From contig OX243822.1 in the NCBI GenBank assembly GCA_945859605.1, positions 16,198,671-16,262,670 of the forward strand: a stretch of 64,000 bases of DNA, written 5' to 3'. The position numbers were made by a program, and so were the translations under genes. Source of the DNA: Lumbricus rubellus. Lineage: Eukaryota > Annelida > Clitellata > Crassiclitellata > Lumbricidae. The notes under the pieces are model-generated. The model did no database searches, had not been told where the DNA came from, and worked only from the letters and a program-made list of their open reading frames with translations. This document shows positions 1 through 64,000 of the stretch, one piece after another (the stretch's first letter is position 1; each line of letters starts with the position of its first letter).

Positions 1-119
1 CAATAGTTCCTAATGACCTAATCTGATAATGGCATAATTTTTTTAAACTAGCGCATTGTATATAATACTAGCTGAATTACCCGGCGTTGCTCGGGAAATT
101 TAGGTTTTTCGTCCCCACG

Positions 120-390
120 CCTGAGAGCAAGGGCGGATACAGAAACTTTGGACGGGGGGGGGGGCCAAAAAATTCTTGAGACCTTGGGTCTGGGACAAAA
201 AAATTCGCATCCACCAAAAAAGTTGGTGACCTATTTTTTTTTTTTTTAGTCATCCGGCCAAAATTTTCGGAAAATCATACCATTTCAGCAGCCGCTGAAA
301 CCAAATGGGGGGGGGGCCACGATACATGGCATTTCTAAATGGGGGGGCATGGCCGAATTGGCCCCCCCTGGATCCGCCCCTGCCTGAGAG
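120..390. mobile_element. hAT-like MITE with 8-bp target duplication
   Basis: The element spans 128-382 and is flanked by the direct repeat CCTGAGAG (120-127 and 383-390). Its ends are imperfect inverted repeats: the right end read inward is CAGGGGCGGATCCAG and the left end is CAAGGGCGGATACAG. An 8-bp duplication and CAGGG-type termini fit the hAT superfamily. The 255-bp interior has no ORF and holds runs of G and T. Related copies lie at 28,361-28,603 and 32,434-32,822. Confidence 0.75.
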
Positions 391-1070
391 AAAGATAGTT
401 ACATAAAATCATACGTTTCTATTTTATAGGTTTAGATAGGCCTATACAATAAGAAATTCTTATATATACACGTAGAGTCGTTGACCTATGGTTGCAAGGC
501 TGTGTTTCGAGGCGAGAACTTTCCATACTTTATTTATTTCCACTTGCTATTCCATACGCTGATCCGTGGTCCGTGTTTGTCCGTGTGAGGAGTGGCGGAG
601 ATGGTGTGCGGACAGAAAGGGAGAGAGAAGGAGAAGGACCTATATACAGGGTCGACGTGCGCAATATTTCAACGGGTGTCTCCCTTCTCAGCTTCCCGCT
701 CCTACCGCCGACCGTCTTGGCGGCGGCGGCGAGGAGGCTTAGCCCCCGGGCCACCGTCGACGGCGGGCGGGCCGACGGGCGGGCAGGGCTCACGTGTTGC
801 GATGGCGGTAGAGAGATGATCTACCGTTGGGACGCCGTTAAGACGACACGAACAGCGGAAGGCAGTCCGACCCCACCGATGCCCAACACCCATCGATTGG
901 TCACTGTTGGGGAGGGTAGGGTAGAGGGTAGGGTGGGAGTGGGGTGGAGGGAAGGGCGCAGTATTGGACGATTTGTGGGCCATCCGCAAAGAGGAAACAA
1001 TCGCATTCCGTTCTTTCAAAGACGGTGTGGCGTTGGAGACGGTCGCGAGGATGGCATTAGTGAGAGGGGA
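391..1070. other. unique sequence, no supported gene
   Basis: Mostly single-copy sequence with a GC-rich stretch near 700-790. Open frames occur on both strands but they overlap each other and show no recognisable domain or splice structure. I see no gene here. Confidence 0.4.
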
Positions 1071-1079
1071 AAGGGCGGG

Positions 1080-1436
1080 AGATGGAGGGAGAGAGTGAGG
1101 AACAGAGACGGAAACAGACAGAGACACAGACAGAGAGAGACAGACAGACGCATAGTCGGACAGAGATAGAGAGACAGAGTGACAGAGACAGAGACAGGCA
1201 GAGAGAGACAGACAGGGACAAAGAGACAGATAGAGACAAAGACAAGCAGAGAGACAGACAGATACAGACAGACAGACTGAGACAGACATAGACACAGACA
1301 CAGACAGACAGAATTAAGATAGAGAGACAGGAAGACAGACACAGACACAAACACAGAGACAAAGACACACAGACACAGACAGAGACGCAGACACAGACAG
1401 ACAGAAAGATAGAGAGACAGACAATCTGAGGCAGAG
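1080..1436. repeat. GACA/GAGACAGA microsatellite
   Basis: A degenerate purine-rich tract of GACA, GAGA and CACAGA units. Long apparent ORFs on both strands come only from the absence of stop codons in this composition. Confidence 0.9.
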
Positions 1437-1621
1437 CGACAACAGCAAGAACATAAACAGAGAGACTGTTTCAATGGAAAAAGCCGCAAGAACGGTTCTA
1501 CTATAAGACAGTCATTAGGAAGAGAGCGAAGCGAGTCTCAATAAAGCACGAAAGTATTATTGCAAGGGAGACAAGCCGAAATAGCAGACAACAGGACGCT
1601 CTGTGCATGTAAGCTGGAAAT

Positions 1622-2846
1622 GCATTATACAAAGCAAAGAACGCATGACAAAAGCAAGGAACGCACGACTAAAAGCAAGAAACGCATGACTAAAAGCAAG
1701 GAACGCATGTCTAAAAGCAGGAAACGCATGATTAAAAGCAAAGAACGCATGATTAAAAGCAAAGAACGCATAATTAAAAGCAAAGAACGCATGACTAAAA
1801 GCAAAGAACGCAAAGTTAAAAGCAAAGAACGCGTGACTAGAAGCAAGGAACGCATGACTAAAAGCAAGAAACGCATGACTAAAAGAAAGGAACGCATGAT
1901 TAAAAGCAAGGAACGCATGACTAAAAGCAAGAAATGCATGACTAAAAGCAAGGAACGCATGATTAAAAGCAAAAAATGCATGACTAAAAGCAAGGAACGC
2001 GTGTCTAAAAGCAAGAAACGCATAGTTAAAAGCAAAGAACGCGTGACTAAAAGCAAGGAACGCATGACTAAAAGCAAGAAACGCATGACTAAAAGAAAGG
2101 AACGCATGATTAAAAGCAAGGAACGCATGACTAAAAGCAAGAAACGCATGACTAAAAGCAAGGAACGCATGACTAAAAGCAAGAAACGCATGACTAAAAG
2201 AAAGGAACGCATGATTAAAAGCAAGGAACGCATGACTAAAAGCAAGAAACGCATGACTAAAAGCAAGGAACGCATGATTAAAAGCAAAGAATGCATGACT
2301 AAAGGCAAGGAACGCATGTCTAAAAGCAAGAAACGCATGACTAAAAGCAAAGAACGCATGATTAAAAGCAAAGAACGCATGATTAAAAGCAAAGAACGCA
2401 TGATTAAAAGCAAAGAACGCATGACTAAAAGCAAAGAACGCATAGTTAAAAGCAAGGAACGCATGACTAAAAGCAAAGAACGCGTGACTAAAAAGCAACG
2501 AACGCATGATTAAAAGCAAAGAACGCATGACTAAAAACAAAGAACGCATAACGCATAATTAAAAGCAAAGAACGCATGACTAAAAGCAAAGAACGCATAA
2601 TTAAAAGCAAGAAATGCATGACTAAAAGCAAAGAACGCAGGACTAATATCAAGAAGCGCATAATTAAAAGCAAGGGACGTATGACTAAAATTTAAAAACA
2701 AGGAACGCATAATTAAATGCAAAGAACGCATAATTAAAAGCAAGGAACGCATGACTAAAAGCAAAGAATGCATAATTAAAAGCAAAGAACGCATAATTAA
2801 AAGCAAAGAACGCATGGCTAAAAAGCAAGGAGTGCAGCAGAGCAAG
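1622..2846. repeat. 21-bp minisatellite, about 58 units
   Basis: The unit is close to AAAAGCAAGGAACGCATGACT. Because 21 is divisible by three, frames stay open: plus strand encodes heptads like KSKERMT for over 300 codons, the minus strand HAFLAFS or MRSLLLV heptads. A marked variant (AAAAGAAAGG) starts at 1881, 2091 and 2196, i.e. 210 and 105 bp apart, showing higher-order blocks of 10 and 5 units. Units become degenerate and lose register after about 2500. No promoter or flanking coding sequence supports a protein. Confidence 0.93.
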
Positions 2847-3173
2847 CACGGATTCTGATGGGGAAAAGCACACGATCAATTATCAAAGACAAGGAGTGCA
2901 TTAACTTGAAAGTGATAATTATATCAATTAATTATTAGTGTTAATCCATTAAAAACGTTGTTTACAAGTAGATAATTGGAATGCAAATGCATTGAGTCCA
3001 TAAATTCGCGTGTATAAGCTCTTACATTGTGTGTGCATAATGCATTAATACAAGCGATAAATGACTCAGCAATAAAAGCCTATAAAGGATATAAAACGGC
3101 GTTATTATGCAATGAACGTAAACACACAGCGAGACCATTTGCAGCTGTTCAGAAGGTGCTGTAATTCATTAAT
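2847..3173. other. AT-rich flank of the minisatellite
   Basis: AT-rich sequence with scattered degenerate remains of the 21-bp unit (AGCAAG, AAGGAGTGC). No ORF or RNA gene is visible. Confidence 0.5.
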
Positions 3174-3350
3174 TAATTTATTCATTCATTCATTCATTCA
3201 TTCATTCAAGTATTTATATAGCGCCTCTTCAAGGAAACTACTCAGAGGCGCTCCCGACTCCAGCACGGCCAAACAGAACAGTTTTTAAGCGCTTATAGAA
3301 TATGTCAGAGAGTGATCTAGGGAACAGGCGCAGCTCAAGTGGGAGGGCAT
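3174..3350 (-). mobile_element. LINE 3' end with (ATTC)n tail
   Basis: An ATTC array (3179-3208) abuts the motif TATATAGCGCCTCTTCAAGG and ACTCAGAGGCGCTCCC, which is the 3' terminal motif of the CR1/L2-like LINE whose coding end is preserved at 58,093-58,851. Orientation is minus, so the microsatellite is the tail. The copy is 5'-truncated; only non-coding 3' sequence is clear. Confidence 0.75.
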
Positions 3351-4321
3351 AATAGAAGCATGGAATGCAGCATGGAAAACATGGTACACGTATTGATAGA
3401 AGCAATCACTGCATAGGACCACAGCAAAGTAAGCAATGTGCTAATAAAAGAGAGACATGCAAAGTCTTGCATGCGTAGGTAAAGTTTTATAAAAGCAAAA
3501 AGAGCAGTCGTAAAAGCAAGAAATACACTACAGAAAGCAAAGCATGCCGTCATAGCAAAGGACAGGACCACGGCGTTGAATAAAAAGAGAGGCAAGTAAC
3601 AGATTACAATGCATTATTAAAGTCAGTGTAGCCTATATATTGCTCAAATTATAATAGATATTCAGAATCTATAAAACGTCAAGACCGACGAGCAGTTTAT
3701 TTTATGAAATAATATAATTATATCTTCTGGATTTTGAGCAATATGACCACCACGCTTGTTAAAAAAGGTAGGCGAAAAAAACAAGGACAGCCTATCCTTC
3801 GAATGACCTTGAACCATTTCCAGGATGTTGCAGGGACGATGGTGGAGACATGGATGGAGGTAGAGGTCGTGGCAATGACCTTTACCGACCTCAAAACTGT
3901 CCGCGGAGAGGAGACTCCATTAGCGGTAACAGGTCGAATGAAATACTGTGTACAAGCATAGAAAGAAAGATGGTCGATAATAATTATTATTAATGACAGG
4001 AGTGCTTAAATATGCATGTATGCTGTGATGCTTATGATGTCCTCTGGTTGTATATGAATTGCCTTCGGTATCTATGGGATATGGCAATGGCCGGGTGCTG
4101 TATGCGTTGAGGGAACTTGCGGGGTAGGAGGAGGACGAGGAGGAAGAGGAGGTGTGGAATAGGGTGATACGTATTTGGACAACCGGTTACATCACATGTA
4201 TGTATGCAGTTATGAATTTGTCTTAATTAATATCAACCTTAACTACTAACAGACTAGACAGCCTGCAATACAACGGCGCTAATAGCAGCCTATATACAAA
4301 GCACATGCATCTCTATATCCT
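3351..4321. other. no supported gene; decayed minisatellite remnants
   Basis: From about 3480 to 3570 AAAGCAA-type units resemble decayed copies of the 21-bp minisatellite on the other side of the LINE tail. The rest, including a 75-codon frame at 3734-3961 and a GAG-rich patch near 4130, shows no recognisable domain. Confidence 0.4.
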
Positions 4322-4397
4322 ACGGGGGCTTCGGGAATTGAACCCAGCCCCGCTGATCGCGATGCCAGTGTATTATCCAATGCGCCACTGTCCCCCC
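4322..4397 (-). tRNA. tRNA-like sequence (pseudo-tRNA or SINE head)
   Basis: On the minus strand a Pol III A box (TGGCGCATTGG, 4377-4387) and a perfect B box (GGTTCAATTCC, 4334-4344) are spaced as in a tRNA, and G and C runs at the ends could pair as an acceptor stem. The anticodon stem does not fold well (loop ATCGCGA would give CGC). I therefore favour a tRNA pseudogene or the head of a SINE over a working tRNA. Confidence 0.45.
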
Positions 4398-4925
4398 TCA
4401 TTACAAGGTGAGTTCTCAAACCACTCAACTAATTCTAGTCGCAATGTGATGTAGAATGCGACTCTAGAATTTCTAGAATTTTTACCATCGTACACAAGCA
4501 GCGTCTGGCAGGGCAGACCATAACAGCGCCCAATCACATAAAACGCCAATACCAGGTTATTGAGTCAATTTCAGTGCCAGACCAGTGCCTGCGTGATGGC
4601 GGGGGAGGGTAATAAAGGCTGGGGGAGACAGAGCATAGTGATGTCAACAGTGGTATTTGAATGGTTGATGACCGCGTGTTGGATGGAGAACCGCAGTCCA
4701 ATGCATCGTATCTCCATTAAAACAGCCAACAATAACAGGGACAGATTTTATGCTCCTATATCGGCGGAATGCGGATGGAGATGAAGGGTAAGGAGGCTGG
4801 ATGGATGGAAGACATCCATTTTGGTCGGACGTCCTTCTGGAAGAGTCCCTCGGAGAGTTCTTTCAAGTCCAAACGACATCATGTAGCCTACGTGGAAACT
4901 CGGCAGATAGTTGTGGCTGTATACA
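4398..4925. other. unique sequence, no supported gene
   Basis: No conserved domain, splice-flanked exon or repeat that I can name. Further 3' exons of the minus-strand CUB gene were looked for here without a convincing candidate. Confidence 0.35.
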
Positions 4926-5085
4926 ACAGGGCTTTTAAAAAGGAATTTTTGGAACTGCACATTGCACAACCCCCATTCCATTAATTATCCATGTGAAATT
5001 ACTGCGATTTGGAGAACAATTACCTTTTTAGAACTATTTTTTATCTGTACATAAGTGATTCTATAATTGCGCAGATCCATGATGA
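4926..5085. mobile_element. degenerate MITE copy
   Basis: The left end (CAGGGCTTTTAAAAAGG, then GGAACTGCACATTGCACA) and the right end (CTGTACATAAGTGATTCTA) resemble the terminal arms of the 399-bp inverted-repeat element at 11,074-11,472. The interior is short and divergent. Confidence 0.45.
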
Positions 5086-5418
5086 ATGAACGGATGAATG
5101 GATGAATGAATGAATGGAAAAATGAACGAATGAATGGATGAATGGATGAATGGATGAATGAATGAATGAATGGTCGGATCAATGGATAAATGGATGAACG
5201 AATGAACGGATCAATGGATAAATGGATGAATTAATTAAATAAATGAACGGGAAAATGGATAAATGAATGAATGAATGAATGAACGAATAAATGAATGAAT
5301 GGATAAATGAACAAATGAATAGATGAATAGATGAATGAGTGCATGTATACGTCGTCATCGTCATCGTCATCATTATTGTCATCGTCATAGTCATCGTCAT
5401 CGTCGTCGTCGTCATGGT
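5081..5418. repeat. GAAT/GGAT array and CATCGT array
   Basis: Tetranucleotide GAAT/GGAT repeats to about 5340 followed by a CATCGT/CATCAT trinucleotide-type array (about 5352-5415). These lie just downstream (minus sense) of the CUB exon and would be intronic. Confidence 0.9.
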
Positions 5419-5455
5419 AATTAATTAATTAATCATAATATTATAAAGTGATCAC

Positions 5456-5639
5456 CTGTTCGTGATTGGCACCTGCATATCGAACTCGATGAAAGTGATC
5501 TCAACGATTTCACCTGGATGACCGATGAACGTGTAAAGGATGCAGTTGATTCCAGATCCGTAGATCTTCGGATAGTTGGGAGATGTAAACGTCCCGTAGT
5601 TGCGACCAGGACCTCGCTTCAAAACGACGCACTCGCAGG
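5456..5639 (-). CDS. CUB-domain exon of a secreted or membrane protein
   Basis: Read on the minus strand, this 184-nt segment is bounded by an acceptor (ATATACACAG) and a donor (AACAG|GTGATC). It translates without stops into a CUB-domain N-terminal half: a starting C-E-C, then GTFTSPNYPKIY, an internal cysteine 12 residues later (GINCILYTF) and the strand EIVEITFIEFDMQV. The SPNYP motif, the cysteine spacing and the alternating hydrophobic strands are diagnostic of CUB domains, which mediate extracellular protein-protein interaction. The exon begins in phase 1 and ends in phase 2. Its 5' partner is very probably the signal-peptide exon at 16,807-16,888, which ends in phase 1 and gives an in-frame junction. 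The second half of the CUB domain must lie in an exon further left; I could not find it. Confidence 0.82.
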
Positions 5640-5676
5640 CTGTGTATATTGAAGACAGAAAGAGTCAAATAATGAA

Positions 5677-6400
5677 TGAATGAAGGAATGAAGAATGGAA
5701 GAAAGGGGGAAATGGAGAAATGAAGAAATGGAAAAATGGAGAAATGGAGAAATGAAGAAATGGAGAAGTTAAAAAATGGAGAAATGGAGAAATGAAGAAA
5801 TGAAGAAATGGAGAAATGAAGAAATGGAGAAATGAAGAAACAAAGAAATGAATAAATGGACAGATGGAGAAATGAAGATATGGACAAATGGAGAAATGAA
5901 GAAATGGAGAAATGGAAAAATGGAGAAATGGAGAAATGAAGAAATGGAGAAATGGAGAAATGAAGAAATGATGACATGAAAAAAATGCATGAGTGAAGGC
6001 TGTGTATATTAAAGACAGAAAGAGTAAAATAATAATTAGACGAATGAAGGAATGAAGGATGGAAGAAAGGAAAAAGGAAACGGTGGACGGATAGGTGGAT
6101 GGAAGGAAGGAACGTGTTCAGGAATGTATACATGAATGTAGGAAGGAAGGAAGGAAGGAAGGAGTGGGGTAACAGTGGATGGGAAGAAAGGAAGGAAGGA
6201 AGGAAGGAAGGAAGGAAGAAAGGAATGAAGGAAGGAAGGAAGGAAGGAAGGAAGGAAGAAAAGAAAGAAGAAACGAACGAATGAACGAAGACAGGAAAGA
6301 AGAAAGGAAGGATGGAATGATTTAAGAAGGAAGGAAGGAATGATGGAGGGAAGGAAGAAAGGAAGGAAGGATTTGAATGAATGAATGAATGAAGGAGGGA
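5677..6400. repeat. GAAATGGA and GGAA arrays
   Basis: Degenerate GAAATGGA/GAAATGAA units (about 5690-5990) and GGAA units (about 6050-6400). A short single-copy piece (GCTGTGTATATT...AAGACAGAAAGAGT) beside the CUB exon acceptor at 5640 is repeated at 6000, so the array region has undergone a local duplication of about 360 bp. Confidence 0.88.
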
Positions 6401-7264
6401 AGGACAGACGGACGGACGAAAAGAAGGAAATGAAGAAAAAGAAAATTCAGCGAAGCTACAAACAAACAGGCAAGCTCAGGAAGCAAAAGCGAGCAAACCA
6501 ACTGTGGCCAAGAAGCAAACCAATCAAACAAACCAATCAAACAGACCGTCAAGCAATCAAACAAAGAAACCTCCCGACCAACCTTCCAGCTCTCCCATCG
6601 ATCAATCCACCATCAGCTTTTATGACCAAAATTAATCATACAATATTCCATACAAAATTAAAAAAAACATTCTTTCCTTTTATCGCTTACGCCGCTCTTA
6701 CGTGTCTAAGTTCATTTTTCTTCAGCATTACAACAGCATTATTATACACCGTGGTTAAAAAACTAAGCCAAATTGTTTTGCATATGTCTCTAATAACTGA
6801 TGACATATCAAGCTAATATATTCCAAATATTTAGGGAAGTGGACCAAGAATATGATTCCAAAATTTCATGAGACAAAGTTGAACGACAAAAGATATGAAT
6901 CTTTCAACTTCATATGCCGAAATTGCAGTTATCAGGCATTAGAGATATATGAAAAACAATTTGGCTTAGTTTTTTTAACCACGGTGTATATCGTTTCCAC
7001 TTTTCTCAATTTGTTTTCGGTTTCTAAATCAACATCTTAATGACATTATCAGATGAACATGATGCCTTCCTCCGCATCTCCATCCCACTGACAATGTTTG
7101 GCAGCTGCTGCTGAAGCTGATCCATCGGGTAGCAACGTAAACACAACAGATAAGACGGAGGAGAAATGTGGACAGTAATTGAACTCTTGTGACCGATGAC
7201 GATGACAATGACAATCGCGATTGTCTTTGTCCATGCAGGACGTCCCCTTATCTTCATCTGTCCA
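6401..7264. other. intronic/unique sequence, no supported gene
   Basis: AT-rich single-copy sequence. The phrase CCAAATTGTTTTGCATAT at 6768 and its inverted partner near 6956 (AACAATTTGGCTTAGTTTTTTTAACC) flank about 200 bp, so 6745-6985 is an inverted-repeat structure, possibly a MITE. No coding exon could be supported. Confidence 0.4.
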
Positions 7265-7790
7265 CCCCAATAGATCCGTCAATCCATCTATACTCATCTG
7301 TCAATTCAGTCATCCGGTTCCCCCTTCAAATGTCAATCCAACCGTCAATCCACCCGTCCATTGATTTCCATCCATCCATTCGTCCGTCCGTCCTCCGTCC
7401 GTCCGTCCGTCATCCGTTCGTCCGTCCGTCCTCCGTCAGTCCATCCATTCATTCATTCATTCATTCATCCATTCACCCATCCATTCGTTCATTCATTCAT
7501 TCATTCATTCTTTCTTTCTTTCAATCTTTCAAACATTCATTCATTCACTCATTCACTCACTAACTCATTCAATCACTCATTCATTCATTCATTCATTCAT
7601 TCATTCATTCATTCACTCATTCATTCATTCATTCATTCGTCAGTACGTCCATCCATCCATCCATCCATTCATTCATTCATTCATTCATTCATTCATTCAT
7701 TCATTCATTCATTCATTCATCCATTCATTCATTCATTCGTTAATTAATTCATCCACCCTTCCATCCATCCATTGAACATTCATCGATCGC
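7265..7790. repeat. ATCC/ATTC tetranucleotide array
   Basis: Composite array of CATC, CGTC and CATT units; the 124- and 128-codon frames across it are compositional. Confidence 0.92.
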
Positions 7791-8785
7791 CGATCAATAT
7801 ACACATACATGTACATTGTACAGTTGTACATTGATCGACGAAAATCCTTCCGATCCATCAATCCGCACATCATTCATGCCACTCATCGGTTGAAGGGACG
7901 GATGAATCTATCGTCTGTCCGTCCATCCTTCCGATAATCTCACCATACATACATCCTTGCATACATCCACTCCATATATACGCAGGCATATCCATTATCC
8001 ACTCCATACACAGGTATATTATACGACCATAACGCAAAGAAAGGCTTCAGACAGAATGATGGCCTCGCTAAACAGCATAGAAAAGCAGATGTTAAGTACC
8101 TTATATTAAACAGCGTGGTTGGGTAAGTTGTCTCTATCAGTTCTAAGCGATGTCTCTATCTCCCTCTCTCCCTGTATCTTTCTGTTTGGTTCCGTCTTTC
8201 AAACTTAATCGTTTCCCACTAACAATTTCTATCTTTCAAAACACTTATTCACAACAATAACACGTAGAGCGTGGTTGTGTAAAATAAATCAATATAAATA
8301 CGTATACATTACAATGCATTACATTCATGCATACATGAATACATGCATACAATCATTCGTGCATAAATGCATACGTGCAGACGTACATATGTACATACGT
8401 ACATAGTTAAACATTGCATACGTACATACATGCATACATGTACATACAGTACAGTACATACACACAGACATAAGTTGTATCCAGGTCACAGCAGAACGCA
8501 ACCTTTGCAACCGCAACCCACCACCACCTCCTCCAATATTCAATCGTAAAATTTTACCATATTATCTTCTACAACAACTTCCTATCTTTATCGATGATAT
8601 TTCAACTTTCCAGTGAGAATTCTATCGTCAGAGTCGTCTGAATCAGATGTCTTCCAACGCTGGACTTCAATCTGAATTGATCGCCTTTCGTGGTCCAGTC
8701 AGAGACCAATACATTTCAGTCTGGACATGGCCGTCAAAATGCCAAGACCCACGGTGACCAGAAGTTGACTCTTTGTCCCAATGGA
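7791..8785. other. low-complexity and unique intronic sequence
   Basis: CATACATG-rich tract (about 7940-8465) with single-copy sequence on either side. No domain or tRNA-like structure seen. Confidence 0.5.
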
Positions 8786-8957
8786 CTGTCTGTCTCTGTC
8801 TCTGTGTCTGTGGCTGTGTCTGTATCTGTCTCTGTCTCTGCCTCTGTCTCTGTCTCTGTCTCTGTCTATGTCTCTATCTCTGTCTCTGTCTCTGTCTCTG
8901 TCGCTGTCTCTGTCTCTGTGTCTGTGTCTGTGTCTCTGTCTCTGTCTATGTCTGTCG
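8786..8957. repeat. TCTGTC microsatellite
   Basis: Hexanucleotide-like TCTGTC/TCTGTG array; all frames on the plus strand are open only because the unit has no stop codon. Confidence 0.92.
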
Positions 8958-9734
8958 GTCTTGATTCTGGTTGACCTCCAGGGTCCACACGGCGTTGACC
9001 GGACGCGTCATTGAACGTTTCTGTATGTATAATATTATTGTGAATGGGCACTCTGATAGTTGTCAATTGTTAGTAATAATTAAAGAAACAAAGAAACGAC
9101 ACAAAGCGTTTATGCACTTAGTCTTTTAACCACGTTGATGATGTTGTTGATAAAATAATGATGAGGATAATAATTAATACAATATTAATCTTTTCTTTAA
9201 TTGAGCGCCGACAGACGCACTGCGCCTTACAAATCAAATCAAATCAAATAATTTATTGGTCCGTTTGTAACAGCAACAAGCACACCAAGTCAGAAACAAA
9301 AATTACACAAAGCATCACAATTATCACCAAGTTGTTAGACATTTATTTAGTCAATCCAATATAAACTTAATTAGGTAACATAAATGATTCAGCCATATGG
9401 CCAAGACTGGGATAATCTTTTACATTTGCAAGTTGTGCAAATATTTTCCTCCACTCTCTCATAATGTTTGGGCGTTCGTGTTTGTCCTGCTGCTGCTTCC
9501 AGTTCTACATTGTATCTTTGATTGTCCTTTGGGCGCAATTTGTCCGTAGACAGGGCAGGAACAACAACTTCATCCCGCTGTGTCTCCGTGCCTCCGTCTG
9601 TATGTTTATCTGTCTGTCTGTGTGTCTATGTGTCTCCCTCTGTCTCTCTGTCTTTGTATATATCTTTTTTTTATCTTGAAGGCCCGTATGTCACTTGACC
9701 TGTGCGACTCTGCGTGCTGTTATAGCCAGTCATT
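8958..9734. other. unique sequence with a retroelement-like tail
   Basis: Single-copy sequence plus an AAATC pentamer run at about 9230-9250 followed by AATTTATTGGTCCG, which looks like the 3' tail of another non-LTR element (minus). A short CTGT tract lies at about 9600-9660. No gene is supported. Confidence 0.4.
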
Positions 9735-9940
9735 TCAGTCAGTCAGTCAGTCAGTCGGTCAGTCAGTCAGTCGGTCAGTCAGTCAGTCAGTCAGTCAGTC
9801 AGTCAGTCAGCCAGCCAGTCAATCAGTCAGTTAGCAAGTCAGTCAGTGACACACTGAGCAAGCTAATCAATCAGTCAGTCAGCCAGATGTCAGCCAGCCA
9901 GTCAATAAGTCAGTCAATTAGTCAAAGAGTCGTCAGCTGA
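9735..9940. repeat. CAGT tetranucleotide array
   Basis: Array of CAGT/CAGC units with interruptions growing toward the right end. Confidence 0.92.
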
Positions 9941-10089
9941 ACGATTCACTTCATTAACCAGTCAGCCAGCCAATCGATCGTGTTAGTCAGCCATCGCATT
10001 CAGTCAAACATTGCAATCCAAACGATTGCAATATTATAATAGACCGCACGTTGAATTTATACTGAGATGGCATGCTAAGATGAAATGCT

Positions 10090-10640
10090 AATATAAAGAT
10101 GATAATATCTCTATAGATGATAATATCTATACAGATGATAATATCTCTATAGATGATAATTATCTCTATAGATGATAATATCTCTACAGATGATAATATC
10201 TCTAGAGATGATAATATCTCTATAGATGATAATAATTATATCTACAGATGATAATATCTCTATAGATGATAATGTCTTCATAGACGATAATATCTTTATA
10301 GATGATAATATCTTTATAGATGATAACATCTCTGTAGATGATAATATCTCTATTATGGTAATATCTTTATAGATGATGACATCTCTATAGATGATAATAT
10401 CTCTATAGATGGTAATATCTCCATAGATGATAATATCTCCATAGATGATGTTATCTCTATAGATGATAATATCTTCATAGCGGATAACATCTCTATAGAC
10501 GATAACATCTTTATAGATGATAATATCTCTATAGATGATGATATTTCTATGATGATAATATCAATAAAGAATTGTAGATGATAATATCTTTATAGATGAT
10601 AATATCTCTAAAGATTATAATATCTCTACAGATGATAACA
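10090..10640. repeat. 18-bp minisatellite
   Basis: Unit close to GATGATAATATCTCTATA, about 30 copies with single-base variants and a few units shifted by indels. 18 is divisible by three, so short frames persist, but the consensus has no coding context. Confidence 0.92.
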
Positions 10641-11073
10641 ACACCAAAGCGCAAGAAGAAAAACGAGCGACGCTCACGAAGTCTTTCCGCGGGCGAACAG
10701 AGCCGCACCATATCTCTCTGTTTGTATATTAACACTTGGCAATATGTCATTTCATAAGGCAGTGACATTCGTTGATACCCAGTGATATCCAGTGATACCC
10801 AGCCGCACTGATCTGGCGTATAATGCCCCCTCGTTATTCATCCAAACGCGACGTGACTGGATTCGCTCGTGGCTTTGTAATATAGACAACGATATTCATT
10901 CTGAAAGGTCCACGCTAACAGTACCGCTATAGGCTTTTACGAGAGATGTGTGGAATCGGAAAAAACGTCGAACAGCGCTAAAGCATGGATTTGGTTGTGG
11001 TTCAGGTGTCATCAGAGAAGACTTTTGTTTTAGCAGGAATCTTTTCACCAAGGCCGTAGCTAAGGGGGTGTTT
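10641..11073. other. unique sequence, no supported gene
   Basis: Single-copy sequence; a 63-codon frame at 10,948-11,139 runs into the inverted-repeat element that starts at 11,074 and is not supported. Confidence 0.4.
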
Positions 11074-11472
11074 CAGGGCTTTTTTAACGTGCAGTTGTAC
11101 ACAAAATGTGCAGTTCTAAATGGATTTGTTCAGTCGTAGAAGCACTTTTGTACAGTTAAAACTAGTAAAAAGGTCATTGTCCTCCGATTGGAAGTAGGCT
11201 AATTTAGAATGGAGGTTGGGAAAGGAAAGAAGGAGTCGTGCAGTTCTAAAAATTCCGTAAAAACATGCCTGGGGTGTTTTGGGTGTTTGAATATTCCGAA
11301 ATGAAGCAATGTAACAATCAATAATGCATCTTCTTGACCTCCTTGGTTACTGACCTGGCACCGGAACGAAAAAGGCAGCTCTGGACAATGGCCTTTTTTG
11401 CTAGTTTTAACTGTACATAAGTGCTTCTACAACTGCACATTTTGTGTACAACTGCACGTTAAAAAAGCCCTG
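11074..11472. mobile_element. MITE with about 90-110 bp terminal inverted repeats
   Basis: The left arm (11,074-11,182) starts CAGGGCTTTTTTAACGTGCA and the right arm (11,383-11,472) is its near-perfect reverse complement, ending AAAAAAGCCCTG. The arms include the shared phrases TTGTACACAAAATGTGCA and TTTTAACTGTACA. The 200-bp centre has no transposase. CAGGG termini suggest hAT, but I could not find a clean 8-bp duplication. Degenerate copies lie at 4,926-5,085 and 57,838-57,935. Confidence 0.78.
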
Positions 11473-11564
11473 CTGCAAAGAGTGCAACGTGGTGGCGGAA
11501 CGGTTGCATCTTCAGGGTTCGAACCGTATACTTGACACACAGACAAACTGATAGACAACGGACA

Positions 11565-11598
11565 GAAAACAAACAGACAGACAGACAGAAAGATAGAA

Positions 11599-11629
<31 letters not shown>

Positions 11630-11812
11630 AAAACAGACAGAAAAACAGAAAGACTGACAAACAGACATACAGACAGACAGAAAAACAGAAAGACAGAAAG
11701 ACAGAAAGACAGACAGACAAAAAGACAAACAGATAGACAGACATACCGACAGACAGACAGACAAACAGACAGACAGAAAGACAGACAGACAAAAAAACCA
11801 GACAGACAAACA
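11565..11812. repeat. ACAG tetranucleotide array
   Basis: Array of ACAGACAG units; apparent 116-145 codon frames on the minus strand are compositional (CLSVCLSV). Confidence 0.92.
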
Positions 11813-12224
11813 ACAATGCCATTTCTCGCCTTTATCTCAACGCACTGGACCTGAAACAATGACATCACTTGAAGTAACATATAAATTATTATCATTGACG
11901 GGATTCGACCAGAAACAGCTTTTATACCACAAGCGTCGCCATTTTTCAATATGGCCGCGGCTAGTCATCGCTGACGTCACGCATCAGCGGCTGAAACCCC
12001 CAATGACCAATATACAACGCGGGTCATCGCTCTGCTGAACTCTTGACCTTAGTGACGTACGAACCGATTGTTTTGTTTTTTGTCTTTCGTCGTTTTCTCA
12101 GCAGACGTTCAGAACTATCTGACCCTGTGCGCTATTTCATCAAATTTTTCATGGCTATTCATCTCCTTTATCGATTAGCAAAAGCAAAAGTCTATATCGC
12201 AATCGGTCATAGCAGCTTGTTTGT
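11813..12224. other. unique sequence, no supported gene
   Basis: Single-copy sequence with a CpG-containing patch and a GCTGACGTCACGC CRE-like site near 11,970. No exon could be supported. Confidence 0.4.
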
Positions 12225-12456
12225 TTGTTTGTTTGTATGTGCACTTGTTATAGGTTATGGCGCCCCTTCAAGCGCTCTCTCTACTCAGAGGCGCTCCCGA
12301 ATGCAGAGCGGACACTGCATCGGAGTTTCACGCCGAAGCGCTGGGCAATTGTGAGTGAAGGACTTGCCCAAGGTCCTTACGCGGCGAGATGGATTCGAAC
12401 CTCGAACCTTCCGGCTTCAAGACAACGACGCCACCACTACACCACCGCGCCCCACT
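12225..12456 (-). mobile_element. tRNA-derived SINE (copy 1)
   Basis: On the minus strand: A box TGGTGTAGTGG (12,434-12,444), B box GGTTCGAATCC (12,391-12,401), then ACCTTGGGCAAGTCCTTCAC, and a 3' tail with GGGAGCGCCTCTGAGTA and TTGAAGGGGCGC. The tail matches the LINE 3' end found at 58 kb, so this SINE was probably mobilised by that LINE. Length about 225 bp. Copies 2 and 3 are at 14,971-15,183 and 18,438-18,650. Confidence 0.88.
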
Positions 12457-13060
12457 TGTATTGTGTATGTCAACGGGCTTATACAAAGTAAGCAGTATTC
12501 CTTCACTGAATATGGTTCCCAAGTAACACGATTGTGCTGCTATACTTTTGTGTGCAGTAAAAACAATTCATTCATTCAATTCATTCACTCGCTTAATGCT
12601 GTCACACTGTGTCATATCAATGTTGATTGGTGTCACCCTCCTAATCTCAACAGACTTGGGACTGGCACTGCCAAAGTACGAGTATATATATATAGTGTCG
12701 GACGACTTTCTCAATTACTATTATTATCATACATGCTTGGAGATAGTTTGGATATTCCAGCTCCCGAGGCACGGGTCCAAGGCACGGGTTCGGCTCGGGT
12801 TGTTCGAACGTTTATATTGGGCTATTAAATGCCATTGAGCAATAAGCCCAAAGATTAGGTCGTAAAATTGTAATTGCGGCGCTTAGATTTAATCGACTTT
12901 TTATGCTTCTGTTAAGTATTTGAGGCTTAGTCTGTCCGCAGTAGTATGGTATTTGAGTACGGTAATAATATCTGGATGGAAACGTGAGAGTTGGGACATT
13001 AAGATGAATTAAGAAGACAAGAATCGGCTTGTGTTTGAAATGAGGAGACTGAGGCAGATT
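12457..13060. other. unique sequence with one dispersed-repeat fragment
   Basis: A fragment at about 12,600-12,675 is the reverse complement of the unit at 19,378-19,500 (shared TGGCACTGCC, TTGGGACTGG, TGATATGACACAGTGT when read in sense). The rest is single-copy with no supported gene. Confidence 0.45.
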
Positions 13061-13790
13061 GTTCTTTGGGGTGTGAGGAGGGAGACAAAGGAATGGGTGT
13101 TTGAGTGCCAAATTAATTGTTGTTTGGGTGACAGATGAATGGATGTTTGGGAGACAGATGAATTGGTGTTTGGGTGAAAAATGAATGGGTGTCTGGGTGA
13201 AAAATGAATGGGTGTTTGGGTGAAAAATGAATGAATGTTTGGGTGGTAAATGAATGGGTGTTTAGGTGAGAAGTGGAGGGTGTCTGGGTGCCAAATTAAT
13301 TGGTGTTTGGGTGCAAAATGAATGGGTGTCTGGGTGACAAATGAATGGGGGTTTGGAGACAAATTAATGGCTTTTTGGGTGAAAACATTGCAGGTGCTGG
13401 GGGGTAAATGAATGGGTGTTTTGGTGAGAAATGAAGGGTGTTTGAGTGCCAAATTAATTGGTGTTTGGGTTAAAAATGAATGGGTGTTTGGGTGACAAAT
13501 TTATGGGTGTCTGGGTGACAAATGAATGGGTGTCTGGGTGACAAATGAATGGGTTTTTGGGAGACAAATTAATGGCTTTTTGGGTGAAAACATTGCAGGT
13601 GCTGGGTGACAAATGAATAAGTGTTTAGGTGACAAATTAATGGGTGTCTGGGAGACAAATTAATGGGTGTTTGGGGTGAACAAATTACAGGTGATGGGTG
13701 GAAAAGGAATGGGTGTTTAGGTGAGAAATGGAGGGTGTCTGGGTGACAAATTTATGGGTGTTTGGGTGACAAGTGAATGGGTGTTTGAGA
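13061..13790. repeat. 23-bp minisatellite
   Basis: Unit close to GGGTGTCTGGGTGACAAATGAAT, about 30 degenerate copies. A larger block around AAAACATTGCAGGTGCTGGG recurs at 13,380, 13,585 and (decayed) 13,680, indicating higher-order duplication of about 200 bp. Confidence 0.9.
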
Positions 13791-13967
13791 ATGCTGGTGT
13801 GGAAAGAAGTGTAGTGAGACAGTTAGCACTTCAATAGCGGTCACGTGGTCTAGACTGTCTGCCAACCAGTGATCATTGAGGCCACACTAGCGACATTCCG
13901 AAATAACGCCATTATACTTAACCATCGCAACATGACGCAGGCATTTTAGGAAAAACCATTCCAACGA

Positions 13968-13968
13968 G

Positions 13969-14000
<32 letters not shown>

Positions 14001-14254
14001 CACACACACACCTAATCAAACACACGCACACCTATGCCGACACACGCACAGAGGAAAATACACAAATCTAAGCAAACACAACACAAACACACCTATACGT
14101 AAACAAACACACGCATCGAAGCTAGCACACACAAACACACAAATCTAATCAAACACACACCTAAGCAAACCCACGTCTAACCAAACACAGGCACGCTGAA
14201 GCGAACATACTTAGACGTAAACCGACACATCCACACACACACACACACACACAT

Positions 14255-14285
<31 letters not shown>

Positions 14286-14390
14286 CAAACGCACACACAC
14301 AAACAAACAAACACACACACACACATACACACACATCCACGCACACACACATACACACACACATCCACACACACAAACAAACAAACACAA
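13968..14390. repeat. CA-rich dinucleotide tract
   Basis: (CA)n with interruptions by CAAACA and CTAAGC units. Cysteine/valine-rich minus-strand frames across it are compositional. Confidence 0.92.
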
Positions 14391-14970
14391 GTGGTCTTTC
14401 AGTCTGGAATCTTCCTTTCTTCTGGTTCCTTGAAATCCGGAGCGCCTTATCAACGCCGTGTTGCAATACGTGTGCAACGCCTAATTTAATTTCCTACTGA
14501 ACTGGACCATCAAAGAGAGCGGCGACACGGCACCCCGTGGAATCCGCCTTGATTTACGCTGTCCGGCACGCGCGCCGATCAGGGACCATCGCACCGCGCT
14601 AAGTAATTATTCGGTTTCTGCGAAATCGTTCTTCGTGTGCACGCATGCGCTGTAGGACTTCAGTTGGTTGTCGTCTAAAATGCAACTGGTGTTCTCGGAA
14701 GCATTCCAAACTCATTAATTTTGCCTACTATAAAAATGGCTTCACATAATCGCAATACGCAATAATACGGTAATAATTACATCTGAAATTGGACGTAAAA
14801 TAGCATAGCGGCGCTTCGCAGAAAAAGAAAAAAAACAACGGCGCTATATTAATATTTTGTAATTGTCAATATATTATGAGCTTTACGTGCCTGGCGAAAT
14901 CATACATATTATGACATCACCCGAGCTGGTAATGGCAATATGTAAGTCGTTGGGGGGGGGGGTTGTTTTT
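14391..14970. other. CpG-rich patch, no supported gene
   Basis: 14,480-14,660 is GC- and CpG-rich (GCACGCGCGCCGATC) and may be a regulatory island, but no start, splice or domain supports a gene. 14,820-14,940 is AT-rich. Confidence 0.4.
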
Positions 14971-15183
14971 TGTGTGCACTTATTATAGCGCCACTTCGAG
15001 CTCGCTACTCAGAGGCGCTCCCGACTGCAGCGCAGACACTGAATCGGAGTTTCACACCGAAGCGCCCAAGCAACTGCGAGTGAAGGACTTGCCCAAGATC
15101 CCTATATACGCGGCGACTTGATTCGAACCTACAACCTTTCGGCTGCAAGGCGAAGAACATACCCACCACACCACGGCGCCCCA
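14971..15183 (-). mobile_element. tRNA-derived SINE (copy 2)
   Basis: Same family as at 12,225 and 18,438. The B box is GGTTCGAATCA (15,119-15,129 reverse), the A box is decayed (GGTGTGGTGGG region at 15,161-15,172), and the LINE-like tail GGGAGCGCCTCTGAGTAGC is kept. It ends beside a poly-G run at 14,952. Confidence 0.82.
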
Positions 15184-15446
15184 CTAATGACAATGTTATA
15201 GCATATCAACCATGTAAACGTATAGTGCATACCTTACTTCACCATGCTTTGCATGCTAGGATTTCGTACCACACACCGTGTGAATTAACCGAGTCCTTTG
15301 CGCATGCGATCTGCACACAGCACCCCTCCTGCTCGACGGTTCGTCAGTATGCACTTCATCAAACGGCTTCGGTCAGCAGGAAGCCGTTGTAACGGCTGTG
15401 CGCTACGATGACGCGTGAGAAGGCGACGTTTTCCGCGCTTTCCACA
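15184..15446. promoter_or_regulatory. CpG-rich candidate promoter
   Basis: 15,290-15,446 is CpG-rich and directly precedes an ATG in good context (CACAATGGCTGCC). I see no TATA box. This is weak inference from composition. Confidence 0.3.
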
Positions 15447-15542
15447 ATGGCTGCCACGAACGACGCAGAGTTTCGCCTTTGTTTGACGGGTTTTGCGAAG
15501 AAAAGCGGCGAAAATAAGCGAGAAAAGATTTTCTTTTTCATT
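15447..15542 (+). CDS. candidate first coding exon, unrecognised protein
   Basis: An ATG in strong context opens a 36-codon frame (ending TAA at 15,557). It begins MAATNDAEFRLCLTG and is rich in K and E afterwards. A possible donor, GAG|GTCGGT, lies at about 15,545, just before the frame closes. The sequence is CpG-rich, unlike its surroundings. I do not recognise the protein and found no second exon, so it may be chance. Confidence 0.25.
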
Positions 15543-15557
15543 GAGGTCGGTCCCTAA

Positions 15558-16328
15558 GATGGTCGGAACGTCGGGGCGAGTTAGAAAGCGGCCACTGTTT
15601 GATGAAATACGACAGACAATGGTCATGTTTGCATATTGCTTGAGCTCTATCGTTTCGGCTCTCGCGTTGATGCATAATACGGCCGTATGCAGCGCCGCAG
15701 TCGCTAATACTTACGCATTTGCGTTTATATACGAAATTAGGATTTATACACTATATAGCGCCTCTCAAAAAGTCATAAACCAGAAAATATATTGGCATAC
15801 ATGTATAGATACGCACCAAAAATGTTCGTGGCCACGTAGACTAATAGGTCTAGTATACATTCACAACACATTCAGGTAGACCTCACACGGTGACCCAAAC
15901 TGATATATAAAGAATGCATATAATTATGTATACTATTATACATGCATATGCTATATATATATGCTATATACCATATGCATACATACATAGATACATACAC
16001 ACATGAGGCTTAGCGTACGTCCAGGGTTTGTATGTAGGCCTACTGCTATTCGGTTAGTGAGAAAATGAGCGTGGACACTCTTGACCTTTCCAGTCTGTGC
16101 CGGCCTGATAAGTGACAGGACGGCGTTCAGGTTTGAAGATAAGTGCATGGACGCCGTCCGTGACCACGTGCTAGGCCCAGAGTTTTACATACTGTTATAA
16201 TTCATATTAAACCACCTGACATTGTTTTTCCAAAGTTCAGAAATGCCCACACGACCATACGACAGAACCTCGATGGCGTAGAACAACTCAGAGCGAAGAA
16301 CTTGGTCAAGGTTCTTGTAATCTCCTTA
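15558..16328. other. unique sequence, no supported gene
   Basis: Single-copy and AT-rich with a TATATA/CATATG patch near 15,900-16,000. Nothing coding is supported. Confidence 0.4.
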
Positions 16329-16464
16329 CGCAGGAGAGTAGTAGGCTGCCTACCGCTGTGAGCGTTTTTTTTAGGTCAAGCCTAATTAATATTCACATAT
16401 GAATATTAATTAGGCTTGACCTAGATTGTGCTCATAACGGCGGTCAGCCTACTACTCAGGAGGA
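16329..16464. repeat. fold-back element with perfect 23-bp palindrome arms
   Basis: Arms 16,372-16,394 and 16,401-16,423 are perfect reverse complements around ACATAT. The pairing continues outward imperfectly (AGTAGTAGGCTG on the left against CAGCCTACTACT on the right), giving arms of about 65 nt. It could be a small MITE or a cruciform-forming site. Confidence 0.8.
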
Positions 16465-16509
16465 TGGAGCCTGTACCATAAGCGTAACAGACTTAGCTCT
16501 CTCTATCCC

Positions 16510-16720
16510 TTCAGACATTATCTATCTATCTATCTATCAATGCAATTTATATAGCGCCCCTTCAAGGAACCTACTCAGAGGCGCTCCCGACCCAGGCTTG
16601 GTCAAAAAGAAAAGTCTTAAGCAATCTATAGAAAGTGCCAGACATGTTCCGAGGTTGGGAACGCAGGTTAGAGGGAAGGTCGATCCAGACGGAAGGTCCA
16701 ATGACCGAAAATGCCCTATT
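16510..16720 (-). mobile_element. LINE 3' end with (TCTA)n tail
   Basis: (TCTA)n at 16,510-16,537, then TTATATAGCGCCCCTTCAAGG, ACTCAGAGGCGCTCCCGACC and sequence matching the translated LINE tail. Minus orientation, 5'-truncated. Confidence 0.78.
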
Positions 16721-16806
16721 ATGCATTAATGTGTTTGCGATTTTACTCAATTTGGACGTTCTTGGGCGCCATTTAATATACTTTTAATTATCGGAGGAGT
16801 CCTTAC

Positions 16807-16888
16807 CTGGATTGACGGCCCAGGTGAGCGATACGATGCCACAGTGGATGCAGAAGACAACCAGACATGGACAAGAGCACGATCTCAT
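16807..16888 (-). CDS. signal-peptide exon, probable first coding exon of the CUB gene
   Basis: The minus strand has an ATG at 16,888 and a frame of 27 codons plus one base, ended by a consensus donor (CCAG|GTAAGG, 16,806-16,801). The product is a classic secretory signal: MRSCSCP, then a hydrophobic core LVVFCIHCGIVSLTW and a likely cleavage site after TWA. It ends in phase 1. The CUB exon at 5,639-5,456 starts in phase 1, so splicing gives an in-frame junction that places the CUB domain directly after the signal peptide, as expected for a secreted or type I membrane protein. The intron would be about 11.2 kb. The upstream bases (TTTTGTAGAG) could be an acceptor, so a 5' non-coding exon is possible. 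Confidence 0.7.
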
Positions 16889-16916
16889 CTCTACAAAACC
16901 AACAACATTACCATAC

Positions 16917-17290
16917 ATATTGTATTGTATTGTATTGTGTTTGAGAATTTATAAAGCGCCTCTACATGTAGTAGAGTGAGCCATTCAGAAGCGCTCCCAG
17001 TGCGCAAGGCCACGAGAGAAGAAATAAGTTTTGAGGAAAGAAAATGAGGAGGAGGGTTACCAGTTAGAAGTTGAGACCGAGTATATAGAGACAGAGTATT
17101 CCAAAAAGAATTGTATATTATATATACATTGTATTGTGTTTAACAATTTATAAAGCGCCTCTAGTAGGGTGAGCATTCAGAAGCGCTCCCAGTGCGCGTG
17201 GGCGGCGTGACGCGCGAGAAGAATCAGGTTTTGAGAAGATAGACAGTTAGAAAGAATTGTTGTAGAGGGAACAGAAGGAGAAAGAAAGCG
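16917..17290 (-). mobile_element. two tandem LINE 3' ends of a second subfamily
   Basis: Copies at about 16,917-17,100 and 17,125-17,290 each begin with ATTGTATTGTG pentamer-like tails, then TTTATAAAGCGCCTCTA, CATTCAGAAGCGCTCCCAGTG. The second copy is continued by minus-strand residues similar to the LINE C-terminal tail. Compared with the 58-kb LINE the motif is TATAAAGCGCC and CATTCAGAAGCG, so this is a distinct subfamily; 30,888-31,060 is a third copy. Confidence 0.68.
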
Positions 17291-17339
17291 CTTTCCGAAG
17301 CGAAGGACCAAGGCAAATGATCGAGACTGTTTTATGCCT

Positions 17340-17370
17340 CTCTCTCGCTCTGCCTGTCTGTCTGTCTGCC

Positions 17371-17403
<33 letters not shown>

Positions 17404-17520
17404 GTCTGTCTCTCTTTCTCTCTCTCTCACAGTCTCTGTCTCTGTCTGTCTGTCTCTCAGTATGTGTGTGTGTTTGCATGTGTGTGTGTTTGCATGTGTG
17501 TGTGTGTGTGTGTGCATGCT
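17340..17520. repeat. CTGT and GT arrays
   Basis: (CTGT)n to about 17,460 then (GT)n to about 17,512. Confidence 0.92.
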
Positions 17521-17559
17521 TGCGTCGTTTGTGTGATGGTTACAATGTGAACGTTGTCA

Positions 17560-17935
17560 TAATCTGAAACGAAAGAGAAACTTCTCAATCATTCTTCAGA
17601 ATGCAACTGCATGTAGAAATCCGACAACGACTTAATATATTGGCAGTAACTGTTAACTTACAACTCCGTTACACTCTAGAGATTCGTCTCCAACTCTCCA
17701 TGGTCAGCAGAGCGCATTTACCAGTAGCTGTTACAACTTATCTCCGCGCCGGATGTTGCTGCGTCAGGTCTGTCTGGCCGTCCGGTTCCCATGGCGACCG
17801 TTTGCCGCGGATTATCGATCTGCGGCGGTTTGGAGGAGCGAATGGAGATCGATCGATTGGCGCTAGATAAAGCGTCGTCGTCGTCGTTTAAGAGAGCCAA
17901 TTATGGTTGCACTTCCATCCGAGCGACCTCGTCTC
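17560..17935. promoter_or_regulatory. CpG-rich island with X-box-like site
   Basis: 17,740-17,890 is CpG-rich. GTTCCCATGGCGAC at 17,785-17,798 fits the RFX X-box pattern (two half-sites around AT). An ATG in the same motif opens a 280-codon frame to 18,633, but most of that frame is minisatellite and SINE, so I do not call a gene. Confidence 0.4.
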
Positions 17936-17936
17936 C

Positions 17937-18350
17937 CTCCCCAGCCGTATGCCTGGCATCACCCGATGTTGTCTTTGTCATCATTCTTCTTTCAATTCGT
18001 CCTCCTTTCTTCACCATTCGAAGAATCTTTCCGACCGCTGTCTCCCCCCAAGTCCTATGCCTGGCATCACCCGACGTTGTCTTTATCATCATTCTTCTCT
18101 CAATTCGTCCTCCTCCTCGTCCTCCTCCTCCTCCTCCTCTTCCACTTTCTTCTCCACGATTCGAAGGACCTTTCCGGTCGCTGTTGCCCTCCCCAGCTCT
18201 AAGCCTGGCATCACCGGACGTCCTTTTCATCGGGTCTTCTCTCCACCATTTGCTGTCCAATTCTTTCTCCTTCCTCTCGTTTTCACTCTTATCTACTCCG
18301 ACCGCTGTCTTCCTCCCCCAAACCCCATGCCTGGCATCACCCTACCTTGT
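17937..18350. repeat. 110-145 bp minisatellite, four units
   Basis: The phrase ATGCCTGGCATCACCCGA recurs at about 17,950, 18,058, 18,200 and 18,328, each followed by a TC-rich stretch (CATCATTCTTCTCTCAATTC). Unit spacing is 109, 144 and 128 bp because of internal TCC expansion. Confidence 0.85.
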
Positions 18351-18437
18351 CTTTTTCTTCGTTCTTCTCTCCAACATTCGTCCTCATCTTCTTTCTTCTC
18401 CTTCCTCTAGTCTTCTCTCCTATCACTCCTACTTTGT

Positions 18438-18650
18438 GGGGCGCGGTGGTGTAGTGGTGGCGTCGTTGCCATGGAGCCGGAAGACTCAAGGTTCGAATCC
18501 ATCTCGCCGCGTAAGGACCTTGGGCAAGTCCTTCACTCACAATTGCTCAGCGCTTCGGCGTGAAACTCCGATGAAGTGTCCGCTCTGCATCGGGAGCGCC
18601 TCTGAGTACAGAGAGCTTGAAGGGGCGCTATAACAAGTGCACATACAAAC
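18438..18650 (+). mobile_element. tRNA-derived SINE (best-preserved copy)
   Basis: A box TGGTGTAGTGG (18,447-18,457) and perfect B box GGTTCGAATCC (18,490-18,500) form an internal Pol III promoter. GGACCTTGGGCAAGTCCTTC follows, reminiscent of the start of the CORE domain in CORE-SINEs. The 3' end GGGAGCGCCTCTGAGTACAG then CTTGAAGGGGCGCTATAA matches the LINE tail family. About 213 bp. Confidence 0.9.
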
Positions 18651-19129
18651 AAATACTCCATCCACTCATACACCTCCCTCCCCTCTCCTCACACCCTGAT
18701 CAATCTCATATCAATCTTGTCTCTCCCTTCCATTTGTAATCAGCTCCTTCCTCATCATCCCTCTCCTTTACCTTTCTCAAATCTCATCCATTTCTCCACC
18801 TTCCGCCCATCCACCTTCATCTTCCGCCTCTCCCTCATTATCGTTCACCTTCCTTCCCTTCGTTAGCATCATTCTCCTTCCTCCGCGCTCATTCCTTCTC
18901 ATGTCATCTGCTGCTGTATCTCAATGTCGTGCTCTGTAATTACAGCAATTACTGCACTCTTGTAATATCGCATGATGCTATTCTATACAGTATACAGTAT
19001 ACACTATTCTTTTAAACTTAAAGCGATCCATCTGTGGTTTAAAAAACAATAAAAATTACACTGAGTGCGATTTTCCCTTTGATACACAACAAGACGTCAT
19101 CAGAAAGTCACGTGCGCACATCATGTGAT
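18651..19129. other. TC-rich unique sequence, no supported gene
   Basis: Pyrimidine-rich to 18,900 then AT-rich. No ORF or RNA structure supported. Confidence 0.45.
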
Positions 19130-19132
19130 GTC

Positions 19133-19256
<124 letters not shown>

Positions 19257-19377
19257 GCGTAATGAAACGGTAGCTCCACCCATGCAGTTTCAGCCAACCA
19301 CAGTGTGCGCTGAGGCGTTAGAAACTCGTTTCTAGGGCAGTTGTCCTGAACTCGGCCGTTGAGCGTAGACTACTTCG

Positions 19378-19630
19378 GCAGTGCCAATCCCAAGTCTGGG
19401 GAAAGGAGGAGGGGAACACTAATCACCATTGATATGACACAGTGTCGCTAAACAGTAACAAGCTGTTCTACCTAAACCTCGTCACTGTCTGCGATCTGAC
19501 AGTGCCAGTCCAGAGCATGGCTAAAGCAGGAGGGCGACGCTAATGCTCTTTGTTATCGCCCAGTGTCGTTAAGCTGAAACTACTACTGCTACTACAACAA
19601 CAACTGTCCTACCTGACCTCTATCTTTGAC
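19378..19630. repeat. tandem pair of an unclassified dispersed repeat
   Basis: Two degenerate units of about 120 bp, starting CGGCAGTGCCAATCCC (19,378) and ACAGTGCCAGTCCAGAG (19,499). Both include an AGGAGG patch, CACTAAT/GCTAATG and CAGTGTCG. A third copy, inverted, is at about 12,600-12,675. Origin unknown. Confidence 0.6.
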
Positions 19631-19729
19631 CTGCTGACCCCGAGCTTGGCGGGATCAGAGGTCACGAAAGACATTTCGTTCGGTCAGCGAACGATTGAGC
19701 ATTTCGCACCTACTACTACCATGGATACC

Positions 19730-19742
19730 GTTGCTAGGCAAC
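19730..19742. promoter_or_regulatory. perfect RFX X-box palindrome
   Basis: GTTGCTAGGCAAC is a perfect inverted pair of RFX half-sites. TTACGTCACGC, a CRE-like half-site, lies 10 bp downstream. The same 13-mer recurs at 23,386. Confidence 0.5.
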
Positions 19743-19892
19743 GAGATAATTACGTCACGCATTCGATTACCGTTCGAGGGGTTTTCCCCGACCTTTGACA
19801 CTCAACATTCTGACCCGCCATTGACAGGAAACGAGGCTCAAGGCAATACGGTAATAATAATATATCACGTTATCGATTGATTCTTCTGGGCA

Positions 19893-19903
19893 AAGTAGCC
19901 GGT

Positions 19904-19968
<65 letters not shown>

Positions 19969-20296
19969 TATAGGCCTACGGATAAACAGACAGACAGACA
20001 GACGGGCTAACAGACAGTCAAACTACGGTAATAATAATATATCATGCTATCGATTGATTCTTCTGGGCAAAGTAACCGATAGAAACAGACAGATAGTCAG
20101 ACAGACAGTCAGTCAGGCAAGCAGATTGACAGAAGAACATACAGACTGTCAGACATACAGACAGATTAGAAGGCAAACAGGCAGACAGACAAACAGACAG
20201 ACGGACAAACAAACAAACCGACAAACAGACAGACAGATAGACAGACAGACGGATAGACAGAAAGACAGACAGATAAACAGACATAAAGATAGACAG

Positions 20297-20343
<47 letters not shown>

Positions 20344-20354
20344 TACAGACAGGC

Positions 20355-20401
<47 letters not shown>

Positions 20402-20735
20402 TAGATAGACAGATAGACAGATAGACAGACAGATAGACAGATAGACAGATAGACAGAAAGGTAGACAGCCAGACAGGCAGACAGCCAGACAGACAGGCAG
20501 ACAGACGAACAAACAGACAGACAGACAGAAAGACAGGCACACAGAAAGACGGACAAACAGAAAGACAAACAGACAGTAAGACAGACGGACAAACAGACAA
20601 ACGGACAGAGAGAGATGGACAGAAAGACAAAAACACAGACATATAGACAGACAGAAACACAAACATACAGACAAATAGAAAGAAAGACATACACACAGAC
20701 AGACGACAGAAAGACAGAGAGACCGACAGACAGTG
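19893..20735. repeat. GACA array with duplicated flank
   Basis: Long (GACA)n with GATA, GGCA and AACA variants. A 60-bp single-copy segment containing ATCGATTGATTCTTCTGGGC occurs at 19,868 and again at 20,049, so about 180 bp including part of the array was duplicated. Confidence 0.93.
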
Positions 20736-21023
20736 ACATATCTTGGAGCTTTCGAAGACGAGGAGGAGATGGGATTAATAATTATTGCTGATTCGACGGC
20801 TAACACAGTGCGACCGGAAAGACCGGAAAGACGTCGGACGAACTAACACGCCGTCGACAGACTAACGTGATTTATATGGCGCCAGGGCCAACAGAGAGGT
20901 CGCCAATCCCAACGTATACATGCAATACGGATACATACATACATGCATACATACACACATATAATGTTATATCATTTATATGTGCATATAATTATTTTCA
21001 TATATTTGTGTACGTGGGTGTGT

Positions 21024-21028
<5 letters not shown>

Positions 21029-21082
<54 letters not shown>

Positions 21083-21104
21083 TGGGCGCGTGTGTGATGT
21101 GTGC

Positions 21105-21176
<72 letters not shown>
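21029..21176. repeat. CT and GT dinucleotide arrays
   Basis: (CT)n at 21,027-21,064, then (GT)n with interruptions up to 21,176. Confidence 0.95.
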
Positions 21177-21177
<1 letters not shown>

Positions 21178-21437
21178 CGATGCGTGTGTATGGGTGTGTG
21201 TTTTTATGTAGAATCGTCACTACTAAAGCGCAAAAACCAATAACTGCACAATTCACTAAATACGTCCATATAATAAGCTGATCGACCTGTATTAATAAAA
21301 ATAAAAATAATGAGTTATTTCAATCGAATGTATAACGCAGATCATTGAAATCAGTATTATAAGTGGGGAGGAAAGTGGGTGAGTGAGCAAGTAAGTAAGT
21401 ATTGATGCCTATTGCAGAGCTAATCGCACTTTGCGAC

Positions 21438-21564
21438 ACCACCACCACCACCACCACCACCACCACCACCACCACCACCACCACCACCACCACCACCACC
21501 TGAACAACAACCACCTCAACAACAACCACCACCTCCACCACCACCACCACCACCACCACCACCA
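21438..21564. repeat. CCA trinucleotide array
   Basis: (CCA)n interrupted by CAACAA motifs. Confidence 0.95.
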
Positions 21565-21569
21565 AGTAT

Positions 21570-22229
21570 GTTTGTGTGTAGGCATGTAGTATACACATAT
21601 TGTAGGTGTTTGTACATTGAATGTGTGTGTGTGTGTATATACTATCTATGTATGCATGTGTACATATACATGCATATATATATATATATATTAATATATA
21701 TATATATATTCATATGCATAATATATAACTTGCCACTAGTGATTATGAGCGCAACGGTGTCCCATCCAAATGAGACGCTGCATTTCCGGGTAATCACCGG
21801 CCTATTCTCTCGGTGGACCGCGGATGTCTTGCGCTGCATAGCAGGGAACCAGTGGGACACTATCAATGCCTCTTCCGGTTGAGTAATGGAGTCTATTGAA
21901 TTGTCATTAGATATCTATTCCAAGCACGTCTCTCTTCTCCCGAAGACACGAGTCTATGTTCGTGTACTGCAGAAAAGACTGTATATAATTGTAAAAGTCC
22001 GCTTATTTATTTATTTATTCCAGGAACTATAAGGCGATCATTAAAGATGCATGACGTGAATAATTATATGTCTAAATAAATGTTTGTTTTAAGAAATATT
22101 TCAGTAATCATAAATTCTATGCCCGGCTACACATTCGTACGCATGTGCAACGTGCATAGAACACATACATTGTAAATAATTTGTAATTATGGGTCTATAC
22201 ATGTATGCACATTATACAGGCAAATACAC
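21570..22229. other. AT-rich and unique sequence, no supported gene
   Basis: TATA-rich patch at 21,675-21,725. A single-copy, GC-richer island at 21,740-21,890 holds a 45-codon frame (MSATVSHPNETLHF...) that I do not recognise and cannot support. Confidence 0.4.
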
Positions 22230-22515
22230 AGTAACACACACACACACACACACATACACAAAAGAAGGTATACAATCATGCATTTATCTATACACACAAT
22301 CTTGCACACATATATGCATGCATACATACATACAAACATATATACATACAAATGTCATACACACATACATACATGTACGTACATACGTACATACGTACAT
22401 GCGTCCATGAGCATATGCGCACATGCGTACATACATGTACGTACATACGTACATACGTACATGCGTCCATGAGCATATGCGCACATGCGCACATATATGT
22501 ACATACATACATAGA
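22230..22515. repeat. CA and ACAT arrays with a 62-bp duplication
   Basis: (CA)n at 22,230-22,255, ACATACAT units, and a 62-bp tandem duplication: GCGTCCATGAGCATATGCGC starts at 22,401 and again at 22,463. Confidence 0.9.
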
Positions 22516-22659
22516 AACTTGCAAACATGGTGAGACCTACACGCATGCGTGCATGACTACTTCTCATCATAGCTTCTGCAGTCAGACAAAAAGCGCCGTC
22601 GAGAGTTGCAGTCAAAAAATGAAAAAAAATATTAATCCGTGGCCACCGTATCCTTCCGT

Positions 22660-23220
22660 CCATTCATTTCTGCTCTATCTCTCACCTCTCTTTCCTTCTC
22701 TCACTTTCTCTCACTTTCTCTCTCTCCCTCTTTCTGCCTCTGTTTGTCTGTATGTCATTCTCTTTCTATCTGTGTCTCTGTCTATTTTTCTATCTCTGTC
22801 TGTCTGTCACTGTCCCCCGCACTCAGTTCCTCCACCTCCGTCTCAATCTGCCTTTCAAATCAATTTATCCGCCTACAATCCACCCATCCATCCACCTATC
22901 CACCCACCCATCCACCCATCCACTCACCCACCCACCCATCCATCCACCCATCCACTCACCCACCCACCCACCCACCCATCTACTAACCCATCCATCCTTC
23001 GTTCCTCTATGCATATGACTTTCCTCCATACGTCTGTCTGTCTATCCGTCTACATGTTCGTCTGCCTGTCTGTCTCTCTGTTCATCTGTTTCACTGTCTG
23101 GCTATCTGTCCGTCTCTCTGTCTCTCTATCCGTCTGTCTGTCTGTCTTTCTGTCCGTCTTTCTGTCCGTCTCTCTGTCCGTCTCTCTGTCCGTCTCTCTG
23201 TCCGTCTCCCTATCATCAGT
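22660..23220. repeat. TCTC, CATC and CTGT composite array
   Basis: Successive TCTC, CCATCCAC and CTGTCCGT arrays. Their long open frames are compositional. Confidence 0.9.
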
Positions 23221-23606
23221 CGGTCGATCGTCGGGTTCTCCGTTGGGAAATAAGTGGAAGTGAGGGTGGGGGTGGGGGTGGGGGAGGAGGGAATCGTTCC
23301 TCGTCGTTCCTACGATGGGAAAATATGCAAGAAATATGGCGCGCTGTCCGGGAGACGGTCGCCGTTGCCAGTGACGACAGGACCAGTTGCTAGGCAACGC
23401 GGCCCCGTAAGAAGCGTTTACTGCGGAGGCGGAGGCGGAGGATGGAGGGGGAGGAGGAGGAGGATGGATGAGGAGGAGGAGGAGGAGGAGGTGGAGGAGG
23501 AGGAGGAGGAGGAGAAGGAGGAGGAGGAGAAGGAGGAGGCGGAGAAGGAGGAGGAGAAGGAGGAGGAGGCGGAGGAGGAGGAGGAGGAGAGGAGGAAGAG
23601 GAGAAA
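23221..23606. repeat. GGA-rich array with an X-box island
   Basis: 23,310-23,425 is CpG-rich single-copy sequence with GTTGCTAGGCAAC (23,386-23,398), a perfect RFX X-box palindrome identical to 19,730-19,742. GGA/GAG repeats follow (about 23,425-23,606). Confidence 0.75.
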
Positions 23607-24573
23607 TAACGATGTTAGGAAGATAACGGAGTCCGTGATGACTTATGACGGATTCTATAATCCACGTATACATGCAAAAGATACACATGTATGCATTTGC
23701 ACATGCATGCATACATCCATAAATGCATACATGCATATATGCATACAAGCACCCATACATGGACCAAACATACATCACACTGCACGAGCGTGTACGTATA
23801 TGCATGCACGCATGCGCACTTGGAATAGAAATAGGAAAGGATTAAATAGGATATAAATAGAATAGAGTAGAAACAGAATTTGTAAATAATACAAGGAAAG
23901 CTATAGAAGAGAGAATGTCTCATAAAATTGGAACTTTAACCCAAGCTGTTGCTCTATACAAACATCGACGCAATAAAAGTCTTTATAGAAAACTGTTCAC
24001 TCAATATAATATATAGCTATAATTGTATTTAAAGTCTCTTCTAAAGCAAATTTGTATTTGCACGACAAACATAAAAATACTACAACGTCCGTATTGATAT
24101 AAATTGTGGACATTGTGTGTGTGTGGGGGGGGGGGGGGGGGCGGGGGTAATCATTTGGGGAATTTGTCCAATTGATACGCCCGAGGGAAATATAGGAGGT
24201 GGGCATGACGGGGAAGTGAGAGAGAAAAGTCCAGAAGATTTTTCCACATCCCGAAACAGAAGGATAGACACGTGGAGGGTACACAGGTCCACGGAAAGAC
24301 AAATTTAAAAAAGACATTTATACAATTCGTGGACGGAGAAAATACGAAAGAAGATCTGAGAGCAGCTGCTGTTCCCTAATAATAATGTTGACACACTCTT
24401 CAGAGACGGATACATCTCGTTGAAAAATCTTCGAAAACACACACACGCACACACACACTGCAGCTGATGGTGGAGGAGGAGCACACCACTTAAGGGGATC
24501 TTTGAACAAATTAGAGATGGTCATAAATGGATGACTAAATGGAATTGCATTATAAATGTTAGGTCATACCATC
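23607..24573. other. unique and low-complexity sequence, no supported gene
   Basis: ATGCAT-rich (23,660-23,810), AT-rich, and a 20-nt poly-G at 24,123-24,141. No exon supported. Confidence 0.45.
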
Positions 24574-24806
24574 TGTCCGTCCGTCCGTCCCTCGCTCCAT
24601 CCATCCATCCATTCATCCATCCATTCATCCATCCATCCATTCATTCATCCATCCATCCACCCATCCGTCGATCAGAATCTATCCATCCATCCATAAATTT
24701 TCATGATAACCGTCAATGCTTTTTCTTGTCAACGAATAATCTTATGAATCAATACACATATCATAGCAGAGCGCAACATAAATTACCTTACAAAGGCTCT
24801 GTATAT

Positions 24807-24855
<49 letters not shown>
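24574..24855. repeat. CCAT array and AT array
   Basis: (CCAT)n around 24,596-24,695 and (AT)n at 24,800-24,853. Confidence 0.9.
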
Positions 24856-24859
<4 letters not shown>

Positions 24860-25004
24860 TAACATGCAAAGCTGCTGATACATAACATTTGCTTTGCAGT
24901 TTACCTTTGCCGGGATACCTAAACCCTATTATATAGAAGCCGGTATGAATTAACTTGCATAGCGCCGTTGCATGGTATTCAAAGATACCACAGAGAAGGT
25001 TGGA

Positions 25005-25355
25005 AAGAAAGACAAACAGGCACACAGACAAGTAGCGACAGACAGAAGTAGGAAAGCGAGATACACACGCAGACAGAGATAGAGAGATATAGAAATAGAC
25101 AGAAACAGAGGCAGAGAGAGAAAGAGAGAGAAAGAGAGAGAAAGAGAAAGGAAGAGAGAGACAGATACAGAGACAGAGGCAGAGAGAGACTTACAGAGAC
25201 ATAGAAAGACAGAGAAACACAGAGAGACTCCGACAGAGACAGAAGCAGATTTAGAGACAGTAAGACGAAGACAGAGACAGACAGACAGACACATAGAAAT
25301 TCGGAGACAGAGGTACAGAGAGAGACAGAGATACTCACACACACACACACATACA
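25005..25355. repeat. GACA/GAGA composite array
   Basis: GACA, GAGA and CACA units; minus-strand frames are compositional. Confidence 0.9.
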
Positions 25356-25389
25356 TATGGTGATAACAATTCATTTATTAGAAACATGG

Positions 25390-25440
25390 TGCACGGTCAC
25401 GTGACGTATCGCCGTGCGACGGTTACCATGGAGACGGAAA
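25390..25440. promoter_or_regulatory. E-box palindrome and X-box-like site
   Basis: GTCACGTGAC at 25,396-25,405 is a perfect palindromic E-box (USF/TFE type) and GTTACCATGGAGAC at 25,422-25,435 fits an RFX X-box with one weak position. They sit 16 bp apart in CpG-rich sequence. Confidence 0.45.
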
Positions 25441-25799
25441 CCAATCGCGATATTGGTTGAGTGGACGCGTGATCATTTGAATGATGAAGACGACGACGAC
25501 AACGACAACGACGACGACGACGACAATTGTGATGATGATGATGATGATTGAGATCAAGATGGCCACGATATTTTCTAAATGAGCATCTGATTAAAAACGA
25601 TGATTACGGTACTATACTGCAATGATTATGAAACATGATTGCGATGGCTGTCACTATGACAACGATTTTGAATTCATTCATTCAGGCAGACATACAGATG
25701 CACAAACAGATATACAGACATAGAACTAGACAGGCAGATAGGCAAACAGACATATAGACAAAGACGGAGGCACACAGACAGACAGATGAACAAACTGCA

Positions 25800-25895
25800 A
25801 TTCAGTTATTTCGCGAATGAATTTGCATACCGCCTCTTTAGAGAAAGCTACTCAGAGGCGCTCCTAGCCCAGCCACAATACGATTTTTGATATAT
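25800..25895 (-). mobile_element. LINE 3' end, decayed
   Basis: CCGCCTCTTTAGAGAAAGCT and ACTCAGAGGCGCTCCTAGCC match the LINE tail motif on the minus strand. Preceded by a CAGA array at 25,685-25,790. Confidence 0.65.
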
Positions 25896-26139
25896 ATAGG
25901 CCTAAAGAAGTAAATCCTGGATCATTATCGATTGGATATGAAGCCGACGAAAAGTAGGTCATTGACCTAGATTATGGTTGTGGCTGCATACGGGAATTTT
26001 GAAATGTGGGCCTCATCCAGCCATTCCGATTTCTCTTCTTGATGCGAGAAACGATTATTAATTTAATGATTACCGGGTAACAGAACTATCGAACAAAGTA
26101 AAATGTGTTCTAATTAAGGAAAATTTTTGTGTTGGAGCG
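25896..26139. other. unique sequence, no supported gene
   Basis: AT-rich single-copy sequence with no recognisable feature. Confidence 0.4.
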
Positions 26140-26372
26140 ATATAAATTGTGTGTGTGTGCGTCCGCATGTGTGTGCCTGTGCGTGTGTGTCTGTGCATGC
26201 ATGTGTATGTCTGTTTGTCTGTGTTTATCTGTGTGTCTGTGTGTGTGTCTTTGTGTGTGTGTGTCTTTATGCATGTCTGTGTGTGCGTGTGTCTTCTGTG
26301 CGTGTCAATGTGGATGTCTGTATCTTTTTGCGTCCTCGTGTGTGTATGTGTGCGTCTGTGTATGTGTGTTTC
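26140..26372. repeat. TG-rich microsatellite
   Basis: (TG)n with CTGT and ATGC interruptions. The frames across it are compositional. Confidence 0.92.
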
Positions 26373-26579
26373 CATCAAGTCACTTTGTCCTTGTACTTGT
26401 ACTTTGTCCTTGGTCTGTCCGTTTCCACGTATGCCTGAGTGCTGTTGGGTATTTCGTTCGTGCTGTGGCATCTTATTAATCCACTTACCTCTCCTCTTCT
26501 CTACTCTACTCCTTCTCGCTTCGTGGGTCCAACTATTGCTGGAACTGTTACGATTTTCCCATGTGCACTAAATTGCAAA

Positions 26580-26789
26580 ATGTGAAATTACATTATATGG
26601 ATCTGGGGCGCGTCGTAATATCTATAAGCTTACGTTACCATACACATCGGGCTCTCCGCTAGCTTACCCGTGACTCTGCTGGCTCTTTCTATCGTCTTCT
26701 CAAGACTTTTGTTTTCGACCAAGCCTGGGTTGGGACTTGGGAGCGCCTCTGAGTAGACATGTTGAAGGGGCGCTGTATAAATTTATGTC

Positions 26790-26883
<94 letters not shown>

Positions 26884-26884
26884 A
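26580..26884 (+). mobile_element. LINE 3' end with (GATT)n tail
   Basis: Plus-strand copy: GACTTTTGTTTTCGACC, CCTGGG, GGGAGCGCCTCTGAGTAGAC, TTGAAGGGGCGCTGTATAAA, then a pure (GATT)n from 26,796 to 26,882, about 22 units. The microsatellite starts within 12 bases of the conserved motif. Confidence 0.82.
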
Positions 26885-26989
26885 CCAAATGCTGCACTAC
26901 TGATAGATCGCTTCCTGGATATGTGAGCTCATTCACATAGATTCTGTCTTTACCTATTCATCTGTCTGTCTGCATGCATGCATCTACAT

Positions 26990-27048
26990 GTAATGTTTGT
27001 TTGTCTGTCTGCCTGGTTATCTTTATTCCTGTCAGTTTTACAACTGTG

Positions 27049-27081
<33 letters not shown>

Positions 27082-27250
27082 ATATGTCAGTTTGTCTATC
27101 TGTCTGCATGTCTATCTGTTTGCCTAGCTCTTTGTCTGCCTATCGGTTTGTCCATCTGCCTGTCTGTCTGCCTGTCAGTCTGTTTGTATTTCAGTTTGTC
27201 TATCTGTCTGTCTGCCTGTCTGTCTGGTCATTTGGTTTGTATGTCTGTCT
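26990..27250. repeat. CTGT array
   Basis: (CTGT)n with TTTG and CATG interruptions. Confidence 0.92.
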
Positions 27251-27489
27251 CTTCGTGGACGTACTCGTGAGTGCGTTGCCGTATATATAACCTAAATATA
27301 ACATCTCTATTTTTCGTGGAACATTTCCAATCCAATGAACGCATCGTCCACTTTTAATGCTTCAATTATCGTTTAGTCCTCGTCAAACGATATCCAATCC
27401 TCTCCGTCCCTGTCCCCTCTCTGTGCCCTCCCATCCCTCATCCCACTCTCCCCCCTTTACAAAGGATAGTCCTCTCGATAGATAGAACA

Positions 27490-27550
27490 CCAGAAGGACG
27501 TGACGTCATTTCCGCAACTGCGAACGTGACGTCATTTCCGTTCGTAAAAG
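27490..27550. promoter_or_regulatory. twin CRE sites
   Basis: CGTGACGTCATTTCCG occurs twice; the TGACGTCA cores lie at 27,501-27,508 and 27,537-27,544, 36 bp apart. Each is a perfect CREB/ATF consensus palindrome. No transcript start could be located beside them. Confidence 0.55.
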
Positions 27551-27632
27551 AATCGACGCAATAATTTGACGACTGAAGCAATCGCTGCTGTGCATTTCGA
27601 TGGACGCCGGCTCTCTCTCTCTTTCTCTCTAA

Positions 27633-27965
27633 TTCATTCTATGAATTTATTTATATAGCGCTTCTTCAGGAAAGCTACTCAGAGGCACTCGACAATCTAT
27701 AGTGATCTTCTCTCATACTGTCGCCACTCTGGATGTTTGTCGGACGGATTAGAGCAGAATATTATCCGGAATAATTCTGGAGAACATTTTGGCTTCACAC
27801 ATTAGGTTTGACATGACATGATACGAGTAATGCGTTCATTTGCAGACAGACAAGAGGTCGCTGTTCCCGGCGTATTGCTTAACGACCCTCACAGTTAATT
27901 AATTCATTCACTCAGTTTATATAGCGCCTTTTCGAGAGATCTACCCAGAGGCGATCCCACCCAGC
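27633..27965 (-). mobile_element. two LINE 3' tail fragments
   Basis: TTATATAGCGCTTCTTCAGG with ACTCAGAGGCACTC (27,650-27,690) and TTATATAGCGCCTTTTCGAG with CCCAGAGGCGATCCCACCC (27,915-27,965), each beside ATTC-like bases. Both minus orientation and truncated. Confidence 0.7.
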
Positions 27966-28360
27966 CACATTTAAAATAAAGTAAGATTCGCGAGACTTTT
28001 TCAAAATAAAAAGAATTCGGTCTCACATCACCTCGCTTTTCAAACACAAGAAGTAATCTATGGTTCCAATTACTATCATACAGAAGTCCAGACACTACGC
28101 AGTTGATCCGCAATCCCGGACGTCCCATTGGAGTCCATCCTTCGGGATCAGGGCCCCGGGAAGCATGACCAGCGGCGATACGGGCCCCGAACAAAAGACC
28201 GACGAACGGGAGAGACTTCTCGGTGGGTGTGAAGCCAAGTCAGTTCCAGGGCGAAAAAAGTTCCAACATATTATGTGTGACCACGCTGCCATTTTGGAGT
28301 AAAATTATGTAATGTTTGTAAGACCAATGTTTTGTCTCTGATACCAACATTTTGTTATTG
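27966..28360. other. unique sequence, no supported gene
   Basis: 28,060-28,270 is GC-rich single-copy sequence open in several frames. I recognise no domain. Confidence 0.35.
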
Positions 28361-28603
28361 AGGGGCGGATCCAGGAAGCAAATCCGGCCATGGCCCCCCA
28401 TTTTGAAATGTGCACATTTTGAAATGTGCCCATTTTGAAATGTGCATATTTCTCAGCAGCTATTTGGGCTGAAAAAATTGGTCGTGCCCCTCCCCCATCG
28501 GGTGTCGGTACAAAAAGATTAGCTTTTTCCCGGATAAGATGGAAAAATGTCCAGACCAAGAATTTTGGCCCCACTTCTCCTAAAATTTCTGTATCCGCCC
28601 CTG
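28361..28603. mobile_element. hAT-like MITE (copy 2)
   Basis: Starts AGGGGCGGATCCAGG and ends CTGTATCCGCCCCTG, the same termini as at 128-382. Includes a triplicated TTTTGAAATGTGC. Flanks are too diverged to show a duplication. Confidence 0.7.
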
Positions 28604-28640
28604 TTGTGATCGTAATTGTGATTGCTATCGAGAATTTTTA

Positions 28641-28848
28641 ACCCTCGAGTGCCCAAGGGCGGGGGGGTCCGACCGGACCCCAGGCCTGTTTTTTCCCGGA
28701 TAAGATAGGCTACATCAATCGATTGCAAATTCATTTGGGATTACATAGAACCAAATTCTGTTACGATATTCCAATCCCTTCTCAAGAAATTAGCATGAAA
28801 ACGCTGGGGTCCGAGCGGACCCCCTCCTTGGGCCTTCGTGTACCAAAA
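28641..28848. mobile_element. palindromic element with GGGTCCG motifs
   Basis: The left end has GCCCAAGGGC and GGGGTCCGACCGGACCCC; the right end has CTGGGGTCCGAGCGGACCCC and TCCTTGGGCC. The two ends are imperfect reverse complements of about 40 bp, and each contains its own small palindrome. The 120-bp centre is AT-rich and non-coding. Confidence 0.6.
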
Positions 28849-29879
28849 AATATCTTAGGCACTGAATTGTTAAAGCGCCACCATGCGAGATAACATAACG
28901 ATGATTATAGGTCGGTTAAGGAATTGTATGGGATTCCGATTTCAGCTTTTGCTTCCCATCGCATTTTGTGCAACAGTGCATTCCAATATTCGCACCACCA
29001 TTTATCCATTCGTTCATTCTTTCATTCTTTCAGAGCATTTGTTGAAGTTACAGAGATTTTCATACTCAGGGGCGCTCCTGGACCAATCCCGGCAGAAACC
29101 AAACGTTAGCTGGGATTGCTATCGAGAATGGCCATGCATATGCTTTGCTAAACGCGGTCGGAACTAAATTCTCTTCGGAACCGCTCTGGCACCACACCCG
29201 GTCCAAATCGTCTCTGATTGAGGGGTGGATGGATGGCGAACGCACATTCTGGGTGTAACTCGATTAGATTCCTGTACATCAGATCGGACGTTTTGGCTTA
29301 GTAGGTGAGTGAGGGGGCAGCGTGGGGCACGTTCAACCAGGGCGCATGTCCCAAATCCTCCTCCTTCCCCATCTTCCCCCACTTCCCCTTTCATCTCCCT
29401 GACTTCAATATCCGTCGGTGCATCGGGTCTGATTCTTGGTGATAGGAATAGTGAACTGCAGACTGAAGACCGGTGACGTGTGTCATAAAAAAAGGTCGCG
29501 TCCAACGAGAATTTCAATTATTAGAGTTGTCAGGTTTTTCTGGACCACGGGGTAATTACGCAGGTTATCGGCGTATACCGAAGCGATCGCAACGCTGCGG
29601 GGTGCAGAGGTCCCCTTTCTGCCCTTCACAACGATTCTTGGGATTTCTTGAGGCGCTACATGATCTGTGGTTAAAATCCCTTTTAGTATATTGAGTATAA
29701 GGGATCTTGGTGTGGTCCGATAAACGTATTAGCGGAACATTGACGTAACCTTGCGCCATAAAATGTTGGCGACCTGCTTTCTATCCCTATTTTTTTCTCT
29801 TTCCTCTGATTTGATTCGGTCGACTGTAACAAACTGGATGACCTCACCAATCTGAGTAAATGGGAAATAAAAAAGACAG
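28849..29879. other. unique sequence and a decayed LINE tail
   Basis: A decayed LINE 3' end is visible at about 29,005-29,100 (TTCATTCTTTCATTC then ACTCAGGGGCGCTCCTGG). The rest is single-copy; several short frames show no domain. Confidence 0.4.
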
Positions 29880-30320
29880 AGAGAAGTTAGACTATGAGAC
29901 AGAGATAGTGAGGGAGTGAGGGAGAGAGAGGAAGGCAGACAAACAGACAGACACACGGACAGACAGAGACAGACTGAAAGACAGGCAGAGGCAGAGGCAG
30001 AAGCAGAGGCAAAGGCAGAGAAAGAGACAGATAGACAGATAGACAGAGAGACAGACAGGCAGAGGCAGAAACAGAGACAGAGGCAGAGGCAGAGGCAGAG
30101 GCAGAGGCAGAGGCAGAGGCAGAGGCAGAGGCAGAGGCAGAGGCAGAGGCAGAGGCAGAGGCAGAGGCAGAGGCAGAGGCAGAGGCAGAGGCAGAGGCAG
30201 AGGCAGAGGCAGAGGCAGAGGCAGAGGCAGAGGCAGAGGCAGAGGCAGAGGCAGAGGCAGAGGCAGAGGCAGAGGCAGAGGCAGAGACAGACAGACAGGC
30301 AGAGGCAGAGGCAGAGACAT
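29880..30320. repeat. GCAGAG hexanucleotide array
   Basis: About 34 uninterrupted AGAGGC hexamers at 30,080-30,286 with degenerate GACA/GAGA units on the left. All six frames are open: RQ, AE or GR dipeptides on the plus strand and LC, AS or PL on the minus strand. Confidence 0.96.
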
Positions 30321-30404
30321 ATGCAGAAAATGTGAAGGCGATGTACATGGAGAAACAATCAGAAATAATCCGTGTCACAGACAGGGATACAACACAGCCA
30401 TATA

Positions 30405-30887
30405 AGCACACACACACACACACACTCATACACACACACACACACAACCATACACACACACAAGTGACACAACCATCCAAACACAAGCAATCAGTGTCTT
30501 TCAATGCAAACCTCTGTAAAGTATGTCTAAGTTCAGGTCAGCTTGCAGAGAGGCTGAAAGAAACGTACAGTATTATACGGTAATGGCCTTTACCGTATTA
30601 GTGTCAGCCATTGTTAGACGTCAATAATTTTAACAGCATCCTCAAAGTCTGGATTCGTCCGCCGGGTAATTCGGTTAAAAGACAGAGATTGGTCAGCTGC
30701 TGTTAGAAAGAGTTTGGTCAACTGTCACACACGAAGAAGACGGACACAAAATGGCGGACGGACATGTAGACCGGAATAGAATGACCGTCTATCAAGTTTT
30801 TTCTCCCCAAAAATCAGTGAGCCAGTTTTAAAACTGCTGAAAATGGGCTAAGTAGAAAATATGCAAACAAAATGTAATTGGTAATAT
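30405..30887. other. CA array and unique sequence
   Basis: (CA)n at 30,405-30,462, then single-copy sequence with no supported gene. Confidence 0.45.
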
Positions 30888-31080
30888 CTTTAGCGCCTCT
30901 CACAGCCGAGGCCATTCAGTAGCGCTCCCAGTGCGAGAACACCAGACAGACAACAATAGGCCTTAAAAAGAGATAGATGTAGATAATGATCTATAGATTT
31001 TAGTAAGAACAGTGCCCCGCAGAGTGGAGGGAATGGAATTCCATAATGATGGTAAAAGATCCAGTTTTAGCAATAGTCAG
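30888..31080 (-). mobile_element. LINE 3' end of the second subfamily
   Basis: TTTAGCGCCTCTCACAGCC and CCATTCAGTAGCGCTCCCAGTG match the copies at 16,917-17,290. Minus orientation. Confidence 0.65.
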
Positions 31081-31189
31081 TGTCAAATTATTGTTTTTAA
31101 ATAGAGACTTGTAGATGCATTGCATATTTTATATTGAATATGGCTATGAGAAAGGCAACGGAGAAAACCAGGAATAGGGAAATCTGGAG

Positions 31190-31315
31190 AGAGGGAGACA
31201 GACAGACAGATAGACAGACAGACAGACAGACAGTCGGACCGACAGACAGACAGACAAACAAACAAACAGAGAGACAGAGACACAGGCACAGACACAGAGG
31301 CACGGAGACACGGCA
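31190..31315. repeat. GACA array
   Basis: (GACA)n and CACAGG units. Confidence 0.9.
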
Positions 31316-32433
31316 AAAGAGACAATGTTGATTATCATAATTATACTAGTCGATAACTTTTCAAATCGGTAGCGAACTACTAAGTTACCGGCTCTGGGGC
31401 CTACAGTATTTGCACAGACCTATGGTCCAAATTAACCGCGGGTTCAAAATATTAGACTACCATTATTTTTATCTCATACTCAACCGAGCACTATAATAAT
31501 ATGCCTATATTTCCGCTTTACAAATTATGGTATTGGAGCAGAAGTTAGTATATTTTCCCTTATAGCGTAGTCTGCAGGCAGCTCTTCTGAAGAGCCTTTT
31601 TTTCTTGAAGTGGTGCTATATAAATGTCAGATCACGGTTACAACTACCGCTTAGAGTTTTCTTGAAGCGCCGCTGTATAAAAAAGCAACGTATACAATTG
31701 CAATGACAGACTTACAGTAACGGAAACAATGTATTATAGGTCTACCGTAAACAGAATTTTTAAAACCGCTCGTGGTCGAACAATTTTTCTCTGCCAATCA
31801 CACATTGATCCCCGGCACCTGAGGACGTCAATGACCCCAATGCAACACCCATGTCGTCTGTTGCCTTCCCCTAACCCACTACCCTCCCCTCCCCCATCCT
31901 CCCCCATCGATACCCCATCGACGACGGCTCGCATAGAACGAACATATTTCACGTGAGCGAAAGACGGCAATTCATTAAGGCGGAGTCCGCACAATGGAAC
32001 GTCATCAGTCTTCTTTAGTCGTCTTTACTCGTGACGTCAGATGCGACCTGTGCGTGTGTCCGGCCGTGCAGTGTCTGATCCAGGCAGACACTATTGGCTG
32101 GTCGGTTCAAGAAAAGACTGTATACAGTCCTGCCATAGGCATACTGTGACACTTACGCACCCTTACATGCACACGCATGCATTATTTTTATATGGATCAG
32201 AAACATGAAAACTTACATACATGCATAGCCTACATACATACATTGGTATACATGTATAGGCACTTACATACTTATAGATAAAAAGTAATACGTATTCCGA
32301 GCTATGACCCTTAAGTACCAGGCCTACACTATATATAGGAAGGGTATTGTCACTAGGATACTGCGCTGTAACAGAACAGCTGACAATTTTTACAATGAAA
32401 TTATAATTTCAATTAATAATCTATCATTATCAT
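31316..32433. other. unique sequence with decayed LINE tails
   Basis: Two decayed copies of the tail phrase (CTTGAAGTGGTGCTATATAAA at 31,605 and CTTGAAGCGCCGCTGTATAA at 31,660, plus strand). A TGACGTCA site is near 32,031. No gene supported. Confidence 0.45.
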
Positions 32434-32822
32434 CAGGGTCGGATCCAGGGGGGGCTTATCCGGTCATGCCCCCCATTTAGAATTCCCATGTATCGTGCCC
32501 CCCCACTTGGATTGAACATGCTGTGGAACAATGTATATATTGTAGAAATTGCCCCCCCCCTCTATTAAGAAATACCCACTAGAAGTCAGAACGAAACTCT
32601 GAGGACTGAGGACTAAAAAAAAGGTCATCAACTTTTTTGGCGGACAAAATGGTATTAATTATCCGGAAAATTTGGCCAGATGACTAAAAAAAAGGTCATC
32701 AACTTTTTCGGCGGATACGAAAGAAAAAATTTCCAGAGCCCAAGGCCTAAAATTTTTTTCCCCGGACCCAAGACCAAGAATTTTTTGCCCCCCTCCGTCC
32801 AAAGTTTCTGTATCCGCCCTTG
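32434..32822. mobile_element. hAT-like MITE (copy 3)
   Basis: Starts CAGGGTCGGATCCAGG and ends TTCTGTATCCGCCCTTG. An internal segment, GACTAAAAAAAAGGTCATCA, is duplicated at 32,611 and 32,680. Longer than copies 1 and 2. Confidence 0.72.
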
Positions 32823-33723
32823 CCCCCCCCCTGCACACTGTAAATTGCATCAATCATCGCATTTACTGCAAAAAATATAAGAAAAATCATCCTGCTTCTT
32901 GTTGTGGTCTGAAGATTTTCATCCGTCATCCCACTTTGTGCTTTGTTTTCAATATTTTCATCTGTAGGCTAACTAAAATACTAATCGCCGCTGAATTTAC
33001 ATTGGAGAAATGGCTTCGAGGCTATTTTTTTCGGATAAATAATTGATAACATAGGCTACCACGAAGTGGGATGAGGGGTGAAAATCTTCAGACCAAAACA
33101 ATGAGCGGGATGATTTTTCTGATTTTTTAGTGCAATAAATGCGATGATTGGTGCAAATCTAGTGTCTGGGGGTAATCTGAATCCGGTTTCAAGTTACCGG
33201 GGGGTAATGTTTAGGAGGGGGTAATCTGAAACCTTTACACCGGTGTAAAGGTTTCAAATTACCCCCTCCTAAACATTACCTCCTGCAAACTGTAATTTGC
33301 ATCAATCATCGCAATTATTGCACTAAAAATATCAGACAAATTATTCCGCTTCTCGTTTGGGTCTGAAGATTTTCATCCATCATCCCACTTCGGGGTTTGT
33401 TATCAATATTTTCATCTGTAGGCTAACTAAAATACTAAATCACCGCTGAAATTACATGAAGAAATGGCTTCGAGGCTATTATTTTTTTTCGATTAAAATA
33501 TTGATAACAAACCACGAAGTGGGATGACGGATGAAAATCTTCAGATCAAAACAAGGAGCGGGATGATTTTCTGATTTTTTAGTGCAATAAATGCGATGAT
33601 TGATGCAAATCTAGTTTCCGGGGGTTAATCTGAAACCGGTTTCAAGTTACCGGGGGGTAATGTTTAGGAGGGGGTAATTTGCAACCTTTACACCGGGACA
33701 CTAGATTTGCATCACAAATCAGC
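32823..33723. mobile_element. nested fold-back element, two palindromic units
   Basis: Unit 1 has arms of about 95 bp (32,847-32,940 and 33,060-33,154). Unit 2 has arms of about 110 bp (33,299-33,410 and 33,497-33,606). The units are about 80% alike. Between them is a perfect 28-nt palindrome centred at 33,241 (GAAACCTTTACACC and its complement), extended to about 54 nt by TTAGGAGGGGGTAAT and its partner. The phrase TTACCGGGGGGTAATG recurs at 33,194 and 33,648. Non-coding. Confidence 0.82.
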
Positions 33724-34029
33724 TGTTGAATTGTTACAGTAGGCCAACCGCGAAACGGAGGTGAAAGACATTGAATCTGGTTTTGAACCTAGAAGTCACG
33801 AATGAAATGGATCGGAATCGAATGAATTTTCGTTCATGTCTTCTTCAATAAGAAAAGCTTCACATAACAGTACGAACGCACAGATTCTGTTTCAGAGGAG
33901 GAGGAAGAGAAATAAGAGGAGGAAATGGAGAAAGAAGGGGGAAATATGAGCATTCAGGATGTAGGTACAGATTCTGAAAATTACGGGGAGGTAAATAACA
34001 GTATTTTTTCACATTTAACATACAAAATC
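33724..34029. other. unique sequence, no supported gene
   Basis: Single-copy sequence; the 70-codon frame at 33,925-34,137 runs into the following minisatellite. Confidence 0.4.
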
Positions 34030-34320
34030 AAGGGCTCCAGCTTCCATTTCAGAAGCGTTTTATCTGGATCAAGGTTTTTTTTAATAGGATCTAATAATTA
34101 TTCGGAGCTGGATCAAGGTTTTATAGATCTTAAATAGAAGCTTGATGAATCATAAAACGCTTAAGAAATGGAAGCCTGATGAAGGTATTTATATTTTAAA
34201 TAAAAGCTGGATGGATGATCAAACGCTTGAAAAATCGAAGCTGGACAAAGGTTTATAGATCTTAAATATAGGCTGGGTTGACGATCTTAAATAGAAGCTG
34301 GATGCATGATAGAACGCGAA
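34030..34320. repeat. degenerate minisatellite of about 65 bp
   Basis: Units share AGCTGGATCAAGGTTTTATA, GATCTTAAATAGAAGCTGGA and AAACGCTT..AAAATGGAAGC. About four to five diverged copies. Confidence 0.65.
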
Positions 34321-34459
34321 GTTCGTTTACCAACGCGATCATTTCCGGACGTCATCTTAAACTTTACAAGCATTGTTTTCATCAATTCGGCTTCCTTAAA
34401 AAGACGTTAAATTCGTCGGTCTATTTTTTTAACGAAAATTGTGTTATTCCGCGACTTTG

Positions 34460-34620
34460 TCGGTCCCCGACAAAATAGCCCCGGGCTGTTCTGACGGGGC
34501 TATTTTGACGGGGCTATTATGTCGCAGAGCGATTTTGACGGGGCTGTTTTGTCGTTGGGCGATTATGACGGGGCTGCTTTGACGGGGCTATTTTGACCGG
34601 GCTATTATGACGGGGTGCCA
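34460..34620. repeat. GACGGGGCTATTTT tandem repeat
   Basis: About ten degenerate units of roughly 14 bp: GACGGGGCTATTTT, GACGGGGCTATTATG, GTCGCAGAGCGATTTT. An inverted, decayed relative (GAGCGACATAAC units) lies at 37,275-37,400. Confidence 0.75.
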
Positions 34621-37600
34621 TCGTAGCATTGATGACGATGAGACGCGGGTTACGTTCGTTAGAGACGGAGCGAAGAGAGCGATGATGGTGGATGATAATA
34701 CGTGGATGGTTGTTAGCGCATGCTGGTTAACTGTTTGTGTGATAGGACGATGTTATTGCTGATGATGTTGGTGTGGATATTGCAGAGAATTTCTGTGAAA
34801 GTTGAGTTGATGTAAAGGTGACCTCGTTCGAACGGAATAAATATTTTTATACACCAGAAAATCTTTTGTTGTGTTTTTGATCTTGAACTTGATGAAAATT
34901 CTTCGTTATGAAGATACTGGAACTGGTAGATAATAAGGCGATTAGACTGGATGACTAAAAATTTAATATTATTCATTTTTTACGCAGAGGTATACAGGCA
35001 CACATGAAATTCCTCAGACTTTTTAATAATTATCATTGATAATATTAGGCCTACGACAACAATTTTGCAACGTAATTTGACAACAGTTACTGTTGCGGAA
35101 TCGACGTGAAAATGTTAGCAATATAACTCATGACGCAGAGAGAATCGTATTCAGGACAATTGAGAGATAGCATGTTACTCCATTCGCGAATCAACATCGA
35201 AGTCCATGTTCTAAATGGAGGTTTAATGGTGGTTTTGGTAGTTGCGGTGGTGGAAGCAGTAATAGCATTCTCGTAGCAGTTTGATCAGTAGTAGTAGCAA
35301 CAGTTGTATAACTTGTATTGGTAGTTGCCTTTTTTGCTATTGTAGTTGTGGAAGTAGTTGTGGTAGCAGCAGTGGCAGAGCTAGTAGAAGAAAATAGATA
35401 TGAATAAGCTATAGAAAACGGACATCGACTAGTACTCAGCATTTTGTCATCCACCGCTTCTGTTGCTTCTCTTAATGCTACTCATCGTCATCATCGTTAT
35501 CCCTGGGTTAACAACCCGTAGGTGTCCGCCACTCTCTGTCTAAGCCTGTCTCGCATTATGCTTCCTAGCTTCAACCGGTCCGGTCAGCAGGTCCGCTCCA
35601 TACCATTAACATCTTGGAGCACCTTGTCCGATTGAAGAGAATATTGGGAAAGAGGTACGAAGGACAACCTGGGTCAATGCCCGTATGTGGCCCACGTATG
35701 CTCTCTCCTTCGACTCTCTCCACCGGTCTGTCCTGACCGGCCTGTGCATGTACGCTCCACATCATGACACCTTGAAGCATCTGGGTCGCTATGTCACTGT
35801 GTCGTGGTTTTTGCGAATTTCTATGGTCTTGATCTTTTTCTGCCAGTGTATGTCCACCCATCTGGCAAACCTTCCTCTTTTGTCCGGGCTTAGGACCGGC
35901 ACAGAGACGTTGTTGGTTCCCTGTGGCGGAGGATGGATGCAGTTTAACGTCATGCCCAGGTGGACATTAATGCTACTACTGCTGCATATATACTACTACT
36001 ATTACTGCTATTACCACCCCACCGCCACTCATATTTCTGGTGGTGATGGTAATTTTTAACGTTCTCCAGATTTAGTAGTTTATTATAATTATTTATTTGA
36101 GATTTCTTGGTGTACATAGACGACCTAAAAGGGGCCGGAGATCCCGGTAGCCATGCGGGGCCAATGGAGACAATTTGGTTGAGTTAAATGCCCCACGGCC
36201 AACTATAATTATTATGTTAGAAACTAGGAGCTAATATTCTTAACTATCACACAAAGTTTAAATTTTACAATAGATTATAAAATACAGACATTGCATGCAA
36301 GCAAACAAACAAAATCACACTTTGAGATTAGATAGAACAAACCATGTATATTACAAGTAAGAAAGGTCGGTTGGACTTCAACACGTAGACCTATCGATAG
36401 CCTACATAAGTCTTACATGCGCACGACTTCAAGAAGACAAAATTAATGTGGTTCATAGATCGAACCGCAAAGTTCACGCAGATAGCCAAGGTGTTTTCGT
36501 AGGCCAATAATTTTCAGTACCATGCATGAAAACTTTCATACACAACTTCAAGCATAATATTATATACAAACAAATGCATCGCAGCCTACATAATATATGC
36601 AAGATCCTACGTAGCCTAAGTCGTTTTGGCGCTGTGTAGGCTACATCTCGAGAATGATAACGATAGCGTTTGCAATCGATGAACGAAACTATCGATCAGT
36701 GATTGGCCTAATGATGTTTACTATGTGACCACTCTGGCATAGGCCTATGCGCCAGATCGTCCGAGCCCCCCGTAATAGCCAACGGAAATCCCAAAGTTTC
36801 GTGGTTTTTCAGCATGTCAGTACGTTAAGAAACAAAAAAACCCATCCCGTTCAGTTTGGTTGCGTGTGCTGGTGCTGACTGATCAGCTTTACTTCTAATA
36901 CCTGATGTTTGCGCAAAAATTACTTTAGATCCTTGGCGTGGTCCATGCGAAGGATATACTGAAGAAGACGTAGAATGATTCTATAGGCCTACGACCTTTC
37001 GGTTTCACATAACCTGTCGAGCACGAGTGAGTTAGGCTAACTGTCAACACTCAATTAAGAGTACATACTTTAGCCTACTTATTCTTCTTGTACTTTGTTC
37101 ATGTTGCAGCAGTGGCTGTTAGGTCTACTAAGATAACCGTAGTTGATAGAATGCCGTCCGCCTCAAAATTTATGACCATTTGCCTTGTTCAATGTTCATG
37201 TAGCTGTTTTATTTTTTCAGTGCGCAGGTATGTTAACTAGCTATTGGACTTTGAGTCGGAAGACAGGAAGAGCGATATAACGAGGGCGCGACATAACAAA
37301 GGAGCGACATAATATAGCAATTTTAACCTACATGTATAGCGACAGAAATGCTGCCGATTTGGAAGAGCGACATGACAAAAGAGTGACACATCAAACGAAT
37401 TAAAAATGGCTGATATGGAAGCGTGCGTGGCACCCTATAGGGAATGCGTGCACTGTTGATGCATTTCATTACCCATCACCTCGCCCTGGGGTGCGGTGTT
37501 CAAATTATGATTAGGCTAATAGCCCGTCGAGGTAGGGTTAATCTTTCACCTCCAGGCTCCAGCAGAGGACAGGGTTCGAGTCACATCCGTGCACACTGCA

Positions 37601-37930
37601 CAGTTGCTATAGGTCTACTCGGCTTTATCACCAGAGACGACCTATAGGCTATGTGCCTCTTTGACGGGGTTCCTTGGGAATGTAGGCCCTGGCCTATAGC
37701 CTAATGATTAGGCCTATGTCATTCATATGTATTCAGGCCTAACTACATGTATGCAGAACAAGCGTCATGTACGATGAATATGCCTAATTATGAAATGCAA
37801 CTTTAGATGAACTGCTGTTTGCATTCAAAAATTTGAATTTAGGTGTAATTTTATATGGACTTGTGTGTGGACAGTACCGTTGTGTAGCCTACGTTTAATT
37901 TGAATAATCGTAACTGTGCCCTATATATTT
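34621..37930. other. unique upstream region of the ankyrin gene
   Basis: No firm gene. On the minus strand 35,470-35,860 carries residues like a decayed non-LTR C-terminal tail (RLKLGSIMRDRLRQRVADTY), low confidence. 37,519-37,583 has a B-box-like GGTTCGAGTCA but no good A box. 36,600-37,750 is rich in the palindrome TAGGCCTA. 37,275-37,400 holds GAGCGACATAAC repeats. Confidence 0.4.
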
Positions 37931-37941
37931 TTCGCAGATAT

Positions 37942-38236
37942 ATGGCTGAGCAACGAAAGAACTTAGTCACTAGACCATTGAATGATCAACAGTGGACAAA
38001 TGGACATACGCGAAGATGACTCTGAGGCGACGAACTGTTGAACTGAACAACGACAAATCCGATGTGAAATAGGGCTACGTTGAATCTAATGCTGAAATAA
38101 CAACAATAATTGTTTGATTAGATGGATCACAAACTAGCAAAAATTCAGACACTTCTTCAAAAATTAAAGAACTAATTAAAATTCAGAAAAATCACGACTG
38201 CTGTGGTACAGAAGTTGCAGCTGATGTGACGCAAAA
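37942..38236 (+). pseudogene. decayed first copy of the ankyrin header module
   Basis: The stretch from about 38,010 to 38,236 aligns with the header of the downstream ankyrin modules (GTTGAATCTAATGCTGAAAT; TTCAGACACTTCTTCAAAAA; GTTGCAGCTGATGTGACGC) but carries several stop codons and jumps straight from the header to the last ankyrin repeat, so the repeats between are deleted. A possible acceptor with start (TTTTTCGCAG|ATATATGGCTGAGC) lies at 37,937 and opens a 25-codon frame; this could be a remnant of the true 5' exon. Confidence 0.5.
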
Positions 38237-40315
38237 ATGGTGACACTGCTCTTCACCTTATGGCTATTTGGAAAAGTCATTCGAAAATGGTTCATGTCTG
38301 GAGAAACAAGAAACACAGTTTGTGTGGGCGTACATGTAGATGATGCACGACAAACTGTTGAACTGAGCCATGAATCCGATACGAAGTACGTTGAATCTGA
38401 TGCTGAAAATATGATTTGTGAATCAGATGGATCTGAAACTAGCGAAAGTTCAAACACTCTTTCAGAAATCACAGAACTGTTTAAAATTCACAAAAATCAC
38501 GGCTGCTTGGGCATAGAAGCCCCAGCTGTAGAGAATGATGAGGACATAAGCTTACAAAACGTCTGTGGGAAAGAAATTGAATGCTTTAGTCAATTGCACC
38601 TTGCAGCTGAACGTGGTGATACGGAGGCAGTTGGAAGTCTGCTCATGTCGTCAGCGAATGTCAATGTACGAGATACAAAGCATAACACTCCATTACACAT
38701 CGCGACTCTAAATGGAAACTTAGACGTTGTCAATCTTCTAATAGCCAGTAATGCAAATGCTAACTCTAGGAATGCATTAGGTCAGACTTCGCTTCATCTT
38801 GCGATTGAAATCGGTCATTTAGCAATTGCACAATCATTGCTAGACAGCAACGCAGATATACATATTACCGATCAAGATATGAATACACCTATTCATGTTG
38901 CAGCTATGCATGGCCATTACGAACTCGTCCAGCTGCTGATGAAATATAGCGTTCTGCTAATATGTTATGGTAATAGACCGATACATCTTGCGGCAAAATT
39001 CGGTCATGCAGAGGTTGTGCAGCTTCTTCTAAATTACGATAAAAATCCTAACACTACAAATTTGAATGGTGACACTCCACTCCACCTTGCATCTGACAAT
39101 GGCCATTTAGAAGTTATAGAGGTTTTGCTAAGAAACCACGCAGATATTAATATTCATAACGAAAATGGTGACACTGCTCTTTACCTTGTGGATATGTCTG
39201 GACGAACAAGAAACACAGTTTGTGTAGATGATGCACTCAACCACGAATCTGATTCGAAATACGTTGAATCTGATGCTGAAAATATGGTTGGTCAATCAGA
39301 TATATCTGAAACTAGCGAAAATTCTAACACACCTTCAGGAATCACAGAACTGATTAAAATTCACGAAACTCACTGCTGCTTGGGTATCGATGCTCCAGCT
39401 GATGTGAAGCGTGGAGACATTCAAAACGTCTCTGAGAAAGAAATTGAATGCTTTAGCCAACTGCACCTTGCAGTTCAACGTGGTGATACGGAGGCTGTTA
39501 GAATATTACTCGAGTTGACGGTGAATATCGATGCGATGGACACAACGCATGACACTCCTCTACACTACGCAACTCTAAATGGACACTTTGACGTTGTCAA
39601 TCTTCTAATAGCCAGTAATGCAAATGTTAACTCTAGAAATGCACGTGGTAAGACTTCACTTCATCTTGCGATTGAAATCGGTCATTTAGCAATTGCACAA
39701 TCATTGCTAGACAGCAACGCAGATATACATATTACCGATCAAGATATGAATACACCTATTCATGTTGCAGCTATGCATGGCCATTACGAACTCGTCCAGC
39801 TGCTGGTTAAATATAGCGTTCTCCTGATATGCTACGGCAGTGGACCGCTACATCTGGCGGCAGAATGTGGTCACGCAGAGGTAGCGCAACTCCTACTAAA
39901 TTACGATGAAAATCCTAATGCATCAAACTTGGATGGTGACACGCCGCTCCACCTTGCATCTGAAAATGGCCACTTAGAAGTTGTAGAGATTTTGTTGCGA
40001 AACAGCGCAGATGCAAACATTCGCAACGTTTCTTGTAAGGCTTCTCTTCATATCGCTGCTGAATTGGGATATGCGGAAATAGTCAATGCATTGATTGGTC
40101 ACGAAGGAGAAGTGAATGTGGTTGACAGAAATGGCAACACTGCTCTTCATCTTGCAGCAAGCAATGGTCATAGCGCTGCTGCAAATGTCCTGCTCGATCT
40201 AACCACGGAAATGGATGCGAAAAACCATTCGCAATTATTGGCGGTAAACCGAGTTCTTCAAGCTGATATTGAACTTTCACTGCAACCAATTGGAGACGAA
40301 GTTGATGTTGGTCAC
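38237..40315 (+). CDS. ankyrin-repeat gene, 5' part (split by LTR retrotransposon)
   Basis: A 693-codon frame that runs directly into the LTR at 40,316. It has two tandem modules of about 900 bp. Each starts with an acidic, low-complexity header (E/S/D-rich, ending CLGIEAPA or CLGIDAPA) followed by about seven ankyrin repeats with typical TPLHLA and GHLEVV.LLL motifs. The two modules are highly similar over long stretches, indicating recent duplication. The first ATG lies in a stretch that is ankyrin coding sequence in another frame (compare 39,166 onward), so the signal-like start MVTLLFTLWLF is probably an artefact of an indel and the genuine N terminus lies upstream or in another exon. The reading frame continues exactly in the segment after the LTR element once one target-site copy is discounted. 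Ankyrin arrays act as protein-binding scaffolds. Confidence 0.85.
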
Positions 40316-40827
40316 TGTGATAACTCCCTTTCGTTATCACCTACTCCTATCAGTCTCTAGGAAGCTTCTTCGTATAAGTTCGTGGTAGCGTAGGCCTATC
40401 CCTAGATAACTGTTTCATTAGCTAAACGGCTAGGTAAAGAATCTACAGTCTTTCACTGTTTTATAATCGACACCGACGACGTGTTTAAGTCTTCTTATTA
40501 TACTCCAAAATCCGATGTAAAGTAAAACGATCAGCAACAACACAACAATGACTACACTTGCGTTATCATAACAACTACACGACTACTATCTTCATCAGTC
40601 TACTCTATCGCAACTCAACAACAACTATTACAGCCTATCTCAACGGCTCTCAACACGCAACTCTCCTTCTTCACTTCCACTCCCTCCTTGTACACTTAAC
40701 GTACGCTTGTCTAGACATCACGCGCTGTCTAGACAATCACCTGTCCAAACGCCGCGCGCCAATCTTGCAGCTGGCCTACCTGCATCGCTGTACAACAATC
40801 GTCGTGCACTGGTTAAATTAGCTTACA
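40316..40827 (-). repeat. 3' LTR
   Basis: 512 bp, same length and apparently the same sequence as 46,784-47,295. Preceded in sense by the polypurine tract at about 40,833-40,850. Confidence 0.93.
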
Positions 40828-40944
40828 TTACCTCCTTCCTTTCTTTTGAAGAGAGCTAATTAATCTTAAAAATTAGCGAACGTACAATGCTTAAACTAAA
40901 TACAAACAATTCCTATACTAAATGCAATCACAAAATATCTTATA

Positions 40945-43044
40945 CTACAATCTCGATAAGCAGTCCGCTACTACATTCAGCTTTCCCTTCTTATAATTCA
41001 ACAGAATGTCAAAATTTTGCAATGATAAAGACCATCTGACTAACTTAGCAGACTTCGACATTGACTCAGTCAAATAAACTAAAGGATTATGGTCAGTGAA
41101 CACATTAATCATGGAACCAATAATAATTTCTTTCAATTTGTTTAAAGCCCATATGATTGCATAGGCTTCCTTCTCAATCGTCGCCCATCTCCTCTGGGTA
41201 TCTGTCAGCTTCTGGCTGATAAATGAAACGGGACGTTCTATCCCCTCATGGTCCACTTGTGACAGCACAGCCCCCACAGCAAAATCACTGCTATCACAGT
41301 ACAAATTAAATGGTTTGCCAACCTCGAACATGTACAAAATAACATTTGATAAAACAATTTCTTTAAGAGAATCAAAAGATTTCTGGTGGTCCTCAGTCCA
41401 AACAATGTTCTCAGGTGTCTGCTTGCTAGTTAAATCTGTCAATGGTTTAGCAATTTCAGCAAAATTACAAATAAATTGTCTGTAGAAACCAAAAAATCCT
41501 AACACTTGCTTCACTTGCTTCTTCGTTTCAGGGTTTTTTAAATTAATCAAACTGTCAATCCTATCTGGATTCATCATCTTCTTCCCTGAGCCTATGAGGT
41601 GACCGATGAATTTCACCTCACTCTTACCAAACACACATTTCTTCAAGTTCAGACTTACATTATGCAGTCTTATTTGTTTCAAAAACAATTCTAAATGTTT
41701 CAAATGAATGTTCCAATCATCAGAATGTACTGCAATGTCATCAACATAAGGTTCAGTAAATGCATTAATCGGTTGCAAAATCATGTTTATGGCTTTTACA
41801 AAAGTCCGTCCAGAGTTAATCATACCAAAAGGGACACGTGTAAATTCGTACAGTCCATTATGGGTAACAAATGCGGTTTTCCATTGGTCGGATTTCTTCA
41901 CAGGACAAGTCCAGTAGGCACTGCGACAGTCCAAGACGGAAATAAACTTGGATTTCCCGACTTTGCTCAGCACGTCGTTGACGATCGGCATGGGGTATCG
42001 ACAATTTTCAGTATATGAATTCACGTACCTGTAGTCGCACGCGAGTCTCAAGGATCCGTCCTTCTTCTTGACGATGACCAGCGGACTTGCCATTCTGCTC
42101 GACGACGGTTGAATGATGTTTGCTTTCAGCATCTCTTGTATTTGTTTGTCCACTTCTGCGCGGTATATCAGCGGTATTCGATAAGCCATGAACTCCTTCT
42201 CTCGAAAGTCCAGTCTCAGCACCACTTCGTGTTCTACCAATGTACATAATCCAGGTTTGTCCGAAAATCTGTCTGCATAACGGTTCAGTACGTCCAGTAG
42301 CTGTTTCTGTTGCTCGCTCGTAAGATGTCCGATCTGTTCATAGTCCAATTGCAGCGATTTCTGTGTCGTCTCTGCATGGTCTTCTTTCAATGGTAGCTCT
42401 ACCACTGATCCGAATTCGTCGTCCTCTTCCACGATGAGACCACACGATAATGTTCTTGCGATGAACTTCCTCATTTTGTTGGCATGGACGATTCGTCGGC
42501 CGTTTTCATTCATGTCCACCAGATACGAATACTTGGATCTTCTTTGTAGCACTGTACATGGACCATGCCATCGTGAGATCAATTTATTGGTTGACGTTGG
42601 ATACAGGACGATGACGTTTTCTCCTGGTTCGAATTCTTTATCCTTGGCCCTCTTGTTATATTGACTGGCGTATTGTTTTTGCTTTTCCTCTGCACAATTC
42701 TCAGCGAATAGCAGGGCTTTCTCCATGTCGGCTCTTAAATTCTTCAGGTACTTTGCTGGTTGTACTCCGATGTTTGGCGGTAGATTTATTTCTTTGGTCC
42801 AGCTTTCCTTTAAAATAGTTAATGGTCCTCTTGGCATTTTTCCATACACCAGCAGATATGGTGCCACTCCTGTCGTTGCGTTAGGAACTTCTCTCAATGC
42901 CCATACGGTAAACGGAATGATTTTATGCCACTGTCTTGGATTTTCCACTATGACATGATGTACCATCTTCTTGAACGTCTGATTCCATCTCTCAACTAAT
43001 CCAGCTGCCTCATGATGCCCGGTGAATCGAATCGTGGACAGCAT
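40945..43044 (-). CDS. pol: LTR element pol 3' part: integrase end, reverse transcriptase, RNase H
   Basis: This frame starts inside the integrase core: the catalytic glutamate motif GLVERWNQ is near its start. An integrase C-terminal region follows (FEPGENVIVLYPT, WHGPCTVL). The reverse transcriptase then runs from about residue 260 with MASPLVIVKKKDG, FISVLDCRSAYW and the active-site motif YVDD (about 41,730-41,750). Next come the connection region (FYRQFI) and RNase H with LYCDSSDFAVGAVL, EAYAI, TDHNPL and the final VADCLSRL. The enzyme copies element RNA into DNA. The frame is offset from the upstream pol frame with a 49-nt overlap at 42,996-43,044, indicating a single small indel in the integrase or, less likely, programmed frameshifting. 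Confidence 0.92.
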   Translation of the reverse strand: MLSTIRFTGHHEAAGLVERWNQTFKKMVHHVIVENPRQWHKIIPFTVWALREVPNATTGVAPYLLVYGKMPRGPLTILKESWTKEINLPPNIGVQPAKYLKNLRADMEKALLFAENCAEEKQKQYASQYNKRAKDKEFEPGENVIVLYPTSTNKLISRWHGPCTVLQRRSKYSYLVDMNENGRRIVHANKMRKFIARTLSCGLIVEEDDEFGSVVELPLKEDHAETTQKSLQLDYEQIGHLTSEQQKQLLDVLNRYADRFSDKPGLCTLVEHEVVLRLDFREKEFMAYRIPLIYRAEVDKQIQEMLKANIIQPSSSRMASPLVIVKKKDGSLRLACDYRYVNSYTENCRYPMPIVNDVLSKVGKSKFISVLDCRSAYWTCPVKKSDQWKTAFVTHNGLYEFTRVPFGMINSGRTFVKAINMILQPINAFTEPYVDDIAVHSDDWNIHLKHLELFLKQIRLHNVSLNLKKCVFGKSEVKFIGHLIGSGKKMMNPDRIDSLINLKNPETKKQVKQVLGFFGFYRQFICNFAEIAKPLTDLTSKQTPENIVWTEDHQKSFDSLKEIVLSNVILYMFEVGKPFNLYCDSSDFAVGAVLSQVDHEGIERPVSFISQKLTDTQRRWATIEKEAYAIIWALNKLKEIIIGSMINVFTDHNPLVYLTESMSKSAKLVRWSLSLQNFDILLNYKKGKLNVVADCLSRL

Positions 43045-45131
43045 CCCATCAATTTCAAAAATTCTCTTGTAAGACTGGCTGTAAAATTCGTGCCTCTGTC
43101 GCTGGTGATCACAGACGGCACCCCCACGTCAATGAATAGCTTCATCAAAGCTTCGCACACAGCCTTAGCAGTCAATGACTTCAGCAAAAAGATTGTCGGC
43201 CATCTTGTACATGAATCCACTATGCACAAGCAATACTTATGCCCTGCTGCTGACTTCGGTTCTATTGGGCCTACCACGTCCATAGTCATCCGTCGGAATG
43301 GAACATCTTCCCTTGGAATTGGTGTAATCGGCACTCGATCCATCACCAAACTTCGTGCCTTCAGCTGACACTTCTCACAGGACTTACAAAATTTCACCAC
43401 ATCTCGACGCATCTTTGGCCAGACAAAGGACAACTTGATTCTCTCTCGTGTCTTCTCTTCTCCCAAGTGTCCGCCAAATACTGACTCGTGAGCTAATTCC
43501 ATTACTTGAATTCTTCTCTCTTTCGGTAACACCAATTGGTACACAAGCTGATCCAGCATTTGATGCTTCTTGTACATCAATCCATTCACCACGCTAAACT
43601 CTGAACCTTTGTCTTCAGCGATCCTCCACCACGATTTCAGTGACTCGTCATTTCTCTGCTGCTCCTCAAATTTCTTCGCATCTTCCAGCTGTCTTTCATC
43701 GTTCGAATTCTCTGTGAACAAGTCCCTCATACTTGTCTCCAGTTCAGCGTCGCTTCCGAAATCTTCACTATCATTTCGTTCACATGCAGCCATCTCTTCT
43801 TCAGTTTCATTGTTCTCAGATGTTGTTCTTTCGTCATCTTGAATGCTGAGTTCATCTTCGCTGTCCGTGTCATCTTCTTGCGAACTTTCGTTTATCGTTT
43901 CATCTTCTCCGTCTTCGACTTCTGCTCTCCGACTTTGTGCTCTTGTAGTCACATTCGCTTGTAGTTCCCCTTGCAATACACTCACTGGTGGAATCTCTTT
44001 CAATTCTGCAATTATCTCCGGATGTAGCAAGAACTTTTCTCTGTTTTCTTTGCACAGATCCGCTGGAATGCTGGCACACACTAAAGTTAAATATGGCGCG
44101 ATATTTATTGTCCTGTCCTCTGTAACTGCTCCTTCGTTACGACCGCTCATCCGCACTTCGATTTTCACCAACTTAGCTGGAATCGGCTCTCCAGCTACAC
44201 ATTGCAAATGAACTCTGCCGATTTCTTCTACTGTCGTTCCTTTCAGTAGTTCCTCGTTGATTACTGGTATCTCAGTCCCCGAGTCAATCAACGCCTCGAC
44301 TTGCACAGGCTGCCCATCAGTCCCACGTATCTCCACATTTACATGCTGCAACGATATCTTCTTTATGCGTTGACACTCCTCTTTACTTTTTGTTTCTCGA
44401 CAAATTTCTGCAGTGGAAGTAGTCTTTATCGCTTCTTTCTGTATGGTGAACTGCGGCGTACACTTCATTACCGACTTCACTTCTGTTTCACGATCGTCCG
44501 ATTCTTCAAACTGGTCTGGTGCATTCATTACTTGTATCTGGTTTACTCGAAGATTTTCTGCACTTCTGCTAAAGTTCTTCCTCAGATTTGCCGCTCCTGG
44601 TGCTTGGCAATGTTTTATTAGGTGTTTGTCAGAATGACAGTTGTGGCAACGTTTCTTTATAAAACTTCTTTGCGCATTGTTCTCCCACTTGTTGTACGGC
44701 GTGTATGATGCATTACTTTCTGTTGGGCGTCCCAGCGGCGGAGTTCGATTGTAGGCTTGTCTGTCCCACGTTGACTCTTTCTTATCTTGCCAATACTGCT
44801 TTCCAGAATAATTATCTTTCTTTGCATCATTACTCTTGGCTTGGCTTCCGGTGTCTTTGCTATCCTTGTTCCACTTGGGTTGCTTTGGACTATTGCCCCA
44901 TGTTTCGAATTTCGGTTTGTCTTGGAACATCACACCAATCCGATTGTTTACATGTATGTCTGCGAGGTCTGCCACGTTACTAGCTTCCAAGCATTCTGTG
45001 CCCTCTTTTGCTAAGACAAACTGCAGTGGACCTGGTGGTAAACATTCTTTCAGCTTATCCGCCACTAACAAATCAAACAGCTTCTCGTAGTCTTTGTCCA
45101 CTCGTCTACTTCGGACATAATAATTCAACAA
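42996..45131 (-). CDS. pol: LTR element gag end, zinc knuckle, protease, integrase start
   Basis: 711 codons. The N-terminal part completes the Gag capsid-like region. A CCHC zinc knuckle follows (CHNCHSDKHLIKHC, near 44,620-44,660), then an aspartic protease with the LIDSGTE active site (about 44,272-44,292) and an acidic spacer of about 100 residues rich in E and D. The integrase then has its HHCC domain (HESVFGGH...CKSCEKC) and the first two catalytic aspartates (MTMDVVGP and ITSDRGTNF). The last catalytic residue lies in the neighbouring frame. The normal gypsy order would place integrase after RNase H; here it precedes reverse transcriptase. Confidence 0.9.
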   Translation of the reverse strand: MLNYYVRSRRVDKDYEKLFDLLVADKLKECLPPGPLQFVLAKEGTECLEASNVADLADIHVNNRIGVMFQDKPKFETWGNSPKQPKWNKDSKDTGSQAKSNDAKKDNYSGKQYWQDKKESTWDRQAYNRTPPLGRPTESNASYTPYNKWENNAQRSFIKKRCHNCHSDKHLIKHCQAPGAANLRKNFSRSAENLRVNQIQVMNAPDQFEESDDRETEVKSVMKCTPQFTIQKEAIKTTSTAEICRETKSKEECQRIKKISLQHVNVEIRGTDGQPVQVEALIDSGTEIPVINEELLKGTTVEEIGRVHLQCVAGEPIPAKLVKIEVRMSGRNEGAVTEDRTINIAPYLTLVCASIPADLCKENREKFLLHPEIIAELKEIPPVSVLQGELQANVTTRAQSRRAEVEDGEDETINESSQEDDTDSEDELSIQDDERTTSENNETEEEMAACERNDSEDFGSDAELETSMRDLFTENSNDERQLEDAKKFEEQQRNDESLKSWWRIAEDKGSEFSVVNGLMYKKHQMLDQLVYQLVLPKERRIQVMELAHESVFGGHLGEEKTRERIKLSFVWPKMRRDVVKFCKSCEKCQLKARSLVMDRVPITPIPREDVPFRRMTMDVVGPIEPKSAAGHKYCLCIVDSCTRWPTIFLLKSLTAKAVCEALMKLFIDVGVPSVITSDRGTNFTASLTREFLKLMGCCPRFDSPGIMRQLD

Positions 45132-45209
45132 GTTCTTCAGCCTATAGCCGTGAACATCGTATACGTTTCTTCGGCTGTCTTCTTGGCATCTGCAAACCTT
45201 GACCTGTAC

Positions 45210-46448
45210 TCACGAGCTGTTAACTTGAATTCCTTCAACAAGTGCTCTTTCACTGCATCGTATATATTTATCTAAATTCTCAAATGACAATCGATTCAAT
45301 ACCGTTCGCGCTCTCGAGGTCATCAATGGCAACAACAATTTCACCCAGTACTGCTTTTCCACAGCGAAGCTATTGAATGCATTTTCAACTGTTTCAAAAT
45401 ATAATGGCACTTCCATCATATCATACGGCATCTTCGGTAACACATGTTTCATTGCATCACCTATCTTCTTAATCTTGGACACCATTGTCTCACTTTCTCT
45501 GAGCCTAATCTGTTCTGACACTTCTCGGCTCTTACGATCATCTTCGTCTCTCTTCTTCAGTCTATTTTGATCTTCTATCCTACGCAGTTCTTCTTGTTCA
45601 ATCTTCTGCTGCAACAGTTCTAACTGCTTTCTGCGTTCTTCTTTTTCAATAGCCATCTCATGGAGTTGAGCTTCCTTAATAGCAAGTTTCTTTTGTTCTA
45701 ATTGCATCTGTTCTTCTCTTTCTCTTTCTGCTTTTTCCAAATTGTCTTTTCCAGCTTGAAACTCTTCCTGACGAATTTCTTCGGCTCTTTGCAGTTCTTG
45801 TAAACGCATTTTCTCCTTTTCTTCCTCGCGAGCCTTTTTGTCTTCGATCTGCTGTTTTCGTATTTCTTCATCGCTTTTTCTTGCTTTTTCGTATTCTATC
45901 ATTAACTCCATCCTTCGTCGTTCTGCTTCGTCACGATCTATTCTCATTTGTTCTAATTGTATCTGGAACTGCTGCCTCTGCATGTCTATCTCTTGTTGTC
46001 GCAGCCTATCTGCTTTTTCTATTCTTTCTTTCTCTTCTTGTTTATGCTCTTTCTCTTCCTGTCTGCGCTGCTCTTCTTTCTCTTTCTCCTCTTGTTTCCG
46101 CTCTTTCTCTTCTTGTTTACGCTGCTCTTCTTTAGCTTTCTCCTCTTGTTTACGCTCTTTCTCCTCTTGTTTCCGCTGCTCCTCTTTCATTATCATGAAT
46201 TGCAGCAACGCCTCCATAGACATCGGTGCCTGAGGTTTCTCAACCGGCTTTTCTTTAGCGCCTCCCACAGCACCTTCTTCTTCAACTTCTTCCTTTGCCC
46301 AAACCTCCGCCAAATTTCTCATCAAACTTTCCCTCGACATCTGTCCGACTTCATCTGCGTCAAGACCTGCTTCGATTAATAATTTTACTAGTCTCTCCGA
46401 AGACATCTTTTTAATAGCTGCTTGCTTCTGCTCCGTAAGTTTCTCCAT
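45210..46448 (-). CDS. gag: LTR element Gag, N-terminal part
   Basis: 412 codons starting at an ATG about 335 bp inside the 5' LTR. Residues 1-60 are helical (SSERLVKLLIEAGLDADEV). Residues 85-300 are a long charged coiled coil of KEEQRKQEEKE-type repeats. The last 80 residues (MPYDMMEVPLYFETVENAF) are capsid-like. The frame then goes astray: capsid-type sequence continues in other frames between 45,270 and 45,131, so at least two small indels separate it from the next ORF. Gag forms the particle; the coiled coil probably drives assembly. Confidence 0.8.
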   Translation of the reverse strand: MEKLTEQKQAAIKKMSSERLVKLLIEAGLDADEVGQMSRESLMRNLAEVWAKEEVEEEGAVGGAKEKPVEKPQAPMSMEALLQFMIMKEEQRKQEEKERKQEEKAKEEQRKQEEKERKQEEKEKEEQRRQEEKEHKQEEKERIEKADRLRQQEIDMQRQQFQIQLEQMRIDRDEAERRRMELMIEYEKARKSDEEIRKQQIEDKKAREEEKEKMRLQELQRAEEIRQEEFQAGKDNLEKAEREREEQMQLEQKKLAIKEAQLHEMAIEKEERRKQLELLQQKIEQEELRRIEDQNRLKKRDEDDRKSREVSEQIRLRESETMVSKIKKIGDAMKHVLPKMPYDMMEVPLYFETVENAFNSFAVEKQYWVKLLLPLMTSRARTVLNRLSFENLDKYIRCSERALVEGIQVNSS

Positions 46449-46783
46449 CTTACTTCTTTACTTTACTGATGCTAGTCGATAAATAGTAGACTACTCTTCA
46501 AATGTTTGCAATTGGCTGACTTCAATTCTTTAAGCAAACTTCAATAGACAAGCAAGTTTTTTTCTACCTTGTAGTCGTTGTGTTGTCGTTTCTCACTGTC
46601 GTACGGTTGCTCGATGATCGTTGACCAGTCGTCGTCTGATCGAAATTCCTCACCAGTCGATGCTCTCCGAATGCACAGCGTCCGTTCCTCCGTAACGTCT
46701 GTTGACTGGATAGAATCCCTCCGTTCGTAACTAGGATCGTTCTCCTGCAACTTGGATCGTTATCTCACCGCAACGACACCAAA

Positions 46784-47295
46784 TGTGATAACTCCCTTTC
46801 GTTATCACCTACTCCTATCAGTCTCTAGGAAGCTTCTTCGTATAAGTTCGTGGTAGCGTAGGCCTATCCCTAGATAACTGTTTCATTAGCTAAACGGCTA
46901 GGTAAAGAATCTACAGTCTTTCACTGTTTTATAATCGACACCGACGACGTGTTTAAGTCTTCTTATTATACTCCAAAATCCGATGTAAAGTAAAACGATC
47001 AGCAACAACACAACAATGACTACACTTGCGTTATCATAACAACTACACGACTACTATCTTCATCAGTCTACTCTATCGCAACTCAACAACAACTATTACA
47101 GCCTATCTCAACGGCTCTCAACACGCAACTCTCCTTCTTCACTTCCACTCCCTCCTTGTACACTTAACGTACGCTTGTCTAGACATCACGCGCTGTCTAG
47201 ACAATCACCTGTCCAAACGCCGCGCGCCAATCTTGCAGCTGGCCTACCTGCATCGCTGTACAACAATCGTCGTGCACTGGTTAAATTAGCTTACA
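46784..47295 (-). repeat. 5' LTR
   Basis: 512 bp. Ends at TTACA on the plus strand; the next TT and GGTCAC belong to the target duplication. An 87-codon frame occurs identically in both LTRs and is a by-product of the repeat, not a gene. Confidence 0.93.
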
Positions 47296-47303
47296 TTGGT
47301 CAC

Positions 47304-50300
47304 ACTTCACACCACCTAATTGCAGAAAAAGGTGGTAATTTTGAAATCACGGATCGTCAATTAGGTCATTCTTCTATTTTAGGTAACATCTGCAAAAGGC
47401 AAGCAACATCACCTCGCGTTGCAGCAAAGCGGGGCTATGCAGACATTGTACAGATTTTGATACGTAACGATGCAAAAGTCAATGCGTGTAACGGAGCCAA
47501 GTTGACCGCACTTCATTTAGCCTGTCAATATGGTTGCACTTCCATTGTTAAGATTTTACTGGATAACCATGCTACCGTTGATGCTACGGAACAATCTGAG
47601 GAAACTCCATTTTGCCTTGCAGCTGAGAATGGTCATGCAGAAGTCACGGATTTGTTATTGCATTACGGCGTTTGCGATTTCGTGTTGACAAAATCTAATG
47701 AGACACCGTTGCACGTTGCCTTCAAAAATGGTCACGTAGAAGTTGTTGAGGTTATTTTGAAACACAGCCGCAGGGTATATGAGAAATTAACAGAGGGCGG
47801 GAAAAGTCTTCACGAGATCACCAAGAGAGGCGTCAAGCCATTTGAAATTCTGAAATCCGATAATCGACGTGCTTCTGCTGAAATTGTTTGGACAGAAAGA
47901 CACATATCTCTTGAGATGCAGAGAGACTCAGATGGATTCTCTCCACTCCTACGTGCAGTGTATTCGAATGACCCGAAAATGGTTGAGCTGTTGCTCAGTG
48001 TTGATGAATGCATGTATTCAGAGACGAATATTGCAGATTGCTTTCGTTCCATTACGAGGGAAATCCTATCTGACGATGTTGCGTGCGAGGCTTTAAGTGA
48101 CGCTAAGAAATATAGAATGAATTTCATAAACATTGTGCAATTTCTATTTAACTCGAGTAAATTCAATGTAAACCACCAGGACGAACAATTGAATTCCTTC
48201 CTTCACAATGTGATGAGACACGAATACAAACGTTCTACTGGTGGTTGTCTTGTTGAGAAGTCAGACCGATTAAAACTGCAGATTCAAATCGAAATGATAC
48301 AGATGTTAGTAGAAAAAGGTGTAGACCTCAATATGAGAAATTCTTTTGGCGAAACGCCTTTGATCATTGCCTCAGGGAAAGGCTGTTTCGAAGCCATTCA
48401 AACTCTATTTGACTGGGAAGAACAATCAGGATTGAAAGTCGACATAGACGCAAAAGACCTATCTGGAGCAACTGCTTTGATTAAAGCAGCTGAAAGGAAT
48501 CATGTCTCAGTTATGCGATTGCTGCTGAAGCAAAAAGCTTCCGTCAATTTGTACGATTATTATGGCTTTACGGCTTTGCACACAGTTTTCTATGATCCAC
48601 ATTTGAAGTGGTTTGATAGGCATATATTAGGCAAGAGACTTTGTAGACGAAATAATAATGAAGAATATCCCCAGATTGACCACAAGGATAGTTTTACGTG
48701 GGAATTAGAACTCGCGGATATAAACTCAGCAATTTACCAGCTATGGGAAACTCTTGAGCATGACGAGAAATCCACTCGAATTAAGGAAGAAATGGTTAAA
48801 TTGTTATTAGATGATGCTGAAATTGACGTGAATGCCAGAGACTTTAGTGGAAATACGCCACTTGATTTGGCAACAAAGTCTTCCAAACCAATTACTTCAG
48901 CAACTTTCGAAGCACTTCAAAAACGCGGGGCCATTCTAAACTCACTAGCCCTTAAAGAGGAAGCACCGATCGCAGAGGCATTGGTTGACGAGAGAGGTCT
49001 AAACCCTCTTCATCTGCTCATCATCTCCTGTGTTTCATATGAAGTAAAGGACTACTGTCGTACTCCGAGAAACACGTTAGAACAGATTCACGCTGGAAGA
49101 TTCGATTCAGTGGCTGATGGAATTCTTCAAGGACAAGAAATTTTCAGGGAGCTGGCCTCTGCAACAGATCACAAAGGAAGAACTCCACTTCACTATGTAG
49201 TCAGGCCGCCATTGGCACCGTGCTATGGCGAACCTCCAATTCACAATCTAGTGAAGGCGTTAATGAAACTAGGTTGCAACCTAAATGCAGCAGACACTTA
49301 CGGCAAAACCCTGTTGCATTACGTGGAAAGTGATGATCACTACGAGCAACTTGTTCAGAACGGAGCTAATGAAAATATAGAAGACAAAAAAGGGCATACA
49401 CCTAAGAAACTTAAAGGGCTACGAGAATCGGTGGCTATCAACGAACGCCAGGCACGGTATTGTGATATAGGAAAAAATCAGCATTGCATTTCTTCAGATA
49501 TTACGAAAGTACTAAAATCAAATCATGTGACAGAATTGTCAAAGCAAAATTTGGCTGAAGCGATAAGAATTTTCTCTCAATTCCCACGCCTTCACGAATC
49601 ACCAGAAGAAGAAATTTGGAAGATATGGACCAAAGACGACTTCATTCGCCTAAACGCACGCCTAAGACAACTCACTAATCCATTAGTACATCGATTCATT
49701 GAACGTTTGGCCGATGGTATGAAGAAGAAGGACTGGCGATTTGAGTGCCATCCGACTTTAGTTGGTAGCGCCGAAGAAAAAACAAAAGTCGTCATATCAG
49801 GAGACTATGACTTTAACTTTAGACTTATTCAATTCAGTCAAATATGTGACCCATTTCCACATCCACTGGGTCCGAAAGGATACTTTGAACTACGACGGAA
49901 GCCTAATAAGGATGTGGACAGTATGAGTGACGATCCTTTTGCCTCTTTCTTCAACTCAGATCGCTGTTTGCTGACTAACGAAGTTAATTCTAGATTTCAG
50001 ATTATTTTGGACGAAGTCTTACGTGACCATAATTTCTGGCGAGGCGAACACATGTTTGAAAGCGCCTTTTTCAATAGACGCTTCAGTTTTGAAGATGAAG
50101 CTGGTTTGTGTAAGACTCTGGAATTGAGAATGATTCATCCCATTGGGAACGGAGAGGACGACTTTCTTTTGGTCAATATATCAATAGACATCGTTGCTTG
50201 TGTTCACGTGGACGATTGGTGGCCAGAAGACCCAATGCCGTTTGGCATAAGCCCATCCGTAAAAACACAGGGATGCACATTCATCTTTGATCGGCCTCGT

Positions 50301-51252
50301 TTTGATCCTTCCAAGCTTCAAGGCACTGCTTTTCTCTTTTCCGATACTTTTTCCAAAATATCATTTGCGCCAGTTGAAAGTCGAATCATAAAAGAAAGCT
50401 CCCCTTTAATGAAGGCAGCATATATTGTTTGCAAAATGATACTTTACACAGAGGAGAGAATTACTTATCAATTGAAGAATAGTCTTCTTTTTTGCATGGA
50501 GGGTTTTAGTGATCGAAGGGGAAGTGAATCAAGAAACAACAACGAAATAACACCAAGGAAACTCGCCTTCTGGGTAGAAAGGATCATGTTTTGCTTCGTG
50601 GAATTTTCTCGACATCACGTGTATCCCAGTTACTTGATGCCCTCCTTTAAGCAGCAAGCAGCAGAAATCGATGACAATGAAATATTGACGGACAACAATG
50701 AAGAGGGTGCGATGGGAGTTTCTATAAGATACTCTAGGTCCTATGACATTTACCTTGACCTATGTCCAGATGATACTGCCATCGAAATACCTGTATTCGA
50801 AAACGAAGATCATAATTCTAGACAACGTTTTAATGCGGGTCATCGTACAAGCTGGGAACAATTTGATCGAGAAAAATTCATTAGCAAGCTATGTTCAGGT
50901 TGTCTTAAAAACTCGAGCAATTTGATTTACCATCCCCAGCGACTTCTTAGAGTGGAATACACAGAATATGAAGAAATGCAATCTGATAAAAATAAGGCAA
51001 CATCGGGGTTGAAACGAAATTTGCATGGGGCCGATTCGAATTCAGCGACTGTTTCGAAGGAGAAAACGCAATCGCTGCAGGAGTGCCTGACCAAATCTCA
51101 TGTCACATGGGCGATTACATCGACGGAACATCGCCAAAGACAGCGAGGTATTGTGAATATGCTAGTGGACTCCGGCTATCCTGTAGCGATGTGTGATCAT
51201 CCATCTTTTCGTGAGATGATACAAACTGTGGATCCGAAATTCAATTTGCCTG
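47304..51252 (+). CDS. ankyrin - cGAS-like receptor - hAT N-terminal fusion (main exon)
   Basis: One uninterrupted frame after the LTR insertion. Residue numbers count from the frame start at 47,175. Ankyrin repeats at about 70-190, 385-480 and 665-755. A Mab21/cGAS-type nucleotidyltransferase spans about 815-1190: glycine-serine motif G864-S865, activation-type acidic pair D877-Y-D879, and a third acid D1005 in ISIDIVACV followed by WWP, as in cGAS. The C-terminal helical lobe is recognisable (ITYQLKNSLLFCMEG; YPSYLMPSF). No cGAS zinc-thumb is evident. cGLR enzymes sense nucleic acid or other ligands and make cyclic dinucleotides. From about 1,295 the frame enters a hAT-transposase region (QSLQECL; IVNMLVDSGYPV; DPKFNLPG) and ends at a donor G|GTTAGT (51,253). 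If unspliced, a stop follows at 51,255. Confidence 0.88.
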
Positions 51253-51719
51253 GTTAGTCTGTTAACAACTACGAAGATATTATATTTTTATTCCAACGCC
51301 TGAAAACTTATGTAACGTAATTTGTTATTCATCTTGACCAGGACTTAGTTTCATATATTATGTGGCATTTTGGAAGGAAATTGTGCTGTACCAACTTTTG
51401 AAAACTTTCTCACTGTCTTTAAGACCAAAACAGTGACTTGTATTATTTTCTTTTCAACTTAAAACTTCCATCCCAAGATGAAACTTCCCTCTTTCTACTG
51501 CTAATCCTCTTCACGCGTAGGCTACTTACCTTCTGATTTGATCTGATAATGACCGGGTTTCAAACCGGAGTGCCATTTGCAGATGCTTTGTGTCGTCGAC
51601 ACCGTTGCCATAAAAGTTGCACATAAGCCAGCCGTGCATTTCTATAGCTCGATTTAAAAGAGAAAAACAGAGTTGCCTGTGTGGTAATGTTAATTATTGT
51701 AATTTAGACCTATCTCTTC

Positions 51720-52100
51720 TTCTGGTTTTCTGCCCCTATAGGCAGGTTCGGCTATAGCCAATGTCGCCACTCTTCCCTCCGCTGGGCCTTCTCCTTTAGT
51801 CTTTGGTAACCGATCCTCCTCACCAGCGTGTCCAGCAACATCTGTCGTGGTCTTCCTCTTGTTCGTTTCCCCTCCATTTTCCTTCTATTACCGCTTTCGC
51901 CAGACTGTCTCCTCTTAGCGTATGCCCTATCCATTTCTTATGTCTTTCTCTGATTGTTTTTATCATTGTTCTTTCCTCTCTTACCCTTTCCAGCACTTCC
52001 TCGTTTGCTCTGTGTTCCGTCCAGCTGATCTTCTCCATTCTTCTCCACGTCCACATTTCAAACGCTTCGATTTTCTTTATGTCTTCTTTTCTCATGGTTC
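51720..52100 (-). pseudogene. non-LTR retrotransposon C-terminal remnant
   Basis: Minus-strand residues WTWRRMEKISWTEHR, HKKWIGHTLRGDSL and KRTRGRPRQMLLDTL are the typical tail of a LINE reverse-transcriptase protein. Two frames are needed to read it (shift at about 51,880), so it is dead. Confidence 0.8.
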
Positions 52101-52295
52101 AGGTTTCGGAACCATACAACACCACTCTCCACACTAGTGTTTTTATCATCCATTTCTTGAGGTTTCTGTTTAGCTCCTCGTAGTAGCCTACTATTATAGT
52201 ACAGCAGTTATCAAAGCAATAAACAGTAAACTAGGAAAGCCATGGTGGTGGAACTACACTTGCACATGTTGAAACACGCAACGGTGTACTAGGCC

Positions 52296-52466
52296 TACTA
52301 TCTAACTATCTAACTATCTAACTATCTAAATCTATCTATCTATCTATCTAAATCTATCTATATCTATCTATCTATCTATCTATATCTATCTATATCTATC
52401 TATATCTATCTATATCTATCTATATCTATCTATATCTATCTATCTATATCTATCTATATCTATCTA

Positions 52467-52557
<91 letters not shown>

Positions 52558-52600
52558 GCAATTTATATAGCGCCCCTTTAAGGAGGGACAGCACATATGC
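52296..52600 (-). mobile_element. (TATC)n array joined to LINE 3' motif
   Basis: About 260 bp of TATC/TATATC repeat, then GCAATTTATATAGCGCCCCT. Same junction as at 16,510-16,560. The element body beyond about 52,585 is lost. Confidence 0.8.
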
Positions 52601-52705
52601 TCAGAGTCTGTGAACGCATCATGCATCATATGTAACCATATAGTTATGATTTAAATTTGTACTTTTCATGTGATATTGTCACGTTGGTGTTGTTCATATT
52701 CGTAG

Positions 52706-53524
52706 GTTCTGTAAAAATGAATCAGTTGATTTCTGAACAGTATCGAGCCAGTTGCAGCAAACTTGAACAGCTTCTTGATCAAGCACGTCGTGTCACAATA
52801 TGCTTGGATGCATGGACTAAGAAGGGTCTGGCAGTTTCTTATCTTGGCATTTCGGCATGTTTTTTTGACACAACATCAGGTCAGGCACGCCATTTTATTC
52901 TTGATTTGATGGAATTGAAACATCCGCACACTGGTGAAACTCTTTACGAATGCCTTATGCAAAGTCTGTGTCGATGGAAGATCCCAAAGAGAAAGGTCCT
53001 TCTTATTGTTTCAGACAACGGGTCAAATATGGTGAAGGCAGTAAAATTAATGCAGAGCAAGTTTAAAACTGATAAAGGTATCTTGGAGGAGGTGGAAGAT
53101 GATGATAATGATGATGATGACGATGACGACGAGGAGGAGGAGGAGGAGGAGGAGGAGGAGGAGGAGGAGAAGGAGGAGGAGGAGGAGGAGGAGGAGGAGA
53201 GAGATGAAGAGGAAAATAGTGAAGAAACTGAAATTGATATCATGCAGTTGCCGTTCTATGTTCCTTTTCGACGTATGCCGTGTGTGGCACACACTCTACA
53301 ACTCCTAACTAAGCCAGTTTATGCACATTTCCAAGCTGAACTTTCTAAAGCTCGTGAGGTCGTTGCCAAAATTCGAAAGTCCAGCATTGCTACGAAAACA
53401 CTTGTCAGCAGGTGTGGCAAGGTTGTTATCACAGACTGCACAACGAGGTGGAACAGTGCATACTTGATGGTCAAGCGGTTACTGGTTATCAAGATCGCTG
53501 TCAATGAAGCGTTGACAGAAATTG
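52706..53524 (+). CDS. hAT-transposase-like exon 2 of the ANK-cGLR fusion
   Basis: Acceptor TTCGTAG|GTTCTG at 52,705 and donor ATTG|GTATGA at 53,525. Phase 1 on both sides, so it joins the previous and next exons in frame. It contains the first half of a hAT RNase-H-like core: ICLDAWTK with the first catalytic aspartate, HTGETLYECL, and VSDNGSNMVKA with the second. An in-frame microsatellite encodes about 45 acidic residues (53,094-53,215). The conserved CVAH motif follows (PCVAHTLQLL), then CTTRWNSAYLM. Apart from the acidic run the sequence is undamaged, with no stop or frameshift. Confidence 0.85.
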
Positions 53525-54179
53525 GTATGATTTGTCATGCAAAATAAAATTAGATTGCTTAATGTTTGATAATTACTTCTGTAGCATCATAGTCTATTTA
53601 TTGTTTCTTCTTCTTTTGTATTCTGCCCTTAGGCAGGTCCAAGATTCCAACCACACCATTCTTGTCTATTCTGTGCTATTTCCTTGATTTCTTTTTCTTC
53701 GTCCACCAACCAGTCCACCATCATCTTTCTTGGTCTTCTTGGTCGTTTCTTTCACTCCATTCTTCCTTTGAGTCTGTTCTATCATCAAGATCGATTAATT
53801 GTTTATTGTTTTCATAAGGTTTGTCTACACTCTACAGCATCATTGTCTAATGATATTTCTAAGCCAATCTGAAATCACGTCCGCAGCAGAAAATCAATGC
53901 ATTGAGAAACGGATGAATTACAATGTATAAGACACTCTGTTGAGAAATAGTATAGGCCTAGGTCAGAAATTACAGATACAGACACTACAGCACATAATGG
54001 AGCTCAATTGTGGAGAATAACCTTTGTCTCTATATAAAATGCATCCTTTGCTGAGCAGGAAAGATCATGTTATAGGTTCATTGTATATAAAACTTACGCT
54101 TCAGTTATATAGAAAGTAACATGTCTAAAAACCGTTTGTGTGTTTAAACTGACATTTACGTAATATTTTTGTATGCCAG
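53525..54179. other. intron with decayed LINE tail
   Basis: 655-bp GT-AG intron. At about 53,620-53,790 minus-strand residues (RPRRPRKMMVDWL, AQNRQEWCGW) are another non-LTR C-terminal tail. Confidence 0.7.
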
Positions 54180-54952
54180 GCATTGATTCTCTGTTGTCCC
54201 GTGAGTGGTCAAAGCTGGAGGAAATATGCAGTCTGTTGGAGCCCTTTGCAGCACTTACTGACACACTGCAGAGTGATTCTATGCCCTTGTCAAACATTAT
54301 TCCATCTCTCCTGGACTTGGAATACCATCTCCAGCAATTTCCATCTGCCCAGGCACTGACATCTTTCATGCTGAGAGATTTCAAGACGAGATTTGCCTCA
54401 ATCTTACTCCCGCATTCGGACCACTACAACCCTATACCGGCTGCTGCTTGTCTGTTGGATCCGACAGTTGCATCAGTTCTTCAAGCTCCAGAATTCGCTG
54501 CTCTTCGAAATGCTGCAATGTCATTTGTCATACATGTAAGCGTTGAAGATGAACGTAGTGTTTCGAACTTTGTCGGTGAGTCACCAAAGGGCAATTCACA
54601 GCCTTTGACCAGTCCCCCAGCATTGAAAAACTTTAAGTTTTTATCAAGCAAACTGTACTCACAAGAAAACGCGATCTCATCACACAGTCAAGCACAGGTC
54701 AATCGCTATTATCAGGAAATCGCCAACACCTGCTGCAACAATGGCGTGCAGTTTTGGAGAGACAGACGGCAAGTCTACAAAAATATCGCCCCACTTGCTG
54801 AAGACCTCCTGGCAGCTCCAGCTTCCCAAGCTTATGTGAAAAGAATTTATTCTGTGTGCGGGCTCATAACAATTGGACGAAGGAACCGAATAAAGAAGTC
54901 TTTTGAAATGAGAGTTTTTCTAAAGTTAAACAAACATCTGGAATGGCAATGA
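54180..54952 (+). CDS. hAT-transposase-like exon 3 with dimerisation domain
   Basis: Acceptor TATGCCAG|GCATTG at 54,179, phase 1, stop TGA at 54,950-54,952. It carries the second half of a hAT transposase: WSKLEEICSLLEPFAALTD, AACLLDPTV, a tryptophan-containing segment (VQFWRD), and the C-terminal hAT dimerisation region (PLAEDLLAAPASQAYVKRIYS, RRNRIKKSFE, FLKLNKHLE). In active hAT enzymes the segment after the PAS-type motif has an S-E-R-x-F-S pattern with a catalytic glutamate; here it reads VKRIYS, so the acid is lysine. This suggests loss of transposition activity and a retained DNA-binding or dimerisation role, or decay. Confidence 0.85.
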
Positions 54953-55479
54953 CAGTTAAAATGACAATGCATAAAAAGCTACAAAGAATTATTACTGATA
55001 TTATTTTCAAAGAAGAACAGTTTAAAAAAAATGATGCCGGAAATTATTTAAGAAATTGAATTAGAAGTAGACTGAATTAAAAGTAAAACTGAATTTCTAT
55101 GAACTGTAGGTCTAACTGAAATTTGAACCAATATTGAGGACGACTGAACTAAAAAGAAGTTAAATGAAAATTATTTGGACTTCAGGAATAAGGACAGTTC
55201 ATGGATGAGTAATGTTCGCCTACTAAGACTCTTCTGCAGTTTAGTATAAAAAATAGCAAATTAGTGTAGATTAGTCGAACTGTCGTTGATTGGTTAAACG
55301 TTACTTATAATTATCGTGGCTGGTGCCTAAGCTTTTTCTTACCTTCATAGTCACGTCATGTAAGTGAGAGACAGTTAATTGTTTGATCTTTATATGTCAT
55401 CTCATTGGCCTGTGCTCTGATTGACAGAATGATGACCATCTAGAATGCTTTCTGTGAATGGCAAACTGAATGGTTAAAA
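54953..55479. other. intergenic sequence, no supported gene
   Basis: AT-rich single-copy sequence between the fusion gene and the ankyrin pseudogene. Confidence 0.45.
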
Positions 55480-56703
55480 ATGAATAATAAATCAACGACG
55501 CCAAAGAATCCTGATCCAACCGGGCATATTATATCAAATGCAGCTGACATCGACAAAGAACGTTCGGCTGTTGAACCGCATCACGAAACAGAGACGAATG
55601 ACGTTGAATCGGATGATGAAACTAAAAGCGACAAAGCAGATGGACCAGAAACTAGGAAGAAATTTTGCTTTGTTTCTCCAATCGATCAACTCATTGCCAT
55701 GTATGGCATTCAGAATGTCAGTAGACATTTTGAGGCTGATGAGGAACAGGGAGTCATTCAAGAAACAGGTAGGCCTACAGATTCTGACTCTGACTCTGAT
55801 GACGAGAGAGGGTTTTATAACGACTATGAGAAAGATGAAGAAAAAGACCATAGTAAATTTCACGAAGTTCGCCGTGTAGCGGAACGTGATGATACGGAGG
55901 CTGCTAGAAGTTTAGGCCTACTAATGCCATCATCGAATATCAATGTTATGGACAGGCAGCATGACACTTCTTTACATTATTCAACCAGAAATGGCCACAT
56001 TGACATTGCAGATCTTCTACTAAGAACGAACGCAAATGTTAACTCCAGAAATGCACGAGGTGAGACTCCGCTTCATCTGGCGGCTGAGCACGACCACTTC
56101 GCAACTGCACAAATGTCGTTGAAAAACAAGGCAGATGTCCATGTAACTAACCAAGCTAGCGTTACCCCGGTTGACATGGCAACCAGGCGTGGTCATTCCT
56201 AACTTGTCCAGCCTCTGATGAACTCCTTCGAATATTCGCTGAAAGAAACTTCGTTGCTTCATTCTGCGGCAAAATGCGGAAATGCAAAAGATGTGCAGCA
56301 GCTCCTTCTAAATTGCGATGTAAATCCTAACGTTTGAAACCTGGATGGTGACACTCCTCTCCACCTTGCGTCTGAAAATTGCCATTTGGAAGTTGTAAAG
56401 GTTTTGTTGAGAAGCAACGCAGATGCTAACATTCGCAATGCTTCTTGCAAGACCCCTCTTCATGTCGCTGCTGCAATGGGTTACGCTGAAATAGTCAAGG
56501 CATTATTAAATAATGAAGACGACGTCGTTTATGCGATTGACAGAAATGGCGATACTGCTCTTCACCTTGCAGCAAGCAATGGACATAGCGCTGCTGTGAA
56601 GGTCTTGCTCAATCTGTCCGCGAAATTGGACGTGCAGATCTGTTCCCAACTCGCGGACTTTATCATCATTATTATTTCCATATTTCATCCTTACTTTACA
56701 TGA
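55480..56703 (+). pseudogene. ankyrin-repeat paralogue with two in-frame stops
   Basis: One frame of 407 codons shares the header and repeats with the 38-kb gene (GETPLHLAAEHDHFA, GDTALHLAASNGHSAAVKVLL). It is broken by TAA at 56,200-56,202 and TGA at 56,335-56,337 but is otherwise in register, so the damage is young. The N-terminal 140 residues are acidic (DSDSDSDDERG). About six ankyrin repeats remain, and the frame ends in non-ankyrin sequence. No cGLR domain follows, so it is a partial copy of the ankyrin module only. The intact 240-codon 5' portion could still be translated. Confidence 0.8.
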
Positions 56704-57549
56704 TGAAAGTCTCAATAAGCGTTTTCAATTTTATGGATGGATCCGATTTGACCAGGGTCTATGACAACAGAGGCCGTTACCCTGGACAGAAATTTCCTCG
56801 GCATATTACAGCACTTCAATTTTATGACATGAAGACTATGCTTAAATATAAACATAGCCTACATAATTATCATACATTACATATATATATATATATATAC
56901 GACTATACGTGCAGTTAGCGGGATCTTGATACCTTTATTTTAGGGCTTCCTAACAGAGTAAACACCTGTTTAACTTGGTTGCAAAAGCAAATTTGATTGA
57001 ATGATTGATTGATGTTTTAACTAACAGTTGCTAAACTCAAACCCAGTCTATTAATAACCTAAGTTAAATTTTGAAGATAAATCCCCCCCCCCCCAAAAAA
57101 AATCAGTACCACCCATATTTTGCTATGACACGTTAAACACCCGAATATAATACTGCAGCGATGTCGTTGAATTACAACAGATTGACTATTTTTCACCAAT
57201 AATGACTATGGAAGAAATTAAGCTAGTTGAGCGTAACTCTTAAAAGAATAACACATCTCACGCAGCAGGATTGCCATAATACTGTATAGAGAATTATAGC
57301 CTACAAAGAGACAGGCCTAGATGCTGTATGACTCGAGTAAAAATTATTTATCAACGTTGGTAATGCTATAGCAATCACCATAAAAATTTCTGACGCCATG
57401 GCGAATAAGATTAAAGTAGTGAACTTAACATAAAAAGGAGATTTTGGGATGGAAAAGGGACGATAAAGGGAATCGATTGACGAGATTATTGAGTCTATTG
57501 GGATCAATCGTAAACTTGGACACATAGTTTATGAAAGCCATATTGGAAA
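56704..57549. other. AT-rich sequence, no supported gene
   Basis: Includes (AT)n at 56,878-56,899 and poly-C/poly-A at 57,086-57,106. Nothing coding is supported. Confidence 0.45.
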
Positions 57550-57579
57550 CGTAAGTACATAGTTACGCGTTTGCTCGTA

Positions 57580-57795
57580 CAGCAACCATGAAGAATCGAG
57601 TCTTCTCTGTGGTTGGCCCAGTTGTCTGGAATGGCCTTCATTTAGAGCTACGCCTACACCCTGGTCCCTAACTCTACCAAAATCCTTCTTTACTAAAATT
57701 AAGACTGTTCTCTTTGGGCGCGCTTGAGTCGGGAGCACCTCTGAATAGTCTCTTTGAAGGAGCGCTATATAATTTTTCTAAGAAATGGATGAATG
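57580..57795 (+). mobile_element. LINE 3' fragment with coding tail
   Basis: Plus-strand residues RVFSVVGPVVWNGL match the LINE C terminus at 58 kb (RAFSVVGPSIWNDL). Then come TCGGGAGCACCTCTGAATAG, TTGAAGGAGCGCTATATAA and a short GAAT tail. One stop interrupts the frame. Confidence 0.82.
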
Positions 57796-57837
57796 AATGA
57801 ACAATGCATATGCGCTAAGGACTTTTTAAAGGCCTAC

Positions 57838-57935
57838 AGCTGTACACAATATGTGCAGTTCTGAGTGGGTGCGTGCAGTACTGTTGAAGAAGCACTTCTG
57901 TGCAGCTCGTTGTACTTCGCGTCCAACTGCGAATA
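57838..57935. mobile_element. degenerate arm of the CAGGGC MITE
   Basis: CAGCTGTACACAATATGTGCAG and GAAGAAGCACTTCTGTGCAG match the left arm of the element at 11,074-11,472. No partner arm was found. Confidence 0.5.
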
Positions 57936-58029
57936 TGCTCGTCCTCAGTCCTATAATCCATCAGCTGCAATGGCTTCCTGTTCAGTTTATGACAAAGTTC
58001 AAATTGGCATGTTTGAAGTAAAAAAATCC

Positions 58030-58865
58030 CTCAGCATCATTCATTCATTCATTCATTCATTATTAGAATTTATATAGCGCCTCTTCAAGAAACTACTCAG
58101 AGGCGCTCCCAGCCCAGCCACGACCAAAGAAAAAAGATTTAAGAGACTTGAGAAATAGAGATTGACTGGTCAGATGGAGGAGATGGAGGTTTGAGGGGAG
58201 GTCATTCCAGATTGACGGTCCCACAACCGAGAAGGCTCGGTGCTGTCTGGTAGCTAAGCGAGCCCGTGGAACAAGCAGTTGTCCCTTCGCAGCGGAGCGA
58301 AGGGCCCGACGCGCTTCAATGTCAGAGACAGGACGACAGAGGACGCGCAGATAAGATGGAGCACAACCAAGAATACAGCGAGAAACAAGGGCAGCAATGC
58401 GGTAATTGATGCGTTGGGCTATTGGCAGCCAATGCAGCACATCACGCATGTAAGCAGAGACAGGCGAAAATTTAGGAATTCGCCCGATGAGTCGGGCAGC
58501 AGAGCGTAGAACCCGGTCTAACCGTCCCAGAACCCCAAGGGGAAGGCCAACAAGGATTGAGCAGCAATGGTCAATACGACTAGTTACAAAAGCGTGAACA
58601 AGCACAACTAGCGCATCATGGGAGAGAGAGCGAGCAATCACTCGAAGTTGACGAAGCTGATAATAACAGCTTCTAGCGACAAGATTAACATGCTGGGTGA
58701 GACTGAGTTCACAGTCAAGGGTGACACCCAGGTCACGGACCGTGGAAGAGAAAGTAACATCCGGAAACAGTTGAGCTAGCAGAGGCAGGTCAATATTCTC
58801 AAGTTGCCGACGGCCGCCCAGCCAAATGAATTGCATCAATACACCATGCACCCCACCTTCTCTCC
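58030..58865 (-). mobile_element. 5'-truncated CR1/L2-like LINE with coding C terminus
   Basis: A 252-codon frame (58,093-58,851) encodes the C-terminal third of a non-LTR reverse transcriptase: VRDLGVTLDCELSLTQHV, RIDHCCSILVGLP, LHWLPIAQRINYRI, HRAFSVVGPSIWNDLPS. It continues into the terminal motif GGGAGCGCCTCTGAGTAG and TTGAAGAGGCGCTATATAAA and ends in (GAAT)n. The polymerase core is missing (5' truncation near 58,860). No stops occur in the retained part, so it is fairly young. This copy identifies the many short tails elsewhere in the window. Confidence 0.92.
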
Positions 58866-59397
58866 AGGGCCGGTGTGGTGCGAAATTTTATCCGGCAACA
58901 AATACTATCCGAAAACCTCTGTCATTGGTTCACGTGACGTATGACGTCAGAGAGCAACGGTTACGCCTCTGCCTCGTTTTCGTTGACAAATATGATCCGG
59001 GTTGCTTGATTCAAGGTGATTGCGGAAAAAAGATGCGGGTTGTTTAGAGTATAATATTAACTAGTATTAAACAACTACTAGAGTAAATCTTAGGGTTGAG
59101 GGACAAAAGCCGCGGGATTAAGTTGTTTTGAGTTAGACGGATGTGATTGAAATGTATGTTTAAACATTTTAAATTATATTCGTTAGACACCCTATTTTCT
59201 TGTATAAAGTTTCTTAATAATGGATCTTGCTGTTTTCAAAACCTAACGTATTTGAACAAAGCTTATTATTAAAGAACTTCATCAGTGTGTATTTTACACG
59301 TGATCGAAGCTGAGGAAAAATAACTGAGGGTCCGCCGTTGATTTATATGGACTTGTATTCTTAATTGATCAAAATAGAAGATCTAAAAAAGCAACGA
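58866..59397. other. unique sequence with CRE and E-box motifs
   Basis: GGTTCACGTGACG and ATGACGTCAGAG lie together at about 58,927-58,952. Otherwise AT-rich with no supported gene. Confidence 0.45.
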
Positions 59398-59545
59398 TCT
59401 GGACCCCGGAGGTAAGACGTAGTAGAGGGAGGTCAAGGAATAGCTGGATGGAGACTGTGCAAGAGGATCTGTGATGTCTCGAGATTACTTGGAGCGATGC
59501 TGTTTCCCGATGTGCAGATCTGAGTAGAGGTCATTGTAGCAAGCT
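59398..59545 (+). pseudogene. non-LTR retrotransposon C-terminal remnant
   Basis: Residues WTPEVRRSRGRSRNSWMET then, past one TGA, ITWSDAVSRCADL form the standard tail of a LINE ORF2. Only about 145 bp survive. Confidence 0.8.
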
Positions 59546-59720
59546 CGGACATTCGACCAGTATAGCCTTCGCCTTTGACCCATTTGACCTATATAGCCTT
59601 TACTTTCGTCCATTTGACCAATACCAACCTAAAAAATTGAGTGCCCGCGCAGTTTAGCCAATACCAGCCTTACTTTTTTAATTAGACGTCCGGCGTAAAA
59701 ATTTTTTCTTTTGTGTATAG
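59546..59720. repeat. degenerate tandem repeat, candidate Polinton terminal region
   Basis: Units such as GACCTATATAGCCTTTACTT, GACCAATACCAACCT and GCCAATACCAGCCTTACTTT recur about every 40 bp. Tandem repeats are common in Polinton terminal inverted repeats and this is the last non-coding stretch before the first element gene, but the matching right end lies outside the window. Confidence 0.35.
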
Positions 59721-59733
59721 AAAATAACTGAAA

Positions 59734-60009
59734 ATGGAATATACAGCTCGGCCTAAAGACAAGAGATCCCAATATAAAATGGTTTACCCGAATAAAACAA
59801 AAACTGAATTACGAAAAATCGCCAGGCAGCTCGGCTTGGCTGCATATACAACAAGACTGCTGAGATCGGAGTTGATTGTTGTAATTGACGCCCACAACCG
59901 CGAATGCTGCGACGATGAATGCCCATGCAAGTATCCACGGCCGGATCGTCAACAACGTCCAGGCACGATTACCGTCGTTCATCGTCAACGCAATGTCCGC
60001 AGGTCTTAA
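59734..60009 (+). CDS. small SAP-like, cysteine-containing protein
   Basis: 91 codons, ATG in the context GAAAATGG as for the other genes of this element. Residues 25-50 (KTELRKIARQLGLAAYTTR then LLRSELIVVI) resemble the helix-extension-helix SAP fold that binds DNA. A cluster ECCDDECPCKY follows at about 56-66 and could bind zinc. The C terminus is basic. It is the first gene inside the left end of the Polinton-like element and may be a DNA-binding accessory protein. Function is inferred only from motif resemblance. Confidence 0.55.
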   Translation: MEYTARPKDKRSQYKMVYPNKTKTELRKIARQLGLAAYTTRLLRSELIVVIDAHNRECCDDECPCKYPRPDRQQRPGTITVVHRQRNVRRS

Positions 60010-60550
60010 TTTTCAACCCAAGAATAGTAGAAGGGGCTGCAAGTGGGGCAAAAAACCGTAATGTACCGAGAAATAAATACAAGCCTATAATCCTGGCCAC
60101 ACTAAAACGCGCGTTTTAATGTAGACACGATTGTAGCCGCACGATGATTCTGTGCGATGTAAGCACAGCAGGTTCAAAGTCCGACGAGCGAAGATCTGCG
60201 CGCAATTAACTCCTCCTCCTCCTCAAAGTTGAATACACAGCGAACGTAAAAAAGAGAATTTATCGACAGAAATTTTGGAATATTATTGCGAGATAGACTA
60301 ATTTATTCCTTTGCTGTTCCATTTACAACACCAACAGTAATCTGATTCAGGTCCTCCAAACTGAAGTTTTTCCAAGTTTTATCAAAATGTACAAATTATT
60401 GCAGCTATAGTAGAGGTTCAGTTTTTAGGAACACCGCTTCTCGCGATGGAAATTTCCCGCAGTATTGACGATGTGCTATTAGGTCCACAGTCTTTTCATT
60501 CACTTTCGTTATCGATATCAAACACGACATAGGCTATTTTCATGATCGTC
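60010..60550. other. non-coding stretch between two element genes
   Basis: Between the small plus-strand gene and the 3' end of the minus-strand integrase. A 66-codon frame (59,919-60,119) overlaps the small gene and has no support. Nothing else recognisable. Confidence 0.4.
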
Positions 60551-61513
60551 TCACAATGTCAGCAAGTCTTCATTTTCGATCCATGAATTAAACGAGTCTG
60601 GGTAGCCCAACCACTTCACGAGACATTTCTTCCCGCGTTTCCTAATCACTTTTTCAATTCTAAATATTTCTTGAGTTGTTTTCTGTAGCTCCTGCTCGTA
60701 AAAAGAGCCTTGTATTTCCTCACCAGCAGAATCAGTAATCTTGTAAGTTGGTGGATCTGTATATTGAACCTGAGATACTACAAAAACCTCCTCCGTCCAT
60801 CTAGGTATATATCCTTTGTCAAAAATGTTCTTCTTCCTAGTTATTCTGACTCGATCGCCGATTGAAAACTTTGGTATAATAGGCTCTGAAATCTCGTCGC
60901 CGTATAAATTCAAAAATACTGTCTTTTCGTTCACTTTCAAACTAGCCTTGGCGGGAGTAATTTTAATGGAAGAATGTCTCGTTTGATTATAATTACTAAC
61001 CATTTCGTCTAATACATCGATATATCTTCTAGTTGAATTAGCCGTAAAGTACTTGAACATTTTATCTTTCATACTCCTATTCCATCTTTCTACGATACAA
61101 CTTTTACCCTCGTTCTCGGTAGAGTACAACTCAACCAAATTCTTTACATTTTTATTATAAAATTCTTTTCCTTTGTCGCACCAAACTTTGACTGGCTGTC
61201 GACCACCCCCGAGTATCTTCACGAACCCATCGGCTGTAGACTTCCCACTCTTGTCATGTAATGGAACGATCCACCCATACTTGGAAAACACATCTATAAC
61301 GGTCAATAGAAATTTCACGCCATCATTATCTCTAGCGAAAGCCTGCATGTCGATTAGATCAGCCGCCCAAATCTGGTCAATCCCGCCAACACGGACCCGC
61401 CTCGTCCTAAAATTTCTCACTACTGGTTTGTGTAATTCATTCGCTAATTGATTAGTCCATTTCAGGTCCTGCTGTAATTCTAGGCTTTTTTTAAACCTAG
61501 CCCGAGACTCGTT
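60551..61513 (-). CDS. INT: Polinton/adintovirus-type integrase with chromodomain
   Basis: The open frame runs from after a stop at 61,514 to 60,551. Residues given from the GTG at 61,420. DDE core: D21 (IWAADLIDM), D82 (VWCDKGKEF), E111 (CIVERWNRS). A chromodomain-like tail follows at about 254-286 (IEKVIRKRGKKCLVKWLGY, SWIENEDL), as usual for Polinton integrases. The D82-E111 spacing is 28 residues, shorter than the usual about 35, so a small in-frame deletion is likely. No ATG occurs in frame before M25, which is already downstream of D21. The frame overlaps the end of the phospholipase ORF in the -1 register at T TTA AAA, so expression by frameshift or splicing is suspected. It would insert the element DNA into the host genome. 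Confidence 0.88.
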   Translation of the reverse strand, partial: NESRARFKKSLELQQDLKWTNQLANELHKPVVRNFRTRRVRVGGIDQIWAADLIDMQAFARDNDGVKFLLTVIDVFSKYGWIVPLHDKSGKSTADGFVKILGGGRQPVKVWCDKGKEFYNKNVKNLVELYSTENEGKSCIVERWNRSMKDKMFKYFTANSTRRYIDVLDEMVSNYNQTRHSSIKITPAKASLKVNEKTVFLNLYGDEISEPIIPKFSIGDRVRITRKKNIFDKGYIPRWTEEVFVVSQVQYTDPPTYKITDSAGEEIQGSFYEQELQKTTQEIFRIEKVIRKRGKKCLVKWLGYPDSFNSWIENEDLLTL

Positions 61514-62004
61514 TTAGCGGATAAAATAGGTTTTACTATCGCCCTCTCTACGCGTTCCCGCAAGCTTGGATTAGGTATATTATTCAACTGGTTTATCATT
61601 GCTCTATCAGCGACATTCCTAGAAGCCGTATCAGTGTGCTGCTTGTATGCCAGGTCGTGAATATATGCCGCACTATCTACCCTGTTTATAGGTTTGCTCC
61701 AATCTTTGGGGGTTTCGTTGGGATTCAGACGCAAATCTAGTCTAGTACCGGGACCAGTAAACTGATGGCCTGGCAAATGTAATTCGCCCGGGAATTTAGC
61801 CCAAGGTAATTTAATGTTGCTAGTGGCAGCGTTCAGTGAACTAACTAGATCCCCACCTTGCGCAACAGCGGACGCCTTCACGAATTGAGTTTTTGTTTTC
61901 CCGCATACGACACAAACACCTCTGAGCATCGATCTCCCATTATTAGCCACGGCGTTCTGCACATCTGTCGTCTGGGTCTGTTTTTTACATTTTACGCAAT
62001 ACAT
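61480..62004 (-). CDS. zinc-ribbon plus phospholipase A2 virion-type protein
   Basis: 174 codons. Residues 1-42 form a zinc ribbon (C3-x2-C6 and C31-x2-C34). Residues 70-135 form a parvovirus VP1-like phospholipase A2: calcium loop FTGPGTRLD (82-90) and active-site pair H116-D117 in AAYIHDLAY, all intact. Such domains let non-enveloped virions cross membranes and are found in adintovirus/Polinton proteins. The C terminus is basic and glycine-leucine-rich (SLGLGLKKA). The gene is divergent from the ATPase with only 29 bp between the start codons. At its 3' end the codons GGT TTA AAA AAA GCC TAG contain a -1 slippery heptamer directly before the stop. Confidence 0.87.
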   Translation of the reverse strand: MYCVKCKKQTQTTDVQNAVANNGRSMLRGVCVVCGKTKTQFVKASAVAQGGDLVSSLNAATSNIKLPWAKFPGELHLPGHQFTGPGTRLDLRLNPNETPKDWSKPINRVDSAAYIHDLAYKQHTDTASRNVADRAMINQLNNIPNPSLRERVERAIVKPILSAKTSLGLGLKKA

Positions 62005-62033
62005 CTCGTTTTTAATAATATATATTTTTAAAA
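62005..62033. promoter_or_regulatory. AT-rich divergent promoter
   Basis: 29 bp of almost pure A/T (TTTTTAATAATATATATTTT) between two divergent start codons. It can supply TATA-like elements for both genes. Confidence 0.55.
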
Positions 62034-62822
62034 ATGGAGATTAGAGATATGAGTTGGGGCACAGCGCTCTCGAAAAGATTCAATAATCCGTTGTTACCCA
62101 AAAGCATACGTGGTTTGATAGTTGGGAAATCGGCGTGTGGAAAAACGACGCTTCTTCTCAATCTTTTACTCAGGCCTGACTGGTTGGATTATAATAACTT
62201 GCAGGTATTCGGTACTTCTCTGTTTCAACCGGAATATCGCATTATTAAAAAAGCCTACGAAGAAAAATTACCGAAAGAAGCGATCGTTCGGTTGTTCGAG
62301 CACCGAGATGAAATCGTGGGCCTAAATGCGCCACCAGACCTTGTTATGGAAGAAATGGCAAAAAACTTAGAAGCTAAATCCGATATAATTGCCAAGTTCT
62401 TTGAGAGCGCCGACGACGTACCGGGCCCGAGAGATTTGAGCGCTGAAAAGAAGAACCTGATGATTTTCGACGATTTACAATTAGAAAAACAAAACAAATG
62501 TGAAACGTATTACAATCGAGGGAGGCATAGTAATGTAGATTGTTTTTACCTCGCCCAGAATTATTTCAAATTACCGCGCCAAACAATCAGAGAAAATGCA
62601 AACTTTATTTGCCTGTTCAAACAAGACCTGAAAAACTGTAATCATATTTACAACGATCACGTGAGTACAGACATGGCGAAAGATGAATTTAGAAAACTAT
62701 GCAAAACAGTATGGGAGCAACCTCACGGATTCGTGGTTTTAGACCTGACTAGCGACAAGTACAATGGCAAATACCGATGCGGACTCGACGAATTTTATAT
62801 AATCGAGGATCCGCCATTGTAA
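62034..62822 (+). CDS. ATP: A32/FtsK-type genome-packaging ATPase
   Basis: 262 codons. Walker A GKSACGKTT at residues 31-39, preceded by a beta strand (GLIVGK). Walker B LMIFDDLQ at about 142-149. A sensor-like region follows (YLAQNYFKLPRQTIREN) and an arginine-containing C-terminal motif. Size and motif order fit the short packaging ATPases of Polintons, adintoviruses and virophages, which pump DNA into the capsid. The frame is intact. It starts a plus-strand cluster with the penton-like gene 20 bp downstream. Confidence 0.9.
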   Translation: MEIRDMSWGTALSKRFNNPLLPKSIRGLIVGKSACGKTTLLLNLLLRPDWLDYNNLQVFGTSLFQPEYRIIKKAYEEKLPKEAIVRLFEHRDEIVGLNAPPDLVMEEMAKNLEAKSDIIAKFFESADDVPGPRDLSAEKKNLMIFDDLQLEKQNKCETYYNRGRHSNVDCFYLAQNYFKLPRQTIRENANFICLFKQDLKNCNHIYNDHVSTDMAKDEFRKLCKTVWEQPHGFVVLDLTSDKYNGKYRCGLDEFYIIEDPPL

Positions 62823-62842
62823 AATTGTATTGTATAGTAAAA

Positions 62843-63637
62843 ATGGAATCATCGCTTCTCAAACAGATATCGGAAAACACGGAAAAGACGGCCTGCAACA
62901 CGGAACCAAAAACATCATTTTCCATTTTTCTAAGCGAAAAGAGCACGCGAATCAGAACGAAGTTTAATCCACTACTCGAACTGGAGAAGAATAAGAAATA
63001 TTAAATGGCCTTAGTTGCCCTCGAGACGTACTATTCTTTTCCAAATATCGACGCGACAAACAACGTCTTTCGGTATTCGCCAAATCGCGACACAGATTGG
63101 GTGCGCATTGAAGTTCCAGAGGGTTGCTATGAAATAACGGATATCAACGAATATATACAGAGAGTGATGAAGGGGAATGGGCATTACGACGGGGTAAATG
63201 GAGAATATTGTATCTCAATAGCACCAAACACCAATACGCTGAGGTCTGTGGTAAATATAGCAGCTGGCTATATGGTTGACTTTACGTCAGAGAATTCAAT
63301 CGGAAAGGTTCTAGGGTTTGAAAAATGGATCTATTCGGCGGGATACAACGAATCGGAGGACTTGGTAAATATAATGAGTGTAAGCAGCCTGAGAGTGACC
63401 AGCGACATTATCGGGTCTTCGTACACTAACGGAACATCGGAAAACGTGATATATTCTTTTTTCCCAAACGTAGGCCCGGGTTACAAGATTATCGAAGTGC
63501 CGCATAATTTAATATATCTCCCGATTTTGCTGTCTACAATTTCAACGATGGAAACGAAGCTCACAGACCAACATGGGAACCTACTAAATCTTCGAGGTGA
63601 AGAATTAGCGATTCGATTTCACATCAGGGAAGTTTGA
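62843..63637 (+). CDS. probable penton/minor capsid protein, split by in-frame TAA
   Basis: Two frames in the same register touch: 62,843-63,004 (53 codons and TAA) and 63,005-63,637 (210 codons). The TAA at 63,002-63,004 is followed directly by ATGG. The upstream piece ends TKFNPLLELEKNKKY and the next begins MALVALETYYSF, which reads like one continuous beta-rich protein, so a single nonsense substitution is likelier than two genes. The larger piece has beta-strand patterning, the motif IGKVLGF and a C-terminal NLRGEELAIRFHIREV. The family is conserved in Polinton-like elements next to the ATPase; a single jelly-roll penton is my best guess. Start context AAAAATGG. An AATAAA at 63,656-63,661 may be its polyadenylation signal. 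Confidence 0.65.
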
Positions 63638-63661
63638 AAGTTTTTGTAATTTGTTAATAAA

Positions 63662-64000
63662 ATGAGTCGTTACACGGGCGTAAAAGTTAATATTTCAGAA
63701 GCGCAACAAGACAAAATTAAAAGATCACTTGAAAGGGGAACCGGCGTGAGTATCAAACTATCGTACGATGATTTGAATGGTGAACACGTTTTGGCTCTCG
63801 CCCAGGCGCAGATCAATAAAATGAGGGAGGCCTACCAAAAAGGAACTGGCACGATTATTAAAATGAGTAAAACGCAATTGGAGAACAACAAGAAAGTCGA
63901 GGGTGGATTCATAGGCGCTATACTTCCGTTTCTAGCGACAGCGGGACGGTTCCTTCTGTCTAATGCACTGCCAAGTTTGGCGATGGGAGCACTAAGTGGT
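63662..64000 (+). CDS. hydrophobic virion-type protein (partial, runs off the window)
   Basis: 113 codons, no stop before the window end. The N-terminal half repeats an amphipathic motif about every 35 residues (GTGVSIKLS; GTGTIIKMS), and the residues from about 79 on are glycine-rich and hydrophobic (GGFIGAILPFLATAG). Such proteins accompany the penton gene in adintovirus-like elements and resemble membrane-active minor virion or core proteins. Its start codon overlaps the AATAAA of the upstream gene. Assignment is by context and composition. Confidence 0.6.
   Translation, partial: MSRYTGVKVNISEAQQDKIKRSLERGTGVSIKLSYDDLNGEHVLALAQAQINKMREAYQKGTGTIIKMSKTQLENNKKVEGGFIGAILPFLATAGRFLLSNALPSLAMGALSG

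Follow-up and report, generated by a model that had tools for sequence, protein, structure and literature searches.

Does a gene that runs from ankyrin repeats through a cGAS-like nucleotidyltransferase into hAT transposase sequence encode a selected receptor, or does it record a chance fusion? The question is raised by a locus of the annelid Lumbricus rubellus, which we analyzed in a window of 64,000 nucleotides (assembly GCA_945859605.1, contig OX243822.1, positions 16,198,671 to 16,262,670 of the forward strand). Microsatellites and repeats abound in the window. A sequence-only reading had proposed that a transposase "DNA-handling module" made the protein a nucleic-acid sensor. We present here evidence that the chimera is probably young and perhaps non-working. 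Its features are as follows.

38237-54952, + strand: ankyrin-repeat/cGAS-like/hAT chimera, starting at 38237, with two introns, both in the hAT part
38237-40315, + strand: 5′ gene part with ATG, acidic linker, and ankyrin repeats (open frame and Ank Pfam matches)
40316-47295, - strand: LTR retrotransposon, antisense inside the gene (integrase, reverse transcriptase, and RNase H Pfam matches)
40316-40827 and 46784-47295, - strand: LTRs of the insert (self-comparison of the window)
47304-50903, + strand: gene continuation, ankyrin repeats, then nucleotidyltransferase at about 49500-50903
49764-50189, + strand: candidate catalytic residues, Gly-Ser at 49764, Asp-Tyr-Asp at 49803-49811, third Asp at 50187
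50892-50910, + strand: fusion junction, passing from the enzyme's last residues to a point midway through the hAT BED zinc finger
50910-51252, + strand: what remains of hAT exon 1, comprising the latter half of the BED finger and the N-terminal hAT region (alignments)
51253-52705, + strand: intron 1, GT-AG, phase 1, with microsatellites inside
52706-53524, + strand: hAT exon 2, whose core carries Asp at 52807 and at 53014, plus an acidic stretch and RW at 53449
53525-54179, + strand: intron 2, GT-AG, phase 1
54180-54952, + strand: hAT exon 3, encoding the dimerization domain, with Lys in place of the catalytic Glu at 54839 and the stop TGA at 54950-54952

The order of ankyrin repeats, cGAS-like enzyme, and hAT part, as first read from the open frames, is borne out by domain, profile, and homologue matches. 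The frame 47304-51254 passes through all three, ending in hAT with no stop between, which confirms the in-frame enzyme/hAT junction; the longest open frame in 200 shuffles of this interval was at most 213 codons. In the open-frame listing it lies within the stop-to-stop frame 47040-51257 (+ strand, 1,405 amino acids), the first 88 codons of which (to 47303) are LTR and duplicated flank. The continuation at 47304-50903 shares 48% identity with homologue P0001 over 1,184 alignment columns, and the ankyrin match of the chimera is far over the Pfam cut-off. The 5′ part contains an internal tandem duplication (38356-39145 and 39229-40012, copies 85% identical) with a dN/dS of about 0.34 over 261 codons. 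The ankyrin/cGAS-like gene is animal-type. A viral contig collection was rejected as a source (114 pattern matches, 0 confirmed), and RNA families gave 0 matches at the gathering threshold.

The LTR retrotransposon that splits the gene between 38237 and 47304 was absent from the sequence-only reading. Its LTRs are identical at 514 of 514 bases, two of which are probably flank, and TTGGTCAC flanks the element at either side. The integrase frame sits 5′ of the reverse transcriptase frame, which we take to be the Gmr1-like Ty3/gypsy order. The insertion is probably recent and later than the enzyme/hAT fusion. Joined without the insert, the flanks form a single 2,014-codon open frame, and the chimera (38237-54952) would be about 2,539 amino acids long. 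In the sequenced allele, translation starting at 38237 halts after 707 amino acids because of the insert; this allele cannot yield the whole protein from that start, and the sequenced copy is therefore probably inactive as a chimera.

Assignment of the enzyme rests on several comparisons. The chimera scored 13.4 bits against Pfam Mab-21 PF03281 (E 0.084; 15.6 bits and E 0.018 for the domain alone), below the curated cut-off of 24.1 bits. Of the profile searches suggested earlier, those for ankyrin and Dimer_Tnp_hAT gave scores above cut-off and that for Mab-21 did not. Homologue P0002 matches PF03281 at 2e-10 (41.5 bits), and P0001 gave no match at E 0.01. Searched against the PDB, a profile built from the three homologues matches cGAS at 3e-07; the best stretch of that match aligns GS and D-x-D (i-Evalue 0.00066), and the third D is aligned solely in a second, weak stretch with an i-Evalue of 1.8. 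The best 34 PDB fold matches of the enzyme model, which was used for fold matches only, are all cGAS, MAB21L1, MiD49/51, or a beetle cGLR; their TM-scores by query are 0.30 to 0.36, and the model itself, made with 3 sequences, is of low quality (mean pLDDT 38.5).

PMC9980059 defines cGLRs by a G[S/G] activation loop, an [E/D]h[E/D] pair with a third [E/D], and predicted structural homology to cGAS, and its survey gives 50 to 90 residues from the acidic pair to the third acidic residue. By these definitions, the chimera has the loop (Gly-Ser at 49764, aligned with cGAS) and the acidic residues, with Tyr in the middle and the third Asp weakly aligned as noted, and it has predicted structural homology to cGAS at the low model confidence and TM-scores given above. 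All three Asp/Glu positions are retained in P0001 and P0002. The spacing from the second to the third Asp is 125 residues, outside the surveyed range, and we therefore term it a Mab21/cGAS-fold enzyme whose active site is cGLR-like, and do not count it formally as a cGLR.

Enzyme homology ends and hAT homology starts within about 18 bases. The alignment with P0001 runs to the last P0001 residue, at 50924, and hAT relatives begin aligning at 50880 (P0003), 50889 (P0005 and P0009), and 50901 (P0006); the KNSSNL of the BED finger starts at about 50910. The nucleotidyltransferase aligns through to the end of P0001; of the earlier suggestion that hAT had replaced or extended the "output end," replacement is not supported. 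A domain end at 51,255, also proposed earlier, is ruled out, as alignments place the end near 50900 and the 115 further codons in the same exon (50910-51254) are hAT. The unbroken frame from host to transposase expected of a host-transposase fusion is present at the junction, in a gene that the insert interrupts upstream.

Downstream, the two GT-AG, phase-1 introns (51252/52706 and 53524/54180) were upheld at the sequence level. At the edge of intron 1 (query residue 92), 38 of the 87 listed hAT relatives start within residues 88 to 96, and hAT relative P0046 terminates at the edge of intron 2. The two intron positions thus agree with exon edges seen in free hAT relatives. Exon 3 matches Dimer_Tnp_hAT PF05699 barely above its cut-off (22.6 versus 21.4 bits), and exon 2 matches DUF659 under its cut-off (20.2 versus 34.7 bits). 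The spliced tail is 45 to 47% identical to the three best free hAT matches listed, over nearly full length, and the nearest named hAT relatives among the matches listed are from Hydra and Polypterus.

The first half of the BED finger is replaced by enzyme sequence, and its second His is Leu, so that no complete finger is present. Asp 52807 and Asp 53014 of the DDE triad are retained and the Glu is Lys at 54839. This Glu is retained in 11 of the 12 relatives aligned that far among the 87 listed, the exception being P0008, and in Hermes (residue 572, chain 8edg). Because half the finger, a finger His, and the catalytic Glu are lost, the hAT part is predicted to lack transposase activity and is not evidently a BED-type reader of DNA, which speaks against the proposed nucleic-acid sensor. 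The 5′ end of the hAT element seems to have been deleted. No 12-of-14 inverted match that would mark the ends of the element was found between 50850-51060 and 54940-57500 (three shuffles gave 2, 0, and 3), and a reading as an intact hAT element with repeats at its termini was set aside.

We consider it probable that an ANK-cGLR-type gene became fused by read-through to hAT, giving a lineage-specific chimera of putative function with a passive or self-associating tail. The ANK-cGLR-type gene would have lost its own stop when a neighboring same-strand hAT gene joined its last codons, most likely through a small deletion in which the start of hAT and half of its BED finger were lost as well; this putative deletion has left no direct trace. 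The tail, if translated, would be passive or would self-associate via the hAT dimerization domain. On ligand binding, the enzyme half may still produce a nucleotide second messenger, the ankyrin repeats serving as a scaffold. The LTR retrotransposon would have inserted after the fusion, breaking the sequenced allele. Against this reading, the 646-codon open tail leaves room for selection having kept the tail. Of 1,000 tails given 80 random substitutions each in simulations (4.1% per site), only 50 kept an open frame; the open tail reflects either constraint or little neutral change (roughly <4% per site).

Selection is central to an unlikely alternative, a functional chimeric receptor in which the hAT tail oligomerizes the enzyme or recruits it to chromatin or transposon DNA, the insert being a rare allele and most individuals having the gene unbroken. 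Over three exons the tail stays open, its splice sites are undamaged, its dimerization domain is narrowly above the Pfam cut-off, and it departs from otherwise invariant columns at 6 of 61, a share that nine free relatives bracket (1 of 54 to 12 of 67); other column subsets lead to the same conclusion (13 of 95, relatives 1 of 80 to 25 of 107; 22 of 159, relatives 15 of 152 to 30 of 167). Four of the six departures, however, fall in the C-terminal block, which holds 12 of the invariant columns (P 0.011 by a hypergeometric test, the block having been picked after seeing the data), the finger is broken, and the sequenced allele is interrupted. Both enzyme homologues found (P0001 at 48% and P0002 at 26% identity to the chimera, values uninformative on closer relatives) end without hAT, and no fused relative was among the matches listed in limited protein searches. 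A long-protein search found the hAT part in 0 of 7,963 candidates (about 1,016 to 3,231 amino acids, E 0.001), a weak negative since the acidic stretch may have filled the candidate list. Related genomes in which the cGLR gene lacks hAT, with a free hAT element elsewhere, had been named beforehand as evidence against the sequence-only reading; this is partly the case, as P0001 lacks the tail and free hAT relatives are common. It is also improbable that in an uninterrupted allele a hAT-derived C-terminal assembly domain clusters and activates the enzyme by associating with itself or with hAT proteins, setting a nucleotide second-messenger alarm threshold and possibly responding to transposon activity.

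The locus could instead hold two overlapping transcription units, a cGLR product ending at the intron-retention stop at 51255-51257 and a hAT unit separately started at Met 50976 from its own promoter. We regard this as unlikely: that Met is present and an AATAAA at 52218 within intron 1 could terminate a short transcript, but AATAAA/ATTAAA also occurs at 53543, 54889, 55076, and 55486, so 52218 is not special, the shorter product would still carry 115 hAT codons, and the separate hAT product would be without a BED finger. An assembly artefact, with separate genes misjoined or a repeat collapsed, is conceivable given the microsatellites and repeats in the window and is very improbable, as the junction lies inside coding sequence with the frame kept, self-comparison of the window found no repeat at 50892-50910, and the insert bears matching flanks.

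As had been supposed, the pairing of ankyrin/cGLR with hAT was not found in literature searches; each parent kind is already described. PMC9980059 reports Stylophora pistillata cGLRs that carry fused ANK and death domains. Like those ANK-cGLRs, the chimera is a single protein that joins ankyrin repeats to a Mab21/cGAS-fold nucleotidyltransferase and keeps the Gly-Ser and acidic residues; it differs in its longer Asp spacing (125 versus 50 to 90 residues) and C-terminal hAT tail. The host-transposase fusion genes SETMAR, CSB-PGBD3, and KRABINER, named in PMC12062965 (which cites Cosby et al. 2021), likewise place host coding sequence in frame with DNA-transposase sequence. Their host part is a gene-regulation domain, whereas that of the chimera is an immune-type nucleotidyltransferase; the chimera's transposase finger is broken, the parts are joined by read-through within an exon, and it is known here from sequence alone. 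The hAT core and dimerization domain are shared with ZBED/hAT-derived proteins (PMC10027918), from which the chimera differs in its incomplete BED finger, lost catalytic Glu, and fusion behind another gene. The Hydra protein P0004 ("ZBED1-like" by NCBI name) is 47% identical to the hAT tail. Hermes transposase (4d1q, 2bw3, 8edg) can be aligned with the chimera over the hAT core and both catalytic Asp, and differs in having Glu, not Lys, as third catalytic residue and a complete finger.

When a window is read by itself, a gene that has been disrupted by a young retrotransposon can pass as intact. If functional, the chimera would directly exemplify the recruitment of a transposon protein into an enzyme of innate immunity. 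Without function, the locus would still represent the raw step: a same-strand transposase beside a host gene, a few codons lost, an in-frame chimera, and then fresh transposon damage.

A single plus-strand open frame (47040-51257), whose first 88 codons are long terminal repeat (LTR) and duplicated flank, passes from a cGAS-fold enzyme straight into a hAT transposase with no stop between. The stop-free ankyrin-nucleotidyltransferase-hAT frame described in the sequence-only reading is thus borne out, and its two phase-1 GT-AG introns, which lead to the two further exons of the hAT gene, were upheld by a splice-site check. Even without splicing, any product read to the first stop of the frame includes 115 hAT codons, barring an earlier transcript end or splicing. 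The locus contains the following features:

38356-40012, inside the gene: internal tandem duplication of an acidic linker and ankyrin block, 85% identical (self-comparison)
40316-47295, antisense: LTR retrotransposon encoding integrase, reverse transcriptase, and RNase H
Coding from 47304, plus strand: ankyrin repeats, then a nucleotidyltransferase domain (open frame)
50910-51252, 52706-53524, and 54180-54952, plus strand: hAT exons

The closest protein found to the ankyrin and enzyme part, P0001 (1349 aa, on a 6.4-kb contig), shares 48% identity over 1184 alignment columns, and its last residue is aligned opposite 50924. Free hAT relatives with a full N terminus align from the middle of the BED finger, starting at 50880 (P0003), 50889 (P0005 and P0009), and 50901 (P0006), and the second half of the finger starts at about 50910. 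From these starts and the finger position, enzyme and hAT homology join within about 18 bases.

A second homologue, P0002, shares 26% identity and has a Pfam Mab-21 match at 2e-10. A three-sequence profile (window, P0001, and P0002) matches cGAS at 3e-07 among solved structures. The Gly-Ser and the Asp-x-Asp pair are aligned to cGAS in the best stretch (i-Evalue, 0.00066) and the third Asp solely in a second, weakly matching stretch (i-Evalue, 1.8); all three catalytic-candidate positions are acidic in both homologues. The structure model of the domain is weak (pLDDT, 38.5), and its first 34 fold matches, at TM-scores of 0.30 to 0.36 by query, are all cGAS, MAB21L1, MiD49/51, or beetle cGLR (cGAS-like receptor). 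Based on the profile match, acidic positions, and fold matches, the enzyme identification is sound for the fold and probable active-site residues. The earlier claim of a cGAS-type domain stands to that extent. The window domain scores under the Mab-21 cut-off in a Pfam profile search. Its second-to-third Asp distance is 125, outside the 50 to 90 range of a cGLR survey (PMC9980059), so formal cGLR membership is not claimed. Ankyrin-repeat cGLRs are already described in that survey; the window gene likewise joins ankyrin repeats to a cGAS-fold enzyme and differs in its Asp spacing and hAT tail.

Compared across 261 codons, the internal ankyrin duplicates show a dN/dS near 0.34, indicating that the ankyrin part has been constrained since their duplication. 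Another ankyrin-repeat copy lies downstream (55444-56703; DNA 74% identical between 39523-40200 and 55935-56615) and has an in-frame stop at 56200-56202, beyond which nothing aligned with the enzyme portions of P0001 and P0002. It is thus a tandem member of the family that has probably decayed.

On the insert's own strand, the integrase frame precedes the reverse transcriptase frame, an order that is unusual for Ty3/gypsy elements and is Gmr1-like. Its two LTRs agree at all 514 matched bases (514/514), although two of these bases probably belong to the flank, and on this LTR evidence the insertion is recent; it may be polymorphic. The sequence TTGGTCAC is present on either side; eight bases exceed the usual flanking repeat of the Gmr1-like/Ty3-gypsy group, and some of this agreement may therefore be coincidental. 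With the flanks joined without the insert, one 2,014-codon open frame, with its first Met at 38237, reaches 51257, and the spliced chimera would have 693 + 1846 = 2,539 aa (arithmetic from coordinates). With the insert present, translation from 38237 yields 707 aa before a stop; past the insert, an in-frame Met first occurs at 47916. Elsewhere, remains of a virus-like mobile element (60554-63634), resembling Polinton/adintovirus-like elements, contain integrase core and chromo matches under the Pfam cut-off and, above it, a pox A32-type ATPase and a protein with DUF5679 and phospholipase A2-like parts. Microsatellite and minisatellite arrays are unusually dense in positions 1-31000 (one array, at about 1600-2830, has a 21-bp unit).

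Judging from alignments, the two intron positions seen here are also present elsewhere among hAT relatives. The alignment begins at query residues 88 to 96 in 38 of 87 hAT relatives, the window exon boundary being at 92; 20 of the 38 start at 88 to 92 and 18 at Met 96, which may reflect start-codon choice. Unrelated residues directly precede the boundary in four of eight relatives inspected (P0011, P0013, P0017, and P0021), and the relative P0046 terminates precisely at the second exon boundary. A donor-like GTAAGC site lies at 54536, where the alignments of 46/87 relatives stop (query residues 481 to 484); with the in-frame read-through of the window, an extra short intron is possible.

The enzyme-part protein search matched 2 of 7668 candidates, P0001 and P0002, both without a hAT domain. 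The hAT-tail search matched 87 of the best 7985 candidates (about 340 to 1090 aa), with ankyrin or Mab-21 listed for none of the 87. A whole-chimera search scored on the hAT part matched 0 of 7963 candidates of about 1016 to 3231 aa, a list that the acidic stretch may have biased. In these searches, the fusion is therefore recorded at this locus only.

The transposase part is altered. The catalytic residues of Hermes are D180, D248, and E572, and the Glu position compared here matches residue 572 (chain 8edg numbering). Alignment reaches this position in 12/87 relatives, 11 of which keep the Glu (the exception is P0008); in the window it is replaced by Lys (codon at 54839). Both Asp are retained in the window (52807 and 53014), as in 79/81 and 85/86 aligned relatives. 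The first half of the BED finger is missing, and Leu stands in place of the second His. In an alignment of the window with nine relatives from the set of 87 (ten sequences), the window departs at 6/61 columns that are otherwise invariant; the corresponding values for the other rows, 1/54 to 12/67, span this figure. Four of the six departures fall in the C-terminal block, which has 12 such columns (P = 0.011, the block having been picked after seeing the data), and where P0009 departs at 4/12, P0010 at 2/10, P0047 at 1/9, and the remaining six rows at none. No stop interrupts the 646 codons of the tail. Under simulated random substitution the tail stayed open in 465/1000 runs at 1.0% per site, 50/1000 at 4.1%, and 2/1000 at 7.7%; it is therefore either under some constraint or has been drifting only briefly.

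Published work describes the host-transposase fusions SETMAR, CSB-PGBD3, and KRABINER (PMC12062965), hAT-derived ZBED proteins from many animals (PMC10027918), and domain shuffling in these enzyme families (PMC10732462; "transpos" and "ankyrin" have no matches in its main text). A limited search on the combination found no description of an ankyrin-cGLR paired with hAT, in agreement with the earlier statement that no described protein of such architecture was known.

In the most likely account, an ankyrin-cGLR gene was followed on its strand by a hAT gene, and the enzyme stop, the hAT start, and half of the finger were lost in a small deletion. With its finger broken and its catalytic residue gone, the tail is a less likely DNA-handling module than was proposed; it may still handle DNA, since hAT cores contact DNA outside the finger. 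Given expression from an uninterrupted allele, the enzyme half would be expected to act like other cGAS-like enzymes, with the hAT tail either passive or adding self-association through the hAT dimerisation domain.
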